Positions 1-64,000 of a DNA stretch of 64,000 bases are shown here, piece by piece (position 1 is the first letter of the stretch; the number at the start of each line of letters is the position of its first letter). The DNA is taken from contig JAFRLH010000007.1 in assembly GCA_017431345.1 (NCBI GenBank), positions 20,746 to 84,745 of the forward strand. Direction: 5' to 3'. Below the pieces are notes generated by a model. That model was not told the DNA's origin. It saw only the letters and a program-made list of their open reading frames with translations, and made no database searches. The DNA is from Lachnospiraceae bacterium. Its GTDB lineage: Bacteria > Bacillota > Clostridia > Lachnospirales > Lachnospiraceae. The position numbers were made by a program, and so were the translations under genes.

Positions 1-657
1 TACAGTAATATCTGCACAGGGGGTATCGTCATAAGCCGGCTGATTAGGGAAAACAGCTTCTTTCATAATATCGAACTGCAGGGCCTCTGTTCGGGCTGTC
101 GATTTGCCGATAAAGTCTTTAAACGTGCAGTTATCGATCAAAACATTTTTACAGGCTCCGAATGTTACCATATGAGTGCTTTTTGTCCTGCAGAATGTGC
201 AGTCTTTTATGGTAATGTTTTTCTCGTGCGCATTCCGGTAAATCGGAACGGTCCCTTTGTTGCCGTCCCAGGTTCCTCCGATGATCGCAATATCATGATA
301 TCCGTTATATCTGTAAAGGGGGACCTGCTCCGACGGCCTCCCGGCACGGAGCATGGTCTTTTTTCCGTTGTCACGGATATAGGTGACGCCATTGGATATA
401 AGCGTCGTGTTGCTGTAAAGAGCAAGACTGGCGGAAAGATGGTATGTGCCGGCAGGTACTATGATCTCATATGTATCTCCGGCTTCTCCCTCTGCCGCAT
501 AGTCAAGATAATACTGCAGCTTTTTCGTGATGTCCGAACCGTTCTTTGCATTGGACACAGTATAGGTATGCTTCGCTGCTTTTGCAGCGGCCGGCATCAG
601 AACGATCAGCATACAAAATACAAAAAGCAGACGCATGGCCTTAGGCAGTGGTTTCAT
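1..657 (-). CDS. Secreted right-handed beta-helix (pectate-lyase-like) protein, 3' truncated by window edge
   Basis: The reading frame starts at an ATG at 655-657 behind a strong AAGGGGG ribosome site and is still open at base 1, giving 219 visible residues. Residues 1-28 form a signal peptide (basic start, hydrophobic core, ending in an AAAKAA stretch). The rest has the spaced short strands of a parallel beta-helix, with phrases such as NITIKDCTF and VLIDNCTFKDF, as in pectate-lyase-superfamily surface proteins. It follows the YidC/sulfatase-like gene by about 30 bases on the same strand, so it is probably the next gene of the phosphonate operon. It may act on, or bind, an extracellular polysaccharide. 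No catalytic residues can be assigned because the C-terminal part is missing. Confidence 0.75.
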   Translation of the reverse strand, partial: MKPLPKAMRLLFVFCMLIVLMPAAAKAAKHTYTVSNAKNGSDITKKLQYYLDYAAEGEAGDTYEIIVPAGTYHLSASLALYSNTTLISNGVTYIRDNGKKTMLRAGRPSEQVPLYRYNGYHDIAIIGGTWDGNKGTVPIYRNAHEKNITIKDCTFCRTKSTHMVTFGACKNVLIDNCTFKDFIGKSTARTEALQFDIMKEAVFPNQPAYDDTPCADITV

Positions 658-687
658 GTTAGACCCCCTTCATATAACAATTGCTGC

Positions 688-3462
688 TCATTGATTCTCG
701 GCCAGATAGTTCTCTACATCATCCCAGCTCTTGCCAATGACAGTCCAGTTGTCCGGATTGAAAATGTCATCATGTACAGTAAGCCATGTCTCTTTATTGG
801 AGAGCAGCTGTGATGCCTCGCCGCGGTTATCGACACGCCAGTTCTTGGATGTTGTGCAGAGCTGATCATGCGCAGTCTTTTCGTCGCTGTTAATGGCATT
901 TCCGGTAAACGGATTGACCGGATTTTCGATCAGGCCGTCTGTTGCCAGAACAGGCGTATCGGCATTTGTCATGAACTCATTCGAAATATTGAACCCGTGC
1001 GCATTGAAGTCTTTTACCAGCATGAGACAGTTGAACTGCTCTGCATCGCATTTGCCTTCGTGATTGAGATAACTGAACTGTTTCAGCATTCTGCCGTGAT
1101 CAGACACAACGATAATACGGGTATTGTCATAAACACCGTTCTCACGGAGATAATCAAACCACTTTCCAAGCTCCATATAGGATTTTATATTGACGCAGTA
1201 ATGTCTGAATTTAGCCCCTGTAGGCGCTCTTTTGCCATTATAGCCCATCTTGCATGTGCGTCCGTCTACGGTATACAGACTGTCATCATAAAAATCATTG
1301 TTGTCGACATGCAGAGACATTTCGTAATCCGGCATCTGCAGAACAGTATCCTCGTGTGTTGTTTTATTCGTCATACACAGCAGCGTATTTGTATCCTCAT
1401 CCGTGATCTCCGTAATATCATTGAGATGGATCAGAACGGAATAGGCTTCCAGGAATTTCTGCTCTACTCTGGTGTTGTTAGAGGAGGAATAATATTTTCC
1501 TTCGTCATAGACTGCTGTCTGTGCAACAACAGGCGAAGCCTTGAAGATGCTGTAGAAGAAGAAGTTACGCATCTGGAGTTTTTCATATTCCTCCCGGAAT
1601 GCGGAAAACTCCGATGTATAGCTGCCCATTGTATTAAAAGTCTTGATCTCGGGATAATCATTAAAGACGGAAAGATCAGGGATCCATTCGTAGCCGGCAT
1701 AAGGCGGGTCGCAGACCGTGACCTCATATCCTTCGTTCAGGAACATTACGGGGAGTACTTTCAGCGCTTCATTCTGTTTGTCTACCAGCAGCTCATCATC
1801 CCGCAGATTGATCTCAACAGGAGAATACTCATAGCCGCCGAAAACGCCGGGAGAGCCGTAATTTGTCTTGCCGCCGAAAGAGATTACATTCGGATACCAT
1901 GTAAAGCCGTCGAACTGTTCTTTGAGTTCCGGTTTTTCATTAAAAATATAAGGCAGGAAAGCCCCGATCGCTCTGTCCATCATCAGCACGATCACGTTCT
2001 GTCCGGTCTTGCTCAGCCGGAAGACCGGTTCGATCTCAGTTTCCACGACTTCGTTTGCAGGAAAAAGATAATCTGCTTCCGCGATCCCTTTCTGCATGTT
2101 GATGATGGAGTTGATGCTTAATCCGACAAGTCCGAGCGTTCCGATAATATAGACTGTCGGCAGCAGATTCTTTTTATACTTCCAGACAAGCAGGCAGACA
2201 GCGATGACGACAGCAATGACCAGCAGGTTCAGCATTTTTTCCCGGAAGCTGTAGGATGGCTGGTTGTCAAAGATCAGTCCGGTGGAAATATCACCCAGAT
2301 GCCTGCCAAAGAACATATAGGTGGAAACGCATGCGATCGAGGCACACCAGTAAATGACCGTGAAGATACGTTTAAAGCGTGTATCGGCCAGGAAATAGAA
2401 AACCGTTCCCCATACCAGGAAGAAGCCGGCGGTCAATACGGCAGTGCCGAGCGAATACCGGATGGGATTTCTGTAGGCGAGCTTCTCGACAAATTCCAGC
2501 GGGGAATCGCTGATGACTGCTTCCGGAATGACAAAACCGATCAGGAGAGTCAGGAATACGCCGCCGAGCAGGAAATAAAGCGCGGGGACCGGTTCGGACG
2601 GTTTCTTTTCACGGACCTTGCTGCCGGAGAACTTCTCTTTTATCAGATTGAACAGAGGCAGCAGGGTTATGAGAAGGATCAATGCAAAGAATACGGTCCT
2701 CTTTCCGGACCATAATCTTCCGGTGGCGGCAAAATACCCGAACACGACCACGCCGAATGCCGCAGCCAGTACTGCAAAGACTTCCTTCGGATGTTTCAGT
2801 ACCTTGTAGAAAATATTCTTTACGAGCGAGAAGACATTGTTCAGTGTCCAGTACATGACAAGGCCTGCCGGACGGTCATACAGCAGAACCAGGAACAGGA
2901 TGGTCAGAACGACCTGCTGGATCTTGCTGCTTAACGGAAATCCCTTTGAATAGATCGCGCCGGAGACCAGATTGATCACTGTCATCAGGATCGGCAGTAT
3001 ATTTACCGTAAAACCGGCTATCGTGAACATGGCGTCCGGTGCGCCCAGGTCTCTGATCGGACCGAAGGAAGCGCCCTGGAGCAGGACCAGATCGGACAGA
3101 AAACGGTACGCAGCGATAAAGAACGGGATCTGCAGCAGAAGTGAGATCGAGCTCTTTAAGGAGTGCAGCGGATGATAATTCTGCTGACGGTAATAGGTCT
3201 GCAGCATCATATACTGCTCATCGCCTTTAAACGTTTTCTTGATATGATCCACCCAGTGCTTCATGGAAGCCTGTTTATCACGTTCTGCTTCCTGCATCAC
3301 ATCCGCTCTGCGGTAAAGCGGAAGGATCAGGAAGTTGACCACCAGGCTTACGCCGATGATGGAAACGCCCGGATTCTTCAGCAGGCGGTACATGAGTACA
3401 AAGATGATCTCAATGATCAGCACAAGCGGCTGAACGATCAGATTATAGAGGACAGATAGCAT
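688..3462 (-). CDS. YidC/Oxa1-like membrane domain fused to a sulfatase/LtaS-like phosphotransferase
   Basis: A 924-residue polytopic protein. Residues 1-225 resemble the YidC/Oxa1 insertase fold: hydrophobic segments around 8-25, 35-50, 105-130, 150-172 and 183-215, and a basic cytoplasmic helical hairpin around 55-100. Further membrane segments lie at about 228-245, 257-272, 295-313, 340-358, 365-385, 410-427 and 435-453. Residues about 487-900 form an alkaline-phosphatase-superfamily domain of the sulfatase/LTA-synthase type, with NVIVLMMDRA at 489-498, a candidate nucleophile region GGKTNYGSPG at 530-539, and a late VVSDHGR metal-binding motif. The family moves phosphoglycerol- or phosphoethanolamine-like groups on the outer membrane face. 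In this operon the likely cargo is a phosphonate or polyol phosphate on a surface polymer (inference). Start ATG at 3460-3462 follows AGAGGTG. The two-domain fusion is unusual. Confidence 0.8.
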   Translation of the reverse strand: MLSVLYNLIVQPLVLIIEIIFVLMYRLLKNPGVSIIGVSLVVNFLILPLYRRADVMQEAERDKQASMKHWVDHIKKTFKGDEQYMMLQTYYRQQNYHPLHSLKSSISLLLQIPFFIAAYRFLSDLVLLQGASFGPIRDLGAPDAMFTIAGFTVNILPILMTVINLVSGAIYSKGFPLSSKIQQVVLTILFLVLLYDRPAGLVMYWTLNNVFSLVKNIFYKVLKHPKEVFAVLAAAFGVVVFGYFAATGRLWSGKRTVFFALILLITLLPLFNLIKEKFSGSKVREKKPSEPVPALYFLLGGVFLTLLIGFVIPEAVISDSPLEFVEKLAYRNPIRYSLGTAVLTAGFFLVWGTVFYFLADTRFKRIFTVIYWCASIACVSTYMFFGRHLGDISTGLIFDNQPSYSFREKMLNLLVIAVVIAVCLLVWKYKKNLLPTVYIIGTLGLVGLSINSIINMQKGIAEADYLFPANEVVETEIEPVFRLSKTGQNVIVLMMDRAIGAFLPYIFNEKPELKEQFDGFTWYPNVISFGGKTNYGSPGVFGGYEYSPVEINLRDDELLVDKQNEALKVLPVMFLNEGYEVTVCDPPYAGYEWIPDLSVFNDYPEIKTFNTMGSYTSEFSAFREEYEKLQMRNFFFYSIFKASPVVAQTAVYDEGKYYSSSNNTRVEQKFLEAYSVLIHLNDITEITDEDTNTLLCMTNKTTHEDTVLQMPDYEMSLHVDNNDFYDDSLYTVDGRTCKMGYNGKRAPTGAKFRHYCVNIKSYMELGKWFDYLRENGVYDNTRIIVVSDHGRMLKQFSYLNHEGKCDAEQFNCLMLVKDFNAHGFNISNEFMTNADTPVLATDGLIENPVNPFTGNAINSDEKTAHDQLCTTSKNWRVDNRGEASQLLSNKETWLTVHDDIFNPDNWTVIGKSWDDVENYLAENQ

Positions 3463-3475
3463 GTGTTACACCTCT

Positions 3476-4600
3476 TCAGTCTAAACTCTTCAGATAGTTC
3501 ATGAAGTTTGTCTTGTTTTCCAGCGCTGTTGTAGTAGGCCGGCCGAGGTCGGCACGGGCCCCGATGGAACACTTGATCTCGATCAGACGGAGACCGCTGT
3601 TTTCCTTCGCAGCAGCAAGCTCTCTGTCAAGATCTTCAAAATTATCAACACTGACAGCATCGGGATAGCCGCAGGCTTTTGCTGCAGCGACGACATCGAT
3701 CTTTCCGGCTGCGGTAGGCATGCCGCCTACTGTTTCGTGGGCGCCGTTGTTGATCACGATATGCACCAGATTGGCAGGGCAGACCGAGCCGGTGACCGCG
3801 AGCGCGCCCATATGCATCAGCATGGAACCGTCTCCGTCAATGCACCAGATCTTATGATCCGGCTTGTTGATCGCAATGCCCAGGGCAATGGAAGAGGTAT
3901 GTCCCATGGAACCGACGGTCAGGAAATCGTACTGATGGCTCTGGCCGTTGGCAACTCTGATCTCGAAGAGCTCCCGGCTTGCTTTTCCCGTTGTTGAGAC
4001 GATGGGATCAGTACCGGTAAAAGCTGCAATGTGCCGGATGATCTCTTCCCGGACCATTTTGTTCCCGTTTTTGTAAACGACCTTTTTGTCCATTGTCAGG
4101 GCGTTCTTGCGGATGATGAATGCGACCGATTTTCCGGCAGCAAGGATTCCTCTGAAGTCATCCATGGCTGCAGAAAGCTCTTCAGGCGCAGTATCTTCCG
4201 AGACAATGAAAGGTTTGATGTCCATATCCTCCATCAGTTTCACGGTTACCTGCCCCTGATAGATGTGCTGCGGTTCGTCATGGACGCCGGGCTGGCCCCG
4301 CCAGCCGATCACGAAGATGACCGGGATGGCATAAACTTTGTCATTCAGCAGAGAGGCAACGGGATTGATGATGTTTCCCTGACCGGAGTTCTGCATATAG
4401 ACGACAGGAACTTTGCCGGTGGCGAGATGATAACCGGCCGCAAGGGCAGTGCAGTTGCCTTCATTTGCAGCGATCAGATGATGGTGCGGATCAATGCCGT
4501 AAGTATCCATCAGATAGTTGCAGAGTGCTTTGATCTGGGAATCGGGTACGCCGGTATAAAAATCTGCGCCCAGTATGTCAACAAATGTTTTAATATCCAT
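3476..4600 (-). CDS. Phosphonopyruvate decarboxylase
   Basis: Thiamine-diphosphate enzyme of 374 residues that converts phosphonopyruvate to phosphonoacetaldehyde and CO2, making the unfavourable PEP mutase step irreversible. Visible marks are the catalytic glutamate context AANEGN (E47), the glutamine/glycine-rich NSGQGN near 71-76, and the ThDP/Mg motif starting GDGS at 256 and closing at NN around 284. Length matches the short Ppd/AepY type rather than 550-residue acetolactate-synthase relatives. It sits between the alcohol dehydrogenase (3 bases upstream) and the YidC/sulfatase-like gene (13 bases downstream), so it is translated from the phosphonate operon. Sulfopyruvate decarboxylase is the main alternative by family, but the adjacent PEP mutase makes the phosphonate role clearly preferable. 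Confidence 0.92.
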   Translation of the reverse strand: MDIKTFVDILGADFYTGVPDSQIKALCNYLMDTYGIDPHHHLIAANEGNCTALAAGYHLATGKVPVVYMQNSGQGNIINPVASLLNDKVYAIPVIFVIGWRGQPGVHDEPQHIYQGQVTVKLMEDMDIKPFIVSEDTAPEELSAAMDDFRGILAAGKSVAFIIRKNALTMDKKVVYKNGNKMVREEIIRHIAAFTGTDPIVSTTGKASRELFEIRVANGQSHQYDFLTVGSMGHTSSIALGIAINKPDHKIWCIDGDGSMLMHMGALAVTGSVCPANLVHIVINNGAHETVGGMPTAAGKIDVVAAAKACGYPDAVSVDNFEDLDRELAAAKENSGLRLIEIKCSIGARADLGRPTTTALENKTNFMNYLKSLD

Positions 4601-4602
4601 GC

Positions 4603-5727
4603 TTAATTCTCCTGTCTTAAGATCTCATGATACAGGGCGTCAATGGTTTCCTCGTCCAGCCTCACGGGATGGTTCTTAAGTCTTACGGGATTAACGGAGG
4701 TCTTCAGAACGTCGAAATCCTCTGCCGCTGCTGCCGGGGCTTTCAGATCCAGCGCGCTGACGATCTGGTTAAGCTTTGCTGCGGCTTCTTCCGGCGAACG
4801 GCACCCCATGGCTTCAGCGATTCCTGCAAAGACGCCTTTCAGGTATTCCTCACCGCGGGGATCGATGCAGCGGTCTGTATGCGCAAGCATCCAGGGGAAC
4901 AGGACACGGTCGCACAATGCAGCGGCGTGTCCGTGCGCGATCCCGTACAGGCTTGTAAGTTTATAGCACATGGCATGGCCTGCGGTGGTCTGTGTGATGT
5001 TGATCGCTTTTCCGGCTGTATTTGCGGCAATCAGCATGGCGGCATTCGCTTCGTCGTCGTTGGCGATATAGCCGTCCATGTTTGCCAGTACCATTTCAAT
5101 CGCGTTCCGGCTGTAAACGCGGCTTTCCTCCGTGCTGTTGACAGACCAGAAGGACTCGATCGAATGACACAGCGCATCGAGCATCGTACTCTTTTTCTGA
5201 TAGAGGGGAAGCGTCTTCAGCGCGCTGCTGTCCATCAGGACAGCGGACGGGATCATACTTTCATGCGTAACAGACTGTTTCGCATCGTTGTAATAGATGA
5301 CGGCATATCTGGTCGCTTCGGAACCCGTGCCGGCTGTGGTAGGGATCGCCATAAGAGGAACATCGTTGGGGACGATCTCCTGCTGCAGATAATTGACGGC
5401 GGGATCCATATTGCTGTACAGCTTGATGCATTTTGCCACATCGATGGCTGAGCCGCCGCCGATCGCGGCGATCGCGTCACAGTCGGAGCTGTTGAATAAA
5501 GCGACGCCGTTATAAACGGATTCATACAGCGGATTCGGCTGAAAATCATCAAAGAAAACGACATCGATCCCGGTACGTTCTTTCAGCGTTTTAAAATAAT
5601 CATTCAGGCGAAGGAATGGCAGAGAAGCGTCGCATACCAGAAAAATGCGCTTATACTGCTGTTCTTTAAAATAGGTGTCCAGTTCGGCATAGTTCTCCGA
5701 GCCTTTGAGTATTAACTGTTCTTTCAT
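4603..5727 (-). CDS. Iron-containing alcohol dehydrogenase, probable phosphonoacetaldehyde reductase
   Basis: Group III alcohol dehydrogenase fold, 374 residues. The nucleotide-binding GGGSAIDVAK runs from residue 90 and TTAGTGSE from 130. Metal ligands are suggested by D184 and H188 in DALCHSIESF, with further histidines in TAGHAMCY and AHGHAAALC. Next to PEP mutase and phosphonopyruvate decarboxylase, this family (PhpC/FomC-type enzymes) reduces phosphonoacetaldehyde to 2-hydroxyethylphosphonate. No 2-AEP aminotransferase is present, so the end product is predicted to be hydroxyethyl- rather than aminoethylphosphonate (inference). The stop is 3 bases from the decarboxylase start and its own start is 19 bases after the PEP mutase gene. 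A general butanol-dehydrogenase role is possible but less consistent with the context. Confidence 0.88.
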   Translation of the reverse strand: MKEQLILKGSENYAELDTYFKEQQYKRIFLVCDASLPFLRLNDYFKTLKERTGIDVVFFDDFQPNPLYESVYNGVALFNSSDCDAIAAIGGGSAIDVAKCIKLYSNMDPAVNYLQQEIVPNDVPLMAIPTTAGTGSEATRYAVIYYNDAKQSVTHESMIPSAVLMDSSALKTLPLYQKKSTMLDALCHSIESFWSVNSTEESRVYSRNAIEMVLANMDGYIANDDEANAAMLIAANTAGKAINITQTTAGHAMCYKLTSLYGIAHGHAAALCDRVLFPWMLAHTDRCIDPRGEEYLKGVFAGIAEAMGCRSPEEAAAKLNQIVSALDLKAPAAAAEDFDVLKTSVNPVRLKNHPVRLDEETIDALYHEILRQEN

Positions 5728-5745
5728 TCCATCAGTACCTCTGAA

Positions 5746-7752
5746 TCATTCTGCAGGGATCAGGTTGATGATCTCCTTGATCGACATGCACTTGTCGTCG
5801 CATTCTTTCGCGCGGTGGTTCTCCAGGATCGTTCTGGCAGCGTCCTGCATGGCCGGGAAACCGGTGCGTGTAAGCTGGTTCGCATAGATGATGATATTGG
5901 CGCCTCTTGCCTTGCATTCCTCTTCCGTGACTGTGTTGTAGGAAGTGGGTACGAGTACGATGGGCGTGATCTTATTGTCGGCTCTGAACTTTTCGATGAA
6001 TTCGAAGATCTCGGAAGGATCTTTCTTTCTGCTGTGGATCATGACAGCATCTGCGCCTGCTTCGACATAGGCATGCGCGCGCTTCAGGGCTTCTTCCATG
6101 CCGAGTTCCAAAATCAGTGCTTCGATTCTGGCGCAGATCATGAAATCGGCGGATTTCTGTGCTTTCTTGCCGGCGCTGATCTTTTCGCAGAAGTGTTCAA
6201 TGGTATCTACAGTCTGCTTGACTTCCGTGCCGAAAAGGCTGTTCTTCTTCAGACCGGTCTTATCTTCGATAATGACCATGGAAACGCCCATTCTCTCAAG
6301 CGATCGGACAGTATATACGAAGTGCTCTGTAAGCCCGCCGGTATCGCCGTCGAAGATGATGGGCTTGGTGGTGACTTCCATGATATCGTCGATCGTGCGG
6401 AAACGGCTGGTCATGTCAACAAGCTCGATATCGGGCTTTCCTTTTGCCGTGGAATCACACAGAGAGCTGACCCACATGGCGTCGAACTGTCTGGTGCCGC
6501 CGTTCTGATAGACCATGGTCTTCTCGACGATCAGGCCGGTGATGCCGCTGTGGGCTTCCATAGCGGTGACCAGGCCCTTCATCGCAAGTGTTTTCTTCAG
6601 ACGGGCTCTGCGCATGTCAGGCAGAGAAAGCTTCTCGCGGGCACGGTCATCCATCTCCTTGTACTTGGGATCGCTGGAATAAGGGAACTCCACGAGCTTA
6701 CCGCCGTAGGAAGCCAGGATGGATACCACTTCGTCGCGGACCGGTCTCTGGAAACCGCTGACCCAGTCATCCCCGTGAACAACGATATCGGGATGGTATT
6801 TTTCCAGATTTTCCTTATAAGAGAGTGTACGCTGCTCCACGACTCTGTATACGCCGGAAATGTTCTCGAACATGGCCCTGCGTTCCTCCGCGGGAACGAG
6901 CGGGAACCGTTTGTATCCGGCCACGGCTTCATCCGAAAGCACACCGATGATCAGGCGGCCGAGCCGTTCGGCTTTCCGGATGATCGCGATGTGTCCGCTG
7001 TGGATGATATCCGTGGAGAAGGTCATGTATACAGTACGGGATTCCACTTCGCGCAGTCTTGCGGAAACGACAGCAAGATCTTCCGGATTGTCGATCTCTG
7101 CACAGAGCAGATTCTTGACATCGAGCGCTTTGATATGGCAGTCTTCTGCCACTTCGTTCAGCGCATTCTCAGCATAGCATTTTACCTGGTTATTCTCACA
7201 GAACCGGATGATGCGGTCGAGCCATACTCTGAAATCGTCTTTTTTCAGGAGATACAGGGGCTGTGCAGCCATGGCTTCATCAAAGAATTCAATACCGACC
7301 TTTTTTACCATGCCGTCTCTGACGACTGCCTTGAAGTCCTTCTCCGGCAGTTCCAGCGTGGAAGAAACGGTCATGGCAGATGATTCGGAAGCAAGAAGCA
7401 TGTCGAAGACTTCGTTCTCAAATACCAGATCGCCGTGCATGAGAATAATGTCATCGTCAAGATATTCCCTGGCGCAGTAAATGGAATAGATGTAGTTCGT
7501 TTTGTCGTAGACAGGATTCTTTACGAAACGGATATTGACGGGCAGTTCCAGGGACTGGCAGTAGTTGATGAGTACACTGTCAAAGGATCCTGTCGTCATC
7601 ACTACATCCGTGATTCCCCGCTGCATCAGCATGTTCAGCTGTCTGGAAAGGATCGTTTCGCGTCTTGAGATCTCAGTCATGCATTTGGGATGCTCGGATG
7701 TCAGAACGCCCATTCTGCTTCCAAGACCTGAGTTTAATATCAAAGCTTTCAT
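5746..7752 (-). CDS. Trifunctional protein: NTP transferase + cytidylyltransferase-like + phosphoenolpyruvate mutase
   Basis: A 668-residue protein with three modules. Residues 1-235 form a sugar-nucleotidyltransferase/LicC/PntC-like domain with the nucleotide loop LNSGLGSRMG at 6-15 and a MHGDLV acidic motif near 105. Residues 238-375 form a cytidylyltransferase-like domain with the HxGH signature HSGH at 251-254. Residues 385-640 are PEP mutase, with FDGDTGG at 467-473 and the family signature EDKTGLKKNS at 496-505. PEP mutase makes phosphonopyruvate, the entry step of almost all phosphonate biosynthesis. The two nucleotidyltransferase domains predict activation of the finished phosphonate as a CDP ester for transfer to a polymer. 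PEP mutases with one fused nucleotidyltransferase are known; two different ones is striking. The gene starts 3 bases after the stop of the TagB/F-like transferase gene. Confidence 0.93.
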   Translation of the reverse strand: MKALILNSGLGSRMGVLTSEHPKCMTEISRRETILSRQLNMLMQRGITDVVMTTGSFDSVLINYCQSLELPVNIRFVKNPVYDKTNYIYSIYCAREYLDDDIILMHGDLVFENEVFDMLLASESSAMTVSSTLELPEKDFKAVVRDGMVKKVGIEFFDEAMAAQPLYLLKKDDFRVWLDRIIRFCENNQVKCYAENALNEVAEDCHIKALDVKNLLCAEIDNPEDLAVVSARLREVESRTVYMTFSTDIIHSGHIAIIRKAERLGRLIIGVLSDEAVAGYKRFPLVPAEERRAMFENISGVYRVVEQRTLSYKENLEKYHPDIVVHGDDWVSGFQRPVRDEVVSILASYGGKLVEFPYSSDPKYKEMDDRAREKLSLPDMRRARLKKTLAMKGLVTAMEAHSGITGLIVEKTMVYQNGGTRQFDAMWVSSLCDSTAKGKPDIELVDMTSRFRTIDDIMEVTTKPIIFDGDTGGLTEHFVYTVRSLERMGVSMVIIEDKTGLKKNSLFGTEVKQTVDTIEHFCEKISAGKKAQKSADFMICARIEALILELGMEEALKRAHAYVEAGADAVMIHSRKKDPSEIFEFIEKFRADNKITPIVLVPTSYNTVTEEECKARGANIIIYANQLTRTGFPAMQDAARTILENHRAKECDDKCMSIKEIINLIPAE

Positions 7753-7755
7753 AAT

Positions 7756-9042
7756 TTACACCTCTGCTGCAAGTTTTGCTTTTTGGGGCTGTTTACCGGT
7801 TTCCACGCCTGCTTTTTCAGCAAGCTCTTTCTGTTTCTGGATCATATAATCGGCGGTAAGCACGGCGCTTTCTCCGATATGCGCCCATGCTTCGCTTCTT
7901 GCCTTGTCACGTCCTGCGGAGAGCGTATCGCTTGCGATCGCGCTGTCGATCACTTCCTTCAGGTGAGGAATATCATCTTCCCTGAGCGGAACGCCGATCT
8001 CGGGAAGAATTTTGAATTTCCACATGTCATCATCGAGCCATGCGGCGTCGTACGGATCCTTCACGAACGTGTTCTCCGTGTAAAGGATCGGTTTGTTGAA
8101 GATCAGCGTATAGTCGAAGATGACGCTGGAGAAATCTGAGATCATGATATCCGCTGTATGGAGCGATTCAAAATTGTCACTGCTGCGGTCCCAGTGCACC
8201 CGTTCGCCGTCCGGATATTTTTTCATCAGCTCTTCCATCAGTTCCTTTTCGGAACGGAAGGACTGGGGATGAGGGCGGATAATGATGTTGTAGCCGGTCT
8301 CCAGCAGGGAATCGATCATCCGGCTGCCGAAACGGTTGAGAATGCCGCTGGCGCCCCACGAAGGCGCGAGCAGAACGGTGGTGCCTTCATGCGCGGCAGA
8401 GGGTGCATCTTTAAGACGGTTCCAGAGACGGTCCATGTAGGTGCAGCCGAGCACCTTCAGTTCTTTCTCCGGCAGACCGCGTTTGTGTTCCAGTTCGCGG
8501 ATCTCATCGATCTGGAAGGCGCCGGTCAGAAGCACGGCGTCATAGTAGTCCAGGCTGAACATGCGGTAGCCGGCGGCCGAGGTGCCGGCAGCATGCAGGG
8601 TATGTACATACCAGTCGACGTTCCTGGAGCGTTTCCACTGGAGGACATCCAGTCCGGGCGTCGTGGCCAGGACGATGCAGGCATTCATCATGTTCAGCTT
8701 TGAAAAAGCGTGATTGCCTTCTCCGATGAATTCACATTTTACATATTCATACTTCTTTTCCAGTCCGGGATCATCCGGGGAAGCGGTCCAGTAATTGAGC
8801 CCGATCTTCCGTCTCTCGAATTCGTCGCAGATCGGCTCAAATACATTCCAGTACTGTTTGCCGTCGCTGAAAATGACAAACGGAAGCTTATTGGAATTCA
8901 TCTTCTCGACTTTGCCGCCGCTTAAGCGGAACTTCAGTTTGAAGAAAAATTTCTGGGCAAAGAAATACAGTGTCGTAATAGCTCCCAGCAGGATAGTGAA
9001 AAGCATACTTCCCGTACCGGGATCGATATAGGCAGAAAGCAT
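7756..9042 (-). CDS. CDP-glycerol:glycerophosphotransferase (TagB/TagF-like) family protein
   Basis: A 428-residue membrane-associated transferase. An N-terminal hydrophobic segment (about 10-30) starts with the AYIDPGTGS motif frequent in envelope proteins. The catalytic half shows RPHPQS near 255 and a SDFSSVIFDY motif near 300, hallmarks of the Glyphos_transf family that moves polyol phosphate from a CDP carrier onto a teichoic-acid-like acceptor. As first gene of the phosphonate operon it is a good candidate to use a CDP-phosphonate made by the next gene; that substrate is inference. Start ATG at 9040-9042 is preceded by AAGGAG, and a sigma-A promoter lies 73-101 bases upstream. It lacks the long N-terminal extensions of full TagF polymerases, so transfer of a single unit is as likely as chain extension. 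Confidence 0.85.
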   Translation of the reverse strand: MLSAYIDPGTGSMLFTILLGAITTLYFFAQKFFFKLKFRLSGGKVEKMNSNKLPFVIFSDGKQYWNVFEPICDEFERRKIGLNYWTASPDDPGLEKKYEYVKCEFIGEGNHAFSKLNMMNACIVLATTPGLDVLQWKRSRNVDWYVHTLHAAGTSAAGYRMFSLDYYDAVLLTGAFQIDEIRELEHKRGLPEKELKVLGCTYMDRLWNRLKDAPSAAHEGTTVLLAPSWGASGILNRFGSRMIDSLLETGYNIIIRPHPQSFRSEKELMEELMKKYPDGERVHWDRSSDNFESLHTADIMISDFSSVIFDYTLIFNKPILYTENTFVKDPYDAAWLDDDMWKFKILPEIGVPLREDDIPHLKEVIDSAIASDTLSAGRDKARSEAWAHIGESAVLTADYMIQKQKELAEKAGVETGKQPQKAKLAAEV

Positions 9043-9103
9043 TCAGGCGCTCCTTTCATATTATAAAAGCCGGCGGATGATGGACCGGAATTATTCATGG
9101 TGG

Positions 9104-9118
9104 CTAACTAACTAACTA
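9104..9118. repeat. CTAA tetranucleotide tandem repeat at a promoter
   Basis: Nearly four copies of CTAA (TTAG on the minus strand). The repeat starts within the -10 hexamer of the phosphonate-operon promoter and runs into the expected transcription start region. Confidence 0.7.
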
Positions 9119-9143
9119 TACCAGTAAATTTCAACGGTTGCAA
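9115..9143 (-). promoter_or_regulatory. Sigma-A promoter of the phosphonate operon
   Basis: On the minus strand, -35 TTGCAA (9138-9143), a 17-base spacer ending in TGG, and -10 TATAGT (9115-9120), an extended -10. It lies between the acyltransferase-3 gene and the TagB/F-like gene, so the phosphonate operon can be transcribed separately from the acylation cassette. Confidence 0.7.
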
Positions 9144-9169
9144 GTCTGCTGACGGTATTAAATCCTGTT

Positions 9170-10201
9170 TCAGAGGTCTTTCAATTGACGCCAGAACCAT
9201 GCTTCAAGGTGCATAAAGACAGGATGAGACAGGATCAGCGTGATCAGGGGGGCAGCTAAAAGGTACAGGATCTTCCATTTATTGCCTTCGGGCGGAAAGA
9301 TCGTCTGCAGCATCAGGCCGCTGTAGACGACAGGGAGCTGGAACAGACGATGGAACATATAGATCGGAAGCGTATGCGTTCCTATATAAGTGAACAGATT
9401 GGTCTCTGACGGTATCAGGATCAGGACGGCTGCGGAGATCAGAATGGACAGGCAGTAATGGAGCAGACGGTAAAATCCGCATAACCTGACTTGATCTGCG
9501 CCGATCATTGATTTGAGCGAAGGATAGGAATATCCTCCTTTGATCAGTTCAATATAAGGATACAGGGATTCTATATTTGTAATAAGGAAAAACAGAACAG
9601 CCGCAAGGAAGACGGCAGAGAGTGTTTTCCACATGTATTTTTTCGACGCCGGATCCGTCCATGTACGGTCCCAGAAGGTCCCGAGCAGAAAGAACGGATA
9701 ATACACAAAGAATCTTGAACTGCTGAAAAGGGCACCGACCGCTTTGTCATATCCTGCCAGGCAGCCGAACAAAAATGCCAGGAACAGCAGGAAACCGCCC
9801 GGCATATTCCGGAGACACCAGGTGAGAAGAAGATACGCCGCGAGAACCAGAAGATACCACGGGATGGAATTCTCCTCCCACATATAGAATTTTTTTATTT
9901 CATAATATCCGAACGGGAGCCTGACGAGAAGAACGATGAATTTCAGCAGGAAGCCGAGGATCAGATATCCGATCACACGCTGCTTCAGTTTGTATCCGGT
10001 CCTGACTGTGCGCACAAGAAGAAGTCCCGAGAGGAACATAAAAAGGGGCATGTGAAACAGGTAGATAAACATATAAAATGTCCTGCAGAGAGAGGACACC
10101 TCGAGCAGATCATACAGTGCATGACCTGTTACGACCAGCAGGATGAGGAGTGCTTTCGCGTTATCCCACTTTGCAATTCTTTCATCAGCTGAGTTATGCA
10201 T
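9170..10201 (-). CDS. Acyltransferase 3 family membrane protein (OafA/fucose-4-O-acetylase type)
   Basis: A 343-residue polytopic protein with about ten membrane segments. The N-terminus holds the family pattern WDNAKALLILLVVTGHAL, where H27 is the conserved histidine of acyltransferase-3 O-acyltransferases, followed by FHMPLFMFLSG. Such proteins acetylate or otherwise acylate sugars of surface polysaccharides from a cytoplasmic acyl-CoA. It is the last gene of the FkbH/ACP/MBOAT operon, 4 bases after the SGNH-like gene, so it likely decorates the same polymer. Substrate and acyl group cannot be told from sequence. Confidence 0.85.
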   Translation of the reverse strand: MHNSADERIAKWDNAKALLILLVVTGHALYDLLEVSSLCRTFYMFIYLFHMPLFMFLSGLLLVRTVRTGYKLKQRVIGYLILGFLLKFIVLLVRLPFGYYEIKKFYMWEENSIPWYLLVLAAYLLLTWCLRNMPGGFLLFLAFLFGCLAGYDKAVGALFSSSRFFVYYPFFLLGTFWDRTWTDPASKKYMWKTLSAVFLAAVLFFLITNIESLYPYIELIKGGYSYPSLKSMIGADQVRLCGFYRLLHYCLSILISAAVLILIPSETNLFTYIGTHTLPIYMFHRLFQLPVVYSGLMLQTIFPPEGNKWKILYLLAAPLITLILSHPVFMHLEAWFWRQLKDL

Positions 10202-10205
10202 ACGA

Positions 10206-11252
10206 TTACGAATCCTCCAATCCGACCAGTTCGTCCTTTGTTACTGCTTCGGATATGATCTTATGATATTTCGTCCATGCACTGTTCCATGCGGCATCGT
10301 CCCGCCGGCTGCTGCCCAGGGAATAGTTTTCCTTAAGATACCGGGCAAGGAACTTCGATACTTTCAAAGATCCGTGAATGTTGTTGTGCAGTTTGTTGTA
10401 AAAATCGGATCTGCAGTCAAGCCCGATCTCATCGGCACAGCTGCAGAGATTCAGTGTGTCAAAGCCGCTGCTGTTCAAAAGATCGTCGACAGCGTTGTAC
10501 ACCTTCAGCTGTTTTTCGGAAACCAGCTGGGGAGAATGAATGAACAGCACACGGAGATCATTCGCTCTGCAGTATTCCATCAGATCCTTCAGACATGCCA
10601 GTGTATCTTCAGGAATGTCGCCTCTTTCCTCTGTGACCGTAAAACCTGTTCCCTGATCTTCGGCGGCGTGCAGAAATTTATCGTAATGACTTCCGCCTTT
10701 CAAGCCGTCCAGCGCATAATGGAAATCGTCTTTCGTAAGTTCTTTCCAGCGGGAGTGGTAACGGATGATCGGGAAATAGTATTCCAGTCGGTCTGTTCCA
10801 TGAATGCCCGCATTGTCGCACAGCGCTTCGATCAGATGAATTTTGTTCACGGAAAACGGAACATAGTCTGTATGAAAATGGATCTTGTTCTCCTTGATAT
10901 CCAGATTATATTCGTTCATGACAATAATGAACAAAGGATCTTTCTGCTTTTTGCGGATCTCTTCCATATAGTATTTCGCAGCGGATATCCTGTTCCCGTT
11001 GCAGGAATAACTGGCTGTTTTGATCCCCTCTGCAGCCCAGAGGACGGGCGGCTGATAGAACGCATACGCGTTGCTTCCGCCTATAAATACTGCGTCCAGG
11101 GAGTTTTCCGGTTCCGCGTAAAAGCCCCGGATGAGCTGATAATTTCTTGGATCAGATGGAGAACTGACCGTCTTCTGGATGCTGAAAAACAAAAGAAGCA
11201 GAAACAGAAAAAATACTGCAGTTTTTATAATCGTCTTAAATCTGGTTTTCAT
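10206..11252 (-). CDS. SGNH/DltD-like membrane-anchored protein, partner of MBOAT
   Basis: A 348-residue protein with one N-terminal membrane anchor (about 9-25) and an extracytoplasmic domain. AVFIGGSNAYAF at 54-65 gives a candidate nucleophile, S60, and a C-terminal D-x(10)-H-like region (DFYNKLHNNIHGS, about 282-295) gives a catalytic dyad like that of DltD and AlgJ/AlgX-type SGNH hydrolases. Its stop is 4 bases from the next gene and it starts 2 bases after the MBOAT stop, the usual pairing for acyl transfer across the membrane. It probably receives or transfers the acyl group outside the cell. The family is poorly conserved, so the name rests on motif order and context. Confidence 0.7.
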   Translation of the reverse strand: MKTRFKTIIKTAVFFLFLLLLFFSIQKTVSSPSDPRNYQLIRGFYAEPENSLDAVFIGGSNAYAFYQPPVLWAAEGIKTASYSCNGNRISAAKYYMEEIRKKQKDPLFIIVMNEYNLDIKENKIHFHTDYVPFSVNKIHLIEALCDNAGIHGTDRLEYYFPIIRYHSRWKELTKDDFHYALDGLKGGSHYDKFLHAAEDQGTGFTVTEERGDIPEDTLACLKDLMEYCRANDLRVLFIHSPQLVSEKQLKVYNAVDDLLNSSGFDTLNLCSCADEIGLDCRSDFYNKLHNNIHGSLKVSKFLARYLKENYSLGSSRRDDAAWNSAWTKYHKIISEAVTKDELVGLEDS

Positions 11253-11254
11253 GA

Positions 11255-12790
11255 TCAGAATGCCTCATAAATGAACGACTGCGCTTCGTATCCGGGACCG
11301 TAAACGCCAAAGACCAGGACCGCAGCGAACAGCAGCAGTATGACAGCCCACCGGAATACAAGGTTCTGCCCGGAGAGCTTTTCCCTGACGCTGCCTGTTT
11401 CCTGTATTCCGGAAACGACCAGCAGGATCAGAAAACCGAACAGGAGAACAAAGAAATCCTTCCCGTCCAGTCCGAGCGTGAAAAGAGACCCGTCAAAGAA
11501 CAGTTCGGGATTCCAGTGGGAGAATCCGCGTTTGATCGTGCGCAGAGAGGTAATAAAACCGTTCAGCCGGAAAAACATGTTTCCGATGCTGACCAGGATC
11601 AGTACGCGGAGGGAACACAGAAAATGCCAGCTGAAGCAGTCGGTGCGGATCTGAAAACGGTCGTACAGATCCATGCGGAAAGGTTCGCTGACCTGTTCCC
11701 AGACGATGATCACCCAGAACCAAAGGCCCATTCCGATGATGAATTTCCAGTTGCCGCCATGCCAGAGCCCGATCAGAAGCCATACGCAGAGCATGGCAAG
11801 ATACGTGGGGATCTGCCGGGACGCCTTTTTGCTGAAATGTTTTTTCAGCTTTTTGGGAAGATTGCGGAATGTTTTTGAGCGCAGGATCGGATACAGTACA
11901 TAATCTTTCAGCCACTCTCCGAGGGTGCTGTGCCATCTCTGCCAGTACTCCTGCACCGTCTGGGAGAAAAACGGAGTGCGGAAGTTTTCCGGAAGCGTGA
12001 CGCCGTAGCATTCGGCAGCGCCGATGATAATGTCCATACAGCCGGAAAAATCAGTATAGAGCTGCAGCATGAACAAGACTGCGGCCAGCCATATATACAG
12101 GCCGTTGTATCTGCCGGTATCGGCGTAGATCGTATCCACGATGACGCCGGCTCTGACAGAAATAACAAGCTTCTTGAATACGCCCCACAGCATCCTGAGC
12201 AAGCCGTCAGAGATCCTCTTTGAATCAAAAGCGTGCTCCCCGTAAAGAGAATCCTTTACCTGCGCGTAGCGGGCGATCGGGCCGGATGTAAGCTGGGGAT
12301 AAAAACCGGCAAAGAGCAGCGTTTTCAGCAGTGATCTCTGCGGCGGAGTAATATCCCAGTACACGTCCAGCAGATATCCGGTGACCTGAACAGCGTAAAA
12401 GCTTAATCCGATCGGCGCGGCAAGGTGCAGCTCATGAAGCGGCGGCTTCGCATGGAAAAGGCGCGCGGCCAGGGATATATTCTCGATCAGGAAATTGCTG
12501 TATTTTAGTGCGGCAAGGATGCCGAGATTCACTGCAAGTCCGCAGATCAGAAAACGAAAAGCACGTTTCCCGTCCCCGCGCTGCCTGGAAGCCGCCATCT
12601 GAACTGCGCAGAGATGCGCTGCTGCAGCGCCGGCCAGAAGATAGAGGATCGTCAGCGGATGTCCGGAACACAGGAAAAAAAACACGCTGAACACAAGGAG
12701 CATGCACCATTGCCATGACCGCGGAAGCAGATAATAGATAAATAATGAAATTATAAAGAAACAGAAAAAAGGGAACGATGTTACAGACAT
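11255..12790 (-). CDS. MBOAT family O-acyltransferase (DltB/AlgI-like)
   Basis: A 511-residue polytopic protein with the typical MBOAT marks: PIGLSFYAVQVTGYLLDVYW from about residue 126, QLYTDFSGCMDI around 243-254, WQRWHSTLGEWL with H287, and the catalytic GLWHGGNW with H344. MBOATs such as DltB take an acyl group from a cytoplasmic acyl-carrier protein or CoA and deliver it across the membrane to a surface polymer. The operon supplies an acyl carrier protein (80 residues) and an FkbH-like loading enzyme just upstream, so this is the expected channel for that acyl group. It starts 6 bases after the VOC gene. Confidence 0.92.
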   Translation of the reverse strand: MSVTSFPFFCFFIISLFIYYLLPRSWQWCMLLVFSVFFFLCSGHPLTILYLLAGAAAAHLCAVQMAASRQRGDGKRAFRFLICGLAVNLGILAALKYSNFLIENISLAARLFHAKPPLHELHLAAPIGLSFYAVQVTGYLLDVYWDITPPQRSLLKTLLFAGFYPQLTSGPIARYAQVKDSLYGEHAFDSKRISDGLLRMLWGVFKKLVISVRAGVIVDTIYADTGRYNGLYIWLAAVLFMLQLYTDFSGCMDIIIGAAECYGVTLPENFRTPFFSQTVQEYWQRWHSTLGEWLKDYVLYPILRSKTFRNLPKKLKKHFSKKASRQIPTYLAMLCVWLLIGLWHGGNWKFIIGMGLWFWVIIVWEQVSEPFRMDLYDRFQIRTDCFSWHFLCSLRVLILVSIGNMFFRLNGFITSLRTIKRGFSHWNPELFFDGSLFTLGLDGKDFFVLLFGFLILLVVSGIQETGSVREKLSGQNLVFRWAVILLLFAAVLVFGVYGPGYEAQSFIYEAF

Positions 12791-12796
12791 GGGATG

Positions 12797-13204
12797 TTAT
12801 TCCTTTCCTGACTCCAGGAGTTCTATCATGCCGATCCGGGCACTCTGCAGAAAGCAGACCCTGCGCATTCCGAACGCCGGCGCAGGAGCCGGCTCACCGA
12901 TCGGGACGAACCCTTCTTTCCGCAGGTCTGCAATGCCGGAGGACAGATCGCTGACCTCATAGCAGATATGATACGGCATATTTTTCACCTTCTTTATCAG
13001 ATCTGCGACAACAGAATCATCCGAGAAGGGAGATACCAGCTCGATCGTGTATCCGTCCTTCTCAAGAAAGCAGATATCCACATCCCTGTATTCGTCGCGG
13101 CATACCTCTGAAACCGGCTGAAAGCCAAGAGCGCAGAATACGCTTTTGGCTTTCCCGATATTTTTGACCAGATATCCTATATGGTCGATCTTCATTTTAT
13201 TCAT
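12797..13204 (-). CDS. VOC (glyoxalase/bleomycin resistance superfamily) protein
   Basis: A 135-residue single-module pair of beta-alpha-beta-beta-beta units. KIDHIGYLVKNIGKA at the N-terminus supplies a metal-ligand histidine, ending with RIGMIELLE, which supplies the matching glutamate. Methylmalonyl-CoA epimerases and glyoxalases share this outline. It overlaps the acyl carrier protein gene by 4 bases (ATGA type) and sits between it and the MBOAT gene, so it may isomerise or process the acyl group while bound to the carrier. The exact reaction is not recognisable. Confidence 0.75.
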   Translation of the reverse strand: MNKMKIDHIGYLVKNIGKAKSVFCALGFQPVSEVCRDEYRDVDICFLEKDGYTIELVSPFSDDSVVADLIKKVKNMPYHICYEVSDLSSGIADLRKEGFVPIGEPAPAPAFGMRRVCFLQSARIGMIELLESGKE

Positions 13205-13443
13205 TCTGCCAGCCTTTCGATCACATCAGCCATGGCGCCGACATCTTTCAGGCCCTGCACGGCTTTCATGTCAAAGGTAATGTCAAATTCGTCTTCAATA
13301 GCAGACAGAAGCGTGATATGCGTAAGGGAATCCCAATCTTCAATGTCTGCGGCTGTTGTGGAATCCTGAAGCGTGATCTCTTCATCATCGAACACATCCC
13401 GGAATACTTCTTCCAGTGTCTTGAATATATCTTCTCTTGTCAT
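13201..13443 (-). CDS. Acyl carrier protein
   Basis: An 80-residue acidic helical protein with the phosphopantetheine site in DWDSLTHI (S39), as in free-standing ACPs and DltC. It overlaps the FkbH-like gene by 4 bases and the VOC gene by 4 bases, so the three are translationally coupled. Its position next to FkbH and MBOAT, rather than fatty-acid genes, suggests a dedicated carrier for a small acyl unit destined for the cell surface. Confidence 0.92.
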   Translation of the reverse strand: MTREDIFKTLEEVFRDVFDDEEITLQDSTTAADIEDWDSLTHITLLSAIEDEFDITFDMKAVQGLKDVGAMADVIERLAE

Positions 13444-15239
13444 TTGTTTTCCCTCCGTTCCTCACTGTTGACCTGAATGACATGGTTTTTGTTTTCATAG
13501 GTGCTGATATCTTTGTATTCCCACACGGCATTTCCGTCAGGATCTTCTTCGATCCGTTCGAATCCGTGTGCCTCGTAAAAATTCCGGACCATTCCGTTCT
13601 TGGCGGTAGGATAGTAATAGCCGCGAATGGTACGGATGCCGCAGGCCGCTGCCTGCCGGACCAGTTCATCCATCATGGCAAATTCCATATCGCGCTTCAG
13701 TACACGGCAGCTCATGAGCCAGAGAATGATATCCAGCCGGTCTTCCTTCTTCTCGGCGATCACTACGGTGACAACGCCGTTGTCTCCGAAACAATCGGAA
13801 AGCTGCCCGTACAGGGTGATGTATTTTGGATCTTCGGTGAATCCGATGATCTCATCTGCCGTACAGCGCTTTGTGGTAAGGTTGAACTGATTGCTCTTGT
13901 TCGTCAGCTGGGCAATACGGGGAATGTAGATCGCCTCGAAAGGCCTGATGACAGCCTTCATCCCGAGAGAGAGCAGATAATCTTCGTAGTTGTCGAAGGA
14001 ACTCTGCTGTTTCGCGCGGGCGAGATTCTCCTTATACATCTCATTGCGCTTCAGGTCGTCCGCGGAAAGAGAAGTCGTCTCGAAATACCCTGCACGGTCG
14101 ATCTCCGTAATGTAGTGCTCTACTTTGGTCAGCTCGGGCACGGCCGCTCCGGGTACCTGCTTGCGGATGATCGCGCGTTCAGCCGGATTGTCATCGGCAA
14201 ACACAAAGGCTTCCGGAAGCAGTGTCAGTTCCTCGGCAGTCTGCACGAGATTGCGGCTCTTCGGTTCCCAGTTCGCCTTGATGACCAGGAAATCATCGGG
14301 CTTCAGGATCATCTGCGGATGCCGGAGTCCTGCCATTGCATTTTCCTCTTCGTTCTTGGAATTGACGGTAAGAAGAACGCCCTGGAGGCGGAGATCCCGC
14401 AGATACTGCTGAAATTCACTGTAAGCCTGGCCCATAGGGGTCTCCTGCCCGAGATCAAGGCCTTCCGGTCCGTCGTCGCCGACGATGCCGCCCCAGAGGG
14501 TATTGTCAAGATCAAGGGAAAGTGCTTTTTTATTCTTCCCGAATACGGATTTGATAATATTGCTCAGGTTGTAGGCAAAGTACGGAATGGCGTCAAGGCA
14601 CATGGCGTATTTGTACATATGCCATGCAAAAGGATCCGACCATTTCTGAAGACCGTAATCCGCCGCCAGGTAGTTAATGTCGTGGATCAGGAACGTATCG
14701 TGTGTCTGGGCATAGCTGTAAAAAAACGCATTCAGACGCTGAACATAGTTCGTACGCCCGTGTATATCGGCTGCATCCTGATTGCCAAGGAGCCTGTAAT
14801 AGGGATATTCAAAATTGTTCTGTATTACAGGACAGTGGTAATCGGCTGACAGTTTGTCCCACATGGCCTGAAAATGATCCGCCTGGCGGGACAGCATCCC
14901 GTCTATCATGTCTGCCCCGAGTCCGGGAACAGGCCATTCGGTAATGTTTCTCAGCGATGTATGGATATAAATGATATCAGGGTGAAATTCAGCCAGTGCG
15001 GAATCCGGGAACATGGCATCCTGCCAGTACTGCCCGTATTCCGATTCATAAAACACCGGACGGATGCCCTGATTCAGGAGGAACAGCTCCAGCATATCAC
15101 GGATGTCATGGGTAGTCGATCCGCCGAGGATCATGATCCGTTTCTCGATTAATCCGTCCTGTGAAGACAGCGTCCTGCGAATGGAACGGCGCTTCCGCAT
15201 CAGCATCTGGCCGTCAAAAGGGTAATTCAGTTCCTGCAT
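13440..15239 (-). CDS. FkbH-like HAD-IIIC protein (acyl-ACP loading enzyme)
   Basis: About 599 residues from the ATG at 15237-15239, chosen because GGAG lies 9 bases upstream; an in-frame ATG 75 bases earlier lacks a site. The N-terminal part has an SGNH-like start (MILGGSTTHD, 36-45). The HAD core has LDLDNTLWGG with D243, D245 and T247. The C-terminal part resembles an acetyltransferase fold (NFYEAHGFERI). FkbH enzymes load the three-carbon unit of 1,3-bisphosphoglycerate onto an ACP as a glyceryl thioester. Here the ACP is the next gene, overlapping by 4 bases, and an MBOAT follows, so a glyceryl or related group is predicted to be transferred to a polymer. It is the first gene of the operon. 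Confidence 0.87.
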   Translation of the reverse strand: MQELNYPFDGQMLMRKRRSIRRTLSSQDGLIEKRIMILGGSTTHDIRDMLELFLLNQGIRPVFYESEYGQYWQDAMFPDSALAEFHPDIIYIHTSLRNITEWPVPGLGADMIDGMLSRQADHFQAMWDKLSADYHCPVIQNNFEYPYYRLLGNQDAADIHGRTNYVQRLNAFFYSYAQTHDTFLIHDINYLAADYGLQKWSDPFAWHMYKYAMCLDAIPYFAYNLSNIIKSVFGKNKKALSLDLDNTLWGGIVGDDGPEGLDLGQETPMGQAYSEFQQYLRDLRLQGVLLTVNSKNEEENAMAGLRHPQMILKPDDFLVIKANWEPKSRNLVQTAEELTLLPEAFVFADDNPAERAIIRKQVPGAAVPELTKVEHYITEIDRAGYFETTSLSADDLKRNEMYKENLARAKQQSSFDNYEDYLLSLGMKAVIRPFEAIYIPRIAQLTNKSNQFNLTTKRCTADEIIGFTEDPKYITLYGQLSDCFGDNGVVTVVIAEKKEDRLDIILWLMSCRVLKRDMEFAMMDELVRQAAACGIRTIRGYYYPTAKNGMVRNFYEAHGFERIEEDPDGNAVWEYKDISTYENKNHVIQVNSEERRENK

Positions 15240-15341
15240 TATTTTGTGCTCCGGAAAGTCTTGTCTAATGGAAATGGATCGCCGGAAACCTGTGTAAAAC
15301 ACGGTAAAACGCAAGTTTTCCGCCGTATCTCCATCCTGATT

Positions 15342-15370
15342 ATTCTATCTTATAAACAATGGTTCGTCAA
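15342..15370 (-). promoter_or_regulatory. Sigma-A promoter of the FkbH/ACP/MBOAT operon
   Basis: On the minus strand: -35 TTGACG (15365-15370), 17-base spacer, -10 TAGAAT (15342-15347). It drives the leftward acylation operon and leaves an untranslated leader of roughly 95 bases. Confidence 0.75.
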
Positions 15371-15393
15371 TAAAATTCATGTTCCGGCGCCGC

Positions 15394-15425
15394 TTGCGAA
15401 AGAGATTTGATGATGGTATTATAAT
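15394..15425 (+). promoter_or_regulatory. Promoter of the GDPD-like gene
   Basis: TTGCGA (15394-15399) followed after 17 bases by TATTAT (15417-15422), which overlaps a perfect TATAAT at 15420-15425. It is about 50 bases before the start codon and divergent from the acylation-operon promoter. Confidence 0.6.
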
Positions 15426-15475
15426 CTGTAATTATCAGATGACCGGGGCAGCTGCTGCCGGGAAAGGATCGGATT

Positions 15476-16642
15476 ATGGAAAACAGAGGATTCGTGGGAA
15501 TCCCTCCCATGTACCGGGAACAGTATATGGCGCATGCGCTGGGCGGATACAGAGGGTATCAGCTGCTGGCTACGGAGGAAGCCTTCCGGAACAGTTATCA
15601 GTGCGGTTTCCGGTATTTTGAAGTGGATCTTAAAGCAACGGCGGATGATCAGCTGGTGTGCACCTACGGGTGGAGCAGGCAGGTCTGTGAAAGGATCGGC
15701 ATGCCTTATGATCCGGCGTTTGAAAACATGACGCATGAATTGTTCATGAAGCAGAAAATTCACGGCATGCCGGTGATGGATGCCGCGCGCCTGATTGCGC
15801 TGATGGAAGAGTTCCCGGATACATACATGGAGATCGATCTTCATACGCTCGATCAGGAGAGAGCGGTCTATATGACACGGCTGCTGGCGGAACAGTTCTG
15901 CGAGAAGGCGGGACTTGCTGACAGGCTTCTGATCCAGGTGAATACGGAGGAGATGTATTTTGCCGTAGACAGTGTGTATCACTTCCCTTATTATCAGTTC
16001 AATGTGAGGGAAGAGGCGGATAAGACGGATCATTTTATTGCTTTCTGCAGAGAACACGGGATATGTGCGATGGCGCTGAAGGGAAAGTTCGCGGACGAGG
16101 AGCGGGTACGGAAAATAAAGGATGCAGGACTGGAACTTCTGGTCTTTACGATAGACAGTCCGTCCCGGTGCAGGGAATATCTCCGAAGAGGTGCCAGCAC
16201 GATCTGCACAAATTATGTGATTCCCGGCGCAAGAGACGGGCAGCAGGATTCTGTCATCCGTCTCGGATACAGCAGCAGAGGGCATGCAAAGGAAGGGTAT
16301 TCCGCGCTGGTTGAAAAGAATATCCTTCGCGGTGTTACCGACAGGATGCCGGATGGTTCCTTTGAATATACGGAAGCGGTCGATACGCTCAGGAACCGCT
16401 TTTATCCTCTTGCCGACTGTCAGTTTACCCGTTCTTTCGGCAGAAAACCTTCAGGATGGATCCTTCGCGCAAAGAAAGGGAATCAGAAGAACTGGCGTTA
16501 TTTCTGTACGGACGGGAAGTGGCATCTCCAGGGAGGAATCGATAAAAAAGGCCTGACGAAGAAAATATTTCCGAATGTCAGTACAATTGATTTTGAGAAA
16601 ATCTTCTATGCAGGTGTCATGATATTTGAAGCGATCTGGTAA
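15476..16642 (+). CDS. Glycerophosphodiester phosphodiesterase-like protein, active site altered
   Basis: A 388-residue cytoplasmic protein whose residues about 18-250 form a GDPD-type TIM barrel. AHALGGYRGY gives H20, and FRYFEVDLKAT gives E49 and D51, matching the catalytic His and metal ligands. Later MEIDLHTLD and a closing STICTNY also fit. Where the family has a second catalytic histidine after the first acidic pair (a HD pair), this protein reads CTYGW, so the general acid/base is replaced. The last about 120 residues are extra and contain aromatic-rich GKPSGW-like segments of unknown function. It may hydrolyse or only bind glycerophosphodiester units such as teichoic acid. Start is supported by GGAAAGG about 9 bases upstream. 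Confidence 0.75.
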   Translation: MENRGFVGIPPMYREQYMAHALGGYRGYQLLATEEAFRNSYQCGFRYFEVDLKATADDQLVCTYGWSRQVCERIGMPYDPAFENMTHELFMKQKIHGMPVMDAARLIALMEEFPDTYMEIDLHTLDQERAVYMTRLLAEQFCEKAGLADRLLIQVNTEEMYFAVDSVYHFPYYQFNVREEADKTDHFIAFCREHGICAMALKGKFADEERVRKIKDAGLELLVFTIDSPSRCREYLRRGASTICTNYVIPGARDGQQDSVIRLGYSSRGHAKEGYSALVEKNILRGVTDRMPDGSFEYTEAVDTLRNRFYPLADCQFTRSFGRKPSGWILRAKKGNQKNWRYFCTDGKWHLQGGIDKKGLTKKIFPNVSTIDFEKIFYAGVMIFEAIW

Positions 16643-16699
16643 AAAACAGTCTGATCAGGGCCGGCAGACGGATTGCCGCTGCTTATTCCTACAAACTGA

Positions 16700-16728
16700 T
16701 TGCAATTATAAGCGGCAGGTGCTATAAT
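16700..16728 (+). promoter_or_regulatory. Sigma-A promoter of the S1-domain gene
   Basis: -35 TTGCAA (16700-16705), 17-base spacer with TG before the -10, and perfect -10 TATAAT (16723-16728). Confidence 0.8.
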
Positions 16729-16834
16729 ATAGCGGAATGCGTACGTTTTATGGCAAATGAAGGCCACGGGCGGTTTCTGGGCGACAGATCAGGCCTATTT
16801 TCAAAGGAATGTCCGGTACGCGGGAGGATGGAAA

Positions 16835-17716
16835 ATGTGTAAAGAAACTGAAGTTATCGATGTGACACCGGTAGAAGAAGCTGCCGCTGAAGCAGTTCAG
16901 GAAACTCCGTCTGCGCTGGCAGAAGCCGCGGAAGAAGCCGCTGCGGAAGCCGAAGCAGCAGTTGCTGAGGCAGCAGAGCCTGCAGAGACCATGGAAGATC
17001 TGGGAGCTGCACTCGAAGAGTCCCTGCAGAAGGGACCTGTTACGGACGATCCTGTATGGGAAACCTTCGAGACCCAGTTTAAGGAAAAGACCGTGTTCCC
17101 CGTAAAGGTCGAGAATGCTGTGAAAGCCGGCGTGGTCGCATTTGTCGACGGCGTAAGAGGATTTATCCCTGCTTCCAAGATCTCCACCGGTTATGTAGAG
17201 AACCTGGAGGAGTTTGTCGGACAGACACTTGATGTTGTCGTTGTGACAGCTGACCGTGCCGCCAAGAAGCTTGTCCTTTCAGCGCGTGATGCGATCAGAC
17301 AGAAAGAGAAACTTGCGAAGAAGGCTGCTCTGGAGTCCTGCCAGGTCGGAGACGTTCTGGAAGGAACGGTCGATTCCCTGATGGATTACGGCGCATTTGT
17401 AGAGCTGGAGAACGGCGTGTCCGGTCTGGTCCATGTTTCCCAGATCAGCTACAAGAGAGTGGAAAAGCCCTCTGATGTTCTTCAGAAGGGACAGAAAGTC
17501 CAGGTCAAGATCATCGCGATCAAGGACGGCAAGCTTTCCCTTTCCATGAAAGCGCTGCAGGAAGCTCCTGAAAGACCTGAGCGTCCCGAAAGAAGCGAAA
17601 GGCCCAGAAGAGAGCGCGGAGACCGCCGCCACGGTGACGAAGAAGTCTTCAATTACAAGGAGACCGGAAAAGCGACCACAAGCCTTGGCGATCTGCTGAA
17701 GAATGTAAAACTGTGA
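16835..17716 (+). CDS. S1 RNA-binding domain protein (ribosomal S1-like)
   Basis: 293 residues from the ATG at 16835, which has GGGAGG seven bases upstream; an earlier in-frame ATG at 16757 has none. The first about 55 residues are an acidic Ala/Glu-rich low-complexity segment. Two S1 OB-fold domains follow: about 75-150 (KVENAVKAGVVAFVDGVRGF..PASKI) and about 170-240 (GDVLEGTVDSLMDYGAFVEL..GLVHVSQI). The C-terminal tail is Arg/Glu/Pro-rich (RPERPERSERPRRERG), suited to RNA contact. Short two- to four-domain S1 proteins of this kind are common in Clostridia and bind mRNA or the 30S subunit. It is a single-gene unit with its own promoter and terminator. Confidence 0.88.
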   Translation: MCKETEVIDVTPVEEAAAEAVQETPSALAEAAEEAAAEAEAAVAEAAEPAETMEDLGAALEESLQKGPVTDDPVWETFETQFKEKTVFPVKVENAVKAGVVAFVDGVRGFIPASKISTGYVENLEEFVGQTLDVVVVTADRAAKKLVLSARDAIRQKEKLAKKAALESCQVGDVLEGTVDSLMDYGAFVELENGVSGLVHVSQISYKRVEKPSDVLQKGQKVQVKIIAIKDGKLSLSMKALQEAPERPERPERSERPRRERGDRRHGDEEVFNYKETGKATTSLGDLLKNVKL

Positions 17717-17733
17717 TAAGCACATCATGATAC

Positions 17734-17762
17734 AAAAGCCGGGAGCACGCTCCCGGCTTTTT
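17734..17762. terminator. Bidirectional rho-independent terminator
   Basis: Stem GCCGGGAG/CTCCCGGC (17738-17757) flanked by A and T tracts on both sides, between the convergent S1 gene and SGNH-like gene. Confidence 0.9.
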
Positions 17763-17763
17763 G

Positions 17764-18831
17764 TTATTCAAGTTTCGGTTCCAGACCGAGATTTGCTTCA
17801 TTCACATAGCCGCGGTCACGGCACAGCGTGTCAAAGTCTTCATAGAAACAGCCGCTGACATCCTTTCCGGCAAAATATTCTTTCATGATCAGGCTGAACT
17901 GCTCTGAAAAAACAGGCGCTGCCTTGTTTCCCATGTGGGTGGGATTCTGATAATATTTATCACTCAGGTACTCGAAATCCGTCTTGTCCTTCCAAAGGTT
18001 AAAATCCACATACGCAAGGGAATTCTCGTCCGCGATTTCCTGATAATAATCATGGATCTCCTGCAGATTGGTGTATTTTGCAATGGAATATTCCGAGACA
18101 GGCATGGAAACGAAGATCAGTTCCGCGCCGTGTTCCCTGCACAGATCGATGATCTTGTACAGATAATCGAGATTCTTCCGGTATCGTTCGATCTTTATGG
18201 CTGCAAGATGATATCGTTCATAAGGGAGCTTTTTGATCTTTTTATACTCCTCTTTCTTCTCGAAAGGAATATAGCCGCGCATCTGGTATTTGTTTACGGT
18301 CGTATATTCTCCGGTAAAGATCGCTTCCACGTCTTTGGCGGACCTTCGGAGGAGCTGTCTGTAAAGCCAGCCATAACTCGGAAGATTGAAGGACCGGAAT
18401 GCGTAACGGATCCGTTTTCCGGGCGTATCCAGCCTGGGAATGACATACAGATCTCCTTCCCGGGTCCCTTCATAGGGGACGAGACTGAGGCTGTGCATGG
18501 ACAATTCCAGATATACGGTCTTTACGGGGTTCCGGGCAAACTCTTCGAAGAGCAGCTGATAACGCCCCTGCATGGTCATTTCCGATGCAGACAGGTTATA
18601 CGTGTTCGTGCCCAGGACCTTATCCATTTCTGCAGGGATCAGGGCGCGCTTTGCATAAGATGCTCCGGAGATCAGCGTATCAATGCTTCCGGCCAGTGCA
18701 GCACGTTCCCGGATATCCTGATAGACATGGATCTCCGAGCGGAAGAAGATCTCGAAAAGGATCGTGGACAATACGGTAAAAGCCAGCACGAACAGGATGA
18801 TCGTACGGATGGTCTTTTTAAAAGTCTGCAT
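17764..18831 (-). CDS. Second SGNH/DltD-like membrane-anchored protein
   Basis: A 355-residue protein with a membrane anchor at about 10-28 and an extracytoplasmic SGNH-like domain. DTLISGASYAKRAL from about residue 50 holds the candidate nucleophile serine, and the C-terminal KYYQNPTHMGNKA supplies the candidate histidine. Its start overlaps the preceding MBOAT gene by 14 bases, the same gene pairing as at 10206-12790, though the two proteins are only distantly alike. Likely role is the external step of O-acylation of a surface polymer; the acyl group is unknown. Confidence 0.72.
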   Translation of the reverse strand: MQTFKKTIRTIILFVLAFTVLSTILFEIFFRSEIHVYQDIRERAALAGSIDTLISGASYAKRALIPAEMDKVLGTNTYNLSASEMTMQGRYQLLFEEFARNPVKTVYLELSMHSLSLVPYEGTREGDLYVIPRLDTPGKRIRYAFRSFNLPSYGWLYRQLLRRSAKDVEAIFTGEYTTVNKYQMRGYIPFEKKEEYKKIKKLPYERYHLAAIKIERYRKNLDYLYKIIDLCREHGAELIFVSMPVSEYSIAKYTNLQEIHDYYQEIADENSLAYVDFNLWKDKTDFEYLSDKYYQNPTHMGNKAAPVFSEQFSLIMKEYFAGKDVSGCFYEDFDTLCRDRGYVNEANLGLEPKLE

Positions 18832-20413
18832 ACATGAATCCTCCTGCCGATTTCAGATAAGGACTGCCGATCCAGACTGTGATGATGATCAGCGCGGCCA
18901 GCAGAACGATCCGGAGAATGTAAGGGATGTGTTCGCAGAACCACTGTCTGGCGGGTCTTTTTCTGCCGATCAGATCGGCAATAAGCAGCAGCAGCGTGCC
19001 GATGCACAGGACAGTAAACTCGACATAATCACGGCTGGCACGGGGGATCAGCACCTCGAACGAGGCGGGGATCACATGATTCGTAAAGATCTGCCGCCAC
19101 AGCCCCAGTCCTTTTCTTAAGCCGCCAAGTTCCGGCAGGATCTTGATCAGCGTAAGCAGTGTAAATGTCCGGATGATCTGAAACGCTTTCCACAGCGTGG
19201 ACGCTTCATTGATCTTCAGCTTCTGTTTCCAGCCGTCATAGACCGGTTCCATCCACAGGGAAAAGATAATGAACATGCCGTTCAGTCCGCCCCAGACGAT
19301 GTATCCCCAGGAAGCGCCGTGCCACAGACCGGTCGTGAACCAGACGACAACAAGGGAAATGGAAGCGGGAACAGTGCTTCCGACAGTCTTGCCGAAATGC
19401 TTCTTCGCGAAACGGCCGATATTCTGGTTCCATTTTGCCGTGGCGATCGGATAGTAAAGATATGTCTTGAACCAGTTTCCGAGACTGATATGCCAGCGCC
19501 GCCAGTATTCCGCGACGGATTTGGAGAAATAAGGACGCATGAAGTTCTCGGTCAGACGGATGTCGAGGATCTCACAGAAACCGCAGACGATATCCATATA
19601 ACCGGAGAAATCGGCATAGATCTGGACGCTGTAAAGGAATGCGCCGAGCAGGGCTGAGATTCCGGTATAGTCCGGGTAATGGCCCGTCAGGTGCCTGAAA
19701 TAAGCGGACAGGGCATTTGCCAGCGCCACTTTCTTGAAAAAGCCCCAGATCATCCTCATGGCACCCCATGAGAAATTGCGGTAAGTGAAGGAATGCTCTT
19801 TGAACAGTTCCGCGGAAAGATCGCTCCATACGCTGATGGGACCCTGGGTCACCTGCGGGAAGAAGGATGTGAACAGAAGCATCCGGAAGAAATTCTTCTC
19901 TGCGGGCACTTTTTTCCAGTAGACATCCACGACATAGCCCATCGTCTGGAATGTGAAGAAGGAGATCCCGAGCGGGGCGATGATCTTCAGGGTATCTTCG
20001 ATCGGGGCACTGCCGAAAGCGGTAATAAGCCTGTTCACCTGTGCGATCACAAAGTGAAGATATTTAAAATAGGAAAGAAGGCCGAAATTGAGGAGCAGCG
20101 TGAGGGTGAGAATAAGCCGTGTACGTTTCTGATATTTATTTTTCAGCGCCGTTCTTCCGGCCCGGTCAAGAGATGCCTTCTTCTCTGCAAGTTCCTTTTT
20201 ATGCTGCTGCTGGAGTGCTTCGATCCCGCGCGCGGCACCATAGGAGGATCCGGCGGTGATAAAGATATAAATCAGATTATTCCAACCGGTATAACTGTAA
20301 AAAAACAGACTGCCCGCAAGAAGCACCCACCACTGGTACTTTTTAGGGACGGCAAAATAGATCACGGTCAGTACCGGAAGAAAAAGGAGAAAATCAAACG
20401 ATAGAAGATCCAT
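18818..20413 (-). CDS. Second MBOAT family O-acyltransferase
   Basis: 531 residues from the ATG at 20411-20413 (AAGGA 6-7 bases upstream); a frame extension further upstream lacks a site and hydrophobic character. Motifs: APLGISFFTFQTMGYVVDVYW from about 146, QIYADFSGYMDI around 264-275, RRWHISLGNWF with H308, and GLWHGASWGY with catalytic H365. Closer to AlgI/PatA-like O-acetyltransferases than to the first MBOAT. There is no ACP next to it, so it may use acetyl-CoA, or share the upstream ACP (inference). It forms a two-gene unit with the SGNH-like protein. Confidence 0.9.
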   Translation of the reverse strand: MDLLSFDFLLFLPVLTVIYFAVPKKYQWWVLLAGSLFFYSYTGWNNLIYIFITAGSSYGAARGIEALQQQHKKELAEKKASLDRAGRTALKNKYQKRTRLILTLTLLLNFGLLSYFKYLHFVIAQVNRLITAFGSAPIEDTLKIIAPLGISFFTFQTMGYVVDVYWKKVPAEKNFFRMLLFTSFFPQVTQGPISVWSDLSAELFKEHSFTYRNFSWGAMRMIWGFFKKVALANALSAYFRHLTGHYPDYTGISALLGAFLYSVQIYADFSGYMDIVCGFCEILDIRLTENFMRPYFSKSVAEYWRRWHISLGNWFKTYLYYPIATAKWNQNIGRFAKKHFGKTVGSTVPASISLVVVWFTTGLWHGASWGYIVWGGLNGMFIIFSLWMEPVYDGWKQKLKINEASTLWKAFQIIRTFTLLTLIKILPELGGLRKGLGLWRQIFTNHVIPASFEVLIPRASRDYVEFTVLCIGTLLLLIADLIGRKRPARQWFCEHIPYILRIVLLAALIIITVWIGSPYLKSAGGFMYADF

Positions 20414-20526
20414 ACCAATCCTTAAAGCCGCATCAGGCTTTGTTGGGGGGAGCTGCCGGGAGCAGCTGCAGTTTCCGGGCATGCAGTGAAGCGGAAGAAC
20501 AGCGTCCGCTTTACACACAGGTAAGC

Positions 20527-20555
20527 ATTATAACTGAAACGCGGATTTTATTCAA
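20527..20555 (-). promoter_or_regulatory. Promoter of the second MBOAT operon
   Basis: Minus strand -35 TTGAAT (20550-20555), 17-base spacer, -10 TATAAT (20527-20532). The leader before the MBOAT start is about 110 bases. Confidence 0.75.
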
Positions 20556-20658
20556 CAGGGAAGAAACGATAAAATATATCTTTTTGCAGACTTTATAAAA
20601 TATAAATATAATATCACAGAAATACATAATTAAAAAATTAAAAACAGTGTTCAGGGGC

Positions 20659-20686
20659 TTGAAAGAAAAATAATACGGGTTATAAT
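20659..20686 (+). promoter_or_regulatory. Promoter of the isocitrate-lyase-family gene
   Basis: -35 TTGAAA (20659-20664), 16-base spacer, -10 TATAAT (20681-20686), 36 bases before the start codon. Confidence 0.7.
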
Positions 20687-20722
20687 ATAAGTAAAGTATT
20701 AATTCCGCGGGAGGTGGATAGT

Positions 20723-21586
20723 ATGCATCATCTTAGAAAACGTATCCGTCAGCTGATCGCTGAAAGGGATTACATCGTTGCTCCCGGCGCGTATGACGCG
20801 CTTTCGGCCAGAGCCATTGAAAAAGCCGGATTTGAAGCCGCGGGAACCACAGGCTACGGTCTTCACGGCGTGATCCTGGGACAGCCCGATACCGGTCTGC
20901 TGACGCTCAGTGAAGAAGTGAATATGATCAAGCATATCTGCGATGCAGTAGATATTCCGATCCTTGCAGACGGCGAGGGCGGTTACGGCAACGCGCTGAA
21001 TGTGTACCGTACGGTGCAGGAGTATGAGAGAGCCGGAATTGCCGGTCTGTTCCTGGAAGACCAGCAGCAGCCCCCGAACTGCCCGTTCATCAAAAAGCCC
21101 GAAGTGATCTCCAAGGAAGAGATGGTCGGCAAGATCCATGCGGCTGTAGACGCCCGTGTGGATAAGGATATGATCATTGTCGCAAGAACGGATGCAACAG
21201 ATTTTGAGGACGCTGTTGACCGCGCAAATACCTATTTCGAAGAAGGCGCCGACATGGTCAAGGTCCTGCCGAAGACAAGAGAGCAGCTGGAAAAGCTTCC
21301 TTCCCTTGTAAAGGCACCGCTTCATCTGGGCATGTTCCCCGACAGAGGCATCAATGACGGCCTGACTGCAGATGACTGCGGAAAGATGGGATACAAGATC
21401 ATCACCTTCCCGTTGAGCGCCCTGTTCGCACAGACATATGCGCTGCAGCATTTCTTCCAGTATCTGAAGAAATACGGAACAGATGAAGGGTATGACGGGA
21501 ACAAACTTGCGTTTGAGGAGTACCTGGATTTTGTGAATGTAGACAGGATCCGTGAGATGGGAGATAAATACGGTCTGAATAAGTAA
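20723..21586 (+). CDS. Isocitrate lyase/PEP mutase superfamily protein
   Basis: 287 residues from the ATG at 20723 (GGGAGGTGG 5-7 bases upstream; a GTG at 20714 lies inside that site). The barrel is that of methylisocitrate lyase, oxaloacetate hydrolase and related C-C lyases: VAPGAYDALSARAIEKAGF near the N-terminus, the metal region ILADGEGGYGN, FLEDQQQP, and IIVARTDA. The usual catalytic KKCGH/KRCGH loop is replaced by a sequence around NCPFIKKPEV, and DxD of the metal motif reads DGE. It therefore is neither a standard isocitrate nor methylisocitrate lyase, and it lacks the EDK..NS signature of PEP mutase. A C-C lyase on another 2-hydroxy- or 2-oxo-acid is the best description. It is monocistronic. 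Confidence 0.75.
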   Translation: MHHLRKRIRQLIAERDYIVAPGAYDALSARAIEKAGFEAAGTTGYGLHGVILGQPDTGLLTLSEEVNMIKHICDAVDIPILADGEGGYGNALNVYRTVQEYERAGIAGLFLEDQQQPPNCPFIKKPEVISKEEMVGKIHAAVDARVDKDMIIVARTDATDFEDAVDRANTYFEEGADMVKVLPKTREQLEKLPSLVKAPLHLGMFPDRGINDGLTADDCGKMGYKIITFPLSALFAQTYALQHFFQYLKKYGTDEGYDGNKLAFEEYLDFVNVDRIREMGDKYGLNK

Positions 21587-21590
21587 AGGT

Positions 21591-21620
21591 AAAGGGTGCG
21601 GTTCATGCCGCACCCTTATT
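21591..21620. terminator. Hairpin between convergent genes
   Basis: Stem AAGGGTGCGG/CCGCACCCTT (21592-21617) with a 6-base loop. It ends the isocitrate-lyase-family gene and overlaps the last codons of the Na/Pi transporter gene. The T tract is short. Confidence 0.55.
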
Positions 21621-23408
21621 CAGTCTGTCGAAGTATTTCTTATAGTTTTCATCAAAGAGCTTCTGGTATACAGGATCGCCCGAATGGTGCAGTTCATGGA
21701 TATACAGATGCTCTTTTCCGTTGATGGAATCATCTGTGCGCCCAAGCAGGTATACCGCAAGGTCCGAACACTGATCAGACAGCCGCTCGAAATTCTGCAG
21801 AATGTTCTGGAATTCGATGCCGTTGATCACATTGCACTCGCCCTGCGTCATGCGGTGTACATGGCGGGTGCGGATCTCTTCGATCATCTCATCGTTAACT
21901 TCTTCAAGCGGTTCGACTTTTCTTGCCAGATTAAGATCTCCTGTTTTATAGGCAGTGATCGCCAGGGTCAGGATCTCATGAATGGCGTCGGAAGCCGTTG
22001 TGATCTCGTTCACTGCAGTATCCGATATGGGACTGCCGCTGGCATGGAGCCGCTTTACGTTATTGGTCATATGAACGGCAATATCCCCCATTCTCTCAAA
22101 ACAGGAAAGCGCCTGGATCAGGAAGCTCTGCTGCCGGTGATCGGATTCGAGGAGAATATGGGGAGAAATGGCCACGAGATATTTGCTGGAAGCGTCGGCC
22201 ATGCGGTCCAGGAGCTCTTCGCGTTCGTCGATCCGGTCATCCCGCGCTTCGTCGTAGCTGAATAACTGATCGACGGCCGCTTCAAAATTCTGCAGTGCTA
22301 CGTCGCCCATATAGGAGATCAGGTTTTCCGCCTCTGAAAGAGCGAGACCGGGGTTTTCAATAAGCCTGATATCCAGCTGGCTGAGGGTCTTCTCATAAAG
22401 TTCATCCTCTGTGTCGGTTTTCGCTTCGGGAACGATCTTTTCCGCAATGCCGGCCATCATTCCTGTAAAGGGCAGGAGCAGGATGGCGGGAATGAGCCTG
22501 AACAGACCGTGCACATTCGCGACGCCGCCGGAATTCAGTGTTGCGTTCCAGATCGAATCCGGCAGGATGCCTGTCGTTTTCAGGACGCCGACAGCGGCAA
22601 AAAGCATGACGGCGGCGATCACATTGTAAATGATGTGCACCAGACAGGTGCGGATCTGCTCCGGCTTTGCGCCGAGGCGGCAGACAAGGTATGTTGTGAT
22701 GCAGTCGCCGATATTCACGCCGATGATCACCGCAAAGACTGCGCTGAATTTAATGCCGACCGAACTGGCGACCGACTGCAGGATACCGACGACAGCAGAA
22801 GAACTCTGAATGACGCCGGTGACCAGTACGCCGGAAAGGAAACCAAGCACGTAGTTGCCTTCAAAGGATGTAAGAAGGCCGCTCAGGGAATCGCCGAAGG
22901 TGCTGACGGCGGCTGACATATTCATCAGCCCCACGAACAGGATGCCGAAACCCATGAAAACGGTTCCCGCGGGACCGGATGCCTTGCTCTTGACGAACAT
23001 GATCAGTACAATGCCGATCGTCAGGGCAAGGGGAGCCAGATTGTCTGATTTGAAGAAATACAGGATGCTGCCGGCATCCGCGCTGACGTCCATCAGCCGG
23101 ATGATCTGGGCTGTGATGCTGGTACCGACATTTGCGCCGAGCACGATGCCGATCGACTGTCTGAAGGTCAGATAGCCGGCGCCGACAAGGCCGACGGTCA
23201 GAACGATGGTTGCTGTGGAACTCTGGATCATGCATGTGACCAGAACGCCGAGCAGAAAGCTCATGACAGGATTTTTGGTAAGATGGGAGAGGACAGCCTG
23301 CATTGCGCCGCCTGAGCCGCTTTTTAAGCCGTCGCCCATGATGCGCATACCGTAAAGAAAAAGCGAAAGTCCGCCGAGAATGGCGATAATACGGTAAAAA
23401 ATGTCCAT
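21603..23408 (-). CDS. Na+/phosphate cotransporter family protein with C-terminal PhoU domain
   Basis: About 601 residues. The membrane part has two inverted repeats, each with the QSS signature of this family (VTCMIQSSTATIVL and VTGVIQSSSAVVGI), and GANVGTS/GVNIGDC glycine motifs. A cytoplasmic PhoU-like four-helix region follows (about 350-560), with helical DEREELLDRMADASS and ERMGDIAVHMTNN. It takes up phosphate driven by sodium. The start at 23406-23408 is uncertain: the only strong ribosome site, GAGGAGG, is 17 bases upstream, longer than usual, and no in-frame ATG or GTG lies nearer. It has its own promoter. Confidence 0.88.
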   Translation of the reverse strand: MDIFYRIIAILGGLSLFLYGMRIMGDGLKSGSGGAMQAVLSHLTKNPVMSFLLGVLVTCMIQSSTATIVLTVGLVGAGYLTFRQSIGIVLGANVGTSITAQIIRLMDVSADAGSILYFFKSDNLAPLALTIGIVLIMFVKSKASGPAGTVFMGFGILFVGLMNMSAAVSTFGDSLSGLLTSFEGNYVLGFLSGVLVTGVIQSSSAVVGILQSVASSVGIKFSAVFAVIIGVNIGDCITTYLVCRLGAKPEQIRTCLVHIIYNVIAAVMLFAAVGVLKTTGILPDSIWNATLNSGGVANVHGLFRLIPAILLLPFTGMMAGIAEKIVPEAKTDTEDELYEKTLSQLDIRLIENPGLALSEAENLISYMGDVALQNFEAAVDQLFSYDEARDDRIDEREELLDRMADASSKYLVAISPHILLESDHRQQSFLIQALSCFERMGDIAVHMTNNVKRLHASGSPISDTAVNEITTASDAIHEILTLAITAYKTGDLNLARKVEPLEEVNDEMIEEIRTRHVHRMTQGECNVINGIEFQNILQNFERLSDQCSDLAVYLLGRTDDSINGKEHLYIHELHHSGDPVYQKLFDENYKKYFDRLNKGAA

Positions 23409-23454
23409 CGGTTTCTGAAAATGATCCTCCTCATTTTTTTGTTGTGCGGAATAA

Positions 23455-23483
23455 ATAATACTATAAACAGGGCGTCTGCGCAA
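23455..23483 (-). promoter_or_regulatory. Promoter of the Na/Pi cotransporter gene
   Basis: Minus strand -35 TTGCGC (23478-23483), 17-base spacer, -10 TATTAT (23455-23460), directly after the copper-operon terminator. Confidence 0.6.
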
Positions 23484-23484
23484 G

Positions 23485-23519
23485 TAAAAAGATACAGCAG
23501 GCGGTCCTGCTGCATCTTC
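23485..23519 (-). terminator. Terminator of the copper operon
   Basis: Read on the minus strand, stem GATGCAGCAGG/CCTGCTGTATC followed by TTTTTAC, just after the small cysteine protein gene. Confidence 0.8.
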
Positions 23520-23526
23520 ATAAACG

Positions 23527-23688
23527 TCACGTTTTCTCTTTCTTTTCTTCCTCTTTTTTTACGGGCTCCGGACCGTATTTGCAGGTGATGCGTTCGCAGT
23601 CTCCGCGCATGCCGGCGTCTTTGCAGTACTGTTCCCGTGTGAGGCAGTAATTCCAGCCGTCGCTTTCCGTTACAAATGCTCTGTTCAT
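23527..23688 (-). CDS. Small four-cysteine protein, function unknown
   Basis: A 53-residue frame from the ATG at 23686-23688 with GGAGGGG four bases upstream. It begins MNRAFVTESDGWNYC and contains four cysteines (C15, C22, C31, C36) in a compact C-x6-C-x8-C-x4-C array, then a charged Lys/Glu tail. I recall similar short MNRAFV..DGW proteins in Clostridia but know no function. A zinc- or copper-binding knuckle is possible. It follows copA by 24 bases on the same strand and precedes a strong terminator, so it is the last gene of the copper operon. Confidence 0.75.
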   Translation of the reverse strand: MNRAFVTESDGWNYCLTREQYCKDAGMRGDCERITCKYGPEPVKKEEEKKEKT

Positions 23689-23712
23689 CAGCCCCTCCGA
23701 AAATACTGCGGA

Positions 23713-23922
23713 TCAGGCGATCCCGAGATAAGTGTAATCTTTGTCTTCGATAGCTTTCTTCACGGCCGCTTCGTCAAACTCACCCGTATAGGTGATCACG
23801 GCGTTGTTCGCTTCGTGGCTGGGGGCTGCGCTTTCTACAAAGGGAAGCGCTTCCAGCGCTTTCTTCACGTTGGCCTCGCAGTGTCCGCACATCATTCCTT
23901 CGATCTTTACTGTCTTTGTCAT
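23713..23922 (-). other. Possible internal translation start producing a free CopZ-like chaperone
   Basis: Nested in frame within copA. AAGGAG is followed after 7 bases by ATG (23920-23922), opening a 69-residue domain beginning MTKTVKIEGMMCGHC, which matches the length and fold of stand-alone CopZ. Either a recent fusion of two former genes by loss of the copA stop, or a functional internal start; sequence alone cannot tell. Confidence 0.5.
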
Positions 23923-26304
23923 TTCATTGCTCCTTTCGGGATCGTTGTTCATTATAGTTCCTGAATCATCAGCGGTCCCGGGGTCCTCTGCGGTCTTTTC
24001 TGCTTCGGATGCGGGAAGCGCACGGTGCTTCATTGGTTTATCGTGTTTCGTGTCACGCATGTCGGACAGGTTCAGTCTCAGCGCGTTCATGCATACCGTG
24101 AAACTGGACAGGCTCATGGCCGCGGCGCCGAACATCGGATTCATTTTCCAGACGAACAGGCCTGCGGCGAGCGGTATGCAGATCAGGTTGTAGAAGAACG
24201 CCCAGAACAGATTCTCATGGATGTTCTTCAGTACTTTGCGGCTTAAGCGGACGGCGGCGGCGACGTCGGACAGCGAACTGTTCATCAGGACGATGTCGGC
24301 ACTGTCAATGGCAACATCCGTGCCGGCGCCGATGGCTATGCCGACATCCGCGCGGGTGAGGGCGGGGGCATCGTTGATCCCGTCGCCGACCATGGCAGTG
24401 GTCCCGCGCTTTTTAAGCTGCCGGATCACAGCTTCCTTCCCGTCCGGCAGGACGCCGGCGATCACGGTATCCACGCCGGCCTGTTTTCCGATCGCCTGCG
24501 CAGTGCCTTCATTGTCGCCGGTGAGCATGACTACTTCGATGCCCATGTTCTTCAGCTGACCGATCGCTTCCGGCGAATCCTTCTTGATCACGTCGGCGAC
24601 GGCAATGATGCCGGCAAGCCTGCCGTCTGCTTCAAAGAACAGCGGGGTCTTGCCTTCCGCGGAAAGCGTTTCGGAAAGGGATGCGGTTTCCGCGGTGATC
24701 TGTACGAGAGAACCGATATATTTGCGGCTTCCGCCGTACACGTTCTTTCCGGCGATCCTGGCAGTCAGCCCGTTTCCGGGAAGAACTGTAAAGTCTTCGG
24801 CTTCCTTTGCGGCTGTCCCGGCAGCTTCCGCATATTGCACGACTGCTTTTGCCAGCGGGTGCTCGCTGTGCTTTTCCAGAGAGCAGGCGAGCTGAAGGAG
24901 GTCTTCTCCGGTAAACCCTTCTGCGGGCAGGATGTCAGTGACTTCCGGTTCTCCCGCAGTGATCGTTCCGGTCTTATCCAGCGCGACGATCTGTACTTTT
25001 CCGGCTGTTTCCAGCGCTTCGCCGGTCTTGAACAGGACGCCTGCTTTGGCGCCCATGCCGTTTCCGACCATGATGGCAACGGGCGTTGCCAGTCCGAGCG
25101 CGCAGGGGCATGAAATAACAAGTACAGAGATCGCACGTGCCAGTGCAAAACTAAGCGATTGCCCGGCGATCAGCCATGCGATCATGACGATGACCGCGAT
25201 GCCGATGACTGCGGGAACAAAGATGCCGGAGACTTTATCGGCGATCCTGGCGACCGGCGCTTTTGTAGCTGCGGCGTCGGAGACCATATGGATGATCTGG
25301 CTGAGGGTGGTATCCTCGCCGACGCGCGTCGCCCTGGCTGTGATGTAGCCCGACTGGTTGATCGTGGCTGCGCTGATCTGGTCGCCTTCGGCTTTGTCGA
25401 CCGGGATGGATTCGCCTGTCAGGGCAGATTCATTGACTGCTGAATGCCCGGTCAGGATGATGCCGTCGACCGGGATCGATTCCCCGGGCTTTACGGCGAA
25501 AACATCTCCGGGGACGACTTCGTCGATGCCGACTTCGGTCTCGGCACCGTCACGCAGCAGCACGGCTGTCTTCGGTGCCAGTTTCATCAGGCTCTTCAGC
25601 GCATCCGTGGTACGGCCTTTGGACATTGCTTCCAGCATTTTTCCGACCGTGATCAGCGCCGGGATCATGGCTGCGGATTCAAAGTACAGCTGTCCGTGAT
25701 AGAGCTCCATCAGCTCCATATTGGAAGCGCCTTTCGTTATCATACCACACATTTCGTAGAATACAAAGGTGCTCCAGCCGAAGGAAACGGAGGAACCGAG
25801 CGCGACCAGCGTGTCCATATTCGGCGCGCCGTGACGCAGGGAAGAAAAGCCGCTTGTAAAAAACTTTCCGTTGATGATCATCACGATGACTGCCAGCAGC
25901 ATCTGTGTAAGCGCCAGGCCGAGATGGTTGTGCTCAAAATAGGACGGCAGCGGCCAGTGCAGCATATTGTGGCCCATGGTGATGTACATCAGCACGGCCA
26001 GAAAGCCTACGGACAGGATGAGCCGCCGTTTTAGTTTCGGCGTCTCGCGGTCGATGAGCGCATCGGCTTCCTCGGCGATGGAAGACCGTCTTTCGGATGC
26101 GGCAGCCCCTTTCTTTTTCGCTTCATAGCCGGCTTTCACGACAGCGTCTATGACAGTATCCGGAGAAACGTTTCCTTCCACGCTCATGGAATTGGTGAGC
26201 AGGCTGACCGAGCAGGAGGTGACGCCGGGCAGTGACCCCACGGCCTTTTCCACGCGCGCCTGGCAGGCAGCACAGCTCATTCCGGTTACGATATATTGTT
26301 CCAT
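23713..26304 (-). CDS. copA: Copper-exporting P1B-type ATPase CopA with C-terminal CopZ-like domain
   Basis: An 863-residue Cu+ efflux ATPase. An N-terminal heavy-metal domain carries MSCAAC (C11, C14), then eight membrane segments, the TGES phosphatase motif, the CPC metal site (SCPCALGLATP, near 400), DKTGT phosphorylation site, SEHPLAKA and GDGINDAPAL. After a Pro/Asp/Ser-rich linker the last 69 residues (795-863) form a second heavy-metal domain with GMMCGHC, in the position of a copper chaperone CopZ. The codons before that domain contain AAGGAG seven bases before an in-frame ATG (23920-23922), so a free CopZ-like protein could be made from the same message. The gene lies 17 bases after csoR in a CsoR-controlled operon. 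Confidence 0.95.
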   Translation of the reverse strand: MEQYIVTGMSCAACQARVEKAVGSLPGVTSCSVSLLTNSMSVEGNVSPDTVIDAVVKAGYEAKKKGAAASERRSSIAEEADALIDRETPKLKRRLILSVGFLAVLMYITMGHNMLHWPLPSYFEHNHLGLALTQMLLAVIVMIINGKFFTSGFSSLRHGAPNMDTLVALGSSVSFGWSTFVFYEMCGMITKGASNMELMELYHGQLYFESAAMIPALITVGKMLEAMSKGRTTDALKSLMKLAPKTAVLLRDGAETEVGIDEVVPGDVFAVKPGESIPVDGIILTGHSAVNESALTGESIPVDKAEGDQISAATINQSGYITARATRVGEDTTLSQIIHMVSDAAATKAPVARIADKVSGIFVPAVIGIAVIVMIAWLIAGQSLSFALARAISVLVISCPCALGLATPVAIMVGNGMGAKAGVLFKTGEALETAGKVQIVALDKTGTITAGEPEVTDILPAEGFTGEDLLQLACSLEKHSEHPLAKAVVQYAEAAGTAAKEAEDFTVLPGNGLTARIAGKNVYGGSRKYIGSLVQITAETASLSETLSAEGKTPLFFEADGRLAGIIAVADVIKKDSPEAIGQLKNMGIEVVMLTGDNEGTAQAIGKQAGVDTVIAGVLPDGKEAVIRQLKKRGTTAMVGDGINDAPALTRADVGIAIGAGTDVAIDSADIVLMNSSLSDVAAAVRLSRKVLKNIHENLFWAFFYNLICIPLAAGLFVWKMNPMFGAAAMSLSSFTVCMNALRLNLSDMRDTKHDKPMKHRALPASEAEKTAEDPGTADDSGTIMNNDPERSNEMTKTVKIEGMMCGHCEANVKKALEALPFVESAAPSHEANNAVITYTGEFDEAAVKKAIEDKDYTYLGIA

Positions 26305-26321
26305 GATCTTGCCTTTCCGTT

Positions 26322-26660
26322 TTATTTCATCAGTTTCATCAGGATCTTTACCAGTTCATCAACAGATCCGTCCTCCCCGGCGCGGATATCGTTTGCCACG
26401 CATCCCTTGATGTGGCAGGAGAGAAGCTCCTTGTTGAAGCTGTTCAGCGCGCTCGTGACAGCGGATACCTGGATCAGTATGTCAGGGCAGTAAGCATCAT
26501 TCTCCACCATCTTCTGAATGCCGCGGATCTGTCCTTCGGCCCGTTTCAGGCGGGTGAGCAGCGCTTTCTGTTCTTCGGGGGAGCGTTTTTTGTGTCTTAT
26601 ACCGTGTTCATCTGTATACTGCGCAGCGGAATGTCCGCAGCAGGCGGGCGTCTCGGTCAT
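26322..26660 (-). CDS. csoR: CsoR-family copper-sensing repressor
   Basis: A 112-residue helical repressor of the CsoR/RcnR (DUF156) family. The Cu(I) ligands of CsoR are all present with family spacing: C58, then H83 (24 residues between), then C87 in SCHIKGC. The N-terminal KKRSPEEQKALLTRLKRAEGQIRGIQKM is the DNA-contact helix. Extra N-terminal C7, C8 and H10 may add a metal site. First gene of csoR-copA-small Cys protein; Cu(I) binding should release it from the two palindromes in its own promoter. Confidence 0.93.
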   Translation of the reverse strand: MTETPACCGHSAAQYTDEHGIRHKKRSPEEQKALLTRLKRAEGQIRGIQKMVENDAYCPDILIQVSAVTSALNSFNKELLSCHIKGCVANDIRAGEDGSVDELVKILMKLMK

Positions 26661-26700
26661 GGTATGCCTCCGTCATAGAGATGGTCTTTTGATAAGGGAA

Positions 26701-26719
26701 GATACCCTATAGGGGTATC
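26701..26719. promoter_or_regulatory. CsoR operator 2
   Basis: Perfect inverted repeat GATACCC-TATAG-GGGTATC, of the CsoR type, placed 13 bases downstream of the -10 box and so over the transcribed leader of csoR. Confidence 0.8.
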
Positions 26720-26731
26720 CGGACAAGAATG

Positions 26732-26760
26732 ATTATATACCCCAGAGGGGTATATGTCAA
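26732..26760 (-). promoter_or_regulatory. csoR-copA promoter
   Basis: Minus strand consensus promoter: -35 TTGACA (26755-26760), 17-base spacer, -10 TATAAT (26732-26737). Both hexamers are perfect, as expected of a promoter held off by a repressor. Confidence 0.9.
26735..26755. promoter_or_regulatory. CsoR operator 1
   Basis: Perfect palindrome ATATACCCC-AGA-GGGGTATAT that fills the spacer between the -35 and -10 boxes of the csoR promoter, so bound repressor would exclude RNA polymerase. Confidence 0.85.
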
Positions 26761-26808
26761 GAGAAAAAGAAGCCTTTCTGCAGTTTTAAGGGAGCTCTGC
26801 GGAGGTTG

Positions 26809-26838
26809 TTGCAATCGGGAAAAGAATGGTGTAAAGTC
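26809..26838 (+). promoter_or_regulatory. Possible flavodoxin promoter
   Basis: TTGCAA near 26809 and TAAAGT near 26833 with about a 17-18 base spacer, ahead of the flavodoxin gene. The -10 is weak. Confidence 0.4.
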
Positions 26839-26872
26839 AGGTCATAAGTATGAAAGAAATGAGGTGGCGGGA

Positions 26873-27352
26873 ATGAAAGATACGCTGATGGTCTACTACA
26901 GCCTGAACGGCAATTCCGCTTTTGCGGCAGAGGAACTCATGAAACATATCGATATGGACGTCGAAAGGCTTAAAGTGAGGAATGAACCGAAGACACGCGG
27001 ATTCGGAAAATTCTTAAAGGGCGGAGCCGCCGCGCTGAGAGGCAGTGATCCCGGACTCTGGCCTGTCGTTGCCGATCCGCAGGATTATTATGAGATCGTG
27101 ATCGCTTTTCCTGTCTGGGCCGGGACCTATCCGCCGGCAATCGGTGCTTTCCTGAAGCAGAAACCGTTTCGCGGAAAAAGTGTTTATCTGATCGGATGCT
27201 CTGCATCCGGGAATGCCGAAGGCGCGTTCGGGAAGCTTACGGATGCACTGCAGGGGAATACGGTGCTGGGGACGCTCAGCCTGAAGAATCCGCTGAAGAA
27301 TAAGGAGGAGGCTGCTGAGGAGATCAGGGTATTTGCTGCCAGAAGACATTGA
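26873..27352 (+). CDS. Flavodoxin-like protein
   Basis: About 159 residues starting MKDTLMVYYSLNGNSAFAAEEL; the loop YSLNGNS is the FMN phosphate-binding site. AFPVWAGTYPPAIGAFL and YLIGCSASGNAEGAF match the other two flavin-contact loops of the NADPH-FMN/flavodoxin family. The start is chosen for GAGGTGG about 6 bases upstream; a longer frame runs back through the CsoR operator region and is not believed. Divergent from csoR, so possibly copper-responsive as well, and it may serve as a low-potential electron carrier or quinone reductase. Confidence 0.85.
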   Translation: MKDTLMVYYSLNGNSAFAAEELMKHIDMDVERLKVRNEPKTRGFGKFLKGGAAALRGSDPGLWPVVADPQDYYEIVIAFPVWAGTYPPAIGAFLKQKPFRGKSVYLIGCSASGNAEGAFGKLTDALQGNTVLGTLSLKNPLKNKEEAAEEIRVFAARRH

Positions 27353-27360
27353 TCAATAAT

Positions 27361-27404
27361 AATGGACCAGGGTCCGCTGGAGAACCGTCCCCTGGTCCAT
27401 TTAT
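27361..27404. terminator. Terminator between convergent flavodoxin and VanZ-RDD genes
   Basis: Stem TGGACCAGGG/CCCTGGTCCA (27363-27399) with a 17-base loop, followed by TTTATTT. Confidence 0.8.
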
Positions 27405-28558
27405 TTCCTTACAATGCGGCTTTCATTATGAAGGCCGCTGATTTTTTCATGGAGAAATTCTTTCTTATCCAGCATCATTCTTGCCAGTATATCCACAACC
27501 AGCGCGAACAGAACAACATAGAGAAGGTTCTGAAAACCGTTCCAGAAATTAAAAGCGGTGTTGTATGTGATCTGCTTCATCTGCTCGCACAGCACGTAAT
27601 AGACCGGGATGTGTGCAAGCAGCACACTGATGAACAGGGCCCGGATCAGATACTGTGACAGCGAGGGCTCGACTCTGCGGCCCCTCCGCTCTGATACGAG
27701 CTGAAGCCGGAAAAGCCATTTTCCTACTGTATAGCCGTCGGTCATCAGGGGCATGAACGTGAGATACGCGGTCAGCAGCGCTATGCTGACGATCAGTTCG
27801 AATATCAGACCGAATGCATTGTCGGGTATGATCCGGGAAATGACCCAGGATACGATATAGATCAGACTGAAATCGACCATGAAAGCCAGGAAGCGCCTGA
27901 AGAAAGGAATACGTTCCCCTCTGTCGTAAGCGGCGCTGTCGATCGCATCCCTGGCGGGCAGAACAAAACAGATGAGCGGAGAGAGGATCCAGCCTGCGAT
28001 ACCGCCGGCGGTATTCAGGATCAGATCGTCCACATCAAATGTCCTGTAAGCATGCGCATAATAGCCGTACAGGCCGGAATACTGTGTGAACTCAAAGAAC
28101 AGCGAGACCGCAAGAATGATCAGCGCCGACAGAAAGAATCCGCGTCTGAAATAATAATGAAGATAAACGCCTAACGGGAACAGCAGTACTGCATTCAGGA
28201 TTGCCTGATAGACAAAAGGATTCTTCAGGAACGCCAGCAGCTCCCTTCTGCCGGAGATATCAAGATCCGCCGTACGCCGGATCATCCGCAGAAAATTCCC
28301 GGGATCCAGCTGCATGGCGGGCGCGGCGGAAGAGGCGACTTCCGAGCGGGAGGGCAGCGGCAGGATCACCTGAAAATAGGCGTTGATCAGATAGAGGATG
28401 AAAAAATAGACAAGGATCGTCCGCAGAAGCGGGATCGCTCCGTAGCGGCGGTATTCAAACAGAATATAAGGGACGGTGAGCACGAGCGCCAGCAGGGGAA
28501 AGACCATGACGGCGCTCCGGATCGGTCCGAGATAGGTATATACGATAGACATTTTCAT
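27401..28558 (-). CDS. VanZ-like / RDD domain membrane protein
   Basis: A 385-residue membrane protein. The N-terminal half is VanZ-like, with FEFTQ, TFDVDDLILNTAGG and surrounding hydrophobic helices. The C-terminal half is an RDD domain: RRFLAFMVDFSLIYIVSW and later GKWLFRLQLVSERG-type sequence. VanZ proteins confer low-level teicoplanin resistance in some enterococci, while RDD proteins can act as ion or transport elements; neither role is established for the fusion. It stands alone with its own promoter, converging on the flavodoxin gene. Confidence 0.82.
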   Translation of the reverse strand: MKMSIVYTYLGPIRSAVMVFPLLALVLTVPYILFEYRRYGAIPLLRTILVYFFILYLINAYFQVILPLPSRSEVASSAAPAMQLDPGNFLRMIRRTADLDISGRRELLAFLKNPFVYQAILNAVLLFPLGVYLHYYFRRGFFLSALIILAVSLFFEFTQYSGLYGYYAHAYRTFDVDDLILNTAGGIAGWILSPLICFVLPARDAIDSAAYDRGERIPFFRRFLAFMVDFSLIYIVSWVISRIIPDNAFGLIFELIVSIALLTAYLTFMPLMTDGYTVGKWLFRLQLVSERRGRRVEPSLSQYLIRALFISVLLAHIPVYYVLCEQMKQITYNTAFNFWNGFQNLLYVVLFALVVDILARMMLDKKEFLHEKISGLHNESRIVRK

Positions 28559-28600
28559 TCCTTTCAGGGCATCCCGGCATCGGCCGGTTACGTGGACTTT

Positions 28601-28629
28601 ATGCTACACCCTGAAGAGGATCATTGCAA
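28601..28629 (-). promoter_or_regulatory. Promoter of the VanZ-RDD gene
   Basis: Minus strand -35 TTGCAA (28624-28629), 17-base spacer, -10 TAGCAT (28601-28606). Confidence 0.5.
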
Positions 28630-28661
28630 GGATCTTCACAGTTTTTTCAGAATTCATTCCG

Positions 28662-29045
28662 TTATGCCTGTTCGGATCCTTTGTTCATCTGTTTCTGCAG
28701 AAGTTTTTTCAGATTGTTCAGACCTGCGCGTTTATTGCTGACAGTAAGCCGTCGGAATGTGTCGATGCACTCTTTTTCAAGCTGTTTGGGCGTGGATGCG
28801 AACTCGTCCTTTGAAAGGCCGTCCTCGCCGACCCCCTTTTCCTGCCGGATGCTGGCTTCGATCAGAATACTTAAAGGAATATGCAGCGCCTCGGAAAGCT
28901 TCTTCATGGTGCGGTTGCCGGGCATCCGTGTTCCTTTCTCGTAATTGCTGACTGCACCGGCAGTCAGCGACAGGTAATCCGCAAGTTCCTGCTGGGTAAG
29001 GCCGGCTTTCAGTCTGTAATGTTTGATCGTTTCCGCAAGATTCAT
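28662..29045 (-). CDS. XRE-family helix-turn-helix regulator
   Basis: 127 residues from the ATG at 29043-29045, which has GGAGG five bases upstream. Residues 1-60 are a Cro/CI helix-turn-helix (IKHYRLKAGLTQQELADYLSLTAGAVSNYEKGTRMP). The remainder is a basic helical tail (LNNLKKLLQKQMNKGSE) without a recognisable sensor. It lies between the VanZ-RDD promoter and the histidine kinase gene, and its target is not evident; the neighbouring VanZ-RDD gene is a candidate. Confidence 0.85.
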   Translation of the reverse strand: MNLAETIKHYRLKAGLTQQELADYLSLTAGAVSNYEKGTRMPGNRTMKKLSEALHIPLSILIEASIRQEKGVGEDGLSKDEFASTPKQLEKECIDTFRRLTVSNKRAGLNNLKKLLQKQMNKGSEQA

Positions 29046-29234
29046 GGCTGCCTCCGGAGAAAATGCTGGTGTGGCACAGTATCTTACGAAATAGTTTAAC
29101 AAATAAACGAAAAAAGGAAACAGAATTAAACAATATGTAGAGAAATATAAACAGATTGTCGACTGCTATAGACAGATTCTGATAACATAGAAGAATTGAT
29201 TGCTGCGGAAAGAATTATCAAAAACAATTTTCGG

Positions 29235-30617
29235 TCAGTATCCTTTCAGCGGGAAGGATGCCGTTATCGTGAGGGAATGTCCGTCAGACGTTTCGGCGCT
29301 GATCTTTCCTTTGTGGGCGGAAACGATCGCCTGTGCGATAGAAAGTCCGATGCCGTATCCTCCTGTGCCGCTGTTCCGGGAGCTGTCCGTTCTGTAGAAA
29401 CGGTCGAACAGATGAGGAAGCGAGGCGCGGTCGATGCTGTCACAGGTGTTGAAAACGGCCAGGCGGGTATATTTTCCGGCTCTTGTCAGGGAAAACTTTA
29501 TGGAACCGCCTTCGTTCGTATACTTGAGCGCATTATCCATGAGGATGCCGATCAGCTGGCCGACGGCCCGTTCGTCCCCGTGAAGCATCAGCGAGGGCTC
29601 AATATCCGTTTTGAAGTCAAAGCCGCGCGACAGCGCCGGTCCGTTATAGGAATCCGCTGCTTCGGCAGCCATTTCCGAGACGGGAAAATCTGTCATGACG
29701 AACGATGCAGCGGTATCCTCTTCCATACGGGAGAGAGCGATCAGATCTGCCGTAAGCTCCGACAGACGTGCGGTCTGTTTCTTGATATCCGCGATCCACT
29801 CGTTCTCTCCGTCTTCCTGTTCCATCTCCAGGACTTCGGCATCGGCATTGATGATCGCGAGGGGCGTTTTGAGCTCGTGTCCGGCATCGGTAATGAAGCG
29901 CCGCTGCTTTTCGTAATTGTCGACGAAGGGACGAATGATCCTTCCGGAGAAGAGCAGGATCAGAAGAAAGACCGCAAGAAGTCCGGAAAACGCAATACCG
30001 ATGGATGTAGCCAGGAATCGTCCGGCAGTTGCAAGCACTCTGCCGCGGTCCAGAAAGATGATGAGCGTATCGTCAGTACGTCTGTCGACCAGATAGCGGT
30101 AGCTGTCAATAAAGCCCCTTTCCTTTCCGGCGGAAAGCACTGTCCGGGCGTACTCTTCGGCTGCAGTGTCATCCACGGCTGCGATCCTGTCCAGGCCGGT
30201 GCCGGTACAGGTCCCTTCATTATTTATAGTAACAGTAAAAAACCTGGATTCAAAAGGCGTTTCTGCGGAAAATATATTTCCGTGTCCGAATCTGCGTCCG
30301 GGAAAACCGCTGCTTTTTTTCGCGCCGCCGCCCGAAGAGGATTCGCTGCTGGTATTGCCGTCATTCTCTGACGCTGAAGAAGTCCCGTTTTTTTTCAGTC
30401 CGCGCTTTCCGGAAAGCGCATCCGGACGGTCAAAAGAGCCGGAATCCGGGAAGCTGCCGTCGTTTTCGGCAAGGAGATCCGTGATCTCGTCGGCTTCCGT
30501 CACCATCTGACGGTAGTTCATGATATTTGCCGCACCGATGATTACGGTAAGCACGATGGCCAGGGCCAGCATGGAAACCGTGATCATGCGGAAACGCAGC
30601 CGCCGTATCATTTTCAT
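29235..30617 (-). CDS. Sensor histidine kinase
   Basis: A 460-residue membrane kinase: first membrane helix about 11-31, an extracytoplasmic region to about 205 that includes a Gly/Ser/Asn-rich low-complexity stretch (residues 70-115), second helix about 207-228, then HisKA with GHELKTPLAIINAD as phospho-acceptor box and HATPase_c with DNALKYTNEGGS and GGYGIGLSIAQAIV. No obvious HAMP linker. It is 13 bases after the response-regulator gene, forming one two-component unit. The signal is unknown; kinases of this layout often respond to cell-envelope stress. Confidence 0.9.
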   Translation of the reverse strand: MKMIRRLRFRMITVSMLALAIVLTVIIGAANIMNYRQMVTEADEITDLLAENDGSFPDSGSFDRPDALSGKRGLKKNGTSSASENDGNTSSESSSGGGAKKSSGFPGRRFGHGNIFSAETPFESRFFTVTINNEGTCTGTGLDRIAAVDDTAAEEYARTVLSAGKERGFIDSYRYLVDRRTDDTLIIFLDRGRVLATAGRFLATSIGIAFSGLLAVFLLILLFSGRIIRPFVDNYEKQRRFITDAGHELKTPLAIINADAEVLEMEQEDGENEWIADIKKQTARLSELTADLIALSRMEEDTAASFVMTDFPVSEMAAEAADSYNGPALSRGFDFKTDIEPSLMLHGDERAVGQLIGILMDNALKYTNEGGSIKFSLTRAGKYTRLAVFNTCDSIDRASLPHLFDRFYRTDSSRNSGTGGYGIGLSIAQAIVSAHKGKISAETSDGHSLTITASFPLKGY

Positions 30618-30630
30618 GACAGTTCCTCCG

Positions 30631-31305
30631 TTATTCTTTCATCTCCAGGGAATATCCGGATCCGCGGGTGGCTTTGATCCGGATATCGGCATTCAGCGCG
30701 GTCAGTTTCTTCCTTAAATTAGAGATATATACCCATACGACGGAAAGCTCCGCATCGGAATCATATCCCCAGATCTTGTCCATGAAATGTTCTGTGGAGA
30801 TCAGATGCTTCGGGTTCGAGATCAGCATCTCGAACATCTGGAATTCCTTCCCGGCAAGTTTGCAGCTCCCGGATGCGGAAGAGAGTTCGTAAGTTCCCAG
30901 ATCCAGCGTGATATTCCCGAACGTCAGCCTGTTCTCCGGCGCCTGATGCTGTACGCGGAGCATGGCGCGGATGCGTGCAAGCAGTTCTTTCGCGGCAAAA
31001 GGCTTGGTGAGATAATCATTTGCACCGGCGTCCAGCCCGTCGACTTTGTCGTCAATTTCGGATTTTGCCGTCAGAAGGAGTACGGGCACCAGACTGCCCT
31101 GAGAACGGATCTTTTTTAAGACCGACAGTCCGTCCAGCTTCGGCATCATGATGTCAAGAATGATCCCGTCATATTCGCCGACGGCAAGATAATCCAGCGC
31201 TTCTTCGCCGTCATAAGCAGCGTCGACCGTGTAATTGTTTTTGGTAAGTATCGCGCAGAGCGCGCGGGAGAGCGAACGCTCGTCCTCAGCAAGCAGCAGT
31301 CTCAT
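30631..31305 (-). CDS. OmpR/PhoB-family response regulator
   Basis: A 224-residue regulator: receiver with the acidic pair DE at 8-9, phospho-acceptor in IILDIMMPKLDGL (D51), conserved threonine/lysine in LLLTAKS, and a C-terminal winged helix (NPKHLISTEHFMDKIWG ... VWVYISNLRKKL). It is transcribed with the histidine kinase. Two direct repeats 11 bases apart lie over its -35 region, a pattern typical of OmpR-type autoregulation. Confidence 0.92.
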   Translation of the reverse strand: MRLLLAEDERSLSRALCAILTKNNYTVDAAYDGEEALDYLAVGEYDGIILDIMMPKLDGLSVLKKIRSQGSLVPVLLLTAKSEIDDKVDGLDAGANDYLTKPFAAKELLARIRAMLRVQHQAPENRLTFGNITLDLGTYELSSASGSCKLAGKEFQMFEMLISNPKHLISTEHFMDKIWGYDSDAELSVVWVYISNLRKKLTALNADIRIKATRGSGYSLEMKE

Positions 31306-31334
31306 AATTCGTCCCCTGATTTTGGATTTTCTTT

Positions 31335-31366
31335 ATCATAGCACAAAAACCTTAACCTGACTTTAA
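31335..31366 (-). promoter_or_regulatory. Promoter and candidate direct-repeat operator of the two-component operon
   Basis: Minus strand extended -10 TGC-TATGAT (31335-31340). Upstream, TTAAAG (31361-31366) and TTAAGG (31350-31355) repeat with an 11-base period across the weak -35, as expected for two head-to-tail OmpR-type subunits. Confidence 0.55.
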
Positions 31367-31448
31367 AAATAGAAGTTGCTTACGGATGAAAATGCATCGT
31401 CTGATGGAAACGGGACGTTTGAAAATGTGAATCTCTTAACGAGAAAAG

Positions 31449-31543
31449 TTCACCAATGTGAAATAATTGTCACAAACGCTGAACTGAAAATATAGAAAAT
31501 CTGCAAAATCACAGTTTATTTTTTACGGAATCAATGATATACT
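31449..31543 (+). promoter_or_regulatory. hyp operon promoter region with palindromic operator
   Basis: A palindrome TTCAC-CAAT-GTGAA (31449-31462) overlaps a second half-palindromic arrangement TGTGA-n8-TCACA (31457-31474). A possible -35 TTGTCA/-10 TATAGA pair (31467-31496) overlaps it, and a second extended -10 TGA-TATACT lies at 31538-31543, 33 bases before the hypF start. FNR/CRP-like or Rex-like regulators bind comparable symmetry; which one is unknown. Confidence 0.45.
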
Positions 31544-31575
31544 AGCTTAGAATCTCAAAAAAACGACGGGGGTTC

Positions 31576-33885
31576 ATGATATCATTGACCGGGTTTCATA
31601 TTAAGATCAGAGGGATCGTGCAGGGCGTCGGCTTTCGTCCTTTTATTCACAGGCAGGTAAAAGCTTACGAAATTAAGGGATGGATCAGAAATACTTCGTT
31701 TGGTGCGGAACTGAAGGTTGAAGGAAGAACTGATAATGTATCTGCTTTTATCAGAGATCTGCGTATCCGGAAACCGCCGCTTGCCGTGATCGAAAAAATT
31801 CACGCAGATGAATATGAACCCTGTGGATTTTCCGATTTTGAAATTATCCCTTCGTTTGCGGGAGAGGAAGCCGATACGCTGATCTCTCCGGATATCTGCA
31901 CGTGTGATGACTGCCTGAAAGAATTGGCGGATCCGTCAGACCGCCGGTACCGCTATCCGTTCATAAACTGTACGAACTGCGGTCCGAGATTTACGATCAT
32001 TAAAAACGTTCCGTACGACAGGAAGAGCACGACCATGGCACCGTTTGTCATGTGCCCGGCGTGCGAAAATGAGTACACGGATATTGAGGACAGAAGATAC
32101 CATGCACAGCCCGACTGCTGCCCGGCATGCGGGCCCCGGCTTTTTTACCGGAATGCAGACGGCAGCTGTATATACGATGAACCGGCCGGGGCTGCCCTGG
32201 AGGCGCTCCGGAAAGGAAAAATCATTGCAGTAAAGGGTCTTGGAGGATTTCATCTTGCCTGCCGGGCAGATACCCCGGCTTTTTCGCATATTCTCAGAGA
32301 GCGGAAGAAGAGAGACAGGAGACCTTTTGCACTGATGTGTGCGGATGCTGCAGCGGTCAGGAAGATCTGCCTGCTGTCCGAAGAAGAGGAGCAGCTGCTT
32401 TCATCCCCTGCCAGACCGATCGTGCTGCTGCGGAAAAGAGAGAAAGCATCCTTCTCACATATCAGTGAGAATGACAGGATCGGGATCATGCTCCCGTATA
32501 CCCCGGTGCATTTCCTGCTGTTTTCGGAAGAGATAAAAACGCTTGTGATGACTAGCGCGAACCTTTCCGACAGGCCTGTCATCTATAAAAATGAAGAAGC
32601 CCTGACGGAACTGTCCGGCATCTGCGACGGTTTTCTGATGCACGACCGGGAAATCGAGGTAAGATGCGATGATTCGGTAATGTGGCCGGAGGACGGCGGC
32701 TATTTCATGAGAAGGTCGAGAGGATATGCTCCCTATCCGGTCACGCTGGAGAGCCCCGTACCGATGATACTGGCCTGCGGGGCCGAGCAGAAAGCGACTT
32801 TTTCGCTGAGCAAGAAAGAGCATGTGTTCCCTTCCCAGCATATCGGCGATCTGAAAAATATTGAATCGTATGAGAATTTCAGACAGCAGATCGTGCACTT
32901 TGAAAAACTGTTTTCCATTAAGCCCGAAGTGATCGCATGCGATCTGCATCCGGATTATCTGTCTTCCGTGTACGCGGAAGAACGCAGCGCAGCGGAAGGG
33001 ATCCCGCTTGTCAGGGTGCAGCACCATCACGCGCATATGGTGTCCTGTATGACAGATAATGACCTGACAGATCCCGTGATCGGGATCATCTGGGACGGTA
33101 CCGGGCTTGGAGAAGACGGCACTGTCTGGGGAGGAGAATTCCTGGCCGGCGATGCTGCCGGCTATGAACGGTACGGAAGCATCAGACCGGTGAAGCTGCC
33201 CGGCGGCGACAGGGCTGTCAAAGAGATCTGGCGCGTTGGACTGTCACTGCTGGAGGATGCTTTTGCACAGGACGGTGATGCAGGAATTTGTGAAGCGGTC
33301 AGGAACCGGATCACGGAAGATGCGGCCGTGCCTGAAACAGGGGCCGGCATCGTCCGGAAAATGCTTGCCGCAGATGTGAACTGTCCGCCGTCTTCCGGTA
33401 TGGGAAGGCTGTTCGATGGCGTGAGCGCGATCCTGGGAATCTGCCGGTCGGCGGATTATGAAGGGGAAGGCGCGATCCTGCTGGAAGCAGCAGCGGAAGA
33501 AGGCTGCGTGCCGGAGTATGAGGCAGGTTTTTACGAAGAAGAAAACGGCGTAAGAAGATTCGACTGGAGACCGATGATCCGGGAACTTGCTTCGGACATT
33601 CTCGCAGATGTACCGGTTTCGTTATGCGCGGCAAAGTTCATGAACACACTGACAGCAGCTGCTGCAGATCAGTGTATTTATATAAGAAGAAAGACCGGTC
33701 TGGATGCGGTCGTCCTGTCGGGCGGGACCTTCCAGAATATGTACCTGCTGAAAGCAGTGACAGAGGCACTGCGGGCGGAAGGGTTTACGGTTTACCATCA
33801 TCACAGGGTAAGCACAAATGATGAAGGACTCAGCCTCGGTCAGCTGATGATCGCTGAGAGGCAGAGGAGAGAGAACAGGGAATGA
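31576..33885 (+). CDS. hypF: HypF carbamoyltransferase, [NiFe] hydrogenase maturation
   Basis: A 769-residue protein with the full HypF order: acylphosphatase domain at 1-92 (IRGIVQGVGFRPFIHR), two zinc-finger units (CDDC..., NCTNCG, CPAC, CCPACG, about 110-185), a YrdC-like domain (about 200-390), and a Kae1/HypF carbamoyl-transfer domain with HHHAHMVSCM near 480. It makes the carbamoyl adduct used to build the CN ligands of the active-site iron. First gene of hypF-hypC-hypD-hypE, with GGGGG ribosome site directly upstream. Confidence 0.96.
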   Translation: MISLTGFHIKIRGIVQGVGFRPFIHRQVKAYEIKGWIRNTSFGAELKVEGRTDNVSAFIRDLRIRKPPLAVIEKIHADEYEPCGFSDFEIIPSFAGEEADTLISPDICTCDDCLKELADPSDRRYRYPFINCTNCGPRFTIIKNVPYDRKSTTMAPFVMCPACENEYTDIEDRRYHAQPDCCPACGPRLFYRNADGSCIYDEPAGAALEALRKGKIIAVKGLGGFHLACRADTPAFSHILRERKKRDRRPFALMCADAAAVRKICLLSEEEEQLLSSPARPIVLLRKREKASFSHISENDRIGIMLPYTPVHFLLFSEEIKTLVMTSANLSDRPVIYKNEEALTELSGICDGFLMHDREIEVRCDDSVMWPEDGGYFMRRSRGYAPYPVTLESPVPMILACGAEQKATFSLSKKEHVFPSQHIGDLKNIESYENFRQQIVHFEKLFSIKPEVIACDLHPDYLSSVYAEERSAAEGIPLVRVQHHHAHMVSCMTDNDLTDPVIGIIWDGTGLGEDGTVWGGEFLAGDAAGYERYGSIRPVKLPGGDRAVKEIWRVGLSLLEDAFAQDGDAGICEAVRNRITEDAAVPETGAGIVRKMLAADVNCPPSSGMGRLFDGVSAILGICRSADYEGEGAILLEAAAEEGCVPEYEAGFYEEENGVRRFDWRPMIRELASDILADVPVSLCAAKFMNTLTAAAADQCIYIRRKTGLDAVVLSGGTFQNMYLLKAVTEALRAEGFTVYHHHRVSTNDEGLSLGQLMIAERQRRENRE

Positions 33886-33940
33886 CTGCAGGATCAGGCT
33901 GCAGCAGCCGCGCCCGGCGCGGCAGATCGGAGAACAGGAT

Positions 33941-34165
33941 ATGTGTCTGGCGGTACCGCTTAAGATAGAAACCATAGACGGAGATGAAGCAGTCGCAGAG
34001 AGAGACGGCGTGAGACGCCGCATAAAGATCAATCTGCTGAAGGACCCGAAGGTCGGTGACAATGTGATGGTCCATGCAGGATTCGCGATCGAAAAGATCA
34101 GCGACGAACAGGCGCAGGCAGATCTGGAGGCTTTCCGGGAACTGCAGGAGGCGCTTTATGGCTGA
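33941..34165 (+). CDS. hypC: HypC hydrogenase maturation chaperone
   Basis: A 74-residue protein starting MCLAVPLKIE, the invariant HypC N-terminus in which C2 carries the Fe(CN)2CO unit with HypD and then contacts the large subunit. Beta-barrel strands and an acidic C-terminal helix complete the family pattern. It overlaps hypD by 8 bases. Confidence 0.95.
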   Translation: MCLAVPLKIETIDGDEAVAERDGVRRRIKINLLKDPKVGDNVMVHAGFAIEKISDEQAQADLEAFRELQEALYG

Positions 34166-35183
34166 GAAAGTCATTCGTCTGATGGAAGTGTGCGGATCGC
34201 ATACAATGGCGATTGCGAAAGCCGGCATCAAGGGAATGCTCCCGCCTTCCGTGAAGCTGCTCTCGGGACCGGGATGCCCGGTGTGCGTGACTGCGCAGGA
34301 GACGATCGATAAAGCGCTGGCGCTGACAGATCTTCCGGATATGATCCTGACTACCTACGGAGATATGATCCGGGTGCCCGGCAGCAGGCGGGGCGACAAT
34401 CTGGCGGCAAGAAAAGCAGCGGGTGCAGATGTGCGGATCGTTTATTCTCCAATGGATGCCGTACAGACCGCAGCAGAGAATCCGGATAAACAGGTGGTCT
34501 TCCTGGGCGTCGGATTTGAAACGTCAGCCCCGGGAACAGCGTCGGCCATCGCGGCGGCGCAGGATGCGGGACTTGAGAACTTCAGCGTTCTTTCCATGCT
34601 GAAGCTGCTGGAACCGTCGGTCAGGGCACTGGCGGCGGATCCGGAATTCAATATCGACGGATTCATCTGTCCGGGCCATGTGGCCGTGATCATCGGCGAA
34701 GAGGGGATGAAGTTCTTTGAAGAACTTGGTTTCCCGGGCGTGATCACGGGATTTAAAACAGCCGATATCCTGAAGGGGATCGCGATGCTGATCCGGCAGA
34801 TCAAAGACGGGACGGCGATCCTGCAGAATGAATATACTTCCGTTGTCAGACCGGAGGGAAATCCGGTCGCGAGAGAAGAGATCGAAAGAGTCTTTGAAAA
34901 GAGGACAGACCTCTGGAGAGGGCTCGGAGAGATCCCGGAGAGCGGACTCGGGATCAGGGAGGCGTTCGCAAAGTTCGACGCGGAACGCAGATTTGCGGTC
35001 AGTTCCGGAATGTCCCGCGAGAGGCCCGGATGCAGATGCGGCGACGTGATCAGAGGAAAGCTCGATCCGAAGGAATGTCCGCTTTTCGGAAAGGTGTGCG
35101 TGCCGGAAGAGCCGGAAGGACCGTGCATGGTGTCCTCCGAGGGGGCATGCGCGGCGGCGTATAAATACAGAGGGATCATTTGA
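34158..35183 (+). CDS. hypD: HypD hydrogenase maturation protein
   Basis: 341 residues from the ATG at 34158. Conserved motifs are all present: CGSHTMAIAKAGI, GPGCPVCVT, FICPGHVAVIIG, and the C-terminal [4Fe-4S]/redox cysteines in RPGCRCGDVI and ECPLFGKVC. HypD is the scaffold on which, with HypC, the iron receives its CN and CO ligands. It is translationally coupled to hypC, and its stop overlaps the start region of hypE. Confidence 0.96.
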   Translation: MAEKVIRLMEVCGSHTMAIAKAGIKGMLPPSVKLLSGPGCPVCVTAQETIDKALALTDLPDMILTTYGDMIRVPGSRRGDNLAARKAAGADVRIVYSPMDAVQTAAENPDKQVVFLGVGFETSAPGTASAIAAAQDAGLENFSVLSMLKLLEPSVRALAADPEFNIDGFICPGHVAVIIGEEGMKFFEELGFPGVITGFKTADILKGIAMLIRQIKDGTAILQNEYTSVVRPEGNPVAREEIERVFEKRTDLWRGLGEIPESGLGIREAFAKFDAERRFAVSSGMSRERPGCRCGDVIRGKLDPKECPLFGKVCVPEEPEGPCMVSSEGACAAAYKYRGII

Positions 35184-36187
35184 AGATGGAAGAATTTGTA
35201 ACGCTCGACTACGGCAGCGGCGGCGGAAAGACAGCAAAGCTCATTTCCGAAATGATCGTGCCGCTGTTCTCCAATGAAGCGCTGAACGAGCTGTCGGACG
35301 GCGCCGTGGTCGACGGAGCGGACAAAATTGTCATGTCTACGGACAGCTTCGTGGTAAGCCCGGTATTCTTTCCGGGAGGAGATATCGGAAAGCTTTCCGT
35401 GTGCGGCACCGTAAATGACGTCAGCATGGCAGGAGGAGAGATAAAGTATCTGAGCCTGGCCTGCATCCTGGAAGAAGGATTCCCGTTCGCGGATGTAAAA
35501 AAGATCCTGGATTCGATTCAGAGAACCGCCGGGGAAGCCGGGGTAATGGTCGTGACGGGCGATACAAAGGTCGTCGAACGCGGCCGCGGCGACGGGATCT
35601 ATATCAATACCACCGGCGTGGGCGTGCTGAAGACCCCCGGCCTTTCTGTAAAGAATCTCAGAGCCGGAGATAAGATCATCGTTTCCGGACCGGTCGGAGG
35701 CCACGGAACGGCGATCATGCTCGCGCGGAATGCAAATCTCGTGGAAGCAGACGTGAAGAGTGACTGCGCGCCGTTAAAAAGGATGGCGCTGGCGCTCGGC
35801 GAACTGGGAAAGGATCTGAGAGTTATGAGGGATCCGACCAGGGGCGGACTGGCGACCACACTGAACGAATTTATTGAAGATTCGGAATGCGGGATCGAAC
35901 TGAAGGAAGATGCGATCCCGGTAAGACCGGCAGTGAACACTGTGTGCGATATGCTGGGACTGGATCCACTGTATCTGGCGTGCGAAGGCAGGATGATCTG
36001 CGTGACGGCGCCAGAGGCGGAGGAAAGGGCACTGGAGATATTGCGGAGCTTTCCGGAAGGAGAAGGCGCGGTGACGATCGGGGAAGTGACATCTTCGCAT
36101 CCCGGTACGCTGGTGATCCGGACGGCACTCGGGACCGGCAGGATCGCGAATAAGCTGGCCGGAGACCAGCTTCCCAGAATCTGTTGA
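35180..36187 (+). CDS. hypE: HypE carbamoyl dehydratase
   Basis: A 335-residue AIR-synthase-related enzyme: N-terminal DYGSGGGKTAKLI, STDSFVVSP and GDIGKLSVCGTVND, and the hallmark C-terminal PRIC whose terminal cysteine receives the carbamoyl group from HypF and is dehydrated to thiocyanate. The start may be TTG at 35180 (GAGGG five bases upstream, overlapping the hypD stop) or ATG at 35186; two residues differ. Last gene of the hyp cluster before a 364-base gap. Confidence 0.95.
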   Translation: MKMEEFVTLDYGSGGGKTAKLISEMIVPLFSNEALNELSDGAVVDGADKIVMSTDSFVVSPVFFPGGDIGKLSVCGTVNDVSMAGGEIKYLSLACILEEGFPFADVKKILDSIQRTAGEAGVMVVTGDTKVVERGRGDGIYINTTGVGVLKTPGLSVKNLRAGDKIIVSGPVGGHGTAIMLARNANLVEADVKSDCAPLKRMALALGELGKDLRVMRDPTRGGLATTLNEFIEDSECGIELKEDAIPVRPAVNTVCDMLGLDPLYLACEGRMICVTAPEAEERALEILRSFPEGEGAVTIGEVTSSHPGTLVIRTALGTGRIANKLAGDQLPRIC

Positions 36188-36214
36188 ACTGTGAGATGAG
36201 TAAGGCACAGCAGG

Positions 36215-36362
36215 CTTTCTCCGCCGGGACTGTGTGTGAAGAGCGACAGATTCGGGCGAAATTGCCGACGGAGGGCAAACGCGTCCTTTGTTTGACCGGA
36301 GGAGTGCAGATATTTCGTCCCGCAATCGAAGCAATCTGAGGACCCTGTGCCGGCGGAGAAAG
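36215..36362. other. Long imperfect palindrome, candidate structured RNA or repeat element
   Basis: Lies in the 364-base gap between hypE and the hydrogenase operon, where I see no gene. Outer stem CTTTCTCCGCCGG (36215-36227) is exactly complementary to CCGGCGGAGAAAG (36350-36362). Nested inside, GGGCGAAAT pairs with ATTTCGTCCC and GGGCAAAC with GTTTGACC, so most of the 148 bases fold into one long hairpin with internal loops. It could be an RNA element in the hyp-mbh transcript or a mobile palindromic repeat. Confidence 0.55.
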
Positions 36363-36428
36363 ATGATGGGCCGGGACAGAGAGCATCCCGCCTGGATAAT
36401 TCAGTAAAACCGAAGACTGCAGGGCGAA

Positions 36429-36460
36429 GATCCTTCGTCGCTGCGCTCCTCAGGATGACA
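36429..36460. repeat. REP-like dispersed repeat
   Basis: A GATCCTTCG...CGCTGCGCTCCTCAGGATGACA type unit in which ATCCT and AGGAT form a short stem. Sequences of this style recur in intergenic regions of many bacterial genomes. Only one copy is seen in this window. Confidence 0.5.
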
Positions 36461-36551
36461 GGAACCGGAGAGTTGCGCAGGAAACATTATCACTTACGGA
36501 ATAAATTATATTTATATAAATATTCAATCTTACTACATAGAAGGAGGAGAG

Positions 36552-36935
36552 ATGCAGTATTATAAAAAAATACCCATCACAAAGGATCAGATCGTCCCGA
36601 CCGCAGAACGCATGCGCAAGGACGGCGTGATCCTGGCCATGATCCATGGCTATCTTACGGAAGACGGCAAACCGAACATCTCCTATGAATACATGCTCGG
36701 CGACACCATCGAATCCTACACCATCGAAGGTGAAAATGAGGTACCTTCCATTGCTCCCATCTATTCCAAAGCCGCTGAATGGCCGGAGCGGGAGATCAAC
36801 GAGCTCATCGGCGTCACCTTTACCGGGCTTGACGTCTCACAGCGTCTCTTCCTTCCGGAATCCATGCTTTCCGGGCAGGGCCAGATCTTCGTCACGCCCA
36901 TGGAAGAACTCATCAAGAACACACAAAAACACTAA
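36552..36935 (+). CDS. Membrane-bound hydrogenase NuoC-like subunit (MbhK type)
   Basis: A 127-residue soluble protein. The stretch SKAAEWPEREINELIGVTFTGL matches the family core of NuoC/EchD/MbhK subunits (AEWQERE..DLFG in complex I). It is 18 bases before the large-subunit gene, with AGGAGG upstream of its ATG. The subunit bridges the NiFe large subunit and the peripheral arm. First gene of the fourteen-gene hydrogenase operon. The AT-rich 70 bases upstream may hold a promoter, but no clear hexamer pair stands out. Confidence 0.82.
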   Translation: MQYYKKIPITKDQIVPTAERMRKDGVILAMIHGYLTEDGKPNISYEYMLGDTIESYTIEGENEVPSIAPIYSKAAEWPEREINELIGVTFTGLDVSQRLFLPESMLSGQGQIFVTPMEELIKNTQKH

Positions 36936-36953
36936 AGAAGGAGGATAAAAGAC

Positions 36954-38036
36954 GTGGGTTATATTGTTCCTATCGGGCCGTATCATCCTTCGCTCGAAGA
37001 GCCGGTGCATGCAAGGCTCTATACGGAGGGTGAACTGATCAAGGACGCGGAGATCTTCATCGGTTACAACCACCGCGGAATCGAGAAGCTGGCCATGCAA
37101 AAGAACATCATCCAGACACTCGTAATGGTCGAACGCGTATGCGGGATCTGCTCCCACTCCCACGCCATGACATTTGCCATGGCGGTCGAGAATGCCGGCG
37201 GCCTCAAGCCGACCAAGAAGGGCGAATACATGCGCGTCATCACCGCGGAGCTGGAGAGACTGCATTCCCATTATCTGTGGCTCGGCATCGCGCTGCACAT
37301 CATCGGCCACGACAGTCTGTTCATGCATTCATGGGACGACCGTGAAGCGATCATGGACATCCTGGAGGATCTCACCGGCAACCGTGTCAATTACGGTATG
37401 GTGACGATCGGCGGCGCAAGACGCGACATTTCCGCCGAGCAGGCGCACAGAACGCTCGAGATGCTCGACAAGATCGAGGAATCCAACAAAGTGCTGTGCG
37501 ACTTCCTGTTAAATGACAAGACCGTGGCGCTCCGTACCCAGGGCGTGGGCATCATGACAACAGAAGAAGCGATAGAACTCGGTGCGATCGGACCGCATGC
37601 AAGAGCTTCGAACGTGCCGATCGACGTAAGGATCGACTCGCCGTATTCCAGCTATGACGATTTCGATTTCCAGAAATGCGTATGGCCGAGCGGCGATGTA
37701 TTCGCCAGAGTGGTAGTCAGAGTGCTCGAGAACTTCGAGAGCATCAAGATCATCCGCCAGGCACTGGATTCCATGCCGTCCGGACCGATCAACAAGGGAA
37801 ATACGATCCCTGTTGTAAAGGCCGGTGAATATATGAACATGCATGAAGCGCCCAGAGGTCAGCTGAGCTATAAGGTGGTCACGAACGGTACTGACAAAGT
37901 ACACCGCGTAAGCATCCATGTTCCCACCTTCAAAAATGCTCCGACCATTCCGACCATGCTCAGAGGAAACTCTGTAGCCGACGCCGGACTGATCATAGCC
38001 AGCATCGATCCCTGCTTCTCATGTATGGACAGATAA
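36954..38036 (+). CDS. Group 4 [NiFe] hydrogenase large subunit (MbhL/EchE-like)
   Basis: 360 residues from a GTG start with AGGAGG nine bases upstream. The NiFe ligands are both present: RVCGICSHSH (C63, C66) and DPCFSCMDR (C354, C357). This distinguishes a real hydrogenase from NuoD and from sulfur reductases lacking one pair. The protein ends at R360, directly after the second motif, so the usual 15-30 residue C-terminal peptide removed by a maturation protease is absent. Similarity to NuoD is seen in HSHYLWLG and in NRVNYGMVTIGG. Catalyses 2H+ + 2e- to H2 with electrons from ferredoxin. Confidence 0.95.
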   Translation: MGYIVPIGPYHPSLEEPVHARLYTEGELIKDAEIFIGYNHRGIEKLAMQKNIIQTLVMVERVCGICSHSHAMTFAMAVENAGGLKPTKKGEYMRVITAELERLHSHYLWLGIALHIIGHDSLFMHSWDDREAIMDILEDLTGNRVNYGMVTIGGARRDISAEQAHRTLEMLDKIEESNKVLCDFLLNDKTVALRTQGVGIMTTEEAIELGAIGPHARASNVPIDVRIDSPYSSYDDFDFQKCVWPSGDVFARVVVRVLENFESIKIIRQALDSMPSGPINKGNTIPVVKAGEYMNMHEAPRGQLSYKVVTNGTDKVHRVSIHVPTFKNAPTIPTMLRGNSVADAGLIIASIDPCFSCMDR

Positions 38037-38378
38037 ATGCATGAACTTGCGATCGTGGAAGGGATACTCGGAGCAGTTATCCCCGAAGCGGAAAAGCACC
38101 AGGTAAAAAAGATACTTCATATCAATATGCGGATAGGGGAATTATCCGGCGTGGTGGAATCCTGCATGCAGGAATACTTCACCATCGCTTCAAAGGGAAC
38201 GATCGCCGAGGGATCAAAACTGATCCTGAAACCATCCCCGATCAGGATCACCTGTCCGGACTGCGGATATGACGGAACCATTCAAAAAGGACAGTATGCC
38301 TGCCCTGACTGCGGCAGCTTCCGGTTCAAAATCATATCAGGCAGGGAATATTATATAGAAAGTATCGAGGCGGAATGA
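38037..38378 (+). CDS. hypA: HypA nickel chaperone
   Basis: A 113-residue protein beginning MHELAIVEGI, where H2 and E3 belong to the Ni site, and carrying a zinc ribbon CPDCGY...CPDCGS near 80-102. It delivers nickel to the hydrogenase large subunit encoded immediately upstream: its ATG follows the large-subunit stop with no gap. Finding it within the structural operon rather than with hypFCDE couples nickel insertion to subunit synthesis. Its GTPase partner HypB is not in this window. Confidence 0.94.
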   Translation: MHELAIVEGILGAVIPEAEKHQVKKILHINMRIGELSGVVESCMQEYFTIASKGTIAEGSKLILKPSPIRITCPDCGYDGTIQKGQYACPDCGSFRFKIISGREYYIESIEAE

Positions 38379-38404
38379 GAAAAATAAATTCAGGAGGTAC
38401 ACCT

Positions 38405-38950
38405 GTGAAAAAATCCGGTTTTTCGACGGTGATATCCACGGCAATACTCTGTTACCTGTTCTGGCTGCTCATTACAGGACAGATCGTACAGATATTCAGG
38501 GGCGGCGCGTCCATACAGGTGCTCATCGCCGGCGTGCTTGTCAGCATTCTGGTCGGAGCATTCTCCGGACGGTTCTTCGTCCACGAATCACCGTTTTATC
38601 TCTGGAACCCCAAGCGGTTCTTCACGTTTTTGATTTACTGCATCTGCATTTTCCCGATCGAGCTCTTTAAGGCAAATGTGGATGTGGCGAAAAGGGCATT
38701 TTCCCCTTCTCTTCCCGTCAATCCCGGCATCGTCAAGATCCCGGTGGACGTGAAGCCCGAATATGCCCAGGCGATGGTTGCGAACTCGATCACGCTGACC
38801 CCCGGCACCATCACGATGGATATCGTGGAGCAGGAGGGCCAGACCTATTACTACATCCACTGGATCGATGTGGCGACGCAGGACGGCAAAGAAGCCGGCG
38901 ACGCCATCAAAGGGACAATGGAACGCTGGATAAGGAGGATATGGGAATAA
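38405..38950 (+). CDS. MrpE/MbhA-like antiporter subunit
   Basis: 181 residues from GTG at 38405, chosen for AGGAGG seven bases upstream rather than an ATG overlapping the hypA stop. Two to three membrane helices at the N-terminus are followed by a soluble domain with NSITLTPGTITMDIV, the conserved MnhE/MrpE phrase. In Mrp antiporters and Mbh hydrogenases this subunit forms part of the Na+/H+-translocating module. Next gene starts within its last codons. Confidence 0.9.
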   Translation: MKKSGFSTVISTAILCYLFWLLITGQIVQIFRGGASIQVLIAGVLVSILVGAFSGRFFVHESPFYLWNPKRFFTFLIYCICIFPIELFKANVDVAKRAFSPSLPVNPGIVKIPVDVKPEYAQAMVANSITLTPGTITMDIVEQEGQTYYYIHWIDVATQDGKEAGDAIKGTMERWIRRIWE

Positions 38951-39207
38951 TCATGGAAGAACTGATCTTTTTCGCGATTTGTTTCATCGTTATGGCTCTC
39001 TGCCTCCTGATCCGCTTTATCATCGGACCTTCGGTCGCGGACAGGGCAGTCGCGGCTGATTCCATCGATATCCTGGCGGATATGGCACTTATCCTTTTTG
39101 CACTTTACAGCGGACGGTCCGTGTTCCTGGATATCGCGTTCATCACCGCGATCCTGGGATTTGTCGGATCCACGATCGTGGCCCGCTATCTGGAGGGAAG
39201 ATTATGA
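38941..39207 (+). CDS. MrpF/MbhB-like antiporter subunit
   Basis: An 88-residue protein with three membrane helices and the family phrase GPSVADRAVAADSID between the first two. It overlaps mrpE by 10 bases and mrpG by 4. The start may be ATG at 38941 (only 2 bases after GGAGG) or the in-frame ATG at 38953 (14 bases after it); neither spacing is ideal. Confidence 0.9.
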   Translation: MGIIMEELIFFAICFIVMALCLLIRFIIGPSVADRAVAADSIDILADMALILFALYSGRSVFLDIAFITAILGFVGSTIVARYLEGRL

Positions 39208-39548
39208 GAATAGCAATAGATGTGTTAATCGTATTCAGTATAATCTTCGCGCTGGCAGGCGTTGTCGGAATGCTCAGGATGCCCGATGCTTACTGCAGGA
39301 TGCAGTCCAGCACGAACATCGCCACGTTCGGTGTTCTCGGCGTCATTATCGGCGGAGCCCTTTACGCCGCATTCATCCTGCATGACGGCGGCATGACCGT
39401 AAAGCTTATCGGGATGGGCGTTTTCTATATCATTACCGTTCCGATCTCCGGACACGCCATCGCGAAGGGCGCTTACCATCACCGCGTGGAAATGGATGAG
39501 AAGACTGTATGCGACGCATACGGAGAGGATATGGTGGAGGAAGAATGA
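39204..39548 (+). CDS. MrpG/MbhC-like antiporter subunit
   Basis: A 114-residue, three-helix membrane protein. GVVGMLRMPDAYCRMQSSTN is the diagnostic MnhG/MrpG motif. Coupled to its neighbours by ATGA overlaps on both sides. Longer C-terminal hydrophilic tail (HHRVEMDEKTVCDAYGE) than many homologues. Confidence 0.92.
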   Translation: MRIAIDVLIVFSIIFALAGVVGMLRMPDAYCRMQSSTNIATFGVLGVIIGGALYAAFILHDGGMTVKLIGMGVFYIITVPISGHAIAKGAYHHRVEMDEKTVCDAYGEDMVEEE

Positions 39549-39802
39549 ACGCAGTATATGTATTAAATACAATAATCGTGGCCGGCATACTGATCTCAGC
39601 CGTCTGCGCTGTAGCGTTCCGGAACACACTTTCTTCCGTGATCGCGCTGGGAGTGACCGGCGCTCTTATGGCGCTCGAGTTCATTCTCCTGCAGGCTCCT
39701 GACGTTGCTATTGCCGAAGCGGCTGTAGGCGCGGTGCTTTCCACTGCGATCTTCGTGATAGCCGTAAAGAAAACGACCCCGAAGGAGGATGAAGAGAAAT
39801 GA
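39545..39802 (+). CDS. MbhD-like subunit (DUF4040)
   Basis: 85 residues from the ATG at 39545, which overlaps the mrpG stop in an ATGA. It corresponds to the N-terminal part of the Mrp A-subunit C-region: ALMALEFILLQAPDVAIAEAAVGA is the characteristic motif of MbhD. Three membrane helices. It overlaps the next gene by 4 bases. Confidence 0.88.
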   Translation: MNAVYVLNTIIVAGILISAVCAVAFRNTLSSVIALGVTGALMALEFILLQAPDVAIAEAAVGAVLSTAIFVIAVKKTTPKEDEEK

Positions 39803-40149
39803 AGAGAGTACTCACCATCATGTCCCTGTTCATCATCCTGGTATGCGGGATCGCAGGCGTAAGATATTCGTATTACAACGGTTCGGTAACTTATAACGGA
39901 AGCGACACCAACGTAGTGGATCTGTATAATAACCCGACATCCTATGATACAGCGAATCCCGACGGCGTCGCCGACATCATTGTAAAAGAGAACCTCGAGA
40001 AGACGATGGCCGCCAACAATGTCGCGGCAGTCGTGTTCGACTTCAGAGGATATGATACCCTTGGCGAATCCTTCATCCTGCTGACGGCCATCGCCGGATC
40101 CTTCGTGATCTTAAGCAGAGTGAAGCATAAAGGAAAGGAGGAAGCCTGA
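39799..40149 (+). CDS. MbhE-like hydrogenase subunit
   Basis: A 116-residue protein with an N-terminal membrane helix (about 5-23), an exposed loop (about 25-85) and a C-terminal helix with DTLGESFILLTAIAGSFVIL, the segment shared with the end of the MrpA C-region and MbhE. Coupled by overlaps to MbhD-like and MrpB-like genes. Confidence 0.82.
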   Translation: MKRVLTIMSLFIILVCGIAGVRYSYYNGSVTYNGSDTNVVDLYNNPTSYDTANPDGVADIIVKENLEKTMAANNVAAVVFDFRGYDTLGESFILLTAIAGSFVILSRVKHKGKEEA

Positions 40150-40622
40150 TGAAATTCAAGGAAGGCATTACCGAGAAGAATATCATCGTAAAGTGCGGCG
40201 CAGATAAATTCCTTCCCTTTGCGGTCACATTCGGCATCTATATCATCATGTTCGGTACCATCAGCCCGGGCGGAGGCTTCCAGGGCGGCGTGATCGTGGC
40301 GTCTGCCGCGCTGCTGCTGTATCTGGGATACGGCTATAACATCGCGCATAAGGCGATCAGTACCGAAGTCTTAAGAGTAAACGAAGCGTGCGGCGCATCG
40401 CTCTATGTCATTCTGGGCCTTCTGGGCATCGCATTCGGCGCGAACTTCTGCCGCAACATATTCTTCAACAACGGAAATGTGGGAGATCTGATCTCCGCCG
40501 GTACCATTACCTTCATGGGATATGCGGTAGGTTACAAGGTGCTCTGCGGCGTCGGCTTCCTGCTCCTTCTGATGCTTGCTCTGCTTGCACCGGATTCAGA
40601 CGAAGAGGAGGGTGAAGCATGA
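40149..40622 (+). CDS. MrpB/MbhF-like antiporter subunit
   Basis: A 157-residue, four-helix membrane protein with FGTISPGGGFQGGVIVASA, the family motif of MnhB/MrpB. Its ATG shares one base with the preceding TGA. Contributes to the ion channel of the Mrp module. Confidence 0.92.
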   Translation: MKFKEGITEKNIIVKCGADKFLPFAVTFGIYIIMFGTISPGGGFQGGVIVASAALLLYLGYGYNIAHKAISTEVLRVNEACGASLYVILGLLGIAFGANFCRNIFFNNGNVGDLISAGTITFMGYAVGYKVLCGVGFLLLLMLALLAPDSDEEEGEA

Positions 40623-40978
40623 TCATAGTCAATTACATCGCATCGATCATCCTGATCGTTCTCGGATTTTACACCGTCTGCACGAAAAAGAACCTGATCA
40701 AGATCGTTCTCGGACTCGGTATCGTGGACTACGGCGTGAACATGCTGATCGTAAGCTTCGGCTTCAACGAAGGCGCGACGGCCCCGATCTATCAGCTCTC
40801 CGATCTGCTGAACGGCGTTTCCCCGCAGTTCTTTGTGGATCCCGTGCCGCAGGCCCTTACGCTGACATCCATCGTTATCGGCGCCTGCGTGGACGCCATG
40901 GCCCTTTCGCTCGTTGTCATGATCAACCGCAAGTACAAGACTGTCAATGCGGATGAAGTAAGGAGGTTGAGAGGATGA
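40619..40978 (+). CDS. MrpC/MbhG-like (NuoK-type) subunit
   Basis: A 119-residue, three-helix protein related to NuoK: GFYTVCTKKNLIKIVLGLGI, and DPVPQALTLTSIVIGACVDA in the third helix. ATGA overlaps with both neighbours. Works with the MrpD-like subunit in ion translocation. Confidence 0.92.
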   Translation: MIIVNYIASIILIVLGFYTVCTKKNLIKIVLGLGIVDYGVNMLIVSFGFNEGATAPIYQLSDLLNGVSPQFFVDPVPQALTLTSIVIGACVDAMALSLVVMINRKYKTVNADEVRRLRG

Positions 40979-42885
40979 TGCAGCATTTTCCCGTACTGGC
41001 TGTAATGCTGCTGTTCCTGGCAGCTTTCCTTGTCGAGATCTTCGGATCGAAGAGCAAAGTGATCAGGAACGGCCTTACGCTTCTCGCCACCACGAACGCA
41101 CTGGTCATGACGCTTGCGCTGATCGGACCGGTGATGATGAACGGCGAGGTCATTTCGTACTGGATGGGCAGCTGGGCGCCCGTGTCCGGCTATGCCATCG
41201 GTATCGGTTATGAAGTGGATGCGCTCAGCCTGTTCTTCGGTATTCTCGTTACCGCGACATTCTGGCTCTCAAGCATCTATTCCATCGGTTACATGAATAA
41301 GGATCACCATCTGGGACATTACTATACGCTGTTCCTGATGCTGTCCGGTTCCGTTCTCGGTCTTGTGTACACAGGCGATATCTTCAACCTGTTCGTCATG
41401 GTCGAGATCATGACATTTGCTTCCGTAGCGCTCACTGCATTCAGGAATGAGAGCGAAGGCGCGCTGGAAGCGGCATTCAAATATCTGGTCATCGGTTCCG
41501 TCGGATCATCCTCCGTGCTGGCCGGCGTGGCGCTTCTGTATTCCCAGTGCCATACGCTGAACATGGCGCAGCTCGCTTCGATCCTTTCAGGCGGACTGAC
41601 CCCTACCTCTGTTGTTGCGTTCGGTCTGATCGTAGCCGGCTTCGGCGTAAAGAGCTATATCGTACCGTTCCATACGCCTGCAGCTGACGCATACGCAGTA
41701 GCGCCTACCTCGATCTCCATGGTATTCTCCGGCATGGTCAACAAAGCCGGCGTTTACGGCATGATCCGTATGGTCTACATCGTATTCAGAGCCATGGATC
41801 ACAGCTCTGTGCAGATGCTGCTTGCCATCTTCGGTGCCGTCACAATGTTCGTCGGCGTCACGATGGCTCTTACCCAGCATGAGTTCAAGAGACTGCTCGC
41901 GTTCCACTCCATTTCCCAGATCGGCTATGTGATCACGGCCATCAGCCTGGGAAGCGCGCTGGGACTGACCGGCGGCCTGTTCCATGCCATGAACCATACG
42001 CTGTTCAAGGGACTGCTGTTCCTGTGCGCAGGCGCTGTTCTGTACCGCACCGGCACCACGAACCTTGACAAGCTCGGCGGCCTTTCCAAAAAGATGCCGC
42101 AGACAACAATCTGCTTCCTGATCGGCGCGGGCGCCATCTCCGGCCTGCCGCCTTTCAACGGCTTTGCTTCCAAGTGGATCATCTATCAGGGGATCTTCAC
42201 AAAGGCTGTCACAAGCGGAAACTTCCTGTATGTTCTCATTACCGTCACAGCCCTGATCGTATCCGTCATGACGCTGGCTTCCTTCATCAAGGTCACCCAG
42301 GCCGTCTTCTTCGGACAGCTGAGAGAAGAGCACAATGAGGTAAAAGAAGTACCTGCAGTGATGCTGTTCCCTATGTACATCATGGCGGCGCTCTGCGTGG
42401 TATGCGGCGTTGTATATCCGCTCGTGAACAAATACCTGCTCTTCCCGGCAGCGAACGCTTCCCTGAATGTCGGTGATTATATCGACAAGATGATGGGCGC
42501 GGGCTATGCCGAGGCATCAGGGGTTTCCTCCATGCTGGTCGAGCCGGTAACGTTCTCCTTCTGGGATCCCATGGTCTGGCTGCTGCTGTTCGGCATCGTA
42601 TTCATCGCCGCTGCGATCGTGATCCTGCTGGGGACCAACGAGCGCGGAAAGGTGCTCACATCCGGCGGAACGCCCGAAGCGAAGTATGCGACCTTCTTCT
42701 CCGGTGAAGAGGAACTGTTCTCTCATGTAGGCGGCTCGGATCTGTTCTGGGGCTTCAAGAAGAACTGGAAGGGATACTACAGGGTATTCACCGATCTTCA
42801 TTCGGGTATCGTAACTGACTACACATCCTATACGGTCATCGCGGAAGCGATCATCGTTATGTGCCTGTTCATATTCATGCGTTAA
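40975..42885 (+). CDS. MrpD/MbhH-like (NuoN/NuoM-type) ion-translocating subunit
   Basis: A 636-residue, about 14-16-helix protein of the proton-conducting transporter family. Recognisable are the glutamate in NLFVMVEIMTF, the lysine in GFGVKSYIVPFH, the HSISQIGY histidine segment, and the lysine in NHTLFKGLLF. The last about 100 residues extend beyond the NuoN core and end in another membrane helix. Overlaps MrpC-like by 4 bases. It is the main ion pump of the complex. Confidence 0.93.
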   Translation: MMQHFPVLAVMLLFLAAFLVEIFGSKSKVIRNGLTLLATTNALVMTLALIGPVMMNGEVISYWMGSWAPVSGYAIGIGYEVDALSLFFGILVTATFWLSSIYSIGYMNKDHHLGHYYTLFLMLSGSVLGLVYTGDIFNLFVMVEIMTFASVALTAFRNESEGALEAAFKYLVIGSVGSSSVLAGVALLYSQCHTLNMAQLASILSGGLTPTSVVAFGLIVAGFGVKSYIVPFHTPAADAYAVAPTSISMVFSGMVNKAGVYGMIRMVYIVFRAMDHSSVQMLLAIFGAVTMFVGVTMALTQHEFKRLLAFHSISQIGYVITAISLGSALGLTGGLFHAMNHTLFKGLLFLCAGAVLYRTGTTNLDKLGGLSKKMPQTTICFLIGAGAISGLPPFNGFASKWIIYQGIFTKAVTSGNFLYVLITVTALIVSVMTLASFIKVTQAVFFGQLREEHNEVKEVPAVMLFPMYIMAALCVVCGVVYPLVNKYLLFPAANASLNVGDYIDKMMGAGYAEASGVSSMLVEPVTFSFWDPMVWLLLFGIVFIAAAIVILLGTNERGKVLTSGGTPEAKYATFFSGEEELFSHVGGSDLFWGFKKNWKGYYRVFTDLHSGIVTDYTSYTVIAEAIIVMCLFIFMR

Positions 42886-42901
42886 GGGAAGGGGGATAAA
42901 A

Positions 42902-43852
42902 ATGCAAATCTTAATGACTCTGTTTAAAATTCTGATCTTCCCCGGCGCACTGTTCACCGCCTGTGTGGGACTGTTCCTGGCGGGCATTGACAGAAAGGTG
43001 ATCGCGCATATGCAGAAGCGTATCGGACCGCCGATCCGTCAGCCCATGTATGATTTCTTCAAACTCATGGGCAAGGAGACGATCGTTCCGGCAAGAGCCA
43101 ACAAGCTGGTGTTCCTCGGAGCGCCGATTGCCGGATTTGTAAGCCTTGCGATCGTCATGCTCTTTATCCCGATCTTCGGTTTCACCGCATTTTCGGGAAC
43201 GGCCGACCTGATCGTTATCCTGTATTTCCTTACGATCGGCGGCGTTGCCCTGATCGTGGGCGGATCCTCTTCCGGATCTCCTTATGCGGGGATCGGTATC
43301 TCCCGTGAGATGGTGACGATGATGAGTTATGAGCTGCCCTTCGTACTGGTACTGCTCTCTGTGGCAAGGAAAGTCGGCGGCTCCACGCTTGCCTTCTCCA
43401 TGAACCAGATCGCGGATTATCAGGCAGCCAACGGAAGCCTGCTGTTCTCCTGGAGTATGATCCCGGCTGCCATCGCACTGCTGCTGATCATCCCCGCGGA
43501 AGTCGGCATGCAGCCTTTCGATGTGGCTGAAGCGGAAACGGAAATCTGCGAAGGCCCCCTGATCGAGTATTCAGGCGCCGCGCTCGGTATGTTCAAACTC
43601 AATACGGCTATGAAGATGTGCATCATGACAGGCCTGTTCACCTCCCTGTTCCTGGGCGGCATCAGGACCGGCACTGTGGTATGCGATGCGATCATCTTTG
43701 TCGCTGTCTGCGCAGTGGTAACACTGGTCTGCATCACGACGATTCACGCTGTTACTGCCAGACTGAAGATCGAGCATCTGTTCAGATTCTACTGGACTGT
43801 TGTTGCAGGGCTTGCGCTTTCAAGCCTGATCCTGGTCTGGATGGGACTGTAA
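42902..43852 (+). CDS. NuoH/MbhM-like membrane anchor subunit
   Basis: A 316-residue, eight-helix protein. DRKVIAHMQKRIGPPIRQP is the quinone-site/loop signature of NuoH-type subunits, and EVGMQPFDVAEAETEICEGP the second. It ties the hydrogenase arm to the antiporter module. The stop overlaps the ribosome site of the small-subunit gene. Confidence 0.94.
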   Translation: MQILMTLFKILIFPGALFTACVGLFLAGIDRKVIAHMQKRIGPPIRQPMYDFFKLMGKETIVPARANKLVFLGAPIAGFVSLAIVMLFIPIFGFTAFSGTADLIVILYFLTIGGVALIVGGSSSGSPYAGIGISREMVTMMSYELPFVLVLLSVARKVGGSTLAFSMNQIADYQAANGSLLFSWSMIPAAIALLLIIPAEVGMQPFDVAEAETEICEGPLIEYSGAALGMFKLNTAMKMCIMTGLFTSLFLGGIRTGTVVCDAIIFVAVCAVVTLVCITTIHAVTARLKIEHLFRFYWTVVAGLALSSLILVWMGL

Positions 43853-43864
43853 GGAGGTATGGGA

Positions 43865-44311
43865 ATGTTTAAAAAACTGATCGATAAAAGCGCATCCAAA
43901 TCTCCCTGGCTGTATCATATCAACACAGGCTCCTGCAACGGCTGTGATATCGAGCTCGTAGCCTGCCTGACGCCCAGATATGACGCCGAACGTTTCGGCT
44001 TCAAGCTGGCAGGCTCTCCCAGACATGCGGATATCGTTGTGATCTCGGGCCCCGTGACTTCCCAGTCGAGAGACCGTCTGGTAAGAACGATCGCCCAGGT
44101 GCCGGAACCGAAGTGTGTTGTCACCATCGGTTCGTGCCCGCAGTCCGGCAACGTATTCAAGGGAAGCTACTCGGTAGAAGCACCTGTTGAGAATTTTGTG
44201 CATGTGGATGTCGCCGTGGCCGGCTGCACCCCCAAGCCTGAAGCCATCATGGAAGGGCTGTATACGGCAGCCCTGATCCTGAAAAAGAAGAGGGAGGCGA
44301 TGCACAAATGA
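43865..44311 (+). CDS. Group 4 [NiFe] hydrogenase small subunit (NuoB/MbhJ-like)
   Basis: 148 residues from the ATG at 43865, seven bases after AAGGAGG; an ATG at 43859 abuts the site and is too close. It binds the proximal [4Fe-4S] cluster through GSCNGCD, then GSCPQSGN and AGCTPKPE cysteines. Compact as in Ech, Mbh and NuoB, lacking the medial/distal cluster domain of standard uptake hydrogenases. The stop overlaps the polyferredoxin start. Confidence 0.94.
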   Translation: MFKKLIDKSASKSPWLYHINTGSCNGCDIELVACLTPRYDAERFGFKLAGSPRHADIVVISGPVTSQSRDRLVRTIAQVPEPKCVVTIGSCPQSGNVFKGSYSVEAPVENFVHVDVAVAGCTPKPEAIMEGLYTAALILKKKREAMHK

Positions 44312-45519
44312 TGTTCCCTTATCTGAAAACAGCCCTGACGAATCTTTTCAGACCGGCCAGCACGGAGGTCTTTCCGAATCCCGCTGCGGAAGGTCTTGGA
44401 AAATACAGAGGAAGGATCGCGTTCAATCCCGAATCCTGTGTGGACTGCGGCATGTGCATTAAAGTCTGTTCGCCCGACGCCATTACCCGTACGGCGGTGA
44501 AAGTGGAAGGCGGAGAGAATGTCACAAGGAGTTTTGATCTTACTTCCTGCACATTCTGCGGAACCTGCGCGGATTTCTGTGAAGAAGGCTCGATCCAGAT
44601 GACGAAGGATTACCACATGGTGGCTGAAAATGCAGCCGACCTGGTGGTATCCGGTGTTACCTTCAAGAAAGAGATCGCCGGACATATTTTCTGCGACCTG
44701 TCCGGATGTATCTTCTGCGGACTCTGCGCAAAGAACTGCCCGGAGAAGACCATTACGGTCGACCGCAAGACCAAGACCTGGCGCATCAATTACGAGCACT
44801 GCATCAAGTGCGGAAAATGTATCGACAAGTGCCCGAAGAAGATCCTTTCCTTCTCGGAAGAAGAGATGGTCTATCCGGAGCCTGCGGCTGCGCCTGAGGC
44901 AGCAGCAGGAGCAGCGGCAGCTGCAAAGCCTGCAGCGCCGAAGAAGCCTGCAAAGCCGAAGAATCCGCCGCAGTATACGGAAGGCGGAGACGACCAGCTC
45001 GTATGTGATATTGCGAACTGCATCTATTGCGGGATCTGCAAGAAGAACTGCCCTGCGGAAGCGCTTACCGTTGACCGCAAGGAAAAGGTCTGGAAAGTCG
45101 ATCACGACGCCTGTATCGGCTGCGGACTGTGCATAGACAACTGCCCGAAGAAGGTGCTGAGCTTCGGTGTGCCGGCTGAAGGCGAAGCGGAAGAAGCAGC
45201 GGCAGCGCCTGCTGCCGCGGAAGCTGCGCCGGCTGAGAAAGCCGCACCCGCCGCGGAGGCGAAGCCCGCGGAGGCGGCGGCTGCCGCACCGGCGGAGCCC
45301 GAAGGGCCGCCGCCGGAGTATTCCGAAGCGGAATACGGCCAGCTCGTCTGTCATCTGAAAGACTGCATCTACTGCGGCATCTGTGCGAAGAACTGCCCGA
45401 TGGATGCGCTGACGGTGGACCGCAAGACGAAGACCTGGAAGGTCGATTATGACAAGTGCGTGATGTGCGCGATCTGCAATGACAAGTGCCCGAAGCATGC
45501 ACTGGATTTTAAAGGCTGA
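44308..45519 (+). CDS. Polyferredoxin with eight [4Fe-4S] motifs (extended MbhN/NuoI-like subunit)
   Basis: A 403-residue protein. Residues 1-120 resemble the NuoI/MbhN subunit with two CxxCxxCxxxC motifs (C44-C54, C81-C91). Three repeats of a two-cluster ferredoxin follow: C134-C144 and C165-C175; C238-C248 and C269-C279; C353-C363 and C384-C394. Each repeat contains the phrase TVDRK-x-K-x-W between its clusters and one extra cysteine five residues before the first motif (C129, C233, C348). Ala/Pro/Lys- and Ala/Pro/Glu-rich linkers (about 190-228 and 288-340) separate them. Known MbhN subunits are near 140 residues with two clusters. The extra domains may be a tethered electron wire or docking arms for soluble ferredoxin (inference). 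Last gene of the operon, followed by a terminator. Confidence 0.93.
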   Translation: MMFPYLKTALTNLFRPASTEVFPNPAAEGLGKYRGRIAFNPESCVDCGMCIKVCSPDAITRTAVKVEGGENVTRSFDLTSCTFCGTCADFCEEGSIQMTKDYHMVAENAADLVVSGVTFKKEIAGHIFCDLSGCIFCGLCAKNCPEKTITVDRKTKTWRINYEHCIKCGKCIDKCPKKILSFSEEEMVYPEPAAAPEAAAGAAAAAKPAAPKKPAKPKNPPQYTEGGDDQLVCDIANCIYCGICKKNCPAEALTVDRKEKVWKVDHDACIGCGLCIDNCPKKVLSFGVPAEGEAEEAAAAPAAAEAAPAEKAAPAAEAKPAEAAAAAPAEPEGPPPEYSEAEYGQLVCHLKDCIYCGICAKNCPMDALTVDRKTKTWKVDYDKCVMCAICNDKCPKHALDFKG

Positions 45520-45541
45520 TCATTAACAGCCGGATTTTCTG

Positions 45542-45570
45542 ACAGCCCTGCGTAAAGCAGGGCTGTTTTT
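45542..45570 (+). terminator. Terminator of the hydrogenase operon
   Basis: Stem ACAGCCCTGC/GCAGGGCTGT with loop GTAAA followed by TTTTT. Confidence 0.93.
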
Positions 45571-45632
45571 ATGCCATGGAAAGTCCGGCACAGAAAGACA
45601 GGAAAACGCACCTCAATAAGTATCCGATGCGG

Positions 45633-45660
45633 TTGCCAAAAACCTGAATTATGTTAAGAT
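45633..45660 (+). promoter_or_regulatory. Promoter of the second two-component operon
   Basis: -35 TTGCCA (45633-45638), 16-base spacer, -10 TAAGAT (45655-45660). Confidence 0.6.
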
Positions 45661-45695
45661 AGGCAGAGGGGGAAGTTTGGAAAGGCGGTGTATTC

Positions 45696-46394
45696 ATGAG
45701 CAGGATCCTTGTTGTGGATGATGAAGAAAAGATCCGTGCCGTAATCAGAGAGTACTGTGAGTTCAACAAATATGAAGTGACGGAAGCCGCGGACGGCATG
45801 GAGGCCGTGGAACTCTGCAGGAAGAATGATTTCGATGCGATCATACTGGATATCATGCTGCCGAAACTCGACGGCTTTTCCGCATGCAGACAGATCCGGG
45901 AGGAAAAGGATATTCCCGTGATCATGCTTTCCGCCAGAGGCGAGGAATACGACAAGCTCTTCGGCTTTGAACTCGGGATCGATGATTATATCGTAAAGCC
46001 GTTCTCACCGGTCGAACTGATGGCCCGGCTTAAAGTGGTTCTCAGACGCCATGATACCCGTGAGCGTTCGGATCATCCGCAGAACGACCGGTATGAATTT
46101 GACGGCCTGGTCATTGACATGGCTAGGCGGAGCATTGCGGTGGACGGACAGTCAGTGGCGCTGGCGCCGAAGGATGCGGAACTTCTGTTTTATCTTGTAA
46201 GGAACCGGGGAAAGCTGCTTTCCCGTGAAAAGATCCTGACAGATGTCTGGGGCTATGAATTCTTCGGCAATGACAGGGTCGTGGATACCCATATCCGCAC
46301 CATCAGGAACTGTCTGGGAAGATACAGGGATTTCCTGACAACGCACAGGAACAGGGGATACCGATTTGAGGCGCCGGGCGGAGACGGATCATGA
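45696..46394 (+). CDS. OmpR/PhoB-family response regulator
   Basis: A 232-residue regulator with receiver acidic residues in VVDDEEK, phospho-acceptor in IILDIMLPKLDGF, IMLSARGEEYDKLFGF, and IDDYIVKPFS, then a C-terminal winged helix (NRGKLLSREKILTDVWGY ... RTIRNCLGRY). It overlaps the kinase gene by 4 bases. It lies downstream of the hydrogenase terminator with its own promoter, so a link to hydrogenase control is not implied by transcription. Confidence 0.92.
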   Translation: MSRILVVDDEEKIRAVIREYCEFNKYEVTEAADGMEAVELCRKNDFDAIILDIMLPKLDGFSACRQIREEKDIPVIMLSARGEEYDKLFGFELGIDDYIVKPFSPVELMARLKVVLRRHDTRERSDHPQNDRYEFDGLVIDMARRSIAVDGQSVALAPKDAELLFYLVRNRGKLLSREKILTDVWGYEFFGNDRVVDTHIRTIRNCLGRYRDFLTTHRNRGYRFEAPGGDGS

Positions 46395-47797
46395 GAAAAC
46401 TGCAGAACAGGACATGGGCGATCTTTGCTGTTTTTTCGATCGCCGTCATTGGGCTGGCATGGGGCTTTCAGGCGCTGGCATTCAGCCGCCTTTACTACAG
46501 ACAGGAGCTTGAGAGAATCGGGGAACTTGGAAATACGATCTCGGAACGCTGGAAACATGTGCGTTTTTCGCAGCCGGTATCCATCCGGTTCTATGAAGAC
46601 GAGATCCCGGTGAGGATCTTCAACAGGGCGGGTGCCAAGACCGTGGACGAGATCGAAGCCAGTCAGGATCCGGATCCGCTGGGTCCCTGGCAGTTCATTG
46701 TAAAATATGAAGCATCCGGAAAGGATGTTTATATCAACACGGAAAGGGACGAGCATCCGGATACCGAGTTTATTGTCTACGGACGCAGGCTGGACAATCC
46801 TGTAAATCCGGACAGCAGTCTGTACGTTTATATCGTGGATCCGCTCGGTTCTCTGCACTCAGTGAGGATCCTCCTGAGGCAGCAGCTTCTGCTGATCGGA
46901 GTGATCTCGATCCTGCTTGCAGTGATCCTTTCGTATTTCATGGCATTCTCCGTGGCAAAGCCGATCGTGGATCTGACGGAAAAAGCCGGCAGACTTGCCC
47001 AGGGGGATTATTCCGTAAGGTTCAGCCGGTATAATATAGAAGAGATCCAGAAGCTTTCCGACACGCTGAACGACGCCACGGAAAAGCTGGCCAGGATCGA
47101 TGAAACAAAGAACAATCTCCTGGCAAGCGTCTCGCATGATCTGCGTACACCGCTCACCATGATCAAAGCCTATGCGGAGATGATCAGGGATCTGTCCTGG
47201 AGCAATGAAGAAAAGAGGAACGAACATATCCGCATCATTCTGGAGGAAAGTGACTGGATGTCAGCCCTGATCACGGACATCCTCGAATACGCCCGGATCA
47301 GATCCGGTACAATGGCATATGAGATGCGGGTCATGGATCTGGCCGGCCTGACGGATATCTGCGCGGACAGGTTCCGCGATGCAACGGTGCAACACGGCAA
47401 AAATATTGCGATCGACTGGGAGAATCCGGGATACCGCCCTGTCTGGGGAGATATCAACAGGATACAGCGGGTCATGAACAATCTTCTGGACAATGCAGTC
47501 AAATTTTCCGAAGAAAACGGCATGATCCATATCAGGATCAGCTGTACGGAGGAAGGAAATACGGTATGGGAAGTCAGGGATCACGGGCCGGGCATTGCGC
47601 CGGAGAATCTCGAATCGATCTGGGATATGTATTTTACCAGAGATAAGAGTGAACCCAGAAAGAGCGGAGGAACAGGCCTGGGCCTGTCGATCGCGAGAGG
47701 GATCCTTGCTGCGCACGGCGCAAAATATGGAGTCCGCAGCACACCGGGAGAAGGGTCGGTATTCTGGTTCTCGATGAAGACGGAAAAAGAACGATGA
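46391..47797 (+). CDS. Sensor histidine kinase with HAMP domain
   Basis: A 468-residue kinase: membrane helix about 11-32, extracytoplasmic domain about 33-160, second helix about 160-183, HAMP (VAKPIVDLTEKAGRLAQGDY), HisKA with SVSHDLRTPLTMIKA, and HATPase_c with NNLLDNAVKFSEE and GGTGLGLSIARGIL. Pairs with the overlapping response-regulator gene. Input unknown; the sensor domain has no familiar motif. Confidence 0.92.
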   Translation: MRKLQNRTWAIFAVFSIAVIGLAWGFQALAFSRLYYRQELERIGELGNTISERWKHVRFSQPVSIRFYEDEIPVRIFNRAGAKTVDEIEASQDPDPLGPWQFIVKYEASGKDVYINTERDEHPDTEFIVYGRRLDNPVNPDSSLYVYIVDPLGSLHSVRILLRQQLLLIGVISILLAVILSYFMAFSVAKPIVDLTEKAGRLAQGDYSVRFSRYNIEEIQKLSDTLNDATEKLARIDETKNNLLASVSHDLRTPLTMIKAYAEMIRDLSWSNEEKRNEHIRIILEESDWMSALITDILEYARIRSGTMAYEMRVMDLAGLTDICADRFRDATVQHGKNIAIDWENPGYRPVWGDINRIQRVMNNLLDNAVKFSEENGMIHIRISCTEEGNTVWEVRDHGPGIAPENLESIWDMYFTRDKSEPRKSGGTGLGLSIARGILAAHGAKYGVRSTPGEGSVFWFSMKTEKER

Positions 47798-47854
47798 GAC
47801 CCGGGGAAGAACGGGTGGAAGAGACCGCCGGACCCCCTTGCTTTAAAGAGAAGG

Positions 47855-47891
47855 AAGAGAGTTTCATTTATATGAATGAAACTCTCTTTTT
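47855..47891 (+). terminator. Terminator of the two-component operon
   Basis: Long perfect stem AAGAGAGTTTCATT/AATGAAACTCTCTT with loop TATATG and a T tract. The following about 120 bases are AT-rich and hold no gene. Confidence 0.88.
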
Positions 47892-48012
47892 GACTATATG
47901 TGCGAAACGGTTTTCAAAATGATTAAAATATTTATTAAATATGATGAAATATGTTAAAAATAATGTCGAATAAGTAATTTTGCACATATATACGAATACT
48001 GTCCTGTATTTA

Positions 48013-48041
48013 TTGAACCGGGAAAGAATTCGTGCTAAATT
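48013..48041 (+). promoter_or_regulatory. Promoter of the liv operon
   Basis: -35 TTGAAC (48013-48018), 17-base spacer ending TGC, -10 TAAATT (48036-48041). Confidence 0.6.
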
Positions 48042-48092
48042 ATAGACATAGGCTGAGCAGATCTCAGCGAAAATGATAAGGAGGGTTTATCA

Positions 48093-49337
48093 ATGAAGAA
48101 AACACGCAGGTTTCTGGCAATCATGCTTGCTGCAGTAATGGCATTCGCAATGGTGCCCGCGCAGGCACAGGCTGCAGGCGAAGAGATCCCGATCGGTGCG
48201 GTGCTTCCTCTTACCGGTTCTTCAACAGGTGAATTCCTGAAGGCCGCCATGGAAGTGGCAGAGGATATCGTAAACAATTCCCATGACCTTGACTGGGATC
48301 TTGCCAAGAATGAAGGTATTCTTGACGGACAGAAGATCAAGATCTCCTTTGCCGATCATCAGGCAAGTGCAGATCTTGCAACAACAGAAGCAGCAAAACT
48401 CCTTGATGACGGCGTAGTCGCCATCACCGGTGCATACAACTCGGGCTGCTCCGCTTCCGTTGCGACACAGGCCCTTGAGTACGGCATCCCCATGGTATGC
48501 GGTTCTTCCTCTTCCGCATCCCTGACAGACGGCACGACCTATGCATTCGGCTCCATCTTCAACAGAGTCGCTGCAAACGATGAACAGGAATCCATCGAGT
48601 TCTTCGAGTATCTGAAGCTCCTGAACGAGAAATACAATGCAGGCATCAAGAAAGTCTCCATCGCCTGGATCAACAACGCTTACGGTATCCATGCTGATGA
48701 GATGTTCCAGAAGTATGCAAAAGAGAACGGCTTTGAAGTAGCTGCCAGCGTTTCCTATGAAGCGACTGCGACCTCCTTCGATACCGAGGCAGCCCAGATC
48801 AAGGATTCCGGCGCAGACGCCGTCTTCCAGGCTTCCTACATCGGCGACCTGACCCTGTTCGCACAGGCTTACAGCTCGCTTGAATACAACCCCAAGGCGA
48901 TCGTATGCTACTGCGGCGGTTTCCAGGATGCTTCCTTCGCGAAGGTCGCAACAGATCTCGGCGTGAACGCTTATGCCGGCGGCCAGGCCTGCACAGCCCA
49001 GCTTTCCGACAAGCTTCCCGTATTCGCCTATGTCAATGAGCTTTACAAAGCAAAGACCGGTCAGGATATCGACGGACCCGCTCTTGAGGAGTTCGCTTCC
49101 ATCATCATCGCTGCCCAGGCCATCCAGGCTGCAGGATCCACCGATCCCGAAGCAGTCAATGCTGCTCTGAAGGCAAATGAGTTCGAGGCACCTTATCTGA
49201 TCACCCAGAAGGTACACTTTGACGCGAACGGCCAGAACGATATCATGCCCGCTGTAGTGACCCAGCTGATCGACGGCAAGTATGAGGTAGTCTATCCCGT
49301 CAACGATTTCACAACTTCCGAACCCGATGTCAAATAA
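48093..49337 (+). CDS. livJ: Branched-chain amino acid ABC transporter substrate-binding protein
   Basis: A 414-residue periplasmic-binding-fold protein of the LivJ/leucine-binding family, with IPIGAVLPLTGSSTGEF at the start of the mature part and VAITGAYNSGCSASV. The signal peptide (1-27) ends in AQAQA-A, a signal peptidase I site, and there is no lipobox cysteine. Gram-positive binding proteins of this family usually are lipoproteins, so retention must work otherwise. Strong AAGGAGGG ribosome site. A hairpin separates it from livH, which should make it more abundant than the permease. Confidence 0.92.
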   Translation: MKKTRRFLAIMLAAVMAFAMVPAQAQAAGEEIPIGAVLPLTGSSTGEFLKAAMEVAEDIVNNSHDLDWDLAKNEGILDGQKIKISFADHQASADLATTEAAKLLDDGVVAITGAYNSGCSASVATQALEYGIPMVCGSSSSASLTDGTTYAFGSIFNRVAANDEQESIEFFEYLKLLNEKYNAGIKKVSIAWINNAYGIHADEMFQKYAKENGFEVAASVSYEATATSFDTEAAQIKDSGADAVFQASYIGDLTLFAQAYSSLEYNPKAIVCYCGGFQDASFAKVATDLGVNAYAGGQACTAQLSDKLPVFAYVNELYKAKTGQDIDGPALEEFASIIIAAQAIQAAGSTDPEAVNAALKANEFEAPYLITQKVHFDANGQNDIMPAVVTQLIDGKYEVVYPVNDFTTSEPDVK

Positions 49338-49381
49338 GGATGGCATAAAAGGGATCCTATCTTAAGATCAACTAAAAACGA

Positions 49382-49415
49382 GCGGGCTGACAGATTTCCT
49401 GCCGGCCCGCTTTTG
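49382..49415 (+). terminator. Intercistronic hairpin after livJ (attenuator)
   Basis: Stem GCGGGC..CAG/CTG..GCCCGC followed by TTTTG, between livJ and livH. It likely lets some transcription through. Confidence 0.65.
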
Positions 49416-49455
49416 CAGAACGGAACTTTGGTTCCCTCACGAAGGCGGAGAGAAA

Positions 49456-50310
49456 ATGACAGGACAGATCATAATCAACGGTATACTGAACGGCTTCGTA
49501 TACGCACTGGTAGCCGTCGGCCTCAGCCTTACCTGGGGCGTTATGGATATCGTGAACTTTGCCCATGGTGAATTCCTGCTGTGGGGCATGTACGGGGCAT
49601 TCTGGATCTGGGCTCTGATTGGGCTTGATCCGCTGCTCTCGCTGCCGATCATAGTAGTGCTGATCTTCATACTGGGCGTGCTCACGTATCTGATCGTGGT
49701 ACGGCGTGTGCTGAATGCCCCCGGTCTTACGGCCCTTCTGGCCACTTTCGGTCTGAGCATGGTGCTCAAGAACCTGACGCAGTTTTTCTGGACAGCCAAC
49801 TACAGGAATGTGACGAATCCGCTTGTCAGCAATCAGAGTATCAAGATTGCGGGCATGTTTATCCGTCAGGACTATGTGGTGGCTGCTGCCGGCGCACTTC
49901 TGATCACCATACTTGTTATGACCTTCATGAACAAGACAAAAACAGGTGTTGCCATAAAGGCTACCTCGATGAATAAACAGGCGGCACAGCTGATGGGCAT
50001 CGATACAAATAAGATCTATGCGATTACCTTCGGCCTTTCCGGCGCATGTGTAGGTGCAGCTGCGGCGCTGATGGCAAGCTTCACACCGATCTATCCCGAA
50101 GCATGTGCGCTTTACAGCACGCTCGCTTTCGTCATCGTGGCGCTCGGCGGATTCGGAAACATCAAGGGCGCGCTTTTTGCGGGACTGATCATCGGTGTCG
50201 CGGAAGCGCTCGGAGGCTACTTTATCGGGACATCCTATAAGTATATGGTAGTCTTCCTTATCTATCTGGTTGTCATCCAGATCAGGCCGAGGGGGTTGTT
50301 CGGATGGTAA
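49456..50310 (+). CDS. livH: Branched-chain amino acid ABC transporter permease LivH
   Basis: A 284-residue, about eight-helix permease with GILNGFVYALVAVGLSLTWG at the N-terminus, the family GVAIKATSMNKQAAQLMGI cytoplasmic loop and GGFGNIKGALFAGLIIG near the end. Overlaps livM by 7 bases. Forms the membrane heterodimer with LivM. Confidence 0.93.
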   Translation: MTGQIIINGILNGFVYALVAVGLSLTWGVMDIVNFAHGEFLLWGMYGAFWIWALIGLDPLLSLPIIVVLIFILGVLTYLIVVRRVLNAPGLTALLATFGLSMVLKNLTQFFWTANYRNVTNPLVSNQSIKIAGMFIRQDYVVAAAGALLITILVMTFMNKTKTGVAIKATSMNKQAAQLMGIDTNKIYAITFGLSGACVGAAAALMASFTPIYPEACALYSTLAFVIVALGGFGNIKGALFAGLIIGVAEALGGYFIGTSYKYMVVFLIYLVVIQIRPRGLFGW

Positions 50311-51338
50311 CATTAATGAAAAAATACAGCCTTGCGCTGATCATGCTGGCAGCTTTTATCATCATCCCGCTTACCATCGGCAGGACTACAGATGTACATA
50401 ACGTGATCATTTATATCCTGATCTATGCGATGGTGGGCGAAGCGTGGAACCTGATCACCGGCTTTACCGGACAGACTTCCTTCGGCCATGCCGCCTATTT
50501 CGGAATCGGCGCTTATACGTCAACGGTCATGCTGGAGTATTTCCACATTACACCCTGGATCGGGATGATCGTGGGCGGTCTCATTGCTGCTGCGCTGGCT
50601 TTTGTGATCAATTTCCAGATGTTCAAACTGAAAGGACACTATTTTGCCATCGCTACGCTCTGTGTGGCGGAGATCCTGAAGACCATTTTCAGCAAATGGA
50701 CCTGGGTTGGCGCCGGAGACGGCATCGCCCTGACTCCGATCAGTGCGCTGATTCCCGAAGCAGGGAAGAGCGCCATGGGAAAACTCGCGTGGCTGTCTCT
50801 GGATGTCAGGAACCGCCTGCCGTTCCTTTTCACTACGCTCGCGATGTTCTGCCTGATCTTTATCATCTGTGCAGCGCTTGAGAATTCAAGGATCGGTTTC
50901 TACTGGAAGGCCATCCGGGAAAGCCATGAGGTAGCGGAGTCGATCGGCATCAATCCCAGAAACTATAAACTTCTGGCAATGTGCCTCAGCGCGTTCTTTG
51001 CCGCCATCGGCGGAACGTTCTTCGCACAGTTCTTCAAATACATCGATGCGATCACCGTATTCCCGCTGAGCGTATCCATGATCTTCGTGCTGGTAACGGT
51101 CCTGGGAGGTCTGGGAAATGTTTACGGCCCGATCATCGGCGCCATCATCTATTATTCCCTTGACCTTCTCATGAGACGACTTACCGGAAGCTCCGGCAGC
51201 GGTCTTGACCAGATCGTTTTCGGTGCGCTGATCGTACTGGTAACATGCACGGAGCCCCGCGGAATCATGGGCCTGGTAGACCGGGTGCGCATGAAGATGG
51301 GCAATCAGGAAAAACGTGGAGGTGAAAAGAATGAGTGA
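50304..51338 (+). CDS. livM: Branched-chain amino acid ABC transporter permease LivM
   Basis: A 344-residue permease with GFTGQTSFGHAAYFGIGAYT, the cytoplasmic coupling loop WKAIRESHEVAESIGINPRNYK and VTVLGGLGNVYGPIIGA. An alternative start at 50316 would remove four residues. Its stop overlaps livG. Confidence 0.93.
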   Translation: MVTLMKKYSLALIMLAAFIIIPLTIGRTTDVHNVIIYILIYAMVGEAWNLITGFTGQTSFGHAAYFGIGAYTSTVMLEYFHITPWIGMIVGGLIAAALAFVINFQMFKLKGHYFAIATLCVAEILKTIFSKWTWVGAGDGIALTPISALIPEAGKSAMGKLAWLSLDVRNRLPFLFTTLAMFCLIFIICAALENSRIGFYWKAIRESHEVAESIGINPRNYKLLAMCLSAFFAAIGGTFFAQFFKYIDAITVFPLSVSMIFVLVTVLGGLGNVYGPIIGAIIYYSLDLLMRRLTGSSGSGLDQIVFGALIVLVTCTEPRGIMGLVDRVRMKMGNQEKRGGEKNE

Positions 51339-52065
51339 ACTTCTGCGTGTTGAGAACATTACAAAAAAATTCGGGAACCTGGTGGCAAATGAAGATGTCA
51401 GCTTCTCGCTGGAAGAGAATTCCATTGTCAGCCTGATCGGGCCGAACGGCGCAGGCAAGACGACGCTTTTCAACAGTATCGCCGGGTATTATCCGCCCAC
51501 CTCCGGAAAAGTCTATTTCAGAGGGCAGGATATCACCGGAAAGCCTGCGTATGAGATCTGCAGGATGGGAATCACCCGCACCTTCCAGGTCGTAAAGACA
51601 CTGAAGGAAATGACGGTGGAAGAGAACATCATGACCGGCGCATTCCTGCATACGGCCAGCCGGAAACAGGCACAGGCTGCGGCAGGCGAGATCATGGAAC
51701 TGACCGGCCTGACGGAAAAGAAGAATATCCTGGGCGGAAGCCTTACCATCATTGATAAGAAGAGAGTGGAGATTGCAAGGGCGCTTGCCACAAAACCGCA
51801 GCTCCTGATGCTCGACGAGTGTATGGCGGGACTGAACCAGACCGAGATCAAGGACGTTATGAATCTCTGCCTGGATCTTCGGAAATCCGGCCTGACGCTC
51901 CTGATCGTCGAGCATATCATGGAAGCCATCATGCCGATCTCCGACAGGATCGTGGTATTAAATGCCGGAAAGAAGATCGCAGAGGGTCTTCCGAAGGATA
52001 TCGTGAACAATGAAGAAGTCATCAAGGCATATTTGGGGGACCGGTACAATGCTGAAAGCAACTGA
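51331..52065 (+). CDS. livG: Branched-chain amino acid ABC transporter ATPase LivG
   Basis: 244 residues from the ATG at 51331 (GGAGG upstream). Walker A GPNGAGKTT, Q-loop in TRTFQVV, a Walker B LLMLDECMAGLN and H-loop VEHIME are present. The ABC signature reads LTIIDKKRVEIARAL in place of the usual LSGGQ..LEIARAL, with GGS just before it. That is an unusual deviation. Overlaps livM and livF. Confidence 0.92.
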   Translation: MSELLRVENITKKFGNLVANEDVSFSLEENSIVSLIGPNGAGKTTLFNSIAGYYPPTSGKVYFRGQDITGKPAYEICRMGITRTFQVVKTLKEMTVEENIMTGAFLHTASRKQAQAAAGEIMELTGLTEKKNILGGSLTIIDKKRVEIARALATKPQLLMLDECMAGLNQTEIKDVMNLCLDLRKSGLTLLIVEHIMEAIMPISDRIVVLNAGKKIAEGLPKDIVNNEEVIKAYLGDRYNAESN

Positions 52066-52753
52066 TCTTATACTTGGTTATGACGGCGTTCCCGTGATCT
52101 TCGGTGTGTCGCTGGAAGTTCACGAGAAGGAAGTCGTTTCTGTCGTAGGCTCGAACGGCGCCGGAAAATCCACGATTCTGCGCGGTCTTTCGGGACTGAT
52201 CAAGCCGATGGCAGGAAAAATAGAATTCATGGGCGAGGACATTACCAGAACGCCCGCCCATAAGCTGGTTCCCATGGGAATCTCGCATGTCCCGGAGGGA
52301 AGGCAGCTGTTCGGAAAGCTCTCAGTACAGGAGAACCTGATGATGGGAGCTTATACACTGAAGAATGAAGCAGACAAAAAGGATGCGCTTGAGTCTGTCT
52401 ACGCGCTGTTCCCGAGACTGAAGGAGAGAGCCGACCAGGCTGCGGAGACCTTCAGCGGCGGTGAACAACAGATGCTCGCAATCGCGAGAGGCCTGATGTC
52501 AAAGCCGAAACTGCTCATGATCGATGAGATGTCTCTTGGTCTGGCGCCTGTGCTGGTGGACAAGGTCATGGATTCGCTCAAGGAGATCCGGGCGACCGGG
52601 ATCACCGTCCTGATCGTGGAGCAGAAGGTCAAAGAAGCCCTGGAACTGGCCGACAGGGGATATGTCCTGGCTACGGGCAGGATCCTGCAGAGCGGCACGA
52701 GTGCAGAACTTCTGGAATCCGATATTGTAAAGAAAGCTTACCTGGGAATGTGA
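52049..52753 (+). CDS. livF: Branched-chain amino acid ABC transporter ATPase LivF
   Basis: 234 residues from the ATG at 52049, overlapping livG by 17 bases. Walker A GSNGAGKST, ABC signature FSGGEQQMLAIARGL, Walker B LLMIDEMSLGLAP and H-loop VEQKVKEAL. The second ATPase of the LivFGHMJ importer, last gene of the operon. Confidence 0.94.
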   Translation: MLKATDLILGYDGVPVIFGVSLEVHEKEVVSVVGSNGAGKSTILRGLSGLIKPMAGKIEFMGEDITRTPAHKLVPMGISHVPEGRQLFGKLSVQENLMMGAYTLKNEADKKDALESVYALFPRLKERADQAAETFSGGEQQMLAIARGLMSKPKLLMIDEMSLGLAPVLVDKVMDSLKEIRATGITVLIVEQKVKEALELADRGYVLATGRILQSGTSAELLESDIVKKAYLGM

Positions 52754-52770
52754 GCATACAGGACAGGAAC

Positions 52771-52801
52771 AAAAGAGAGCTGCCGCGGCAGCTCTCTTTT
52801 C
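52771..52801. terminator. Bidirectional terminator of the liv operon
   Basis: Perfect 30-base palindrome with arms AAAAGAGAGCTGCCG and CGGCAGCTCTCTTTT. Confidence 0.92.
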
Positions 52802-52827
52802 AGTCAGAGTACGGGAGCAGCAGAATT

Positions 52828-53595
52828 ATGACGGAAAACAATAATACAGAACTCTTTACCGCCAGGGCGGCTGCCTATGCCAAAGGCAGGCCGTCTTACG
52901 CGAAGGCGCTGATCGATCATCTGTACAGAGAAGAAGGATTCTCGGAGCGTTCGGTGATCGCGGATATCGGTTCGGGAACGGGCATTTTCTCAAACCTGCT
53001 CCTGGAACGCGGCAGTATCGTTTACGGTGTTGAACCGAATGCGGATATGCGGGAAGCGGCGGTGAAGGCCTTTGCCGGCTGCAGCCGGTTCGTGCAGTAT
53101 GACGGAACCGCGGCGCACACCGGTCTGTCGGATCATTCGGTGGATTTCGTTACCGTGGCCCAGGCATTTCACTGGTTCGATCCGGCGGAATTCAAGGCGG
53201 AATGCCGGAGGATCCTGAGACCCGGGGGGAAGATCTTCCTGATCTGGAATATCCGCGACGAAGAAGATCCGGTCAACAGGAAGTGGTTTGCGATCCTGCG
53301 GAAATACTGCCCGAAATTCAGAGGACCAAACGGCGGCTTCCGCCCGGAAGACGGACGGATCGACGCGTTCTTTGAAGGCAGATACGAATATCAGGCTTTT
53401 GACAATCCGCTTGTCTATGATTCGGAAGAGAAGTTCGTAAACAGATGCCTGTCCGGATCTTACGCGCTGCGGGAAGACGATGATGCGTATACGGTTTTTG
53501 TGGAAGCGCTGAAAGAATTCTTCGCGGAATTTGCGGCGGATGGTGTTCTGCGAGCAGAAAATGCAACAACGATGTATAAAGGATCTGTGTTATGA
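52828..53595 (+). CDS. Class I SAM-dependent methyltransferase
   Basis: 255 residues from the ATG at 52828 (GGGAG about 11 bases upstream); longer frames run back through the liv terminator. The SAM motif is IADIGSGTGIFSNLLLERG with the acidic residue in VYGVEPN, then FVTVAQAFHWFD and LRPGGKIFLIWN. This matches the family of UbiE/YjgC-like small-molecule methyltransferases. Substrate unknown. Monocistronic between two terminators. Confidence 0.88.
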   Translation: MTENNNTELFTARAAAYAKGRPSYAKALIDHLYREEGFSERSVIADIGSGTGIFSNLLLERGSIVYGVEPNADMREAAVKAFAGCSRFVQYDGTAAHTGLSDHSVDFVTVAQAFHWFDPAEFKAECRRILRPGGKIFLIWNIRDEEDPVNRKWFAILRKYCPKFRGPNGGFRPEDGRIDAFFEGRYEYQAFDNPLVYDSEEKFVNRCLSGSYALREDDDAYTVFVEALKEFFAEFAADGVLRAENATTMYKGSVL

Positions 53596-53605
53596 ACTGC
53601 GTCAA

Positions 53606-53634
53606 AGGGCAGCGGGAAATGGCTGTCCTCTTTT
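53606..53634 (+). terminator. Terminator after the methyltransferase gene
   Basis: Stem AGGGCAGC/GCTGTCCT (one G-U pair), 8-base loop, then CTTTT. Confidence 0.6.
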
Positions 53635-54460
53635 AATCCTGTGATATCTCTGCGTCACTGATCCACCGGACGATCCATTCGGAAACCTCCTTCATATCGA
53701 TCCGCAGTTCATCATTCCATATCCGGATGGGGACCGAATCGGAAAACCCGTAGATCTTCGGGATCTCGCTTTCTTCAAAATAATATTGGACCACGACTTT
53801 TCTGTCCGGATCGATGAGCCAGTATTCCCGGACGCCGGCATTCGCATATTTGTGAAGCTTCAGGAAGCTGTCCTTCCGCGCGGTGGAGGGGGAAAGGACC
53901 TCGATGATCATGTCCGGGGCTCCGAAAACACGTTTCCGGGTCACTTTGCTCCGGTCACAGACGACCATGACATCCGGCTCCACGATCGTCCTGTCATCCA
54001 TATCGAGCTGGACATCCAGGGGAGCGATGAGCGGTAAGCAGCTTCCGCCTTTTCGCATTACATGATCCATCATTTTATGATAAATGAATCCGCCGATGGT
54101 CTGATGAACGGAGGTCGGCGAAGCCATGTCATACAGGACCCCGTCGATCAATTCGTAGCGTTTGTCATCCGGGAGGGCAAGATAGTCTTCCAGTGTGTAA
54201 GTTCCCTGCCGCTTATAGACCGGCGCGCTTTCCGCAGTATAAAGAGGCTCTTCCGGACGGACAGTGCGGGCTATGCGGGAAAGGTCCGGCTCCGGCCGAA
54301 GAACGCGCTCCAGCGCAAGGATCGTCTCCATTCTGGGGGCGGAAGTCGCGCCGGCAAAAATCTTCTGGACAGTGCTGACGGGAATGCCGGTCCTGTCAGC
54401 AATCATTTTATTGGTAAGGCCCAGCTCCTGTTTTCGCTTTTTCATCTCTTCAATCGTCAT
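53633..54460 (-). CDS. Helix-turn-helix + Uma2-family (PD-(D/E)XK-like) fusion protein
   Basis: 275 residues from the ATG at 54458-54460, with AAAGGAG upstream. Residues 1-50 form a Cro/CI helix-turn-helix (LTNKMIADRTGIPVSTVQKIF). Residues about 95-260 are a Uma2/DUF820 domain: RYELIDGVLYDMASPT, IVEPDVMVVCD, PDMIIEVLSPST, and EYWLIDPDRK, matching the restriction-endonuclease-like core with E, D, E-x-L pattern. Uma2 domains are presumed nucleases but lack a settled function. The helix-turn-helix suggests sequence-specific targeting or autoregulation. Its promoter is perfect and has four phased repeats just upstream. Confidence 0.88.
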   Translation of the reverse strand: MTIEEMKKRKQELGLTNKMIADRTGIPVSTVQKIFAGATSAPRMETILALERVLRPEPDLSRIARTVRPEEPLYTAESAPVYKRQGTYTLEDYLALPDDKRYELIDGVLYDMASPTSVHQTIGGFIYHKMMDHVMRKGGSCLPLIAPLDVQLDMDDRTIVEPDVMVVCDRSKVTRKRVFGAPDMIIEVLSPSTARKDSFLKLHKYANAGVREYWLIDPDRKVVVQYYFEESEIPKIYGFSDSVPIRIWNDELRIDMKEVSEWIVRWISDAEISQD

Positions 54461-54488
54461 GGTACGCTCTCCTTTCTTCTGCAACTGC

Positions 54489-54517
54489 ATTATAAAATAA
54501 TGGAAAGCCCCTGTCAA
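54489..54517 (-). promoter_or_regulatory. Promoter of the HTH-Uma2 gene
   Basis: Minus strand -35 TTGACA (54512-54517), 17-base spacer, -10 TATAAT (54489-54494): both consensus. Confidence 0.9.
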
Positions 54518-54529
54518 TGAAAAAATCGT

Positions 54530-54571
54530 AAAACAGCCAAAAAACAGCCATAAAACAGCCGCAAAACAGCC
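54530..54571. repeat. Four AAAACAGCC repeats at an 11-base period
   Basis: Exact 9-base units begin at 54530, 54541, 54552 and 54563 (GGCTGTTTT on the minus strand), starting 12 bases upstream of the -35 box of the HTH-Uma2 promoter. The 2-base gaps differ (AA, AT, GC), so the 9-mers rather than the period unit are conserved. They could be stacked regulator sites on one DNA face or a phased A-tract bend. Confidence 0.9.
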
Positions 54572-54680
54572 ATTGCCCGATCACGGATACAAACGACCTG
54601 CAGACCGTCCCGGACTGCCGCTCGGTCTCGGGTGCGTCAAAGATCCCCGGTTATACGACCTTCGGCGGCCGCAGGTTTTT

Positions 54681-55571
54681 TCATGATTGCTGTTCGGCAA
54701 TCATTTTCTGAAGCGCAATTTTTGATTGTTCCAGATGTATGAGAAATTCTTTGACGACCGGGAGTACATGATCGCCGTAAACGATTCCAATTTCAATGAT
54801 CTGAGGAGGATCGATTGGCTTGATTACTGTATTCTCCAGATGATCCAGCGTATTGATGCGGTTGTCCATTCCGATTCCGAGACCTGCTCCTGCCAAGGCG
54901 TACATGGCAAAGTTGTCTTCCAACTGAACTATGTTCTTGGGATTGATGCCATATTCATTTAATGCATTGGCATTATCCGTTTCCTTATAGGAGTGTACAT
55001 TCAGAAAGGAAGCGTCATTATAGAACGTGATTGGTACGGAATCCATCGCAGCTAACGGATGCCCTGGCGGAAGGATGGCGACCAGATCATCAGTTAAAAG
55101 GGGAATCCAGTTGAATTTCGTTTCTCTTTTGCTGATAATGCAGAAATCAATCTCTCGGGAGCGAACCTGATCCAACAGCACAGAACTGTATCCGTTGCTG
55201 ATCATATAAGTAATCGCGGGATTCATTTTCTTAAAAGAGGCCATCTGACAGGACAGCCATGGATAGAGCGCTTTATAGGAAAGGCCTAAACGGATCGTCC
55301 CTGTATTTTTCCCGCTTAACTGCAGGGCATGTTCCAGCAGCAATTGTTCATCCAGAACGATCTGCTTAAGAGAAGGCAGCAGAATCCTGCACGCATTGGT
55401 GGGTTCTACGCCTCCCTTGGAACGCGTAAGAAGCAGAAGCCCAAGCTCCAGTTCGAGTGCTTCTATACTGCGGCTGATGGCGGATGGGGTATAATGAAGT
55501 GTTTCGGAGGCAGCCGAGAGACTGCCTTTTTCTATTGCTGTGATTAATGTTTTGATTTTTTTTGTTTCCAT
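54681..55571 (-). CDS. LysR-family transcriptional regulator
   Basis: A 296-residue regulator with N-terminal winged helix (LITAIEKGSLSAASETLHYTPSAISRSIEALE) and a C-terminal two-lobe effector domain (about 90-290). It is divergent from the RraA-like/aminotransferase/nitrilase cluster, 367 bases away, and probably controls it. The ligand cannot be read from sequence. Confidence 0.92.
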   Translation of the reverse strand: METKKIKTLITAIEKGSLSAASETLHYTPSAISRSIEALELELGLLLLTRSKGGVEPTNACRILLPSLKQIVLDEQLLLEHALQLSGKNTGTIRLGLSYKALYPWLSCQMASFKKMNPAITYMISNGYSSVLLDQVRSREIDFCIISKRETKFNWIPLLTDDLVAILPPGHPLAAMDSVPITFYNDASFLNVHSYKETDNANALNEYGINPKNIVQLEDNFAMYALAGAGLGIGMDNRINTLDHLENTVIKPIDPPQIIEIGIVYGDHVLPVVKEFLIHLEQSKIALQKMIAEQQS

Positions 55572-55735
55572 AGGTTTTTAATGCAGCTGTCAAGAATCGG
55601 GAGTATTCGGCTTGCAGGATTTCAGCTTCAGTCAAGTGATGCAATAAAGACGAATCTGTTGAATGATCCTCTTCTGTAATGAGTATCTTTTCCTAAAAGT
55701 ATAAACATGTTTTCGATTTTTGCGTTTTACACATA

Positions 55736-55755
55736 TATCATATCATATCATATTA
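55736..55755. repeat. TATCA tandem repeat in the lysR-rraA intergenic region
   Basis: Three exact TATCA units and a TATTA variant. The 367-base gap (55572-55938) is otherwise AT-rich, without a gene, and presumably holds both divergent promoters and the LysR site; I could not place hexamers with confidence. Confidence 0.6.
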
Positions 55756-55938
55756 TATTTGTTCTATCCAGAAAAAGCCGCAAAATCATCTGCCTGCAGG
55801 TAATAGATCGGCAGAGTGCGTTTAGATGATGGTGACAGTATGGATACAGCCGGTTCAAATGACCGGAATAAGGAGTGGGAGAAACGATCAGGGTGTGGGA
55901 CACACCGGATATCAGCGAGAAGTATGGAGGTGACATTT

Positions 55939-56604
55939 ATGGAATTCAAAGAGGAACTGAGAAATCGTTTTGAAACACTATCTTCCACTAATATATCGGA
56001 TGCGATGGACGCTCTCGGATACAGAGGATTCACCTGCGGGATAAGACCGATGAGGGAAGCCTGGAGAAAGATCGTGGGGCCGGCTGTCACTATGAAGATG
56101 ACGGCTGCCGGTGAGACTCCGCAGAAAACGCATCTCGGAATGAATGCGATCGCCGCCGCAAAAGAAGGTGATGTGATCGTGATCGACAACGGCGGAAGAA
56201 TGGATACCTCCTGCTGGGGCGGAATCCTTGCGAATGCAGCGAAAACGAAGGGGATAGCCGGCACCGTGATCGACGGATGCTGCCGGGATCTGGATGACTG
56301 TATCGATGCGGACTATAAAGTGTTCGCCCGCGGCACGGTCGTCTGCACAGCCAGAGGCAGGGTCATTGAAGAGAGTACGAACAAAATGATTCAGTTCGGC
56401 GGCGTGCAGGTGCGCCCCGGGGATATCGTGATGGGTGATTCCAGCGGCGTGGTCATTGTACCGCAGGAGCATCTCGAAGAGATCCTTAAAAAGGCCGAAA
56501 TGCTCTGGCAGAAAGAAGAAGATATGATCGCGGAGATCAGGGCCGGTGCGGATATCCTGTCGGTCGATGCAAAGTACAATTACAACAGGATGCTGAAGAA
56601 GTAA
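55939..56604 (+). CDS. RraA-like / 4-hydroxy-4-methyl-2-oxoglutarate aldolase family protein
   Basis: 221 residues from the ATG at 55939, 8 bases after GGAGG. The core LANAAKTKGIAGTVIDGCCRD is the family signature containing the arginine-aspartate pair that binds substrate and divalent metal, with VIDNGGRMDTSCWGG before it. Members are class II aldolases or decarboxylases acting on 2-oxoacids, or inhibitors of RNase E in enterobacteria; in a catabolic cluster the aldolase role is preferred. First gene of a probable LysR-controlled unit. Confidence 0.88.
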   Translation: MEFKEELRNRFETLSSTNISDAMDALGYRGFTCGIRPMREAWRKIVGPAVTMKMTAAGETPQKTHLGMNAIAAAKEGDVIVIDNGGRMDTSCWGGILANAAKTKGIAGTVIDGCCRDLDDCIDADYKVFARGTVVCTARGRVIEESTNKMIQFGGVQVRPGDIVMGDSSGVVIVPQEHLEEILKKAEMLWQKEEDMIAEIRAGADILSVDAKYNYNRMLKK

Positions 56605-57522
56605 ATGCGGAATATAAATCATGACAGAATCTGTCCGGTACCGGGATACGACAAACATTTCCGGTTCTGCCGTTTCGCGGGGATTGAAATGATCCCGGTT
56701 CCGCTTGCGGAAGATGGTCCGGATATGGATCTGGTGGAAAAGCTTGCGGCGGAGGATGAGGAGATCAAGGGGATGTGGTGTATGCCGAAGTTCTCGAATC
56801 CCTACGGCTGCTGCTACAGTGACGAGACCGTCAGACGTCTGGCGCGGATGAAGACGGCGGCAGCAGATTTCCGGCTTTTCTGGGATGACGCCTATCGTTA
56901 TCACTGGATTTACAAAGATCATCAGGTCCTGGATATTCTGAAAGAATGCAAAGCATGCGGCAATCCGGACAGACCGTTCCTGTTCGGTTCGACTTCAAAG
57001 ATCACTATGGCCGGCTCGGGTGTGACGTTTATCGCAGGATCAAAAGCGAATATCGATTTTATCAAGAAACAGTTCACTTCTCAGACTGTCGGCTGGGACA
57101 AGATGAACATGCTCCGCACAGTCCGTTTCCTTCAGGACATTCCGCATCTGAAGGAGCATATGGCAAAGTATGCGGAGATTATCCGTCCGAAATTTGACGC
57201 GGTGCTTAACACCTTCGATCGGGAACTGTCCGGCACCGGCGCGGGAGACTGGACAAAGCCGGACGGCGGTTACTTTATTACTTTTGCGGCTTATCCGGGA
57301 TGTGCAAAACGGATCGTGGAGCTTTGCCGCGAGACTGGTGTAATCATTACATCAGCGGGGGAAATGCATCCGTCCGGAGTCGACCCGGAGGATAAGTATA
57401 TCCGTATCGCACCGACCTATCCGCCGCTTTCGGAACTGAAAGATGCGATGGAAATATTTTCGGTATGCGTCAGGCTGGCGGCGGCCGAAAAGAGGCTGGC
57501 AGAGAAAGACGGTCTGCAATAA
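56605..57522 (+). pseudogene. Aminotransferase (AspT subgroup Ic/MocR-like), N-terminally truncated
   Basis: The 305-residue frame starts immediately after the RraA stop. It enters the fold at ICPVPGYDKHF, a phrase that lies near residue 125-130 in full-length family members of about 430 residues. The rest is intact: MWCMPKFSNPYGCCYSDETVRRL, FRLFWDDAYRYH, and the PLP-lysine region FGSTSKITMAGSG, through to KYIRIAPTYPP. The missing N-terminal segment contributes the substrate gate and the glycine-rich cofactor phosphate loop. No good ribosome site precedes the ATG. A deletion that fused the junction to rraA is likely; a functional short form cannot be excluded. Confidence 0.65.
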
Positions 57523-57574
57523 GAAAGCCTATTGTATAGAGACACGTTTTGTTCATACGGAAAGGAGAGATACG

Positions 57575-58381
57575 ATGCCCGCAATCGCAGCAGTACAGAT
57601 GAAAATATCGGAGAATATGGAAGAGAATTACGGGAAATCCCTGGATTACATCCGGAAAGCAGCAGAAGCAGGCTGTCAGATGGTGTGTTTCCCGGAGGGA
57701 CAGCTGACGCAGTATCTGCCGCAGTTTCACGGCCTGGATATCTCGGAATACGGCATTCCGATCGATCATCCGTACGTGAAAGGCTTGTGCCGCGCTTTAA
57801 GAGACAATCATATGATCGGCTGCCTGTCTGTCACGCTGGAAGAGAGCGGGAAGTACTTTCCTGTCAGCATGATTGCGGATGAGCATGGCGATATTCTGAC
57901 CGTGCAGAAAAAGCATCACATCGTCCGCGCCCATCATTTCTATGAACAGGATTATTACACCCCCGGGAATGAAGGCTTTAAAGTGGTGAATACTTCCATT
58001 GGCCGGCTCGGGACGATTGTCTGTTTTGACCGGCATTTTCCAGAAAGCTGGCGGACACTTGCTTTAAAAGGCGCTGATTTTGTCGTGTCTCCCGTTGCCA
58101 ACGAAAAAACAGAGCCGTCCGAGGTGTTCCGCTGGGAGATCCGCATTCCGGCTTTCCAGAACAGCTTTCATACCTGTATGGTGAACCGCGTGGGTGTGGA
58201 AGGCGATATGGATTATGCCGGCGAGTCGGTCTTTGCCGGCCCGGAGGGCGAGGTGATCGCGGAAGGAGATGATCAGGAAGGTTTGATCATCGCTGACCTG
58301 GATTTTGCGAAGGCTGAAAAGATCAGGGCGGAGAAACAGTATATGCTGCTGAGACGGCCGGAGATCTTTGAACTGGAGTGA
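57575..58381 (+). CDS. Carbon-nitrogen hydrolase (nitrilase superfamily)
   Basis: 268 residues from the ATG at 57575 (AAAGGAGAG seven bases upstream). The Glu-Lys-Cys triad is visible as E41 (CFPEGQLTQ), K112/K113 (VQKKHHIV) and C150 (GTIVCFDRHFPE). It is nearest to N-carbamoyl-putrescine or beta-ureidopropionase-type amidases by the FPEG..YLPQ and DRHFPES phrases. In the cluster with an aldolase and a former aminotransferase, it may release ammonia from an omega-amide or N-carbamoyl compound (inference). Confidence 0.9.
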   Translation: MPAIAAVQMKISENMEENYGKSLDYIRKAAEAGCQMVCFPEGQLTQYLPQFHGLDISEYGIPIDHPYVKGLCRALRDNHMIGCLSVTLEESGKYFPVSMIADEHGDILTVQKKHHIVRAHHFYEQDYYTPGNEGFKVVNTSIGRLGTIVCFDRHFPESWRTLALKGADFVVSPVANEKTEPSEVFRWEIRIPAFQNSFHTCMVNRVGVEGDMDYAGESVFAGPEGEVIAEGDDQEGLIIADLDFAKAEKIRAEKQYMLLRRPEIFELE

Positions 58382-58425
58382 GACTATGAAAACGCGAAGT
58401 GCGGAAATAGTTCATAGAGCCTTCC

Positions 58426-58614
58426 CATTCGGCGCAATTCTGTGCGCTCAACCCTTTGTCGGCGTCGATCCTCTCCGTGATCTTTAGGAAAGAACCGTTC
58501 GGAGTGATGAAAATTGCAGGCGCAGCGGCAATCCTGGACGGGATCGTCCAGCATAAGAAAGAGGAACCGCCGGAAAACTTAAAAACTGTTCATGCAAGAG
58601 CTGCGGGACACTGA
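58426..58614 (+). pseudogene. C-terminal remnant of an EamA/DMT-family transporter
   Basis: One frame reads ALNPLSASILSVIFRKEPFG and then MKIAGAAAILDGIVQHKK, ending in a TGA at 58612-58614. This is the last two helices of a drug/metabolite transporter. No start, ribosome site or earlier helices are present; the sequence before 58426 is unrelated. It retains the terminator of the lost gene. The 336-base gap from 58382 to 58717 otherwise holds only the AraC-type gene's promoter region. Confidence 0.65.
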
Positions 58615-58629
58615 GTGCCCGCAGTTTTT
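58601..58629 (+). terminator. Terminator at the end of the EamA remnant
   Basis: Stem CTGCGGG/CCCGCAG extended by CAC/GTG, followed by TTTTT; overlaps the last codons of the remnant and probably terminates the nitrilase transcript now. Confidence 0.8.
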
Positions 58630-58635
58630 CGGTTC

Positions 58636-58667
58636 TTTACGAAAAAAGATTATAATGATAATATAAT
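58636..58667 (+). promoter_or_regulatory. Probable promoter of the AraC-type regulator
   Basis: TTTACG (58636-58641) with TAATAT 17 bases later (58659-58664) or TATAAT at 58662-58667. AT-rich; exact -10 uncertain. Confidence 0.4.
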
Positions 58668-58717
58668 CCTGTTGACAGTGAACAATTTTCCGTATGAACA
58701 TTTTTCGGGAAGAAAGA

Positions 58718-61114
58718 ATGAACAGAAAAACAATAACCCCAAAGAGAGACAGCCGTATCTTCGGCAGCAGGAGTATTTTCCCGCGCATCTTCGCGGGACT
58801 GATCGCTCTTTTTCTTGTGCTGATCCTGATCATGACTTTCTGGATGAACAGGATGTATGGCCTGAACCAGCGAAGGGAGACGATGCGGGTCAGGATCGAC
58901 AGACTGGCTGCAGCTGACAGGACGCTGTCGATGGTGATCAGTTATGTCGCAGACGACATTTCCCAGCTGCACTGGGCGCACGACGTCATGGATTACACGC
59001 TGCGCCCGGAAAAAGCGGATCAGTCCGATTACTATCTCGTGACCAGAATGCTTAAAAATACGTCCGGCGGAAATCCGGTGATCAAAAAGACAGTCTATTA
59101 TTCCGAATATTCACACAGGATCCTGAACAGTGAAAACGACAAAATCGAAACACTGGAAGGCTGCCCGGAGGGTTTTCTGTTCGAAGGGAATCATACGGAA
59201 CGAAACGGCTTTATCATGATAAAGAACAATACGGGACGCAGTACCATTTCCTATCTGTCCATTAGGGACGGCCGTATATTTATTGTACAGGATCTTGTTA
59301 TGGGCGTCTATCTGGCGAGTATATCCTGCGAACTGGATGTGGGGTCACTCTGCAGGCTCATTTCCGATCAGAATGCGGAAAGCTGGAATACGATCTATCC
59401 GTTCGGGAAGAACAAAGAACAGCTTTTTCTCCAGGTCCAGTCCTATCAGCCTGTTCCGGGAGATCCTTCTTTGCTCACGAGTGCAGAACTCATAACAGAA
59501 GATACGATGGCTTCTGCTGATCCGGCCCGCGTCAGATATTATCTGTACTCGTCAGAGTCCCTTCCGTTCACCTATCTGATGCCTGTCAATCCGGAAGAAT
59601 GGAACATTTCCCTGCGTGATATGCTCAACGCCTTTCTTCCCGTCCTGATAGCCCTGTTTGCAGTAAGCATTATTATTACCGTATATGTTGTCCGGTCTCT
59701 GTACCAGCCGATCAACCGGCTGCTGGAACTGACGGTCGACCGGGCAGGGACTCCCGGTAAGACGAGTATAGAGGACAGGAATGAAATCGACAGGCTGGAA
59801 GCCATTTATGCAGAGGCGATGAATGATCAGCGGAAGATGAGCAGTGTCATGGAAGCAGTGTCTTCAGAAATTTTTGAAAACCTGCTGCGGAAGCTGGTGA
59901 CCGGATATCCGTATACGGAGGAGCAGCTCACGGAAACCCTGCAGTCGCTTGGCAATCCGGTCCCGGCCACAGGCAGATTCATGATCGCGGTATGCCAGGT
60001 ATACAGTCCGGAAAGCCGGAATGTGAGCGACAGCGAGCGGACGCTTTATATTCCTTCGCTGAGCAATCTGATCAGGGATTATCCGTCTGCAAAGGCAAAG
60101 ATCTTCCCGGTGGCCTGCGATGCGGACCGCCTCTGCGTACTGATGTCCTTCCCGGAGGATATGTCCGCTGTGGCAGTCAAAAAAGAATATATTGAACTGT
60201 CCGCCTATCTCAAGAAAAATATTGAACTTCTTCCGTATCAGATCTATTCGGAAACAGGCCAGATCATCAACACGCTGACGGAAGCCGGAAACAGCTACAG
60301 GGAAGCGGTGGAGATCATTGAATACCATAAGGGGAACAAAACGCAGGAAACAGCAGAGAATGCCGGGGCCGTGCCGGAGAGAGAGCCGCAGCATGCGGAT
60401 ACATCATCTGCTGCAGCAGAGGAAAAGACGGAAGGCAATCTGGAACTGGATATGTTCTGGGCCAGAAGAATGGTCGATGAAATAGTTTCGCTGATAACAG
60501 AGGGCGAAAATGCTGCCGCAAAGCTGAAGATCGATGAGATTCTCCGGAAGCTGGAGAATTTCCGGACAGAAACCAAAGAGCTGCGGTACGGGTATCTGCA
60601 GCTGTGGAATGTTTTTATGGAACGGATCGTATCCTATCCGCTGACTGAAGAGGAGCAGGAGCCGTTTGATGAAGAAATCTTCAGAAAAGAGATCAGCGAG
60701 ATAGACGACAGGGATTCCATGACAGTCTATATGGAAGAGAAATGCCTGCTGTTTACGAAAGTGATCAGGGAATACCAGAAAAAGGCAAAGTACCGTTATG
60801 TGGACGCAGCAAAGGGATATATTTCTGAACATTATTCCGACAGTGACCTGTCGCTGTCGGTGGTCGCGGAAAAGATCGGCATCAGTTCTTCCTATCTGAG
60901 CGAACAGTTCAATGAAGTGGGCGGGGAGAAATTCTCCTCGTATCTCGCGGAATACCGGATCGACATAGCAAAGCAGCTCCTTATGTCAACAGAGCTTACG
61001 ATCAAAGAGATCGGCGAGCGGTGCGGCTTCAACTCCCCGCAGAATTTCAACCGTGTTTTCAGGAAGATCACGGGCATTACCCCTGCGGGATATCGGAATT
61101 CAAAGAAAAGTTAA
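58718..61114 (+). CDS. Membrane-anchored AraC-family regulator (YesN-like one-component sensor)
   Basis: About 798 residues from ATG at 58718 (GGGAAG upstream); an ATG at 58694 lacks any site. A membrane helix at about 20-42, an extracytoplasmic sensor region of about 255 residues (cache-like length), a second helix near 305-325, and a long cytoplasmic helical linker precede the C-terminal AraC helix-turn-helix pair (about 690-795: LSLSVVAEKIGISSSYLSEQF and LTIKEIGERCGFNSPQNFNR). Such proteins sense an external compound and switch on a nearby transporter. The TRAP operon follows on the same strand after a terminator and is the likely target. Confidence 0.88.
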   Translation: MNRKTITPKRDSRIFGSRSIFPRIFAGLIALFLVLILIMTFWMNRMYGLNQRRETMRVRIDRLAAADRTLSMVISYVADDISQLHWAHDVMDYTLRPEKADQSDYYLVTRMLKNTSGGNPVIKKTVYYSEYSHRILNSENDKIETLEGCPEGFLFEGNHTERNGFIMIKNNTGRSTISYLSIRDGRIFIVQDLVMGVYLASISCELDVGSLCRLISDQNAESWNTIYPFGKNKEQLFLQVQSYQPVPGDPSLLTSAELITEDTMASADPARVRYYLYSSESLPFTYLMPVNPEEWNISLRDMLNAFLPVLIALFAVSIIITVYVVRSLYQPINRLLELTVDRAGTPGKTSIEDRNEIDRLEAIYAEAMNDQRKMSSVMEAVSSEIFENLLRKLVTGYPYTEEQLTETLQSLGNPVPATGRFMIAVCQVYSPESRNVSDSERTLYIPSLSNLIRDYPSAKAKIFPVACDADRLCVLMSFPEDMSAVAVKKEYIELSAYLKKNIELLPYQIYSETGQIINTLTEAGNSYREAVEIIEYHKGNKTQETAENAGAVPEREPQHADTSSAAAEEKTEGNLELDMFWARRMVDEIVSLITEGENAAAKLKIDEILRKLENFRTETKELRYGYLQLWNVFMERIVSYPLTEEEQEPFDEEIFRKEISEIDDRDSMTVYMEEKCLLFTKVIREYQKKAKYRYVDAAKGYISEHYSDSDLSLSVVAEKIGISSSYLSEQFNEVGGEKFSSYLAEYRIDIAKQLLMSTELTIKEIGERCGFNSPQNFNRVFRKITGITPAGYRNSKKS

Positions 61115-61158
61115 CGGCTCTGAACGTATTAACATGAACATTTTTATACATGATGAAC

Positions 61159-61183
61159 AAAAAGCCGGATATTCCGGCTTTTT
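61159..61183 (+). terminator. Terminator of the AraC-type gene
   Basis: Stem AAAAAGCCGGA/TCCGGCTTTTT with a TAT loop. Confidence 0.9.
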
Positions 61184-61322
61184 GTTTTTGCCCTGAAAAC
61201 CTTTTTCTAGGCACAGGTTTTTTTTTCGTATAAAGTGCTGACATAGACAAACGGCTCGATTTCCTGTCGGCCGGCCCGCATCCTGCCGGATCGGGAAATA
61301 AGGGAGAGGAGGAAATTCCGGA

Positions 61323-61808
61323 ATGAATTTTTGGAAGAAACTGGATGAAAACTTTGAAGAGTATATCCTGATGGTCTTCCTGGTCGTCATGGCTTGCGTC
61401 ATGATGTGGCAGGTCATCATGAGATATTTCTTCCATGCATCAATGCCCTGGCCTGAAGAATTCTGCCGCTTCATGTTCGTCTTCTCAGGATTCCTGTCCA
61501 TGGGATACTGTGTAAGAAAAGACAGAATGTTAAAGGTAGATATCCTGCTCGGATTTTTCCCGGACTGGCTGAAGAAGACCGTTGATATCGTTGCCCGCTT
61601 TGTTACCTTATTCTTCTTCGCCTATCTCTGCTACTGGGGATTCAAAACAGCGCAGAACCAGGTTCAGCTCGGCATGAAGAGCGCGGCAATGGAGTGGCCG
61701 ATGTGGGTCATCTATGGCTCCGTATTCGTCGGCGCACTGATCGGAACCCTGAGACAGATCGAAGATCTCGTCAGGTATTTTACAAAAAAGAAGGAGGATG
61801 AAAAATAA
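61323..61808 (+). CDS. TRAP transporter small permease (DctQ-like)
   Basis: A 161-residue, four-helix protein with WQVIMRYFFHASMPWPEEFCRF, the family motif of DctQ, and MEWPMWVIYGSVFVGALIGT in the last helix. AGGAGG ribosome site about 11 bases upstream. Its last base is shared with the DctM start. Forms the membrane part with DctM and uses an ion gradient rather than ATP. Confidence 0.92.
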   Translation: MNFWKKLDENFEEYILMVFLVVMACVMMWQVIMRYFFHASMPWPEEFCRFMFVFSGFLSMGYCVRKDRMLKVDILLGFFPDWLKKTVDIVARFVTLFFFAYLCYWGFKTAQNQVQLGMKSAAMEWPMWVIYGSVFVGALIGTLRQIEDLVRYFTKKKEDEK

Positions 61809-63103
61809 TGTTAGGACTTGTATTTGGAATCTTCCTTGTAGCGATGGTGCTGGCGCTTCCCATGGGCGTTGCCATGGGCGTTGCAACGATCGTTCCCCAG
61901 ATGATCGATAAGACGTTCGCCGGAAATATGGGTTACATCATTCAGGCTATGGTCGGCGGACTGAACACCACCCCGATCCTCGCGATCCCGCTGTTCATGC
62001 TCTCCGGCGCCCTGATGACCCGCGGCGGCATCTCCAAGAAACTGTTCGATGTATTTGCTTATATAGCAGGAAAGAAGACAGCCGGTCTTCCCTGCGCAGT
62101 TGTTATCACCTGCCTGTTCTACGGCGCGATTTCCGGATCCGGTCCCGCTACGGCAGCTGCTGTAGGCGCCATGACCATCCCGCTTCTTGTAGAACTCGGT
62201 TATGACAAGGTATTCTCCGCAGCCATCGTTGCTACAGCCGGAGGCCTGGGTGTTATCATTCCGCCCAGCATTCCTTTCATCATGTACGGCCTGTTCACGA
62301 ACACTTCCGTTGGAGAGATGTTCACAGCCGGCATCCTTCCCGGATGCCTGATCGCCCTTTCCATTATGATCTGGTGCTATATCTACTGCAAGAGATCCGG
62401 GGAAGATAAGGCGAAGGTCGCTGCGAACTATGAGAAACTGAAACAGAGAGGATTTGTCAAGGTTATCCTGGACGGCTTCTGGGCACTGCTGACCCCCGTG
62501 ATCATCCTCGGCGGTATCTACGGCGGATTTGTTACCCCTACCGAAGCGGCCTGCGTATCCGTGTTCTATGCCCTGATCGTCTGCGTATTTATCTACAAGA
62601 CCATTAAGTTAAAGGATATCCCGAAGCTGCTCTCCGATGCGATCGGATCTTATGCTCCGCTGCTTCTCTGCATCGCGCTGGCACAGGGCTTCTCCCGTAT
62701 CCTGATCCTGCTGAAGGCTTCCACCGCTGTCACCAATCTGCTGAATTCCACCGTGCATTCCGGCACCGGCCTGATGGTGGTCATGATCATCTTCCTGCTG
62801 ATCCTCGGTATGTTCATGGACTGCGGTCCCGCCGTCATGATCCTTGCACCGCTGATCATCGATACAGCGAAGGGCTTCGGCATCGATCCCGTTCATCTTG
62901 GTATCGTTATGGTTACCGCGCTTGCTACCGGTTTCGTAACACCGCCTTTCGGCATGAACCTGTTCGTTACCGCACCGTTAATCAAAGTACCGGTCGCTGA
63001 ACTCGGAAAGAAAGCGGTTCCGTTTATCATCGCTTTCATCATTGCACTGTTTATCATCGCATTTGTACCGGCAATCAGCCTGGTGCTTCTGGGACGCGCA
63101 TAA
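61808..63103 (+). CDS. TRAP transporter large permease (DctM-like)
   Basis: A 431-residue, about 12-helix protein. Family marks: GVAMGVATIVPQM, SGSGPATAAAVGAMTIP, GGLGVIIPPSIPFIMYG, TPTEAACVSVFYAL and FVTPPFGMNLFV. It is the ion-coupled transport channel. Overlaps dctQ by one base; the binding-protein gene follows after 75 bases. Confidence 0.95.
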   Translation: MLGLVFGIFLVAMVLALPMGVAMGVATIVPQMIDKTFAGNMGYIIQAMVGGLNTTPILAIPLFMLSGALMTRGGISKKLFDVFAYIAGKKTAGLPCAVVITCLFYGAISGSGPATAAAVGAMTIPLLVELGYDKVFSAAIVATAGGLGVIIPPSIPFIMYGLFTNTSVGEMFTAGILPGCLIALSIMIWCYIYCKRSGEDKAKVAANYEKLKQRGFVKVILDGFWALLTPVIILGGIYGGFVTPTEAACVSVFYALIVCVFIYKTIKLKDIPKLLSDAIGSYAPLLLCIALAQGFSRILILLKASTAVTNLLNSTVHSGTGLMVVMIIFLLILGMFMDCGPAVMILAPLIIDTAKGFGIDPVHLGIVMVTALATGFVTPPFGMNLFVTAPLIKVPVAELGKKAVPFIIAFIIALFIIAFVPAISLVLLGRA

Positions 63104-63178
63104 GTCAAAACAAACTTTTACTGCGATGTTTTCGGCAATACTGCCTGAATACATAAAAAAAACTAGGAGGAAACCTAA

Positions 63179-64000
63179 ATGAAGAAAATGAACAAAGTTC
63201 TGGCTCTGATGCTGGCTCTTGCTCTTGCTGCTTCCATGGCTGCATGCGGAAGCTCAAGCGCACCTGCTGAGACCACTGCTGCTGCGGAAACCGAAGCTGC
63301 CGCTGCCGAGACGGAAGCTGCCGCTGAAACCGAAGCTGCTGCCGAGACCGAAGCTGCTGCTGAAGGCGAAGAGACCGAGGCAGCTGAAGAAGCTGCTCCC
63401 GCCGGCGAACTGTCCCGTGACGACCTCAAGGCGCTGGCTGTAGAGGGTATGGAGACAACAATCGAAGCAGAACCCGCTACTTTCACACTGGCATGCTCCG
63501 GCACCATCACCGGCACTGTTCTTGGTGACGCTGTAGAAGATGCCATCGCTGCCCTTTCCGAGTGGACCGGCGGAAACATGGTCGTGGATTTCCATCAGGG
63601 CGGCGAGCTCGGCGGAGACCTTGAGCTGATCGAGTCTGTTGCAAACGGAACCGTTTCCATGATGCAGGCTGCTCCTACTTCCCAGGTCACCCTGGTTCCC
63701 GAACTGAACGTTCTGGATATCGGCGGACTGTACAAGGATGTAGACGGCGCAAATACTGTTCTGAAGAACATGTATGACAAGTTCGCTGCTGCTTATGAAG
63801 CAAAGGGTATTCACCTTGGCGCTATGTATGCAACCGATTTCCGTATCCTGACCACCAATAAGCCCATCACGACTCCCGATGACCTGAAGGGCCTGAACAT
63901 CCGTACCCAGGAGAACAAGTACCATCAGACATTCTGGAAAGCACTTGGCGCGAACCCCACTCCCCTTGCATTCGGCGAACTGTATCTTGCTCTGCAGAAC
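63179..64000 (+). CDS. TRAP transporter solute-binding lipoprotein (DctP-like), 3' truncated by window edge
   Basis: Starts at ATG 63179 with AGGAGG nine bases upstream; 274 residues are visible and the frame runs off the end. A lipoprotein signal peptide with lipobox LAASMAAC (C23) is followed by a 50-residue linker of repeated Ala/Glu/Thr (AAAETEA units), then the DctP fold: TFTLACSGTITGTVLGDAVED, GGELGGDLELIESVANGTVSMMQ, and DDLKGLNIRTQENKYHQTFWK. That last phrase contains the conserved arginine (R in NIRTQ) that usually binds a substrate carboxylate. So the substrate is likely an organic acid. Confidence 0.93.
   Translation, partial: MKKMNKVLALMLALALAASMAACGSSSAPAETTAAAETEAAAAETEAAAETEAAAETEAAAEGEETEAAEEAAPAGELSRDDLKALAVEGMETTIEAEPATFTLACSGTITGTVLGDAVEDAIAALSEWTGGNMVVDFHQGGELGGDLELIESVANGTVSMMQAAPTSQVTLVPELNVLDIGGLYKDVDGANTVLKNMYDKFAAAYEAKGIHLGAMYATDFRILTTNKPITTPDDLKGLNIRTQENKYHQTFWKALGANPTPLAFGELYLALQN

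Follow-up and report, generated by a model that had tools for sequence, protein, structure and literature searches.

The gene studied here, at positions 44308 to 45519 of the window (the whole stretch of 64,000 nucleotides of Lachnospiraceae DNA that was analysed), closes a series of 13 Mbh-type subunit genes and overlaps the end of the MbhJ-like gene before it. HypF, HypD, and HypE genes stand ahead of the subunit genes. These begin with the K-like and L-like ones; HypA separates the pair from the A- to H-like genes, MbhD and MbhE among them, and the M-, J-, and N-like genes follow.

31576 to 33885, forward strand: HypF
34074 to 36187, forward strand: HypD and HypE, the latter named by its AIRS domains and its place
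36552 to 36935, forward strand: MbhK-like subunit (NuoC family)
36954 to 38036, forward strand: MbhL-like catalytic large subunit, whose translation carries RVCGIC close to its N terminus and DPCFSC at its C terminus
38037 to 38378, forward strand: HypA, nickel metallochaperone
38375 to 38950, forward strand: MbhA-like subunit (MnhE family)
38941 to 39207, forward strand: MbhB-like subunit (MrpF family)
39204 to 39548, forward strand: MbhC-like subunit (MnhG family)
39509 to 39802, forward strand: MbhD (PF13244)
39799 to 40149, forward strand: MbhE (PF20501, 27.6 bits, barely above the cut-off of 27)
40149 to 40622, forward strand: MbhF-like subunit (MnhB family)
40619 to 40978, forward strand: MbhG-like subunit (MnhC/NuoK family)
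40975 to 42885, forward strand: MbhH-like antiporter-type subunit
42902 to 43852, forward strand: MbhM-like membrane subunit (NuoH family)
43859 to 44311, forward strand: MbhJ-like small subunit (NuoB family)
44308 to 45519, forward strand: polyferredoxin subunit of 403 amino acids, an MbhN-like core with three dicluster ferredoxin modules
45541 to 45571, forward strand: terminator-like hairpin (11 pairs) and then a T run, 21 bases past the stop codon (–21.9 kcal/mol, z –6.45)

The operon is that of an Mbh-type [NiFe] hydrogenase with a Mrp-like membrane module that includes both MbhD and MbhE. The RVCGIC and DPCFSC pairs of the large subunit, which we take to be the ligands of the NiFe metal site, are both kept. 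The hairpin and T run so close behind the stop codon indicate that the polyferredoxin gene closes the operon, and this hairpin was not among the matches of a consensus terminator scan.

The polyferredoxin subunit divides as follows.

44308 to 44691, forward strand: two-cluster core of MbhN/NuoI type, its motifs at residues 44 and 81, and a constant stretch behind it
44692 to 44865, forward strand: module 1, about residues 129–186, at a fixed distance from the core
44866 to 44991, forward strand: linker 1, Ala/Pro-rich, about residues 187–228, predicted to be disordered (AlphaFold)
45004 to 45171, forward strand: module 2, about residues 233–288
45172 to 45336, forward strand: linker 2, Ala/Pro/Glu-rich, about residues 289–343, predicted to be disordered (AlphaFold), net charge –11
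45349 to 45516, forward strand: module 3, about residues 348–403, C-terminal

Eight CxxCxxCxxxC motifs begin at residues 44, 81, 134, 165, 238, 269, 353, and 384, the first two in the N-terminal core and the other six as pairs in three repeats. Pfam ferredoxin domains run along the whole protein (Fer4, 2e-40), residues 7–115 match the NuoI family, and residues 3–109 align with residues 4–105 of the 139-residue MbhN of Pyrococcus furiosus (PDB 6cfw_N, E 7.2e-10). A reading of this DNA made from the sequence only had proposed an MbhN-like core and eight [4Fe-4S] motifs, and both the motif count and the alignment with 6cfw_N agree with it. The subunit is thus not an MbhN with two clusters only, as the core is present together with six further motifs. 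A Foldseek search with the whole model gave domain-level matches only; those of the core were to a formate hydrogenlyase subunit (7z0s_F) and complex I chains. The three repeats, likewise claimed beforehand, were 57–61% identical to one another over 56 residues, and each carried TVDRK....W. Additional cysteines stand at residues 129, 233, and 348. The window genome is a draft assembly with 5.14% contamination. A near-copy of the protein (99% identical) in a second genome of the genus (G003), together with the recurrence of the layout in many separate genomes, argues that the arrangement is neither chance nor an assembly fault.

Other names for the protein were considered and set aside. The NCBIfam names PorD_KorD, FdxA_fam, EFR1, and HgcB had whole-protein scores above cut-off but were not accepted, because these scores sum several ferredoxin domains. 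RnfB was rejected because the match lacked its N-terminal part: the best stretch covered positions 143–262 of the 265 in the RnfB model NF041836, whereas four RnfB proteins (names confirmed with TIGR01944 in 4 of 4) matched from positions 4–10 on. The RnfB equivalog cut-offs provided no test, as three of those four proteins fail all of them.

An AlphaFold model of the protein, computed from an alignment of 50 rows taken from 69 proteins, suggested how these parts are joined. Ten-residue means of pLDDT were 78–95 for residues 31–190 and 84–95 for the second and third repeats, and fell to 40–57 at residues 191–230 and 291–340, which correspond to the two Ala/Pro-rich linkers. Values below 50 covered residues 197–222 and 224–226 in linker 1 and most of residues 291–327 in linker 2, and the pTM of 0.46 was as for beads on a string. 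Alanine and proline together make up 53% of linker 1 (about residues 186–228) and 64% of linker 2 (289–343). The model thus has four ferredoxin units, and it bears out the earlier suggestion that two repeats hang on Ala/Pro linkers. Tethering does not extend to all of the repeats, as module 1 lies 40–43 residues from the core in every member of the group of relatives to which the window protein belongs, and the model placed no disordered gap between the two. As far as structure prediction goes, the arrangement is the lipoyl-type one of a folded carrier on a flexible Ala/Pro linker. In the model of a six-motif relative with short joints (L068), by contrast, no stretch of three or more residues had pLDDT below 50 and pTM was 0.60, and the disordered linkers of the window protein and the ordered joints of this relative therefore point to two kinds of joint. 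Dividing the 120 joints of the survey described below into short and long ones, a split that we set ourselves, gave 60 short joints of few lengths (7–9 or 28–31 residues after trimming) and 60 longer ones of 26–103 residues, overall 25% Ala and 17% Pro.

Species genomes were scanned with an MbhJ alignment; 299 relatives were confirmed, and the best 80 of these 299 were surveyed. Most come from metagenome-assembled genomes, with titles that point to the rumen or gut and to Lachnospiraceae, Oscillospiraceae, or Ruminococcaceae. In all 80, MbhJ is followed by a gene with ferredoxin motifs; this gene is complete in 69, and the 11 that run off the contig were dropped. In one of the 69 (L125), the polyferredoxin gene is out of frame past its third motif, through a true frameshift or through faulty assembly of the repeats, and its removal left 68 complete relatives or, with the window protein, 69 rows and 120 extra modules. 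Certain contigs appear both as a named locus and as a numbered genome (L063 and G241, for example), so that our surveys overlap. The search for added repeats in MbhN homologues, which had been suggested as a check, found them to be common: among the complete relatives drawn from the best 80 loci, 60 of 68 have between one and six extra modules and 8 have none. Two motifs were counted in 8 proteins, 4 in 26, 6 in 18, 8 in 11, 10 in 4, and 14 in 1; no protein of the 68 had an odd number, and no half module was seen among the 120. These counts start from the cysteine pattern, and a cysteine-free module signature gave 117 matches for the 120 modules, falling one short in each of L071, L095, and L099 and in excess in none. 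The hairpin Trp is present in 120 of 120 modules, VDR in 115, and a 21-residue spacing in 116. An upstream cysteine occurs at –5 in 28 modules and at –4 in 23 and is absent from the remaining 69. The extra cysteine noted in the sequence-only reading is thus real at all three places in the window protein but does not hold as a general feature, and we rejected it as a special ligand. Seven two-cluster relatives (L113, L114, L116, L128, L137, L142, and L144) have an Ala-rich tail without a module, as if linkers had preceded modules or outlasted them.

Among 11 genomes of the window's genus, several of which are incomplete, Mbh was found in 4, where the extra modules number three, three, four, and one. 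Across the family, in 299 genomes of as many genera, an MbhJ relative was found in 39 and a close one (E 2.2e-72 or better) in 8. Five of these eight close loci have 8, 14, 8, 6, and 6 motifs, one is cut at a contig end, and two have 2 motifs and an Ala-rich tail. Four more close MbhJ loci, each with 2 motifs, came from 391 genomes of the class, and 20 more distant loci came from 398 genomes of the phylum; at 9 of these 20 the fetched stretch contained a ferredoxin gene, always with 2 motifs, and at the other 11 it contained none. The two-motif forms of the wider class and phylum, set against these multi-motif loci, mark the expansion as particular to some gut Clostridia.

A tree built from MbhJ and the core (69 rows) requires at least 19 changes in module number but a single change between none and any. 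The eight module-less rows form one group with moderate support (87/90) that lies between two module-bearing groups; as the tree is unrooted, this placement is compatible with gain and with loss alike. The distance from the core to the first module is 40–43 residues in one group, which includes the window protein, and 61–115 residues in the other, a difference that two independent additions would explain. We rejected recent tandem duplication inside each gene as the source of the modules, since a sibling was the closest relative of only 8 of 90 equal-length modules, with 5 ties; modules 3–6 of L063 are among the 8. In pairwise comparisons, not all of them independent in that some share a member and some have high dS, dN/dS was 0.04–0.36 for modules and 0–0.22 for cores (12 pairs) and 0.04–0.42 for linkers (11 pairs). 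The modules are under purifying selection, with dN/dS well below 1 in 12 of 12 pairs. Apart from one in a core, all unaligned codons in these pairs fell in linkers, and linkers therefore differ mainly by changes in length.

Among the dicluster proteins compared, EchF-like proteins are the closest profile match of the modules. A profile built from 109 distinct modules and scored as median bits of the best domain gave 71.8 for EchF-like proteins of the family (19 of 19) and 73.5 for those of other families of the class (15 of 15), although in 3 of these 34 the best-scoring domain may itself be an extra module. The corresponding medians were 42 for RnfB (n = 4), 38 for soluble ferredoxins (n = 14), 26 for other ferredoxin-domain proteins (n = 9), and 19.5 for the MbhN cores (n = 69). 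No NCBIfam model names EchF, so the name was given by gene order in L053 and by place and likeness at the remaining loci. In L053 the genes run NuoL-, NuoH-, NuoB-, NuoC-, NuoD/NiFe-, and ferredoxin-type, which is the order of Ech. A tree of 56 columns, for which 30 modules out of 120 and 12 cores out of 69 were used, placed the EchF-like cores in a clade of their own and left the modules scattered and not joined with them, and so lends no support to a descent of the modules from EchF. Extra modules also occur in three of the 19 family EchF-like loci examined (31 were found), namely L044, L048, and L054, which have 4, 4, and 6 motifs; in the same tree, three of their four extra modules fell among MbhN modules and one beside soluble ferredoxin. 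Several other EchF-like genes of the family have long Ala/Lys-rich tails without clusters, and all 15 that were examined from other families of the class are two-motif proteins.

Modules and soluble ferredoxins also differ in charge. Net charge, a crude proxy for docking that leaves the clusters out, averaged +2.1 for the modules (range –5 to +7) and was above zero in 107 of 120; it was 0 to +5 for EchF-like cores (n = 19) and averaged –2.9 for MbhN cores (n = 69). Stand-alone ferredoxins of 14 Mbh genomes averaged –8.0 (range –10 to –5), and those of the 8 among these genomes that have modules were at –8 to –10. The window modules carry +6, +1, and +3, and the ferredoxin of the same genome (L234) carries –10. 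Four of the 120 modules are at –2 or below (module 2 of L063 and module 4, the last, of L085, L086, and L087), and they are the same four that have a short, soluble-ferredoxin-like spacing. By charge and spacing these four look like captive soluble ferredoxins, and module 4 of L087 sits beside soluble ferredoxin in the 56-column tree.

Each of these elements has precedent elsewhere. MbhN of P. furiosus (6cfw chain N) has the homologous two-cluster core in the same kind of complex but has no added modules, whereas the window protein is far longer at 403 residues. EchF of clostridial Ech hydrogenases shares with the modules the hairpin and the basic charge but is normally a single two-cluster domain, and the window modules sit on a different core. 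Polyferredoxins likewise serve hydrogenases in methanogens, with 6 clusters in EhaP, 10 in EhaQ, 12 in MvhB, and 14 in EhbK according to excerpts of PMC3087415, and MvhB (9sw6_G) is the best PDB sequence match of the window protein. The Eha, Ehb, and MvhB proteins are described in those excerpts as separate proteins, whereas the polyferredoxin of the window is fused to an MbhN core and has Ala/Pro linkers. RnfB is another polyferredoxin for ferredoxin input with a mobile ferredoxin-like domain: in excerpts of the respective papers, a mobile Lys/Arg-rich C-terminal region of the Acetobacterium woodii protein is suggested to act as a "fishing hook" for ferredoxin (PMC11889175), and a swinging ferredoxin domain is proposed for that of Clostridium tetanomorphum (PMC9588780). 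The four RnfB proteins that we compared have a cysteine four residues before one motif, as do 23 modules, but RnfB belongs to another complex, has a transmembrane anchor and no NiFe site, and reaches only 42 bits with the module profile. We know of no Ala/Pro tethers in FwdF of formylmethanofuran dehydrogenase. In its layout of eight [4Fe-4S] clusters in four ferredoxin units (5t5i; excerpt of PMC12517254), FwdF resembles the window protein, and it is described as a wire within a large complex.

For the combination of such modules with an MbhN core, we found no precedent among the open-access matches listed. Titles and abstract openings among these matches gave no description of added modules on MbhN or EchF, and the excerpts available of a paper on termite-gut [NiFe] hydrogenases (PMC7886697) and of an Rnf review (PMC12174285) contain nothing on such modules. 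The earlier remark that no Mbh subunit of this kind has been described therefore stands among the open-access matches listed. For 62 genomes of rumen butyrivibrios, the part available of one study gives complete Ech in 47 and no MbhLKJ (PMC4478896), and a rumen survey, again as excerpted, calls group 4g hydrogenases functionally unresolved and places them among the highest expression ratios (PMC6776011).

We propose, at what we regard as an even chance of being right, that the window protein is an MbhN-type electron-input subunit enlarged by EchF-like modules into a multi-headed ferredoxin landing pad. EchF-like two-cluster modules would have been added serially, with the first fixed to the core and the other two held by flexible Ala/Pro tethers. 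The basic modules would catch reduced, acidic soluble ferredoxin over a wide radius, for example from pyruvate:ferredoxin oxidoreductase (PFOR), and electrons would hop from a tethered module to fixed module 1, on to the core clusters, to MbhJ, and to the NiFe site, where H2 would be formed while ions are pumped. The modules, the linkers, their recurrence, the purifying selection, the charge contrast, and the likeness to EchF all emerged directly from the computations. From the sequences we infer that the modules bind clusters and dock ferredoxin, and likewise the route of hopping and the direction of flow. PFOR scored above cut-off in 14 of 15 Mbh genomes, with weaker matches in 10 of 14 control genomes, and soluble ferredoxin did so in 14 of 15, with weaker matches in 9 of 14 controls.

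The sequence-only reading had instead seen an arm that collects electrons from several oxidoreductases. In its strict form, tethered modules would replace soluble ferredoxin, becoming reduced at several oxidoreductases and swinging back in the manner of lipoyl domains. Ala/Pro-rich linkers of 26–103 residues at half of the joints, modules that fold as self-contained dicluster units in the AlphaFold model, the presence of PFOR, and the four acidic ferredoxin-like modules, as expected of a captive carrier, are all consistent with such an arm. We nevertheless consider it unlikely: the other half of the joints are short and of few lengths, soluble ferredoxin is retained, and in their 21-residue spacing (116/120), VDR hairpin (115/120), and basic charge (107/120) the modules are unlike the ferredoxins of these genomes. 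Because most modules have the basic charge and EchF likeness of an acceptor, and a soluble acidic ferredoxin is kept in 14 of the 15 genomes, ferredoxin capture is the simpler reading. The EchF-like profile scores, the predominance of basic modules, and the acidic ferredoxins thus led us to prefer the landing pad to the collecting arm. Several observations count against the landing pad as well. Linker 2 of the window protein, at net –11, would repel ferredoxin; a captive carrier would better account for this linker and for the four acidic modules; and 8 of 68 relatives manage without any module.

Two further explanations address the variable number of modules. The extra clusters could act as a capacitor that smooths a single-electron supply to the two-electron H2 site, and the frequent changes in module number (at least 19 on the tree of 69 rows), as might be seen in a dose-like trait, and the fact that modules are always whole would suit such a store. 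A store would need neither a basic surface nor long tethers, yet both recur, and we regard this explanation as improbable. Nearly neutral accretion, in which recombination of GC-rich linkers and repeats yields additional modules that have no role yet are tolerated, would also account for frequent copy-number change and for linkers that differ between near-identical genomes, and in three pairs (L117 with L119, L120, and L127) module dN/dS does exceed linker dN/dS. We think accretion of this kind very improbable, given that half-decayed modules were not found among the 120 and that module dN/dS is well below 1 in every one of the 12 pairs.

Extending the landing-pad proposal beyond this locus is more speculative. 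Tentatively, gut and rumen Clostridia might carry a tunable ferredoxin antenna, made of EchF-like modules tethered flexibly to the input subunits of both Mbh and Ech, with copy number fitted by evolution to electron supply and with captive acidic ferredoxins in some proteins (L063 and L085–L087) acting as shuttles inside the complex. Module number showed no usable pattern against other electron sinks among the 15 Mbh genomes, a small sample in which RnfC is above cut-off in 5 and [FeFe] hydrogenase in 14. Methane formation draws on the H2 of the rumen, and many of these hydrogenases belong to rumen bacteria; should the tethered modules govern the rate of H2 formation or the ferredoxin threshold, module number would be a readable knob on H2 flux. 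The landing pad, if true, would clearly exemplify an ion-pumping enzyme gaining its own electron antenna by domain addition, and natural variants with 0 to 6 modules on one core offer a structure-function series.

The window and its genome contain additional features of note. An RnfC-like protein of the same genome (L220) has an Ala/Glu/Lys-rich tail behind its clusters, and in a 589-residue frame, also of this genome (L224, positions 188–1954, reverse strand), an iron-containing alcohol dehydrogenase (PF00465) is fused with four ferredoxin motifs. In the window itself, a 924-residue frame at 688–3462 (reverse strand) has an N-terminal match to the 60 kDa inner membrane protein family (PF02096), positions 11255–12790 encode an MBOAT acyltransferase, and a gene at 5746–7752 (reverse strand) combines a PEP mutase domain with a cytidylyltransferase-like domain, a hint of phosphonate chemistry.
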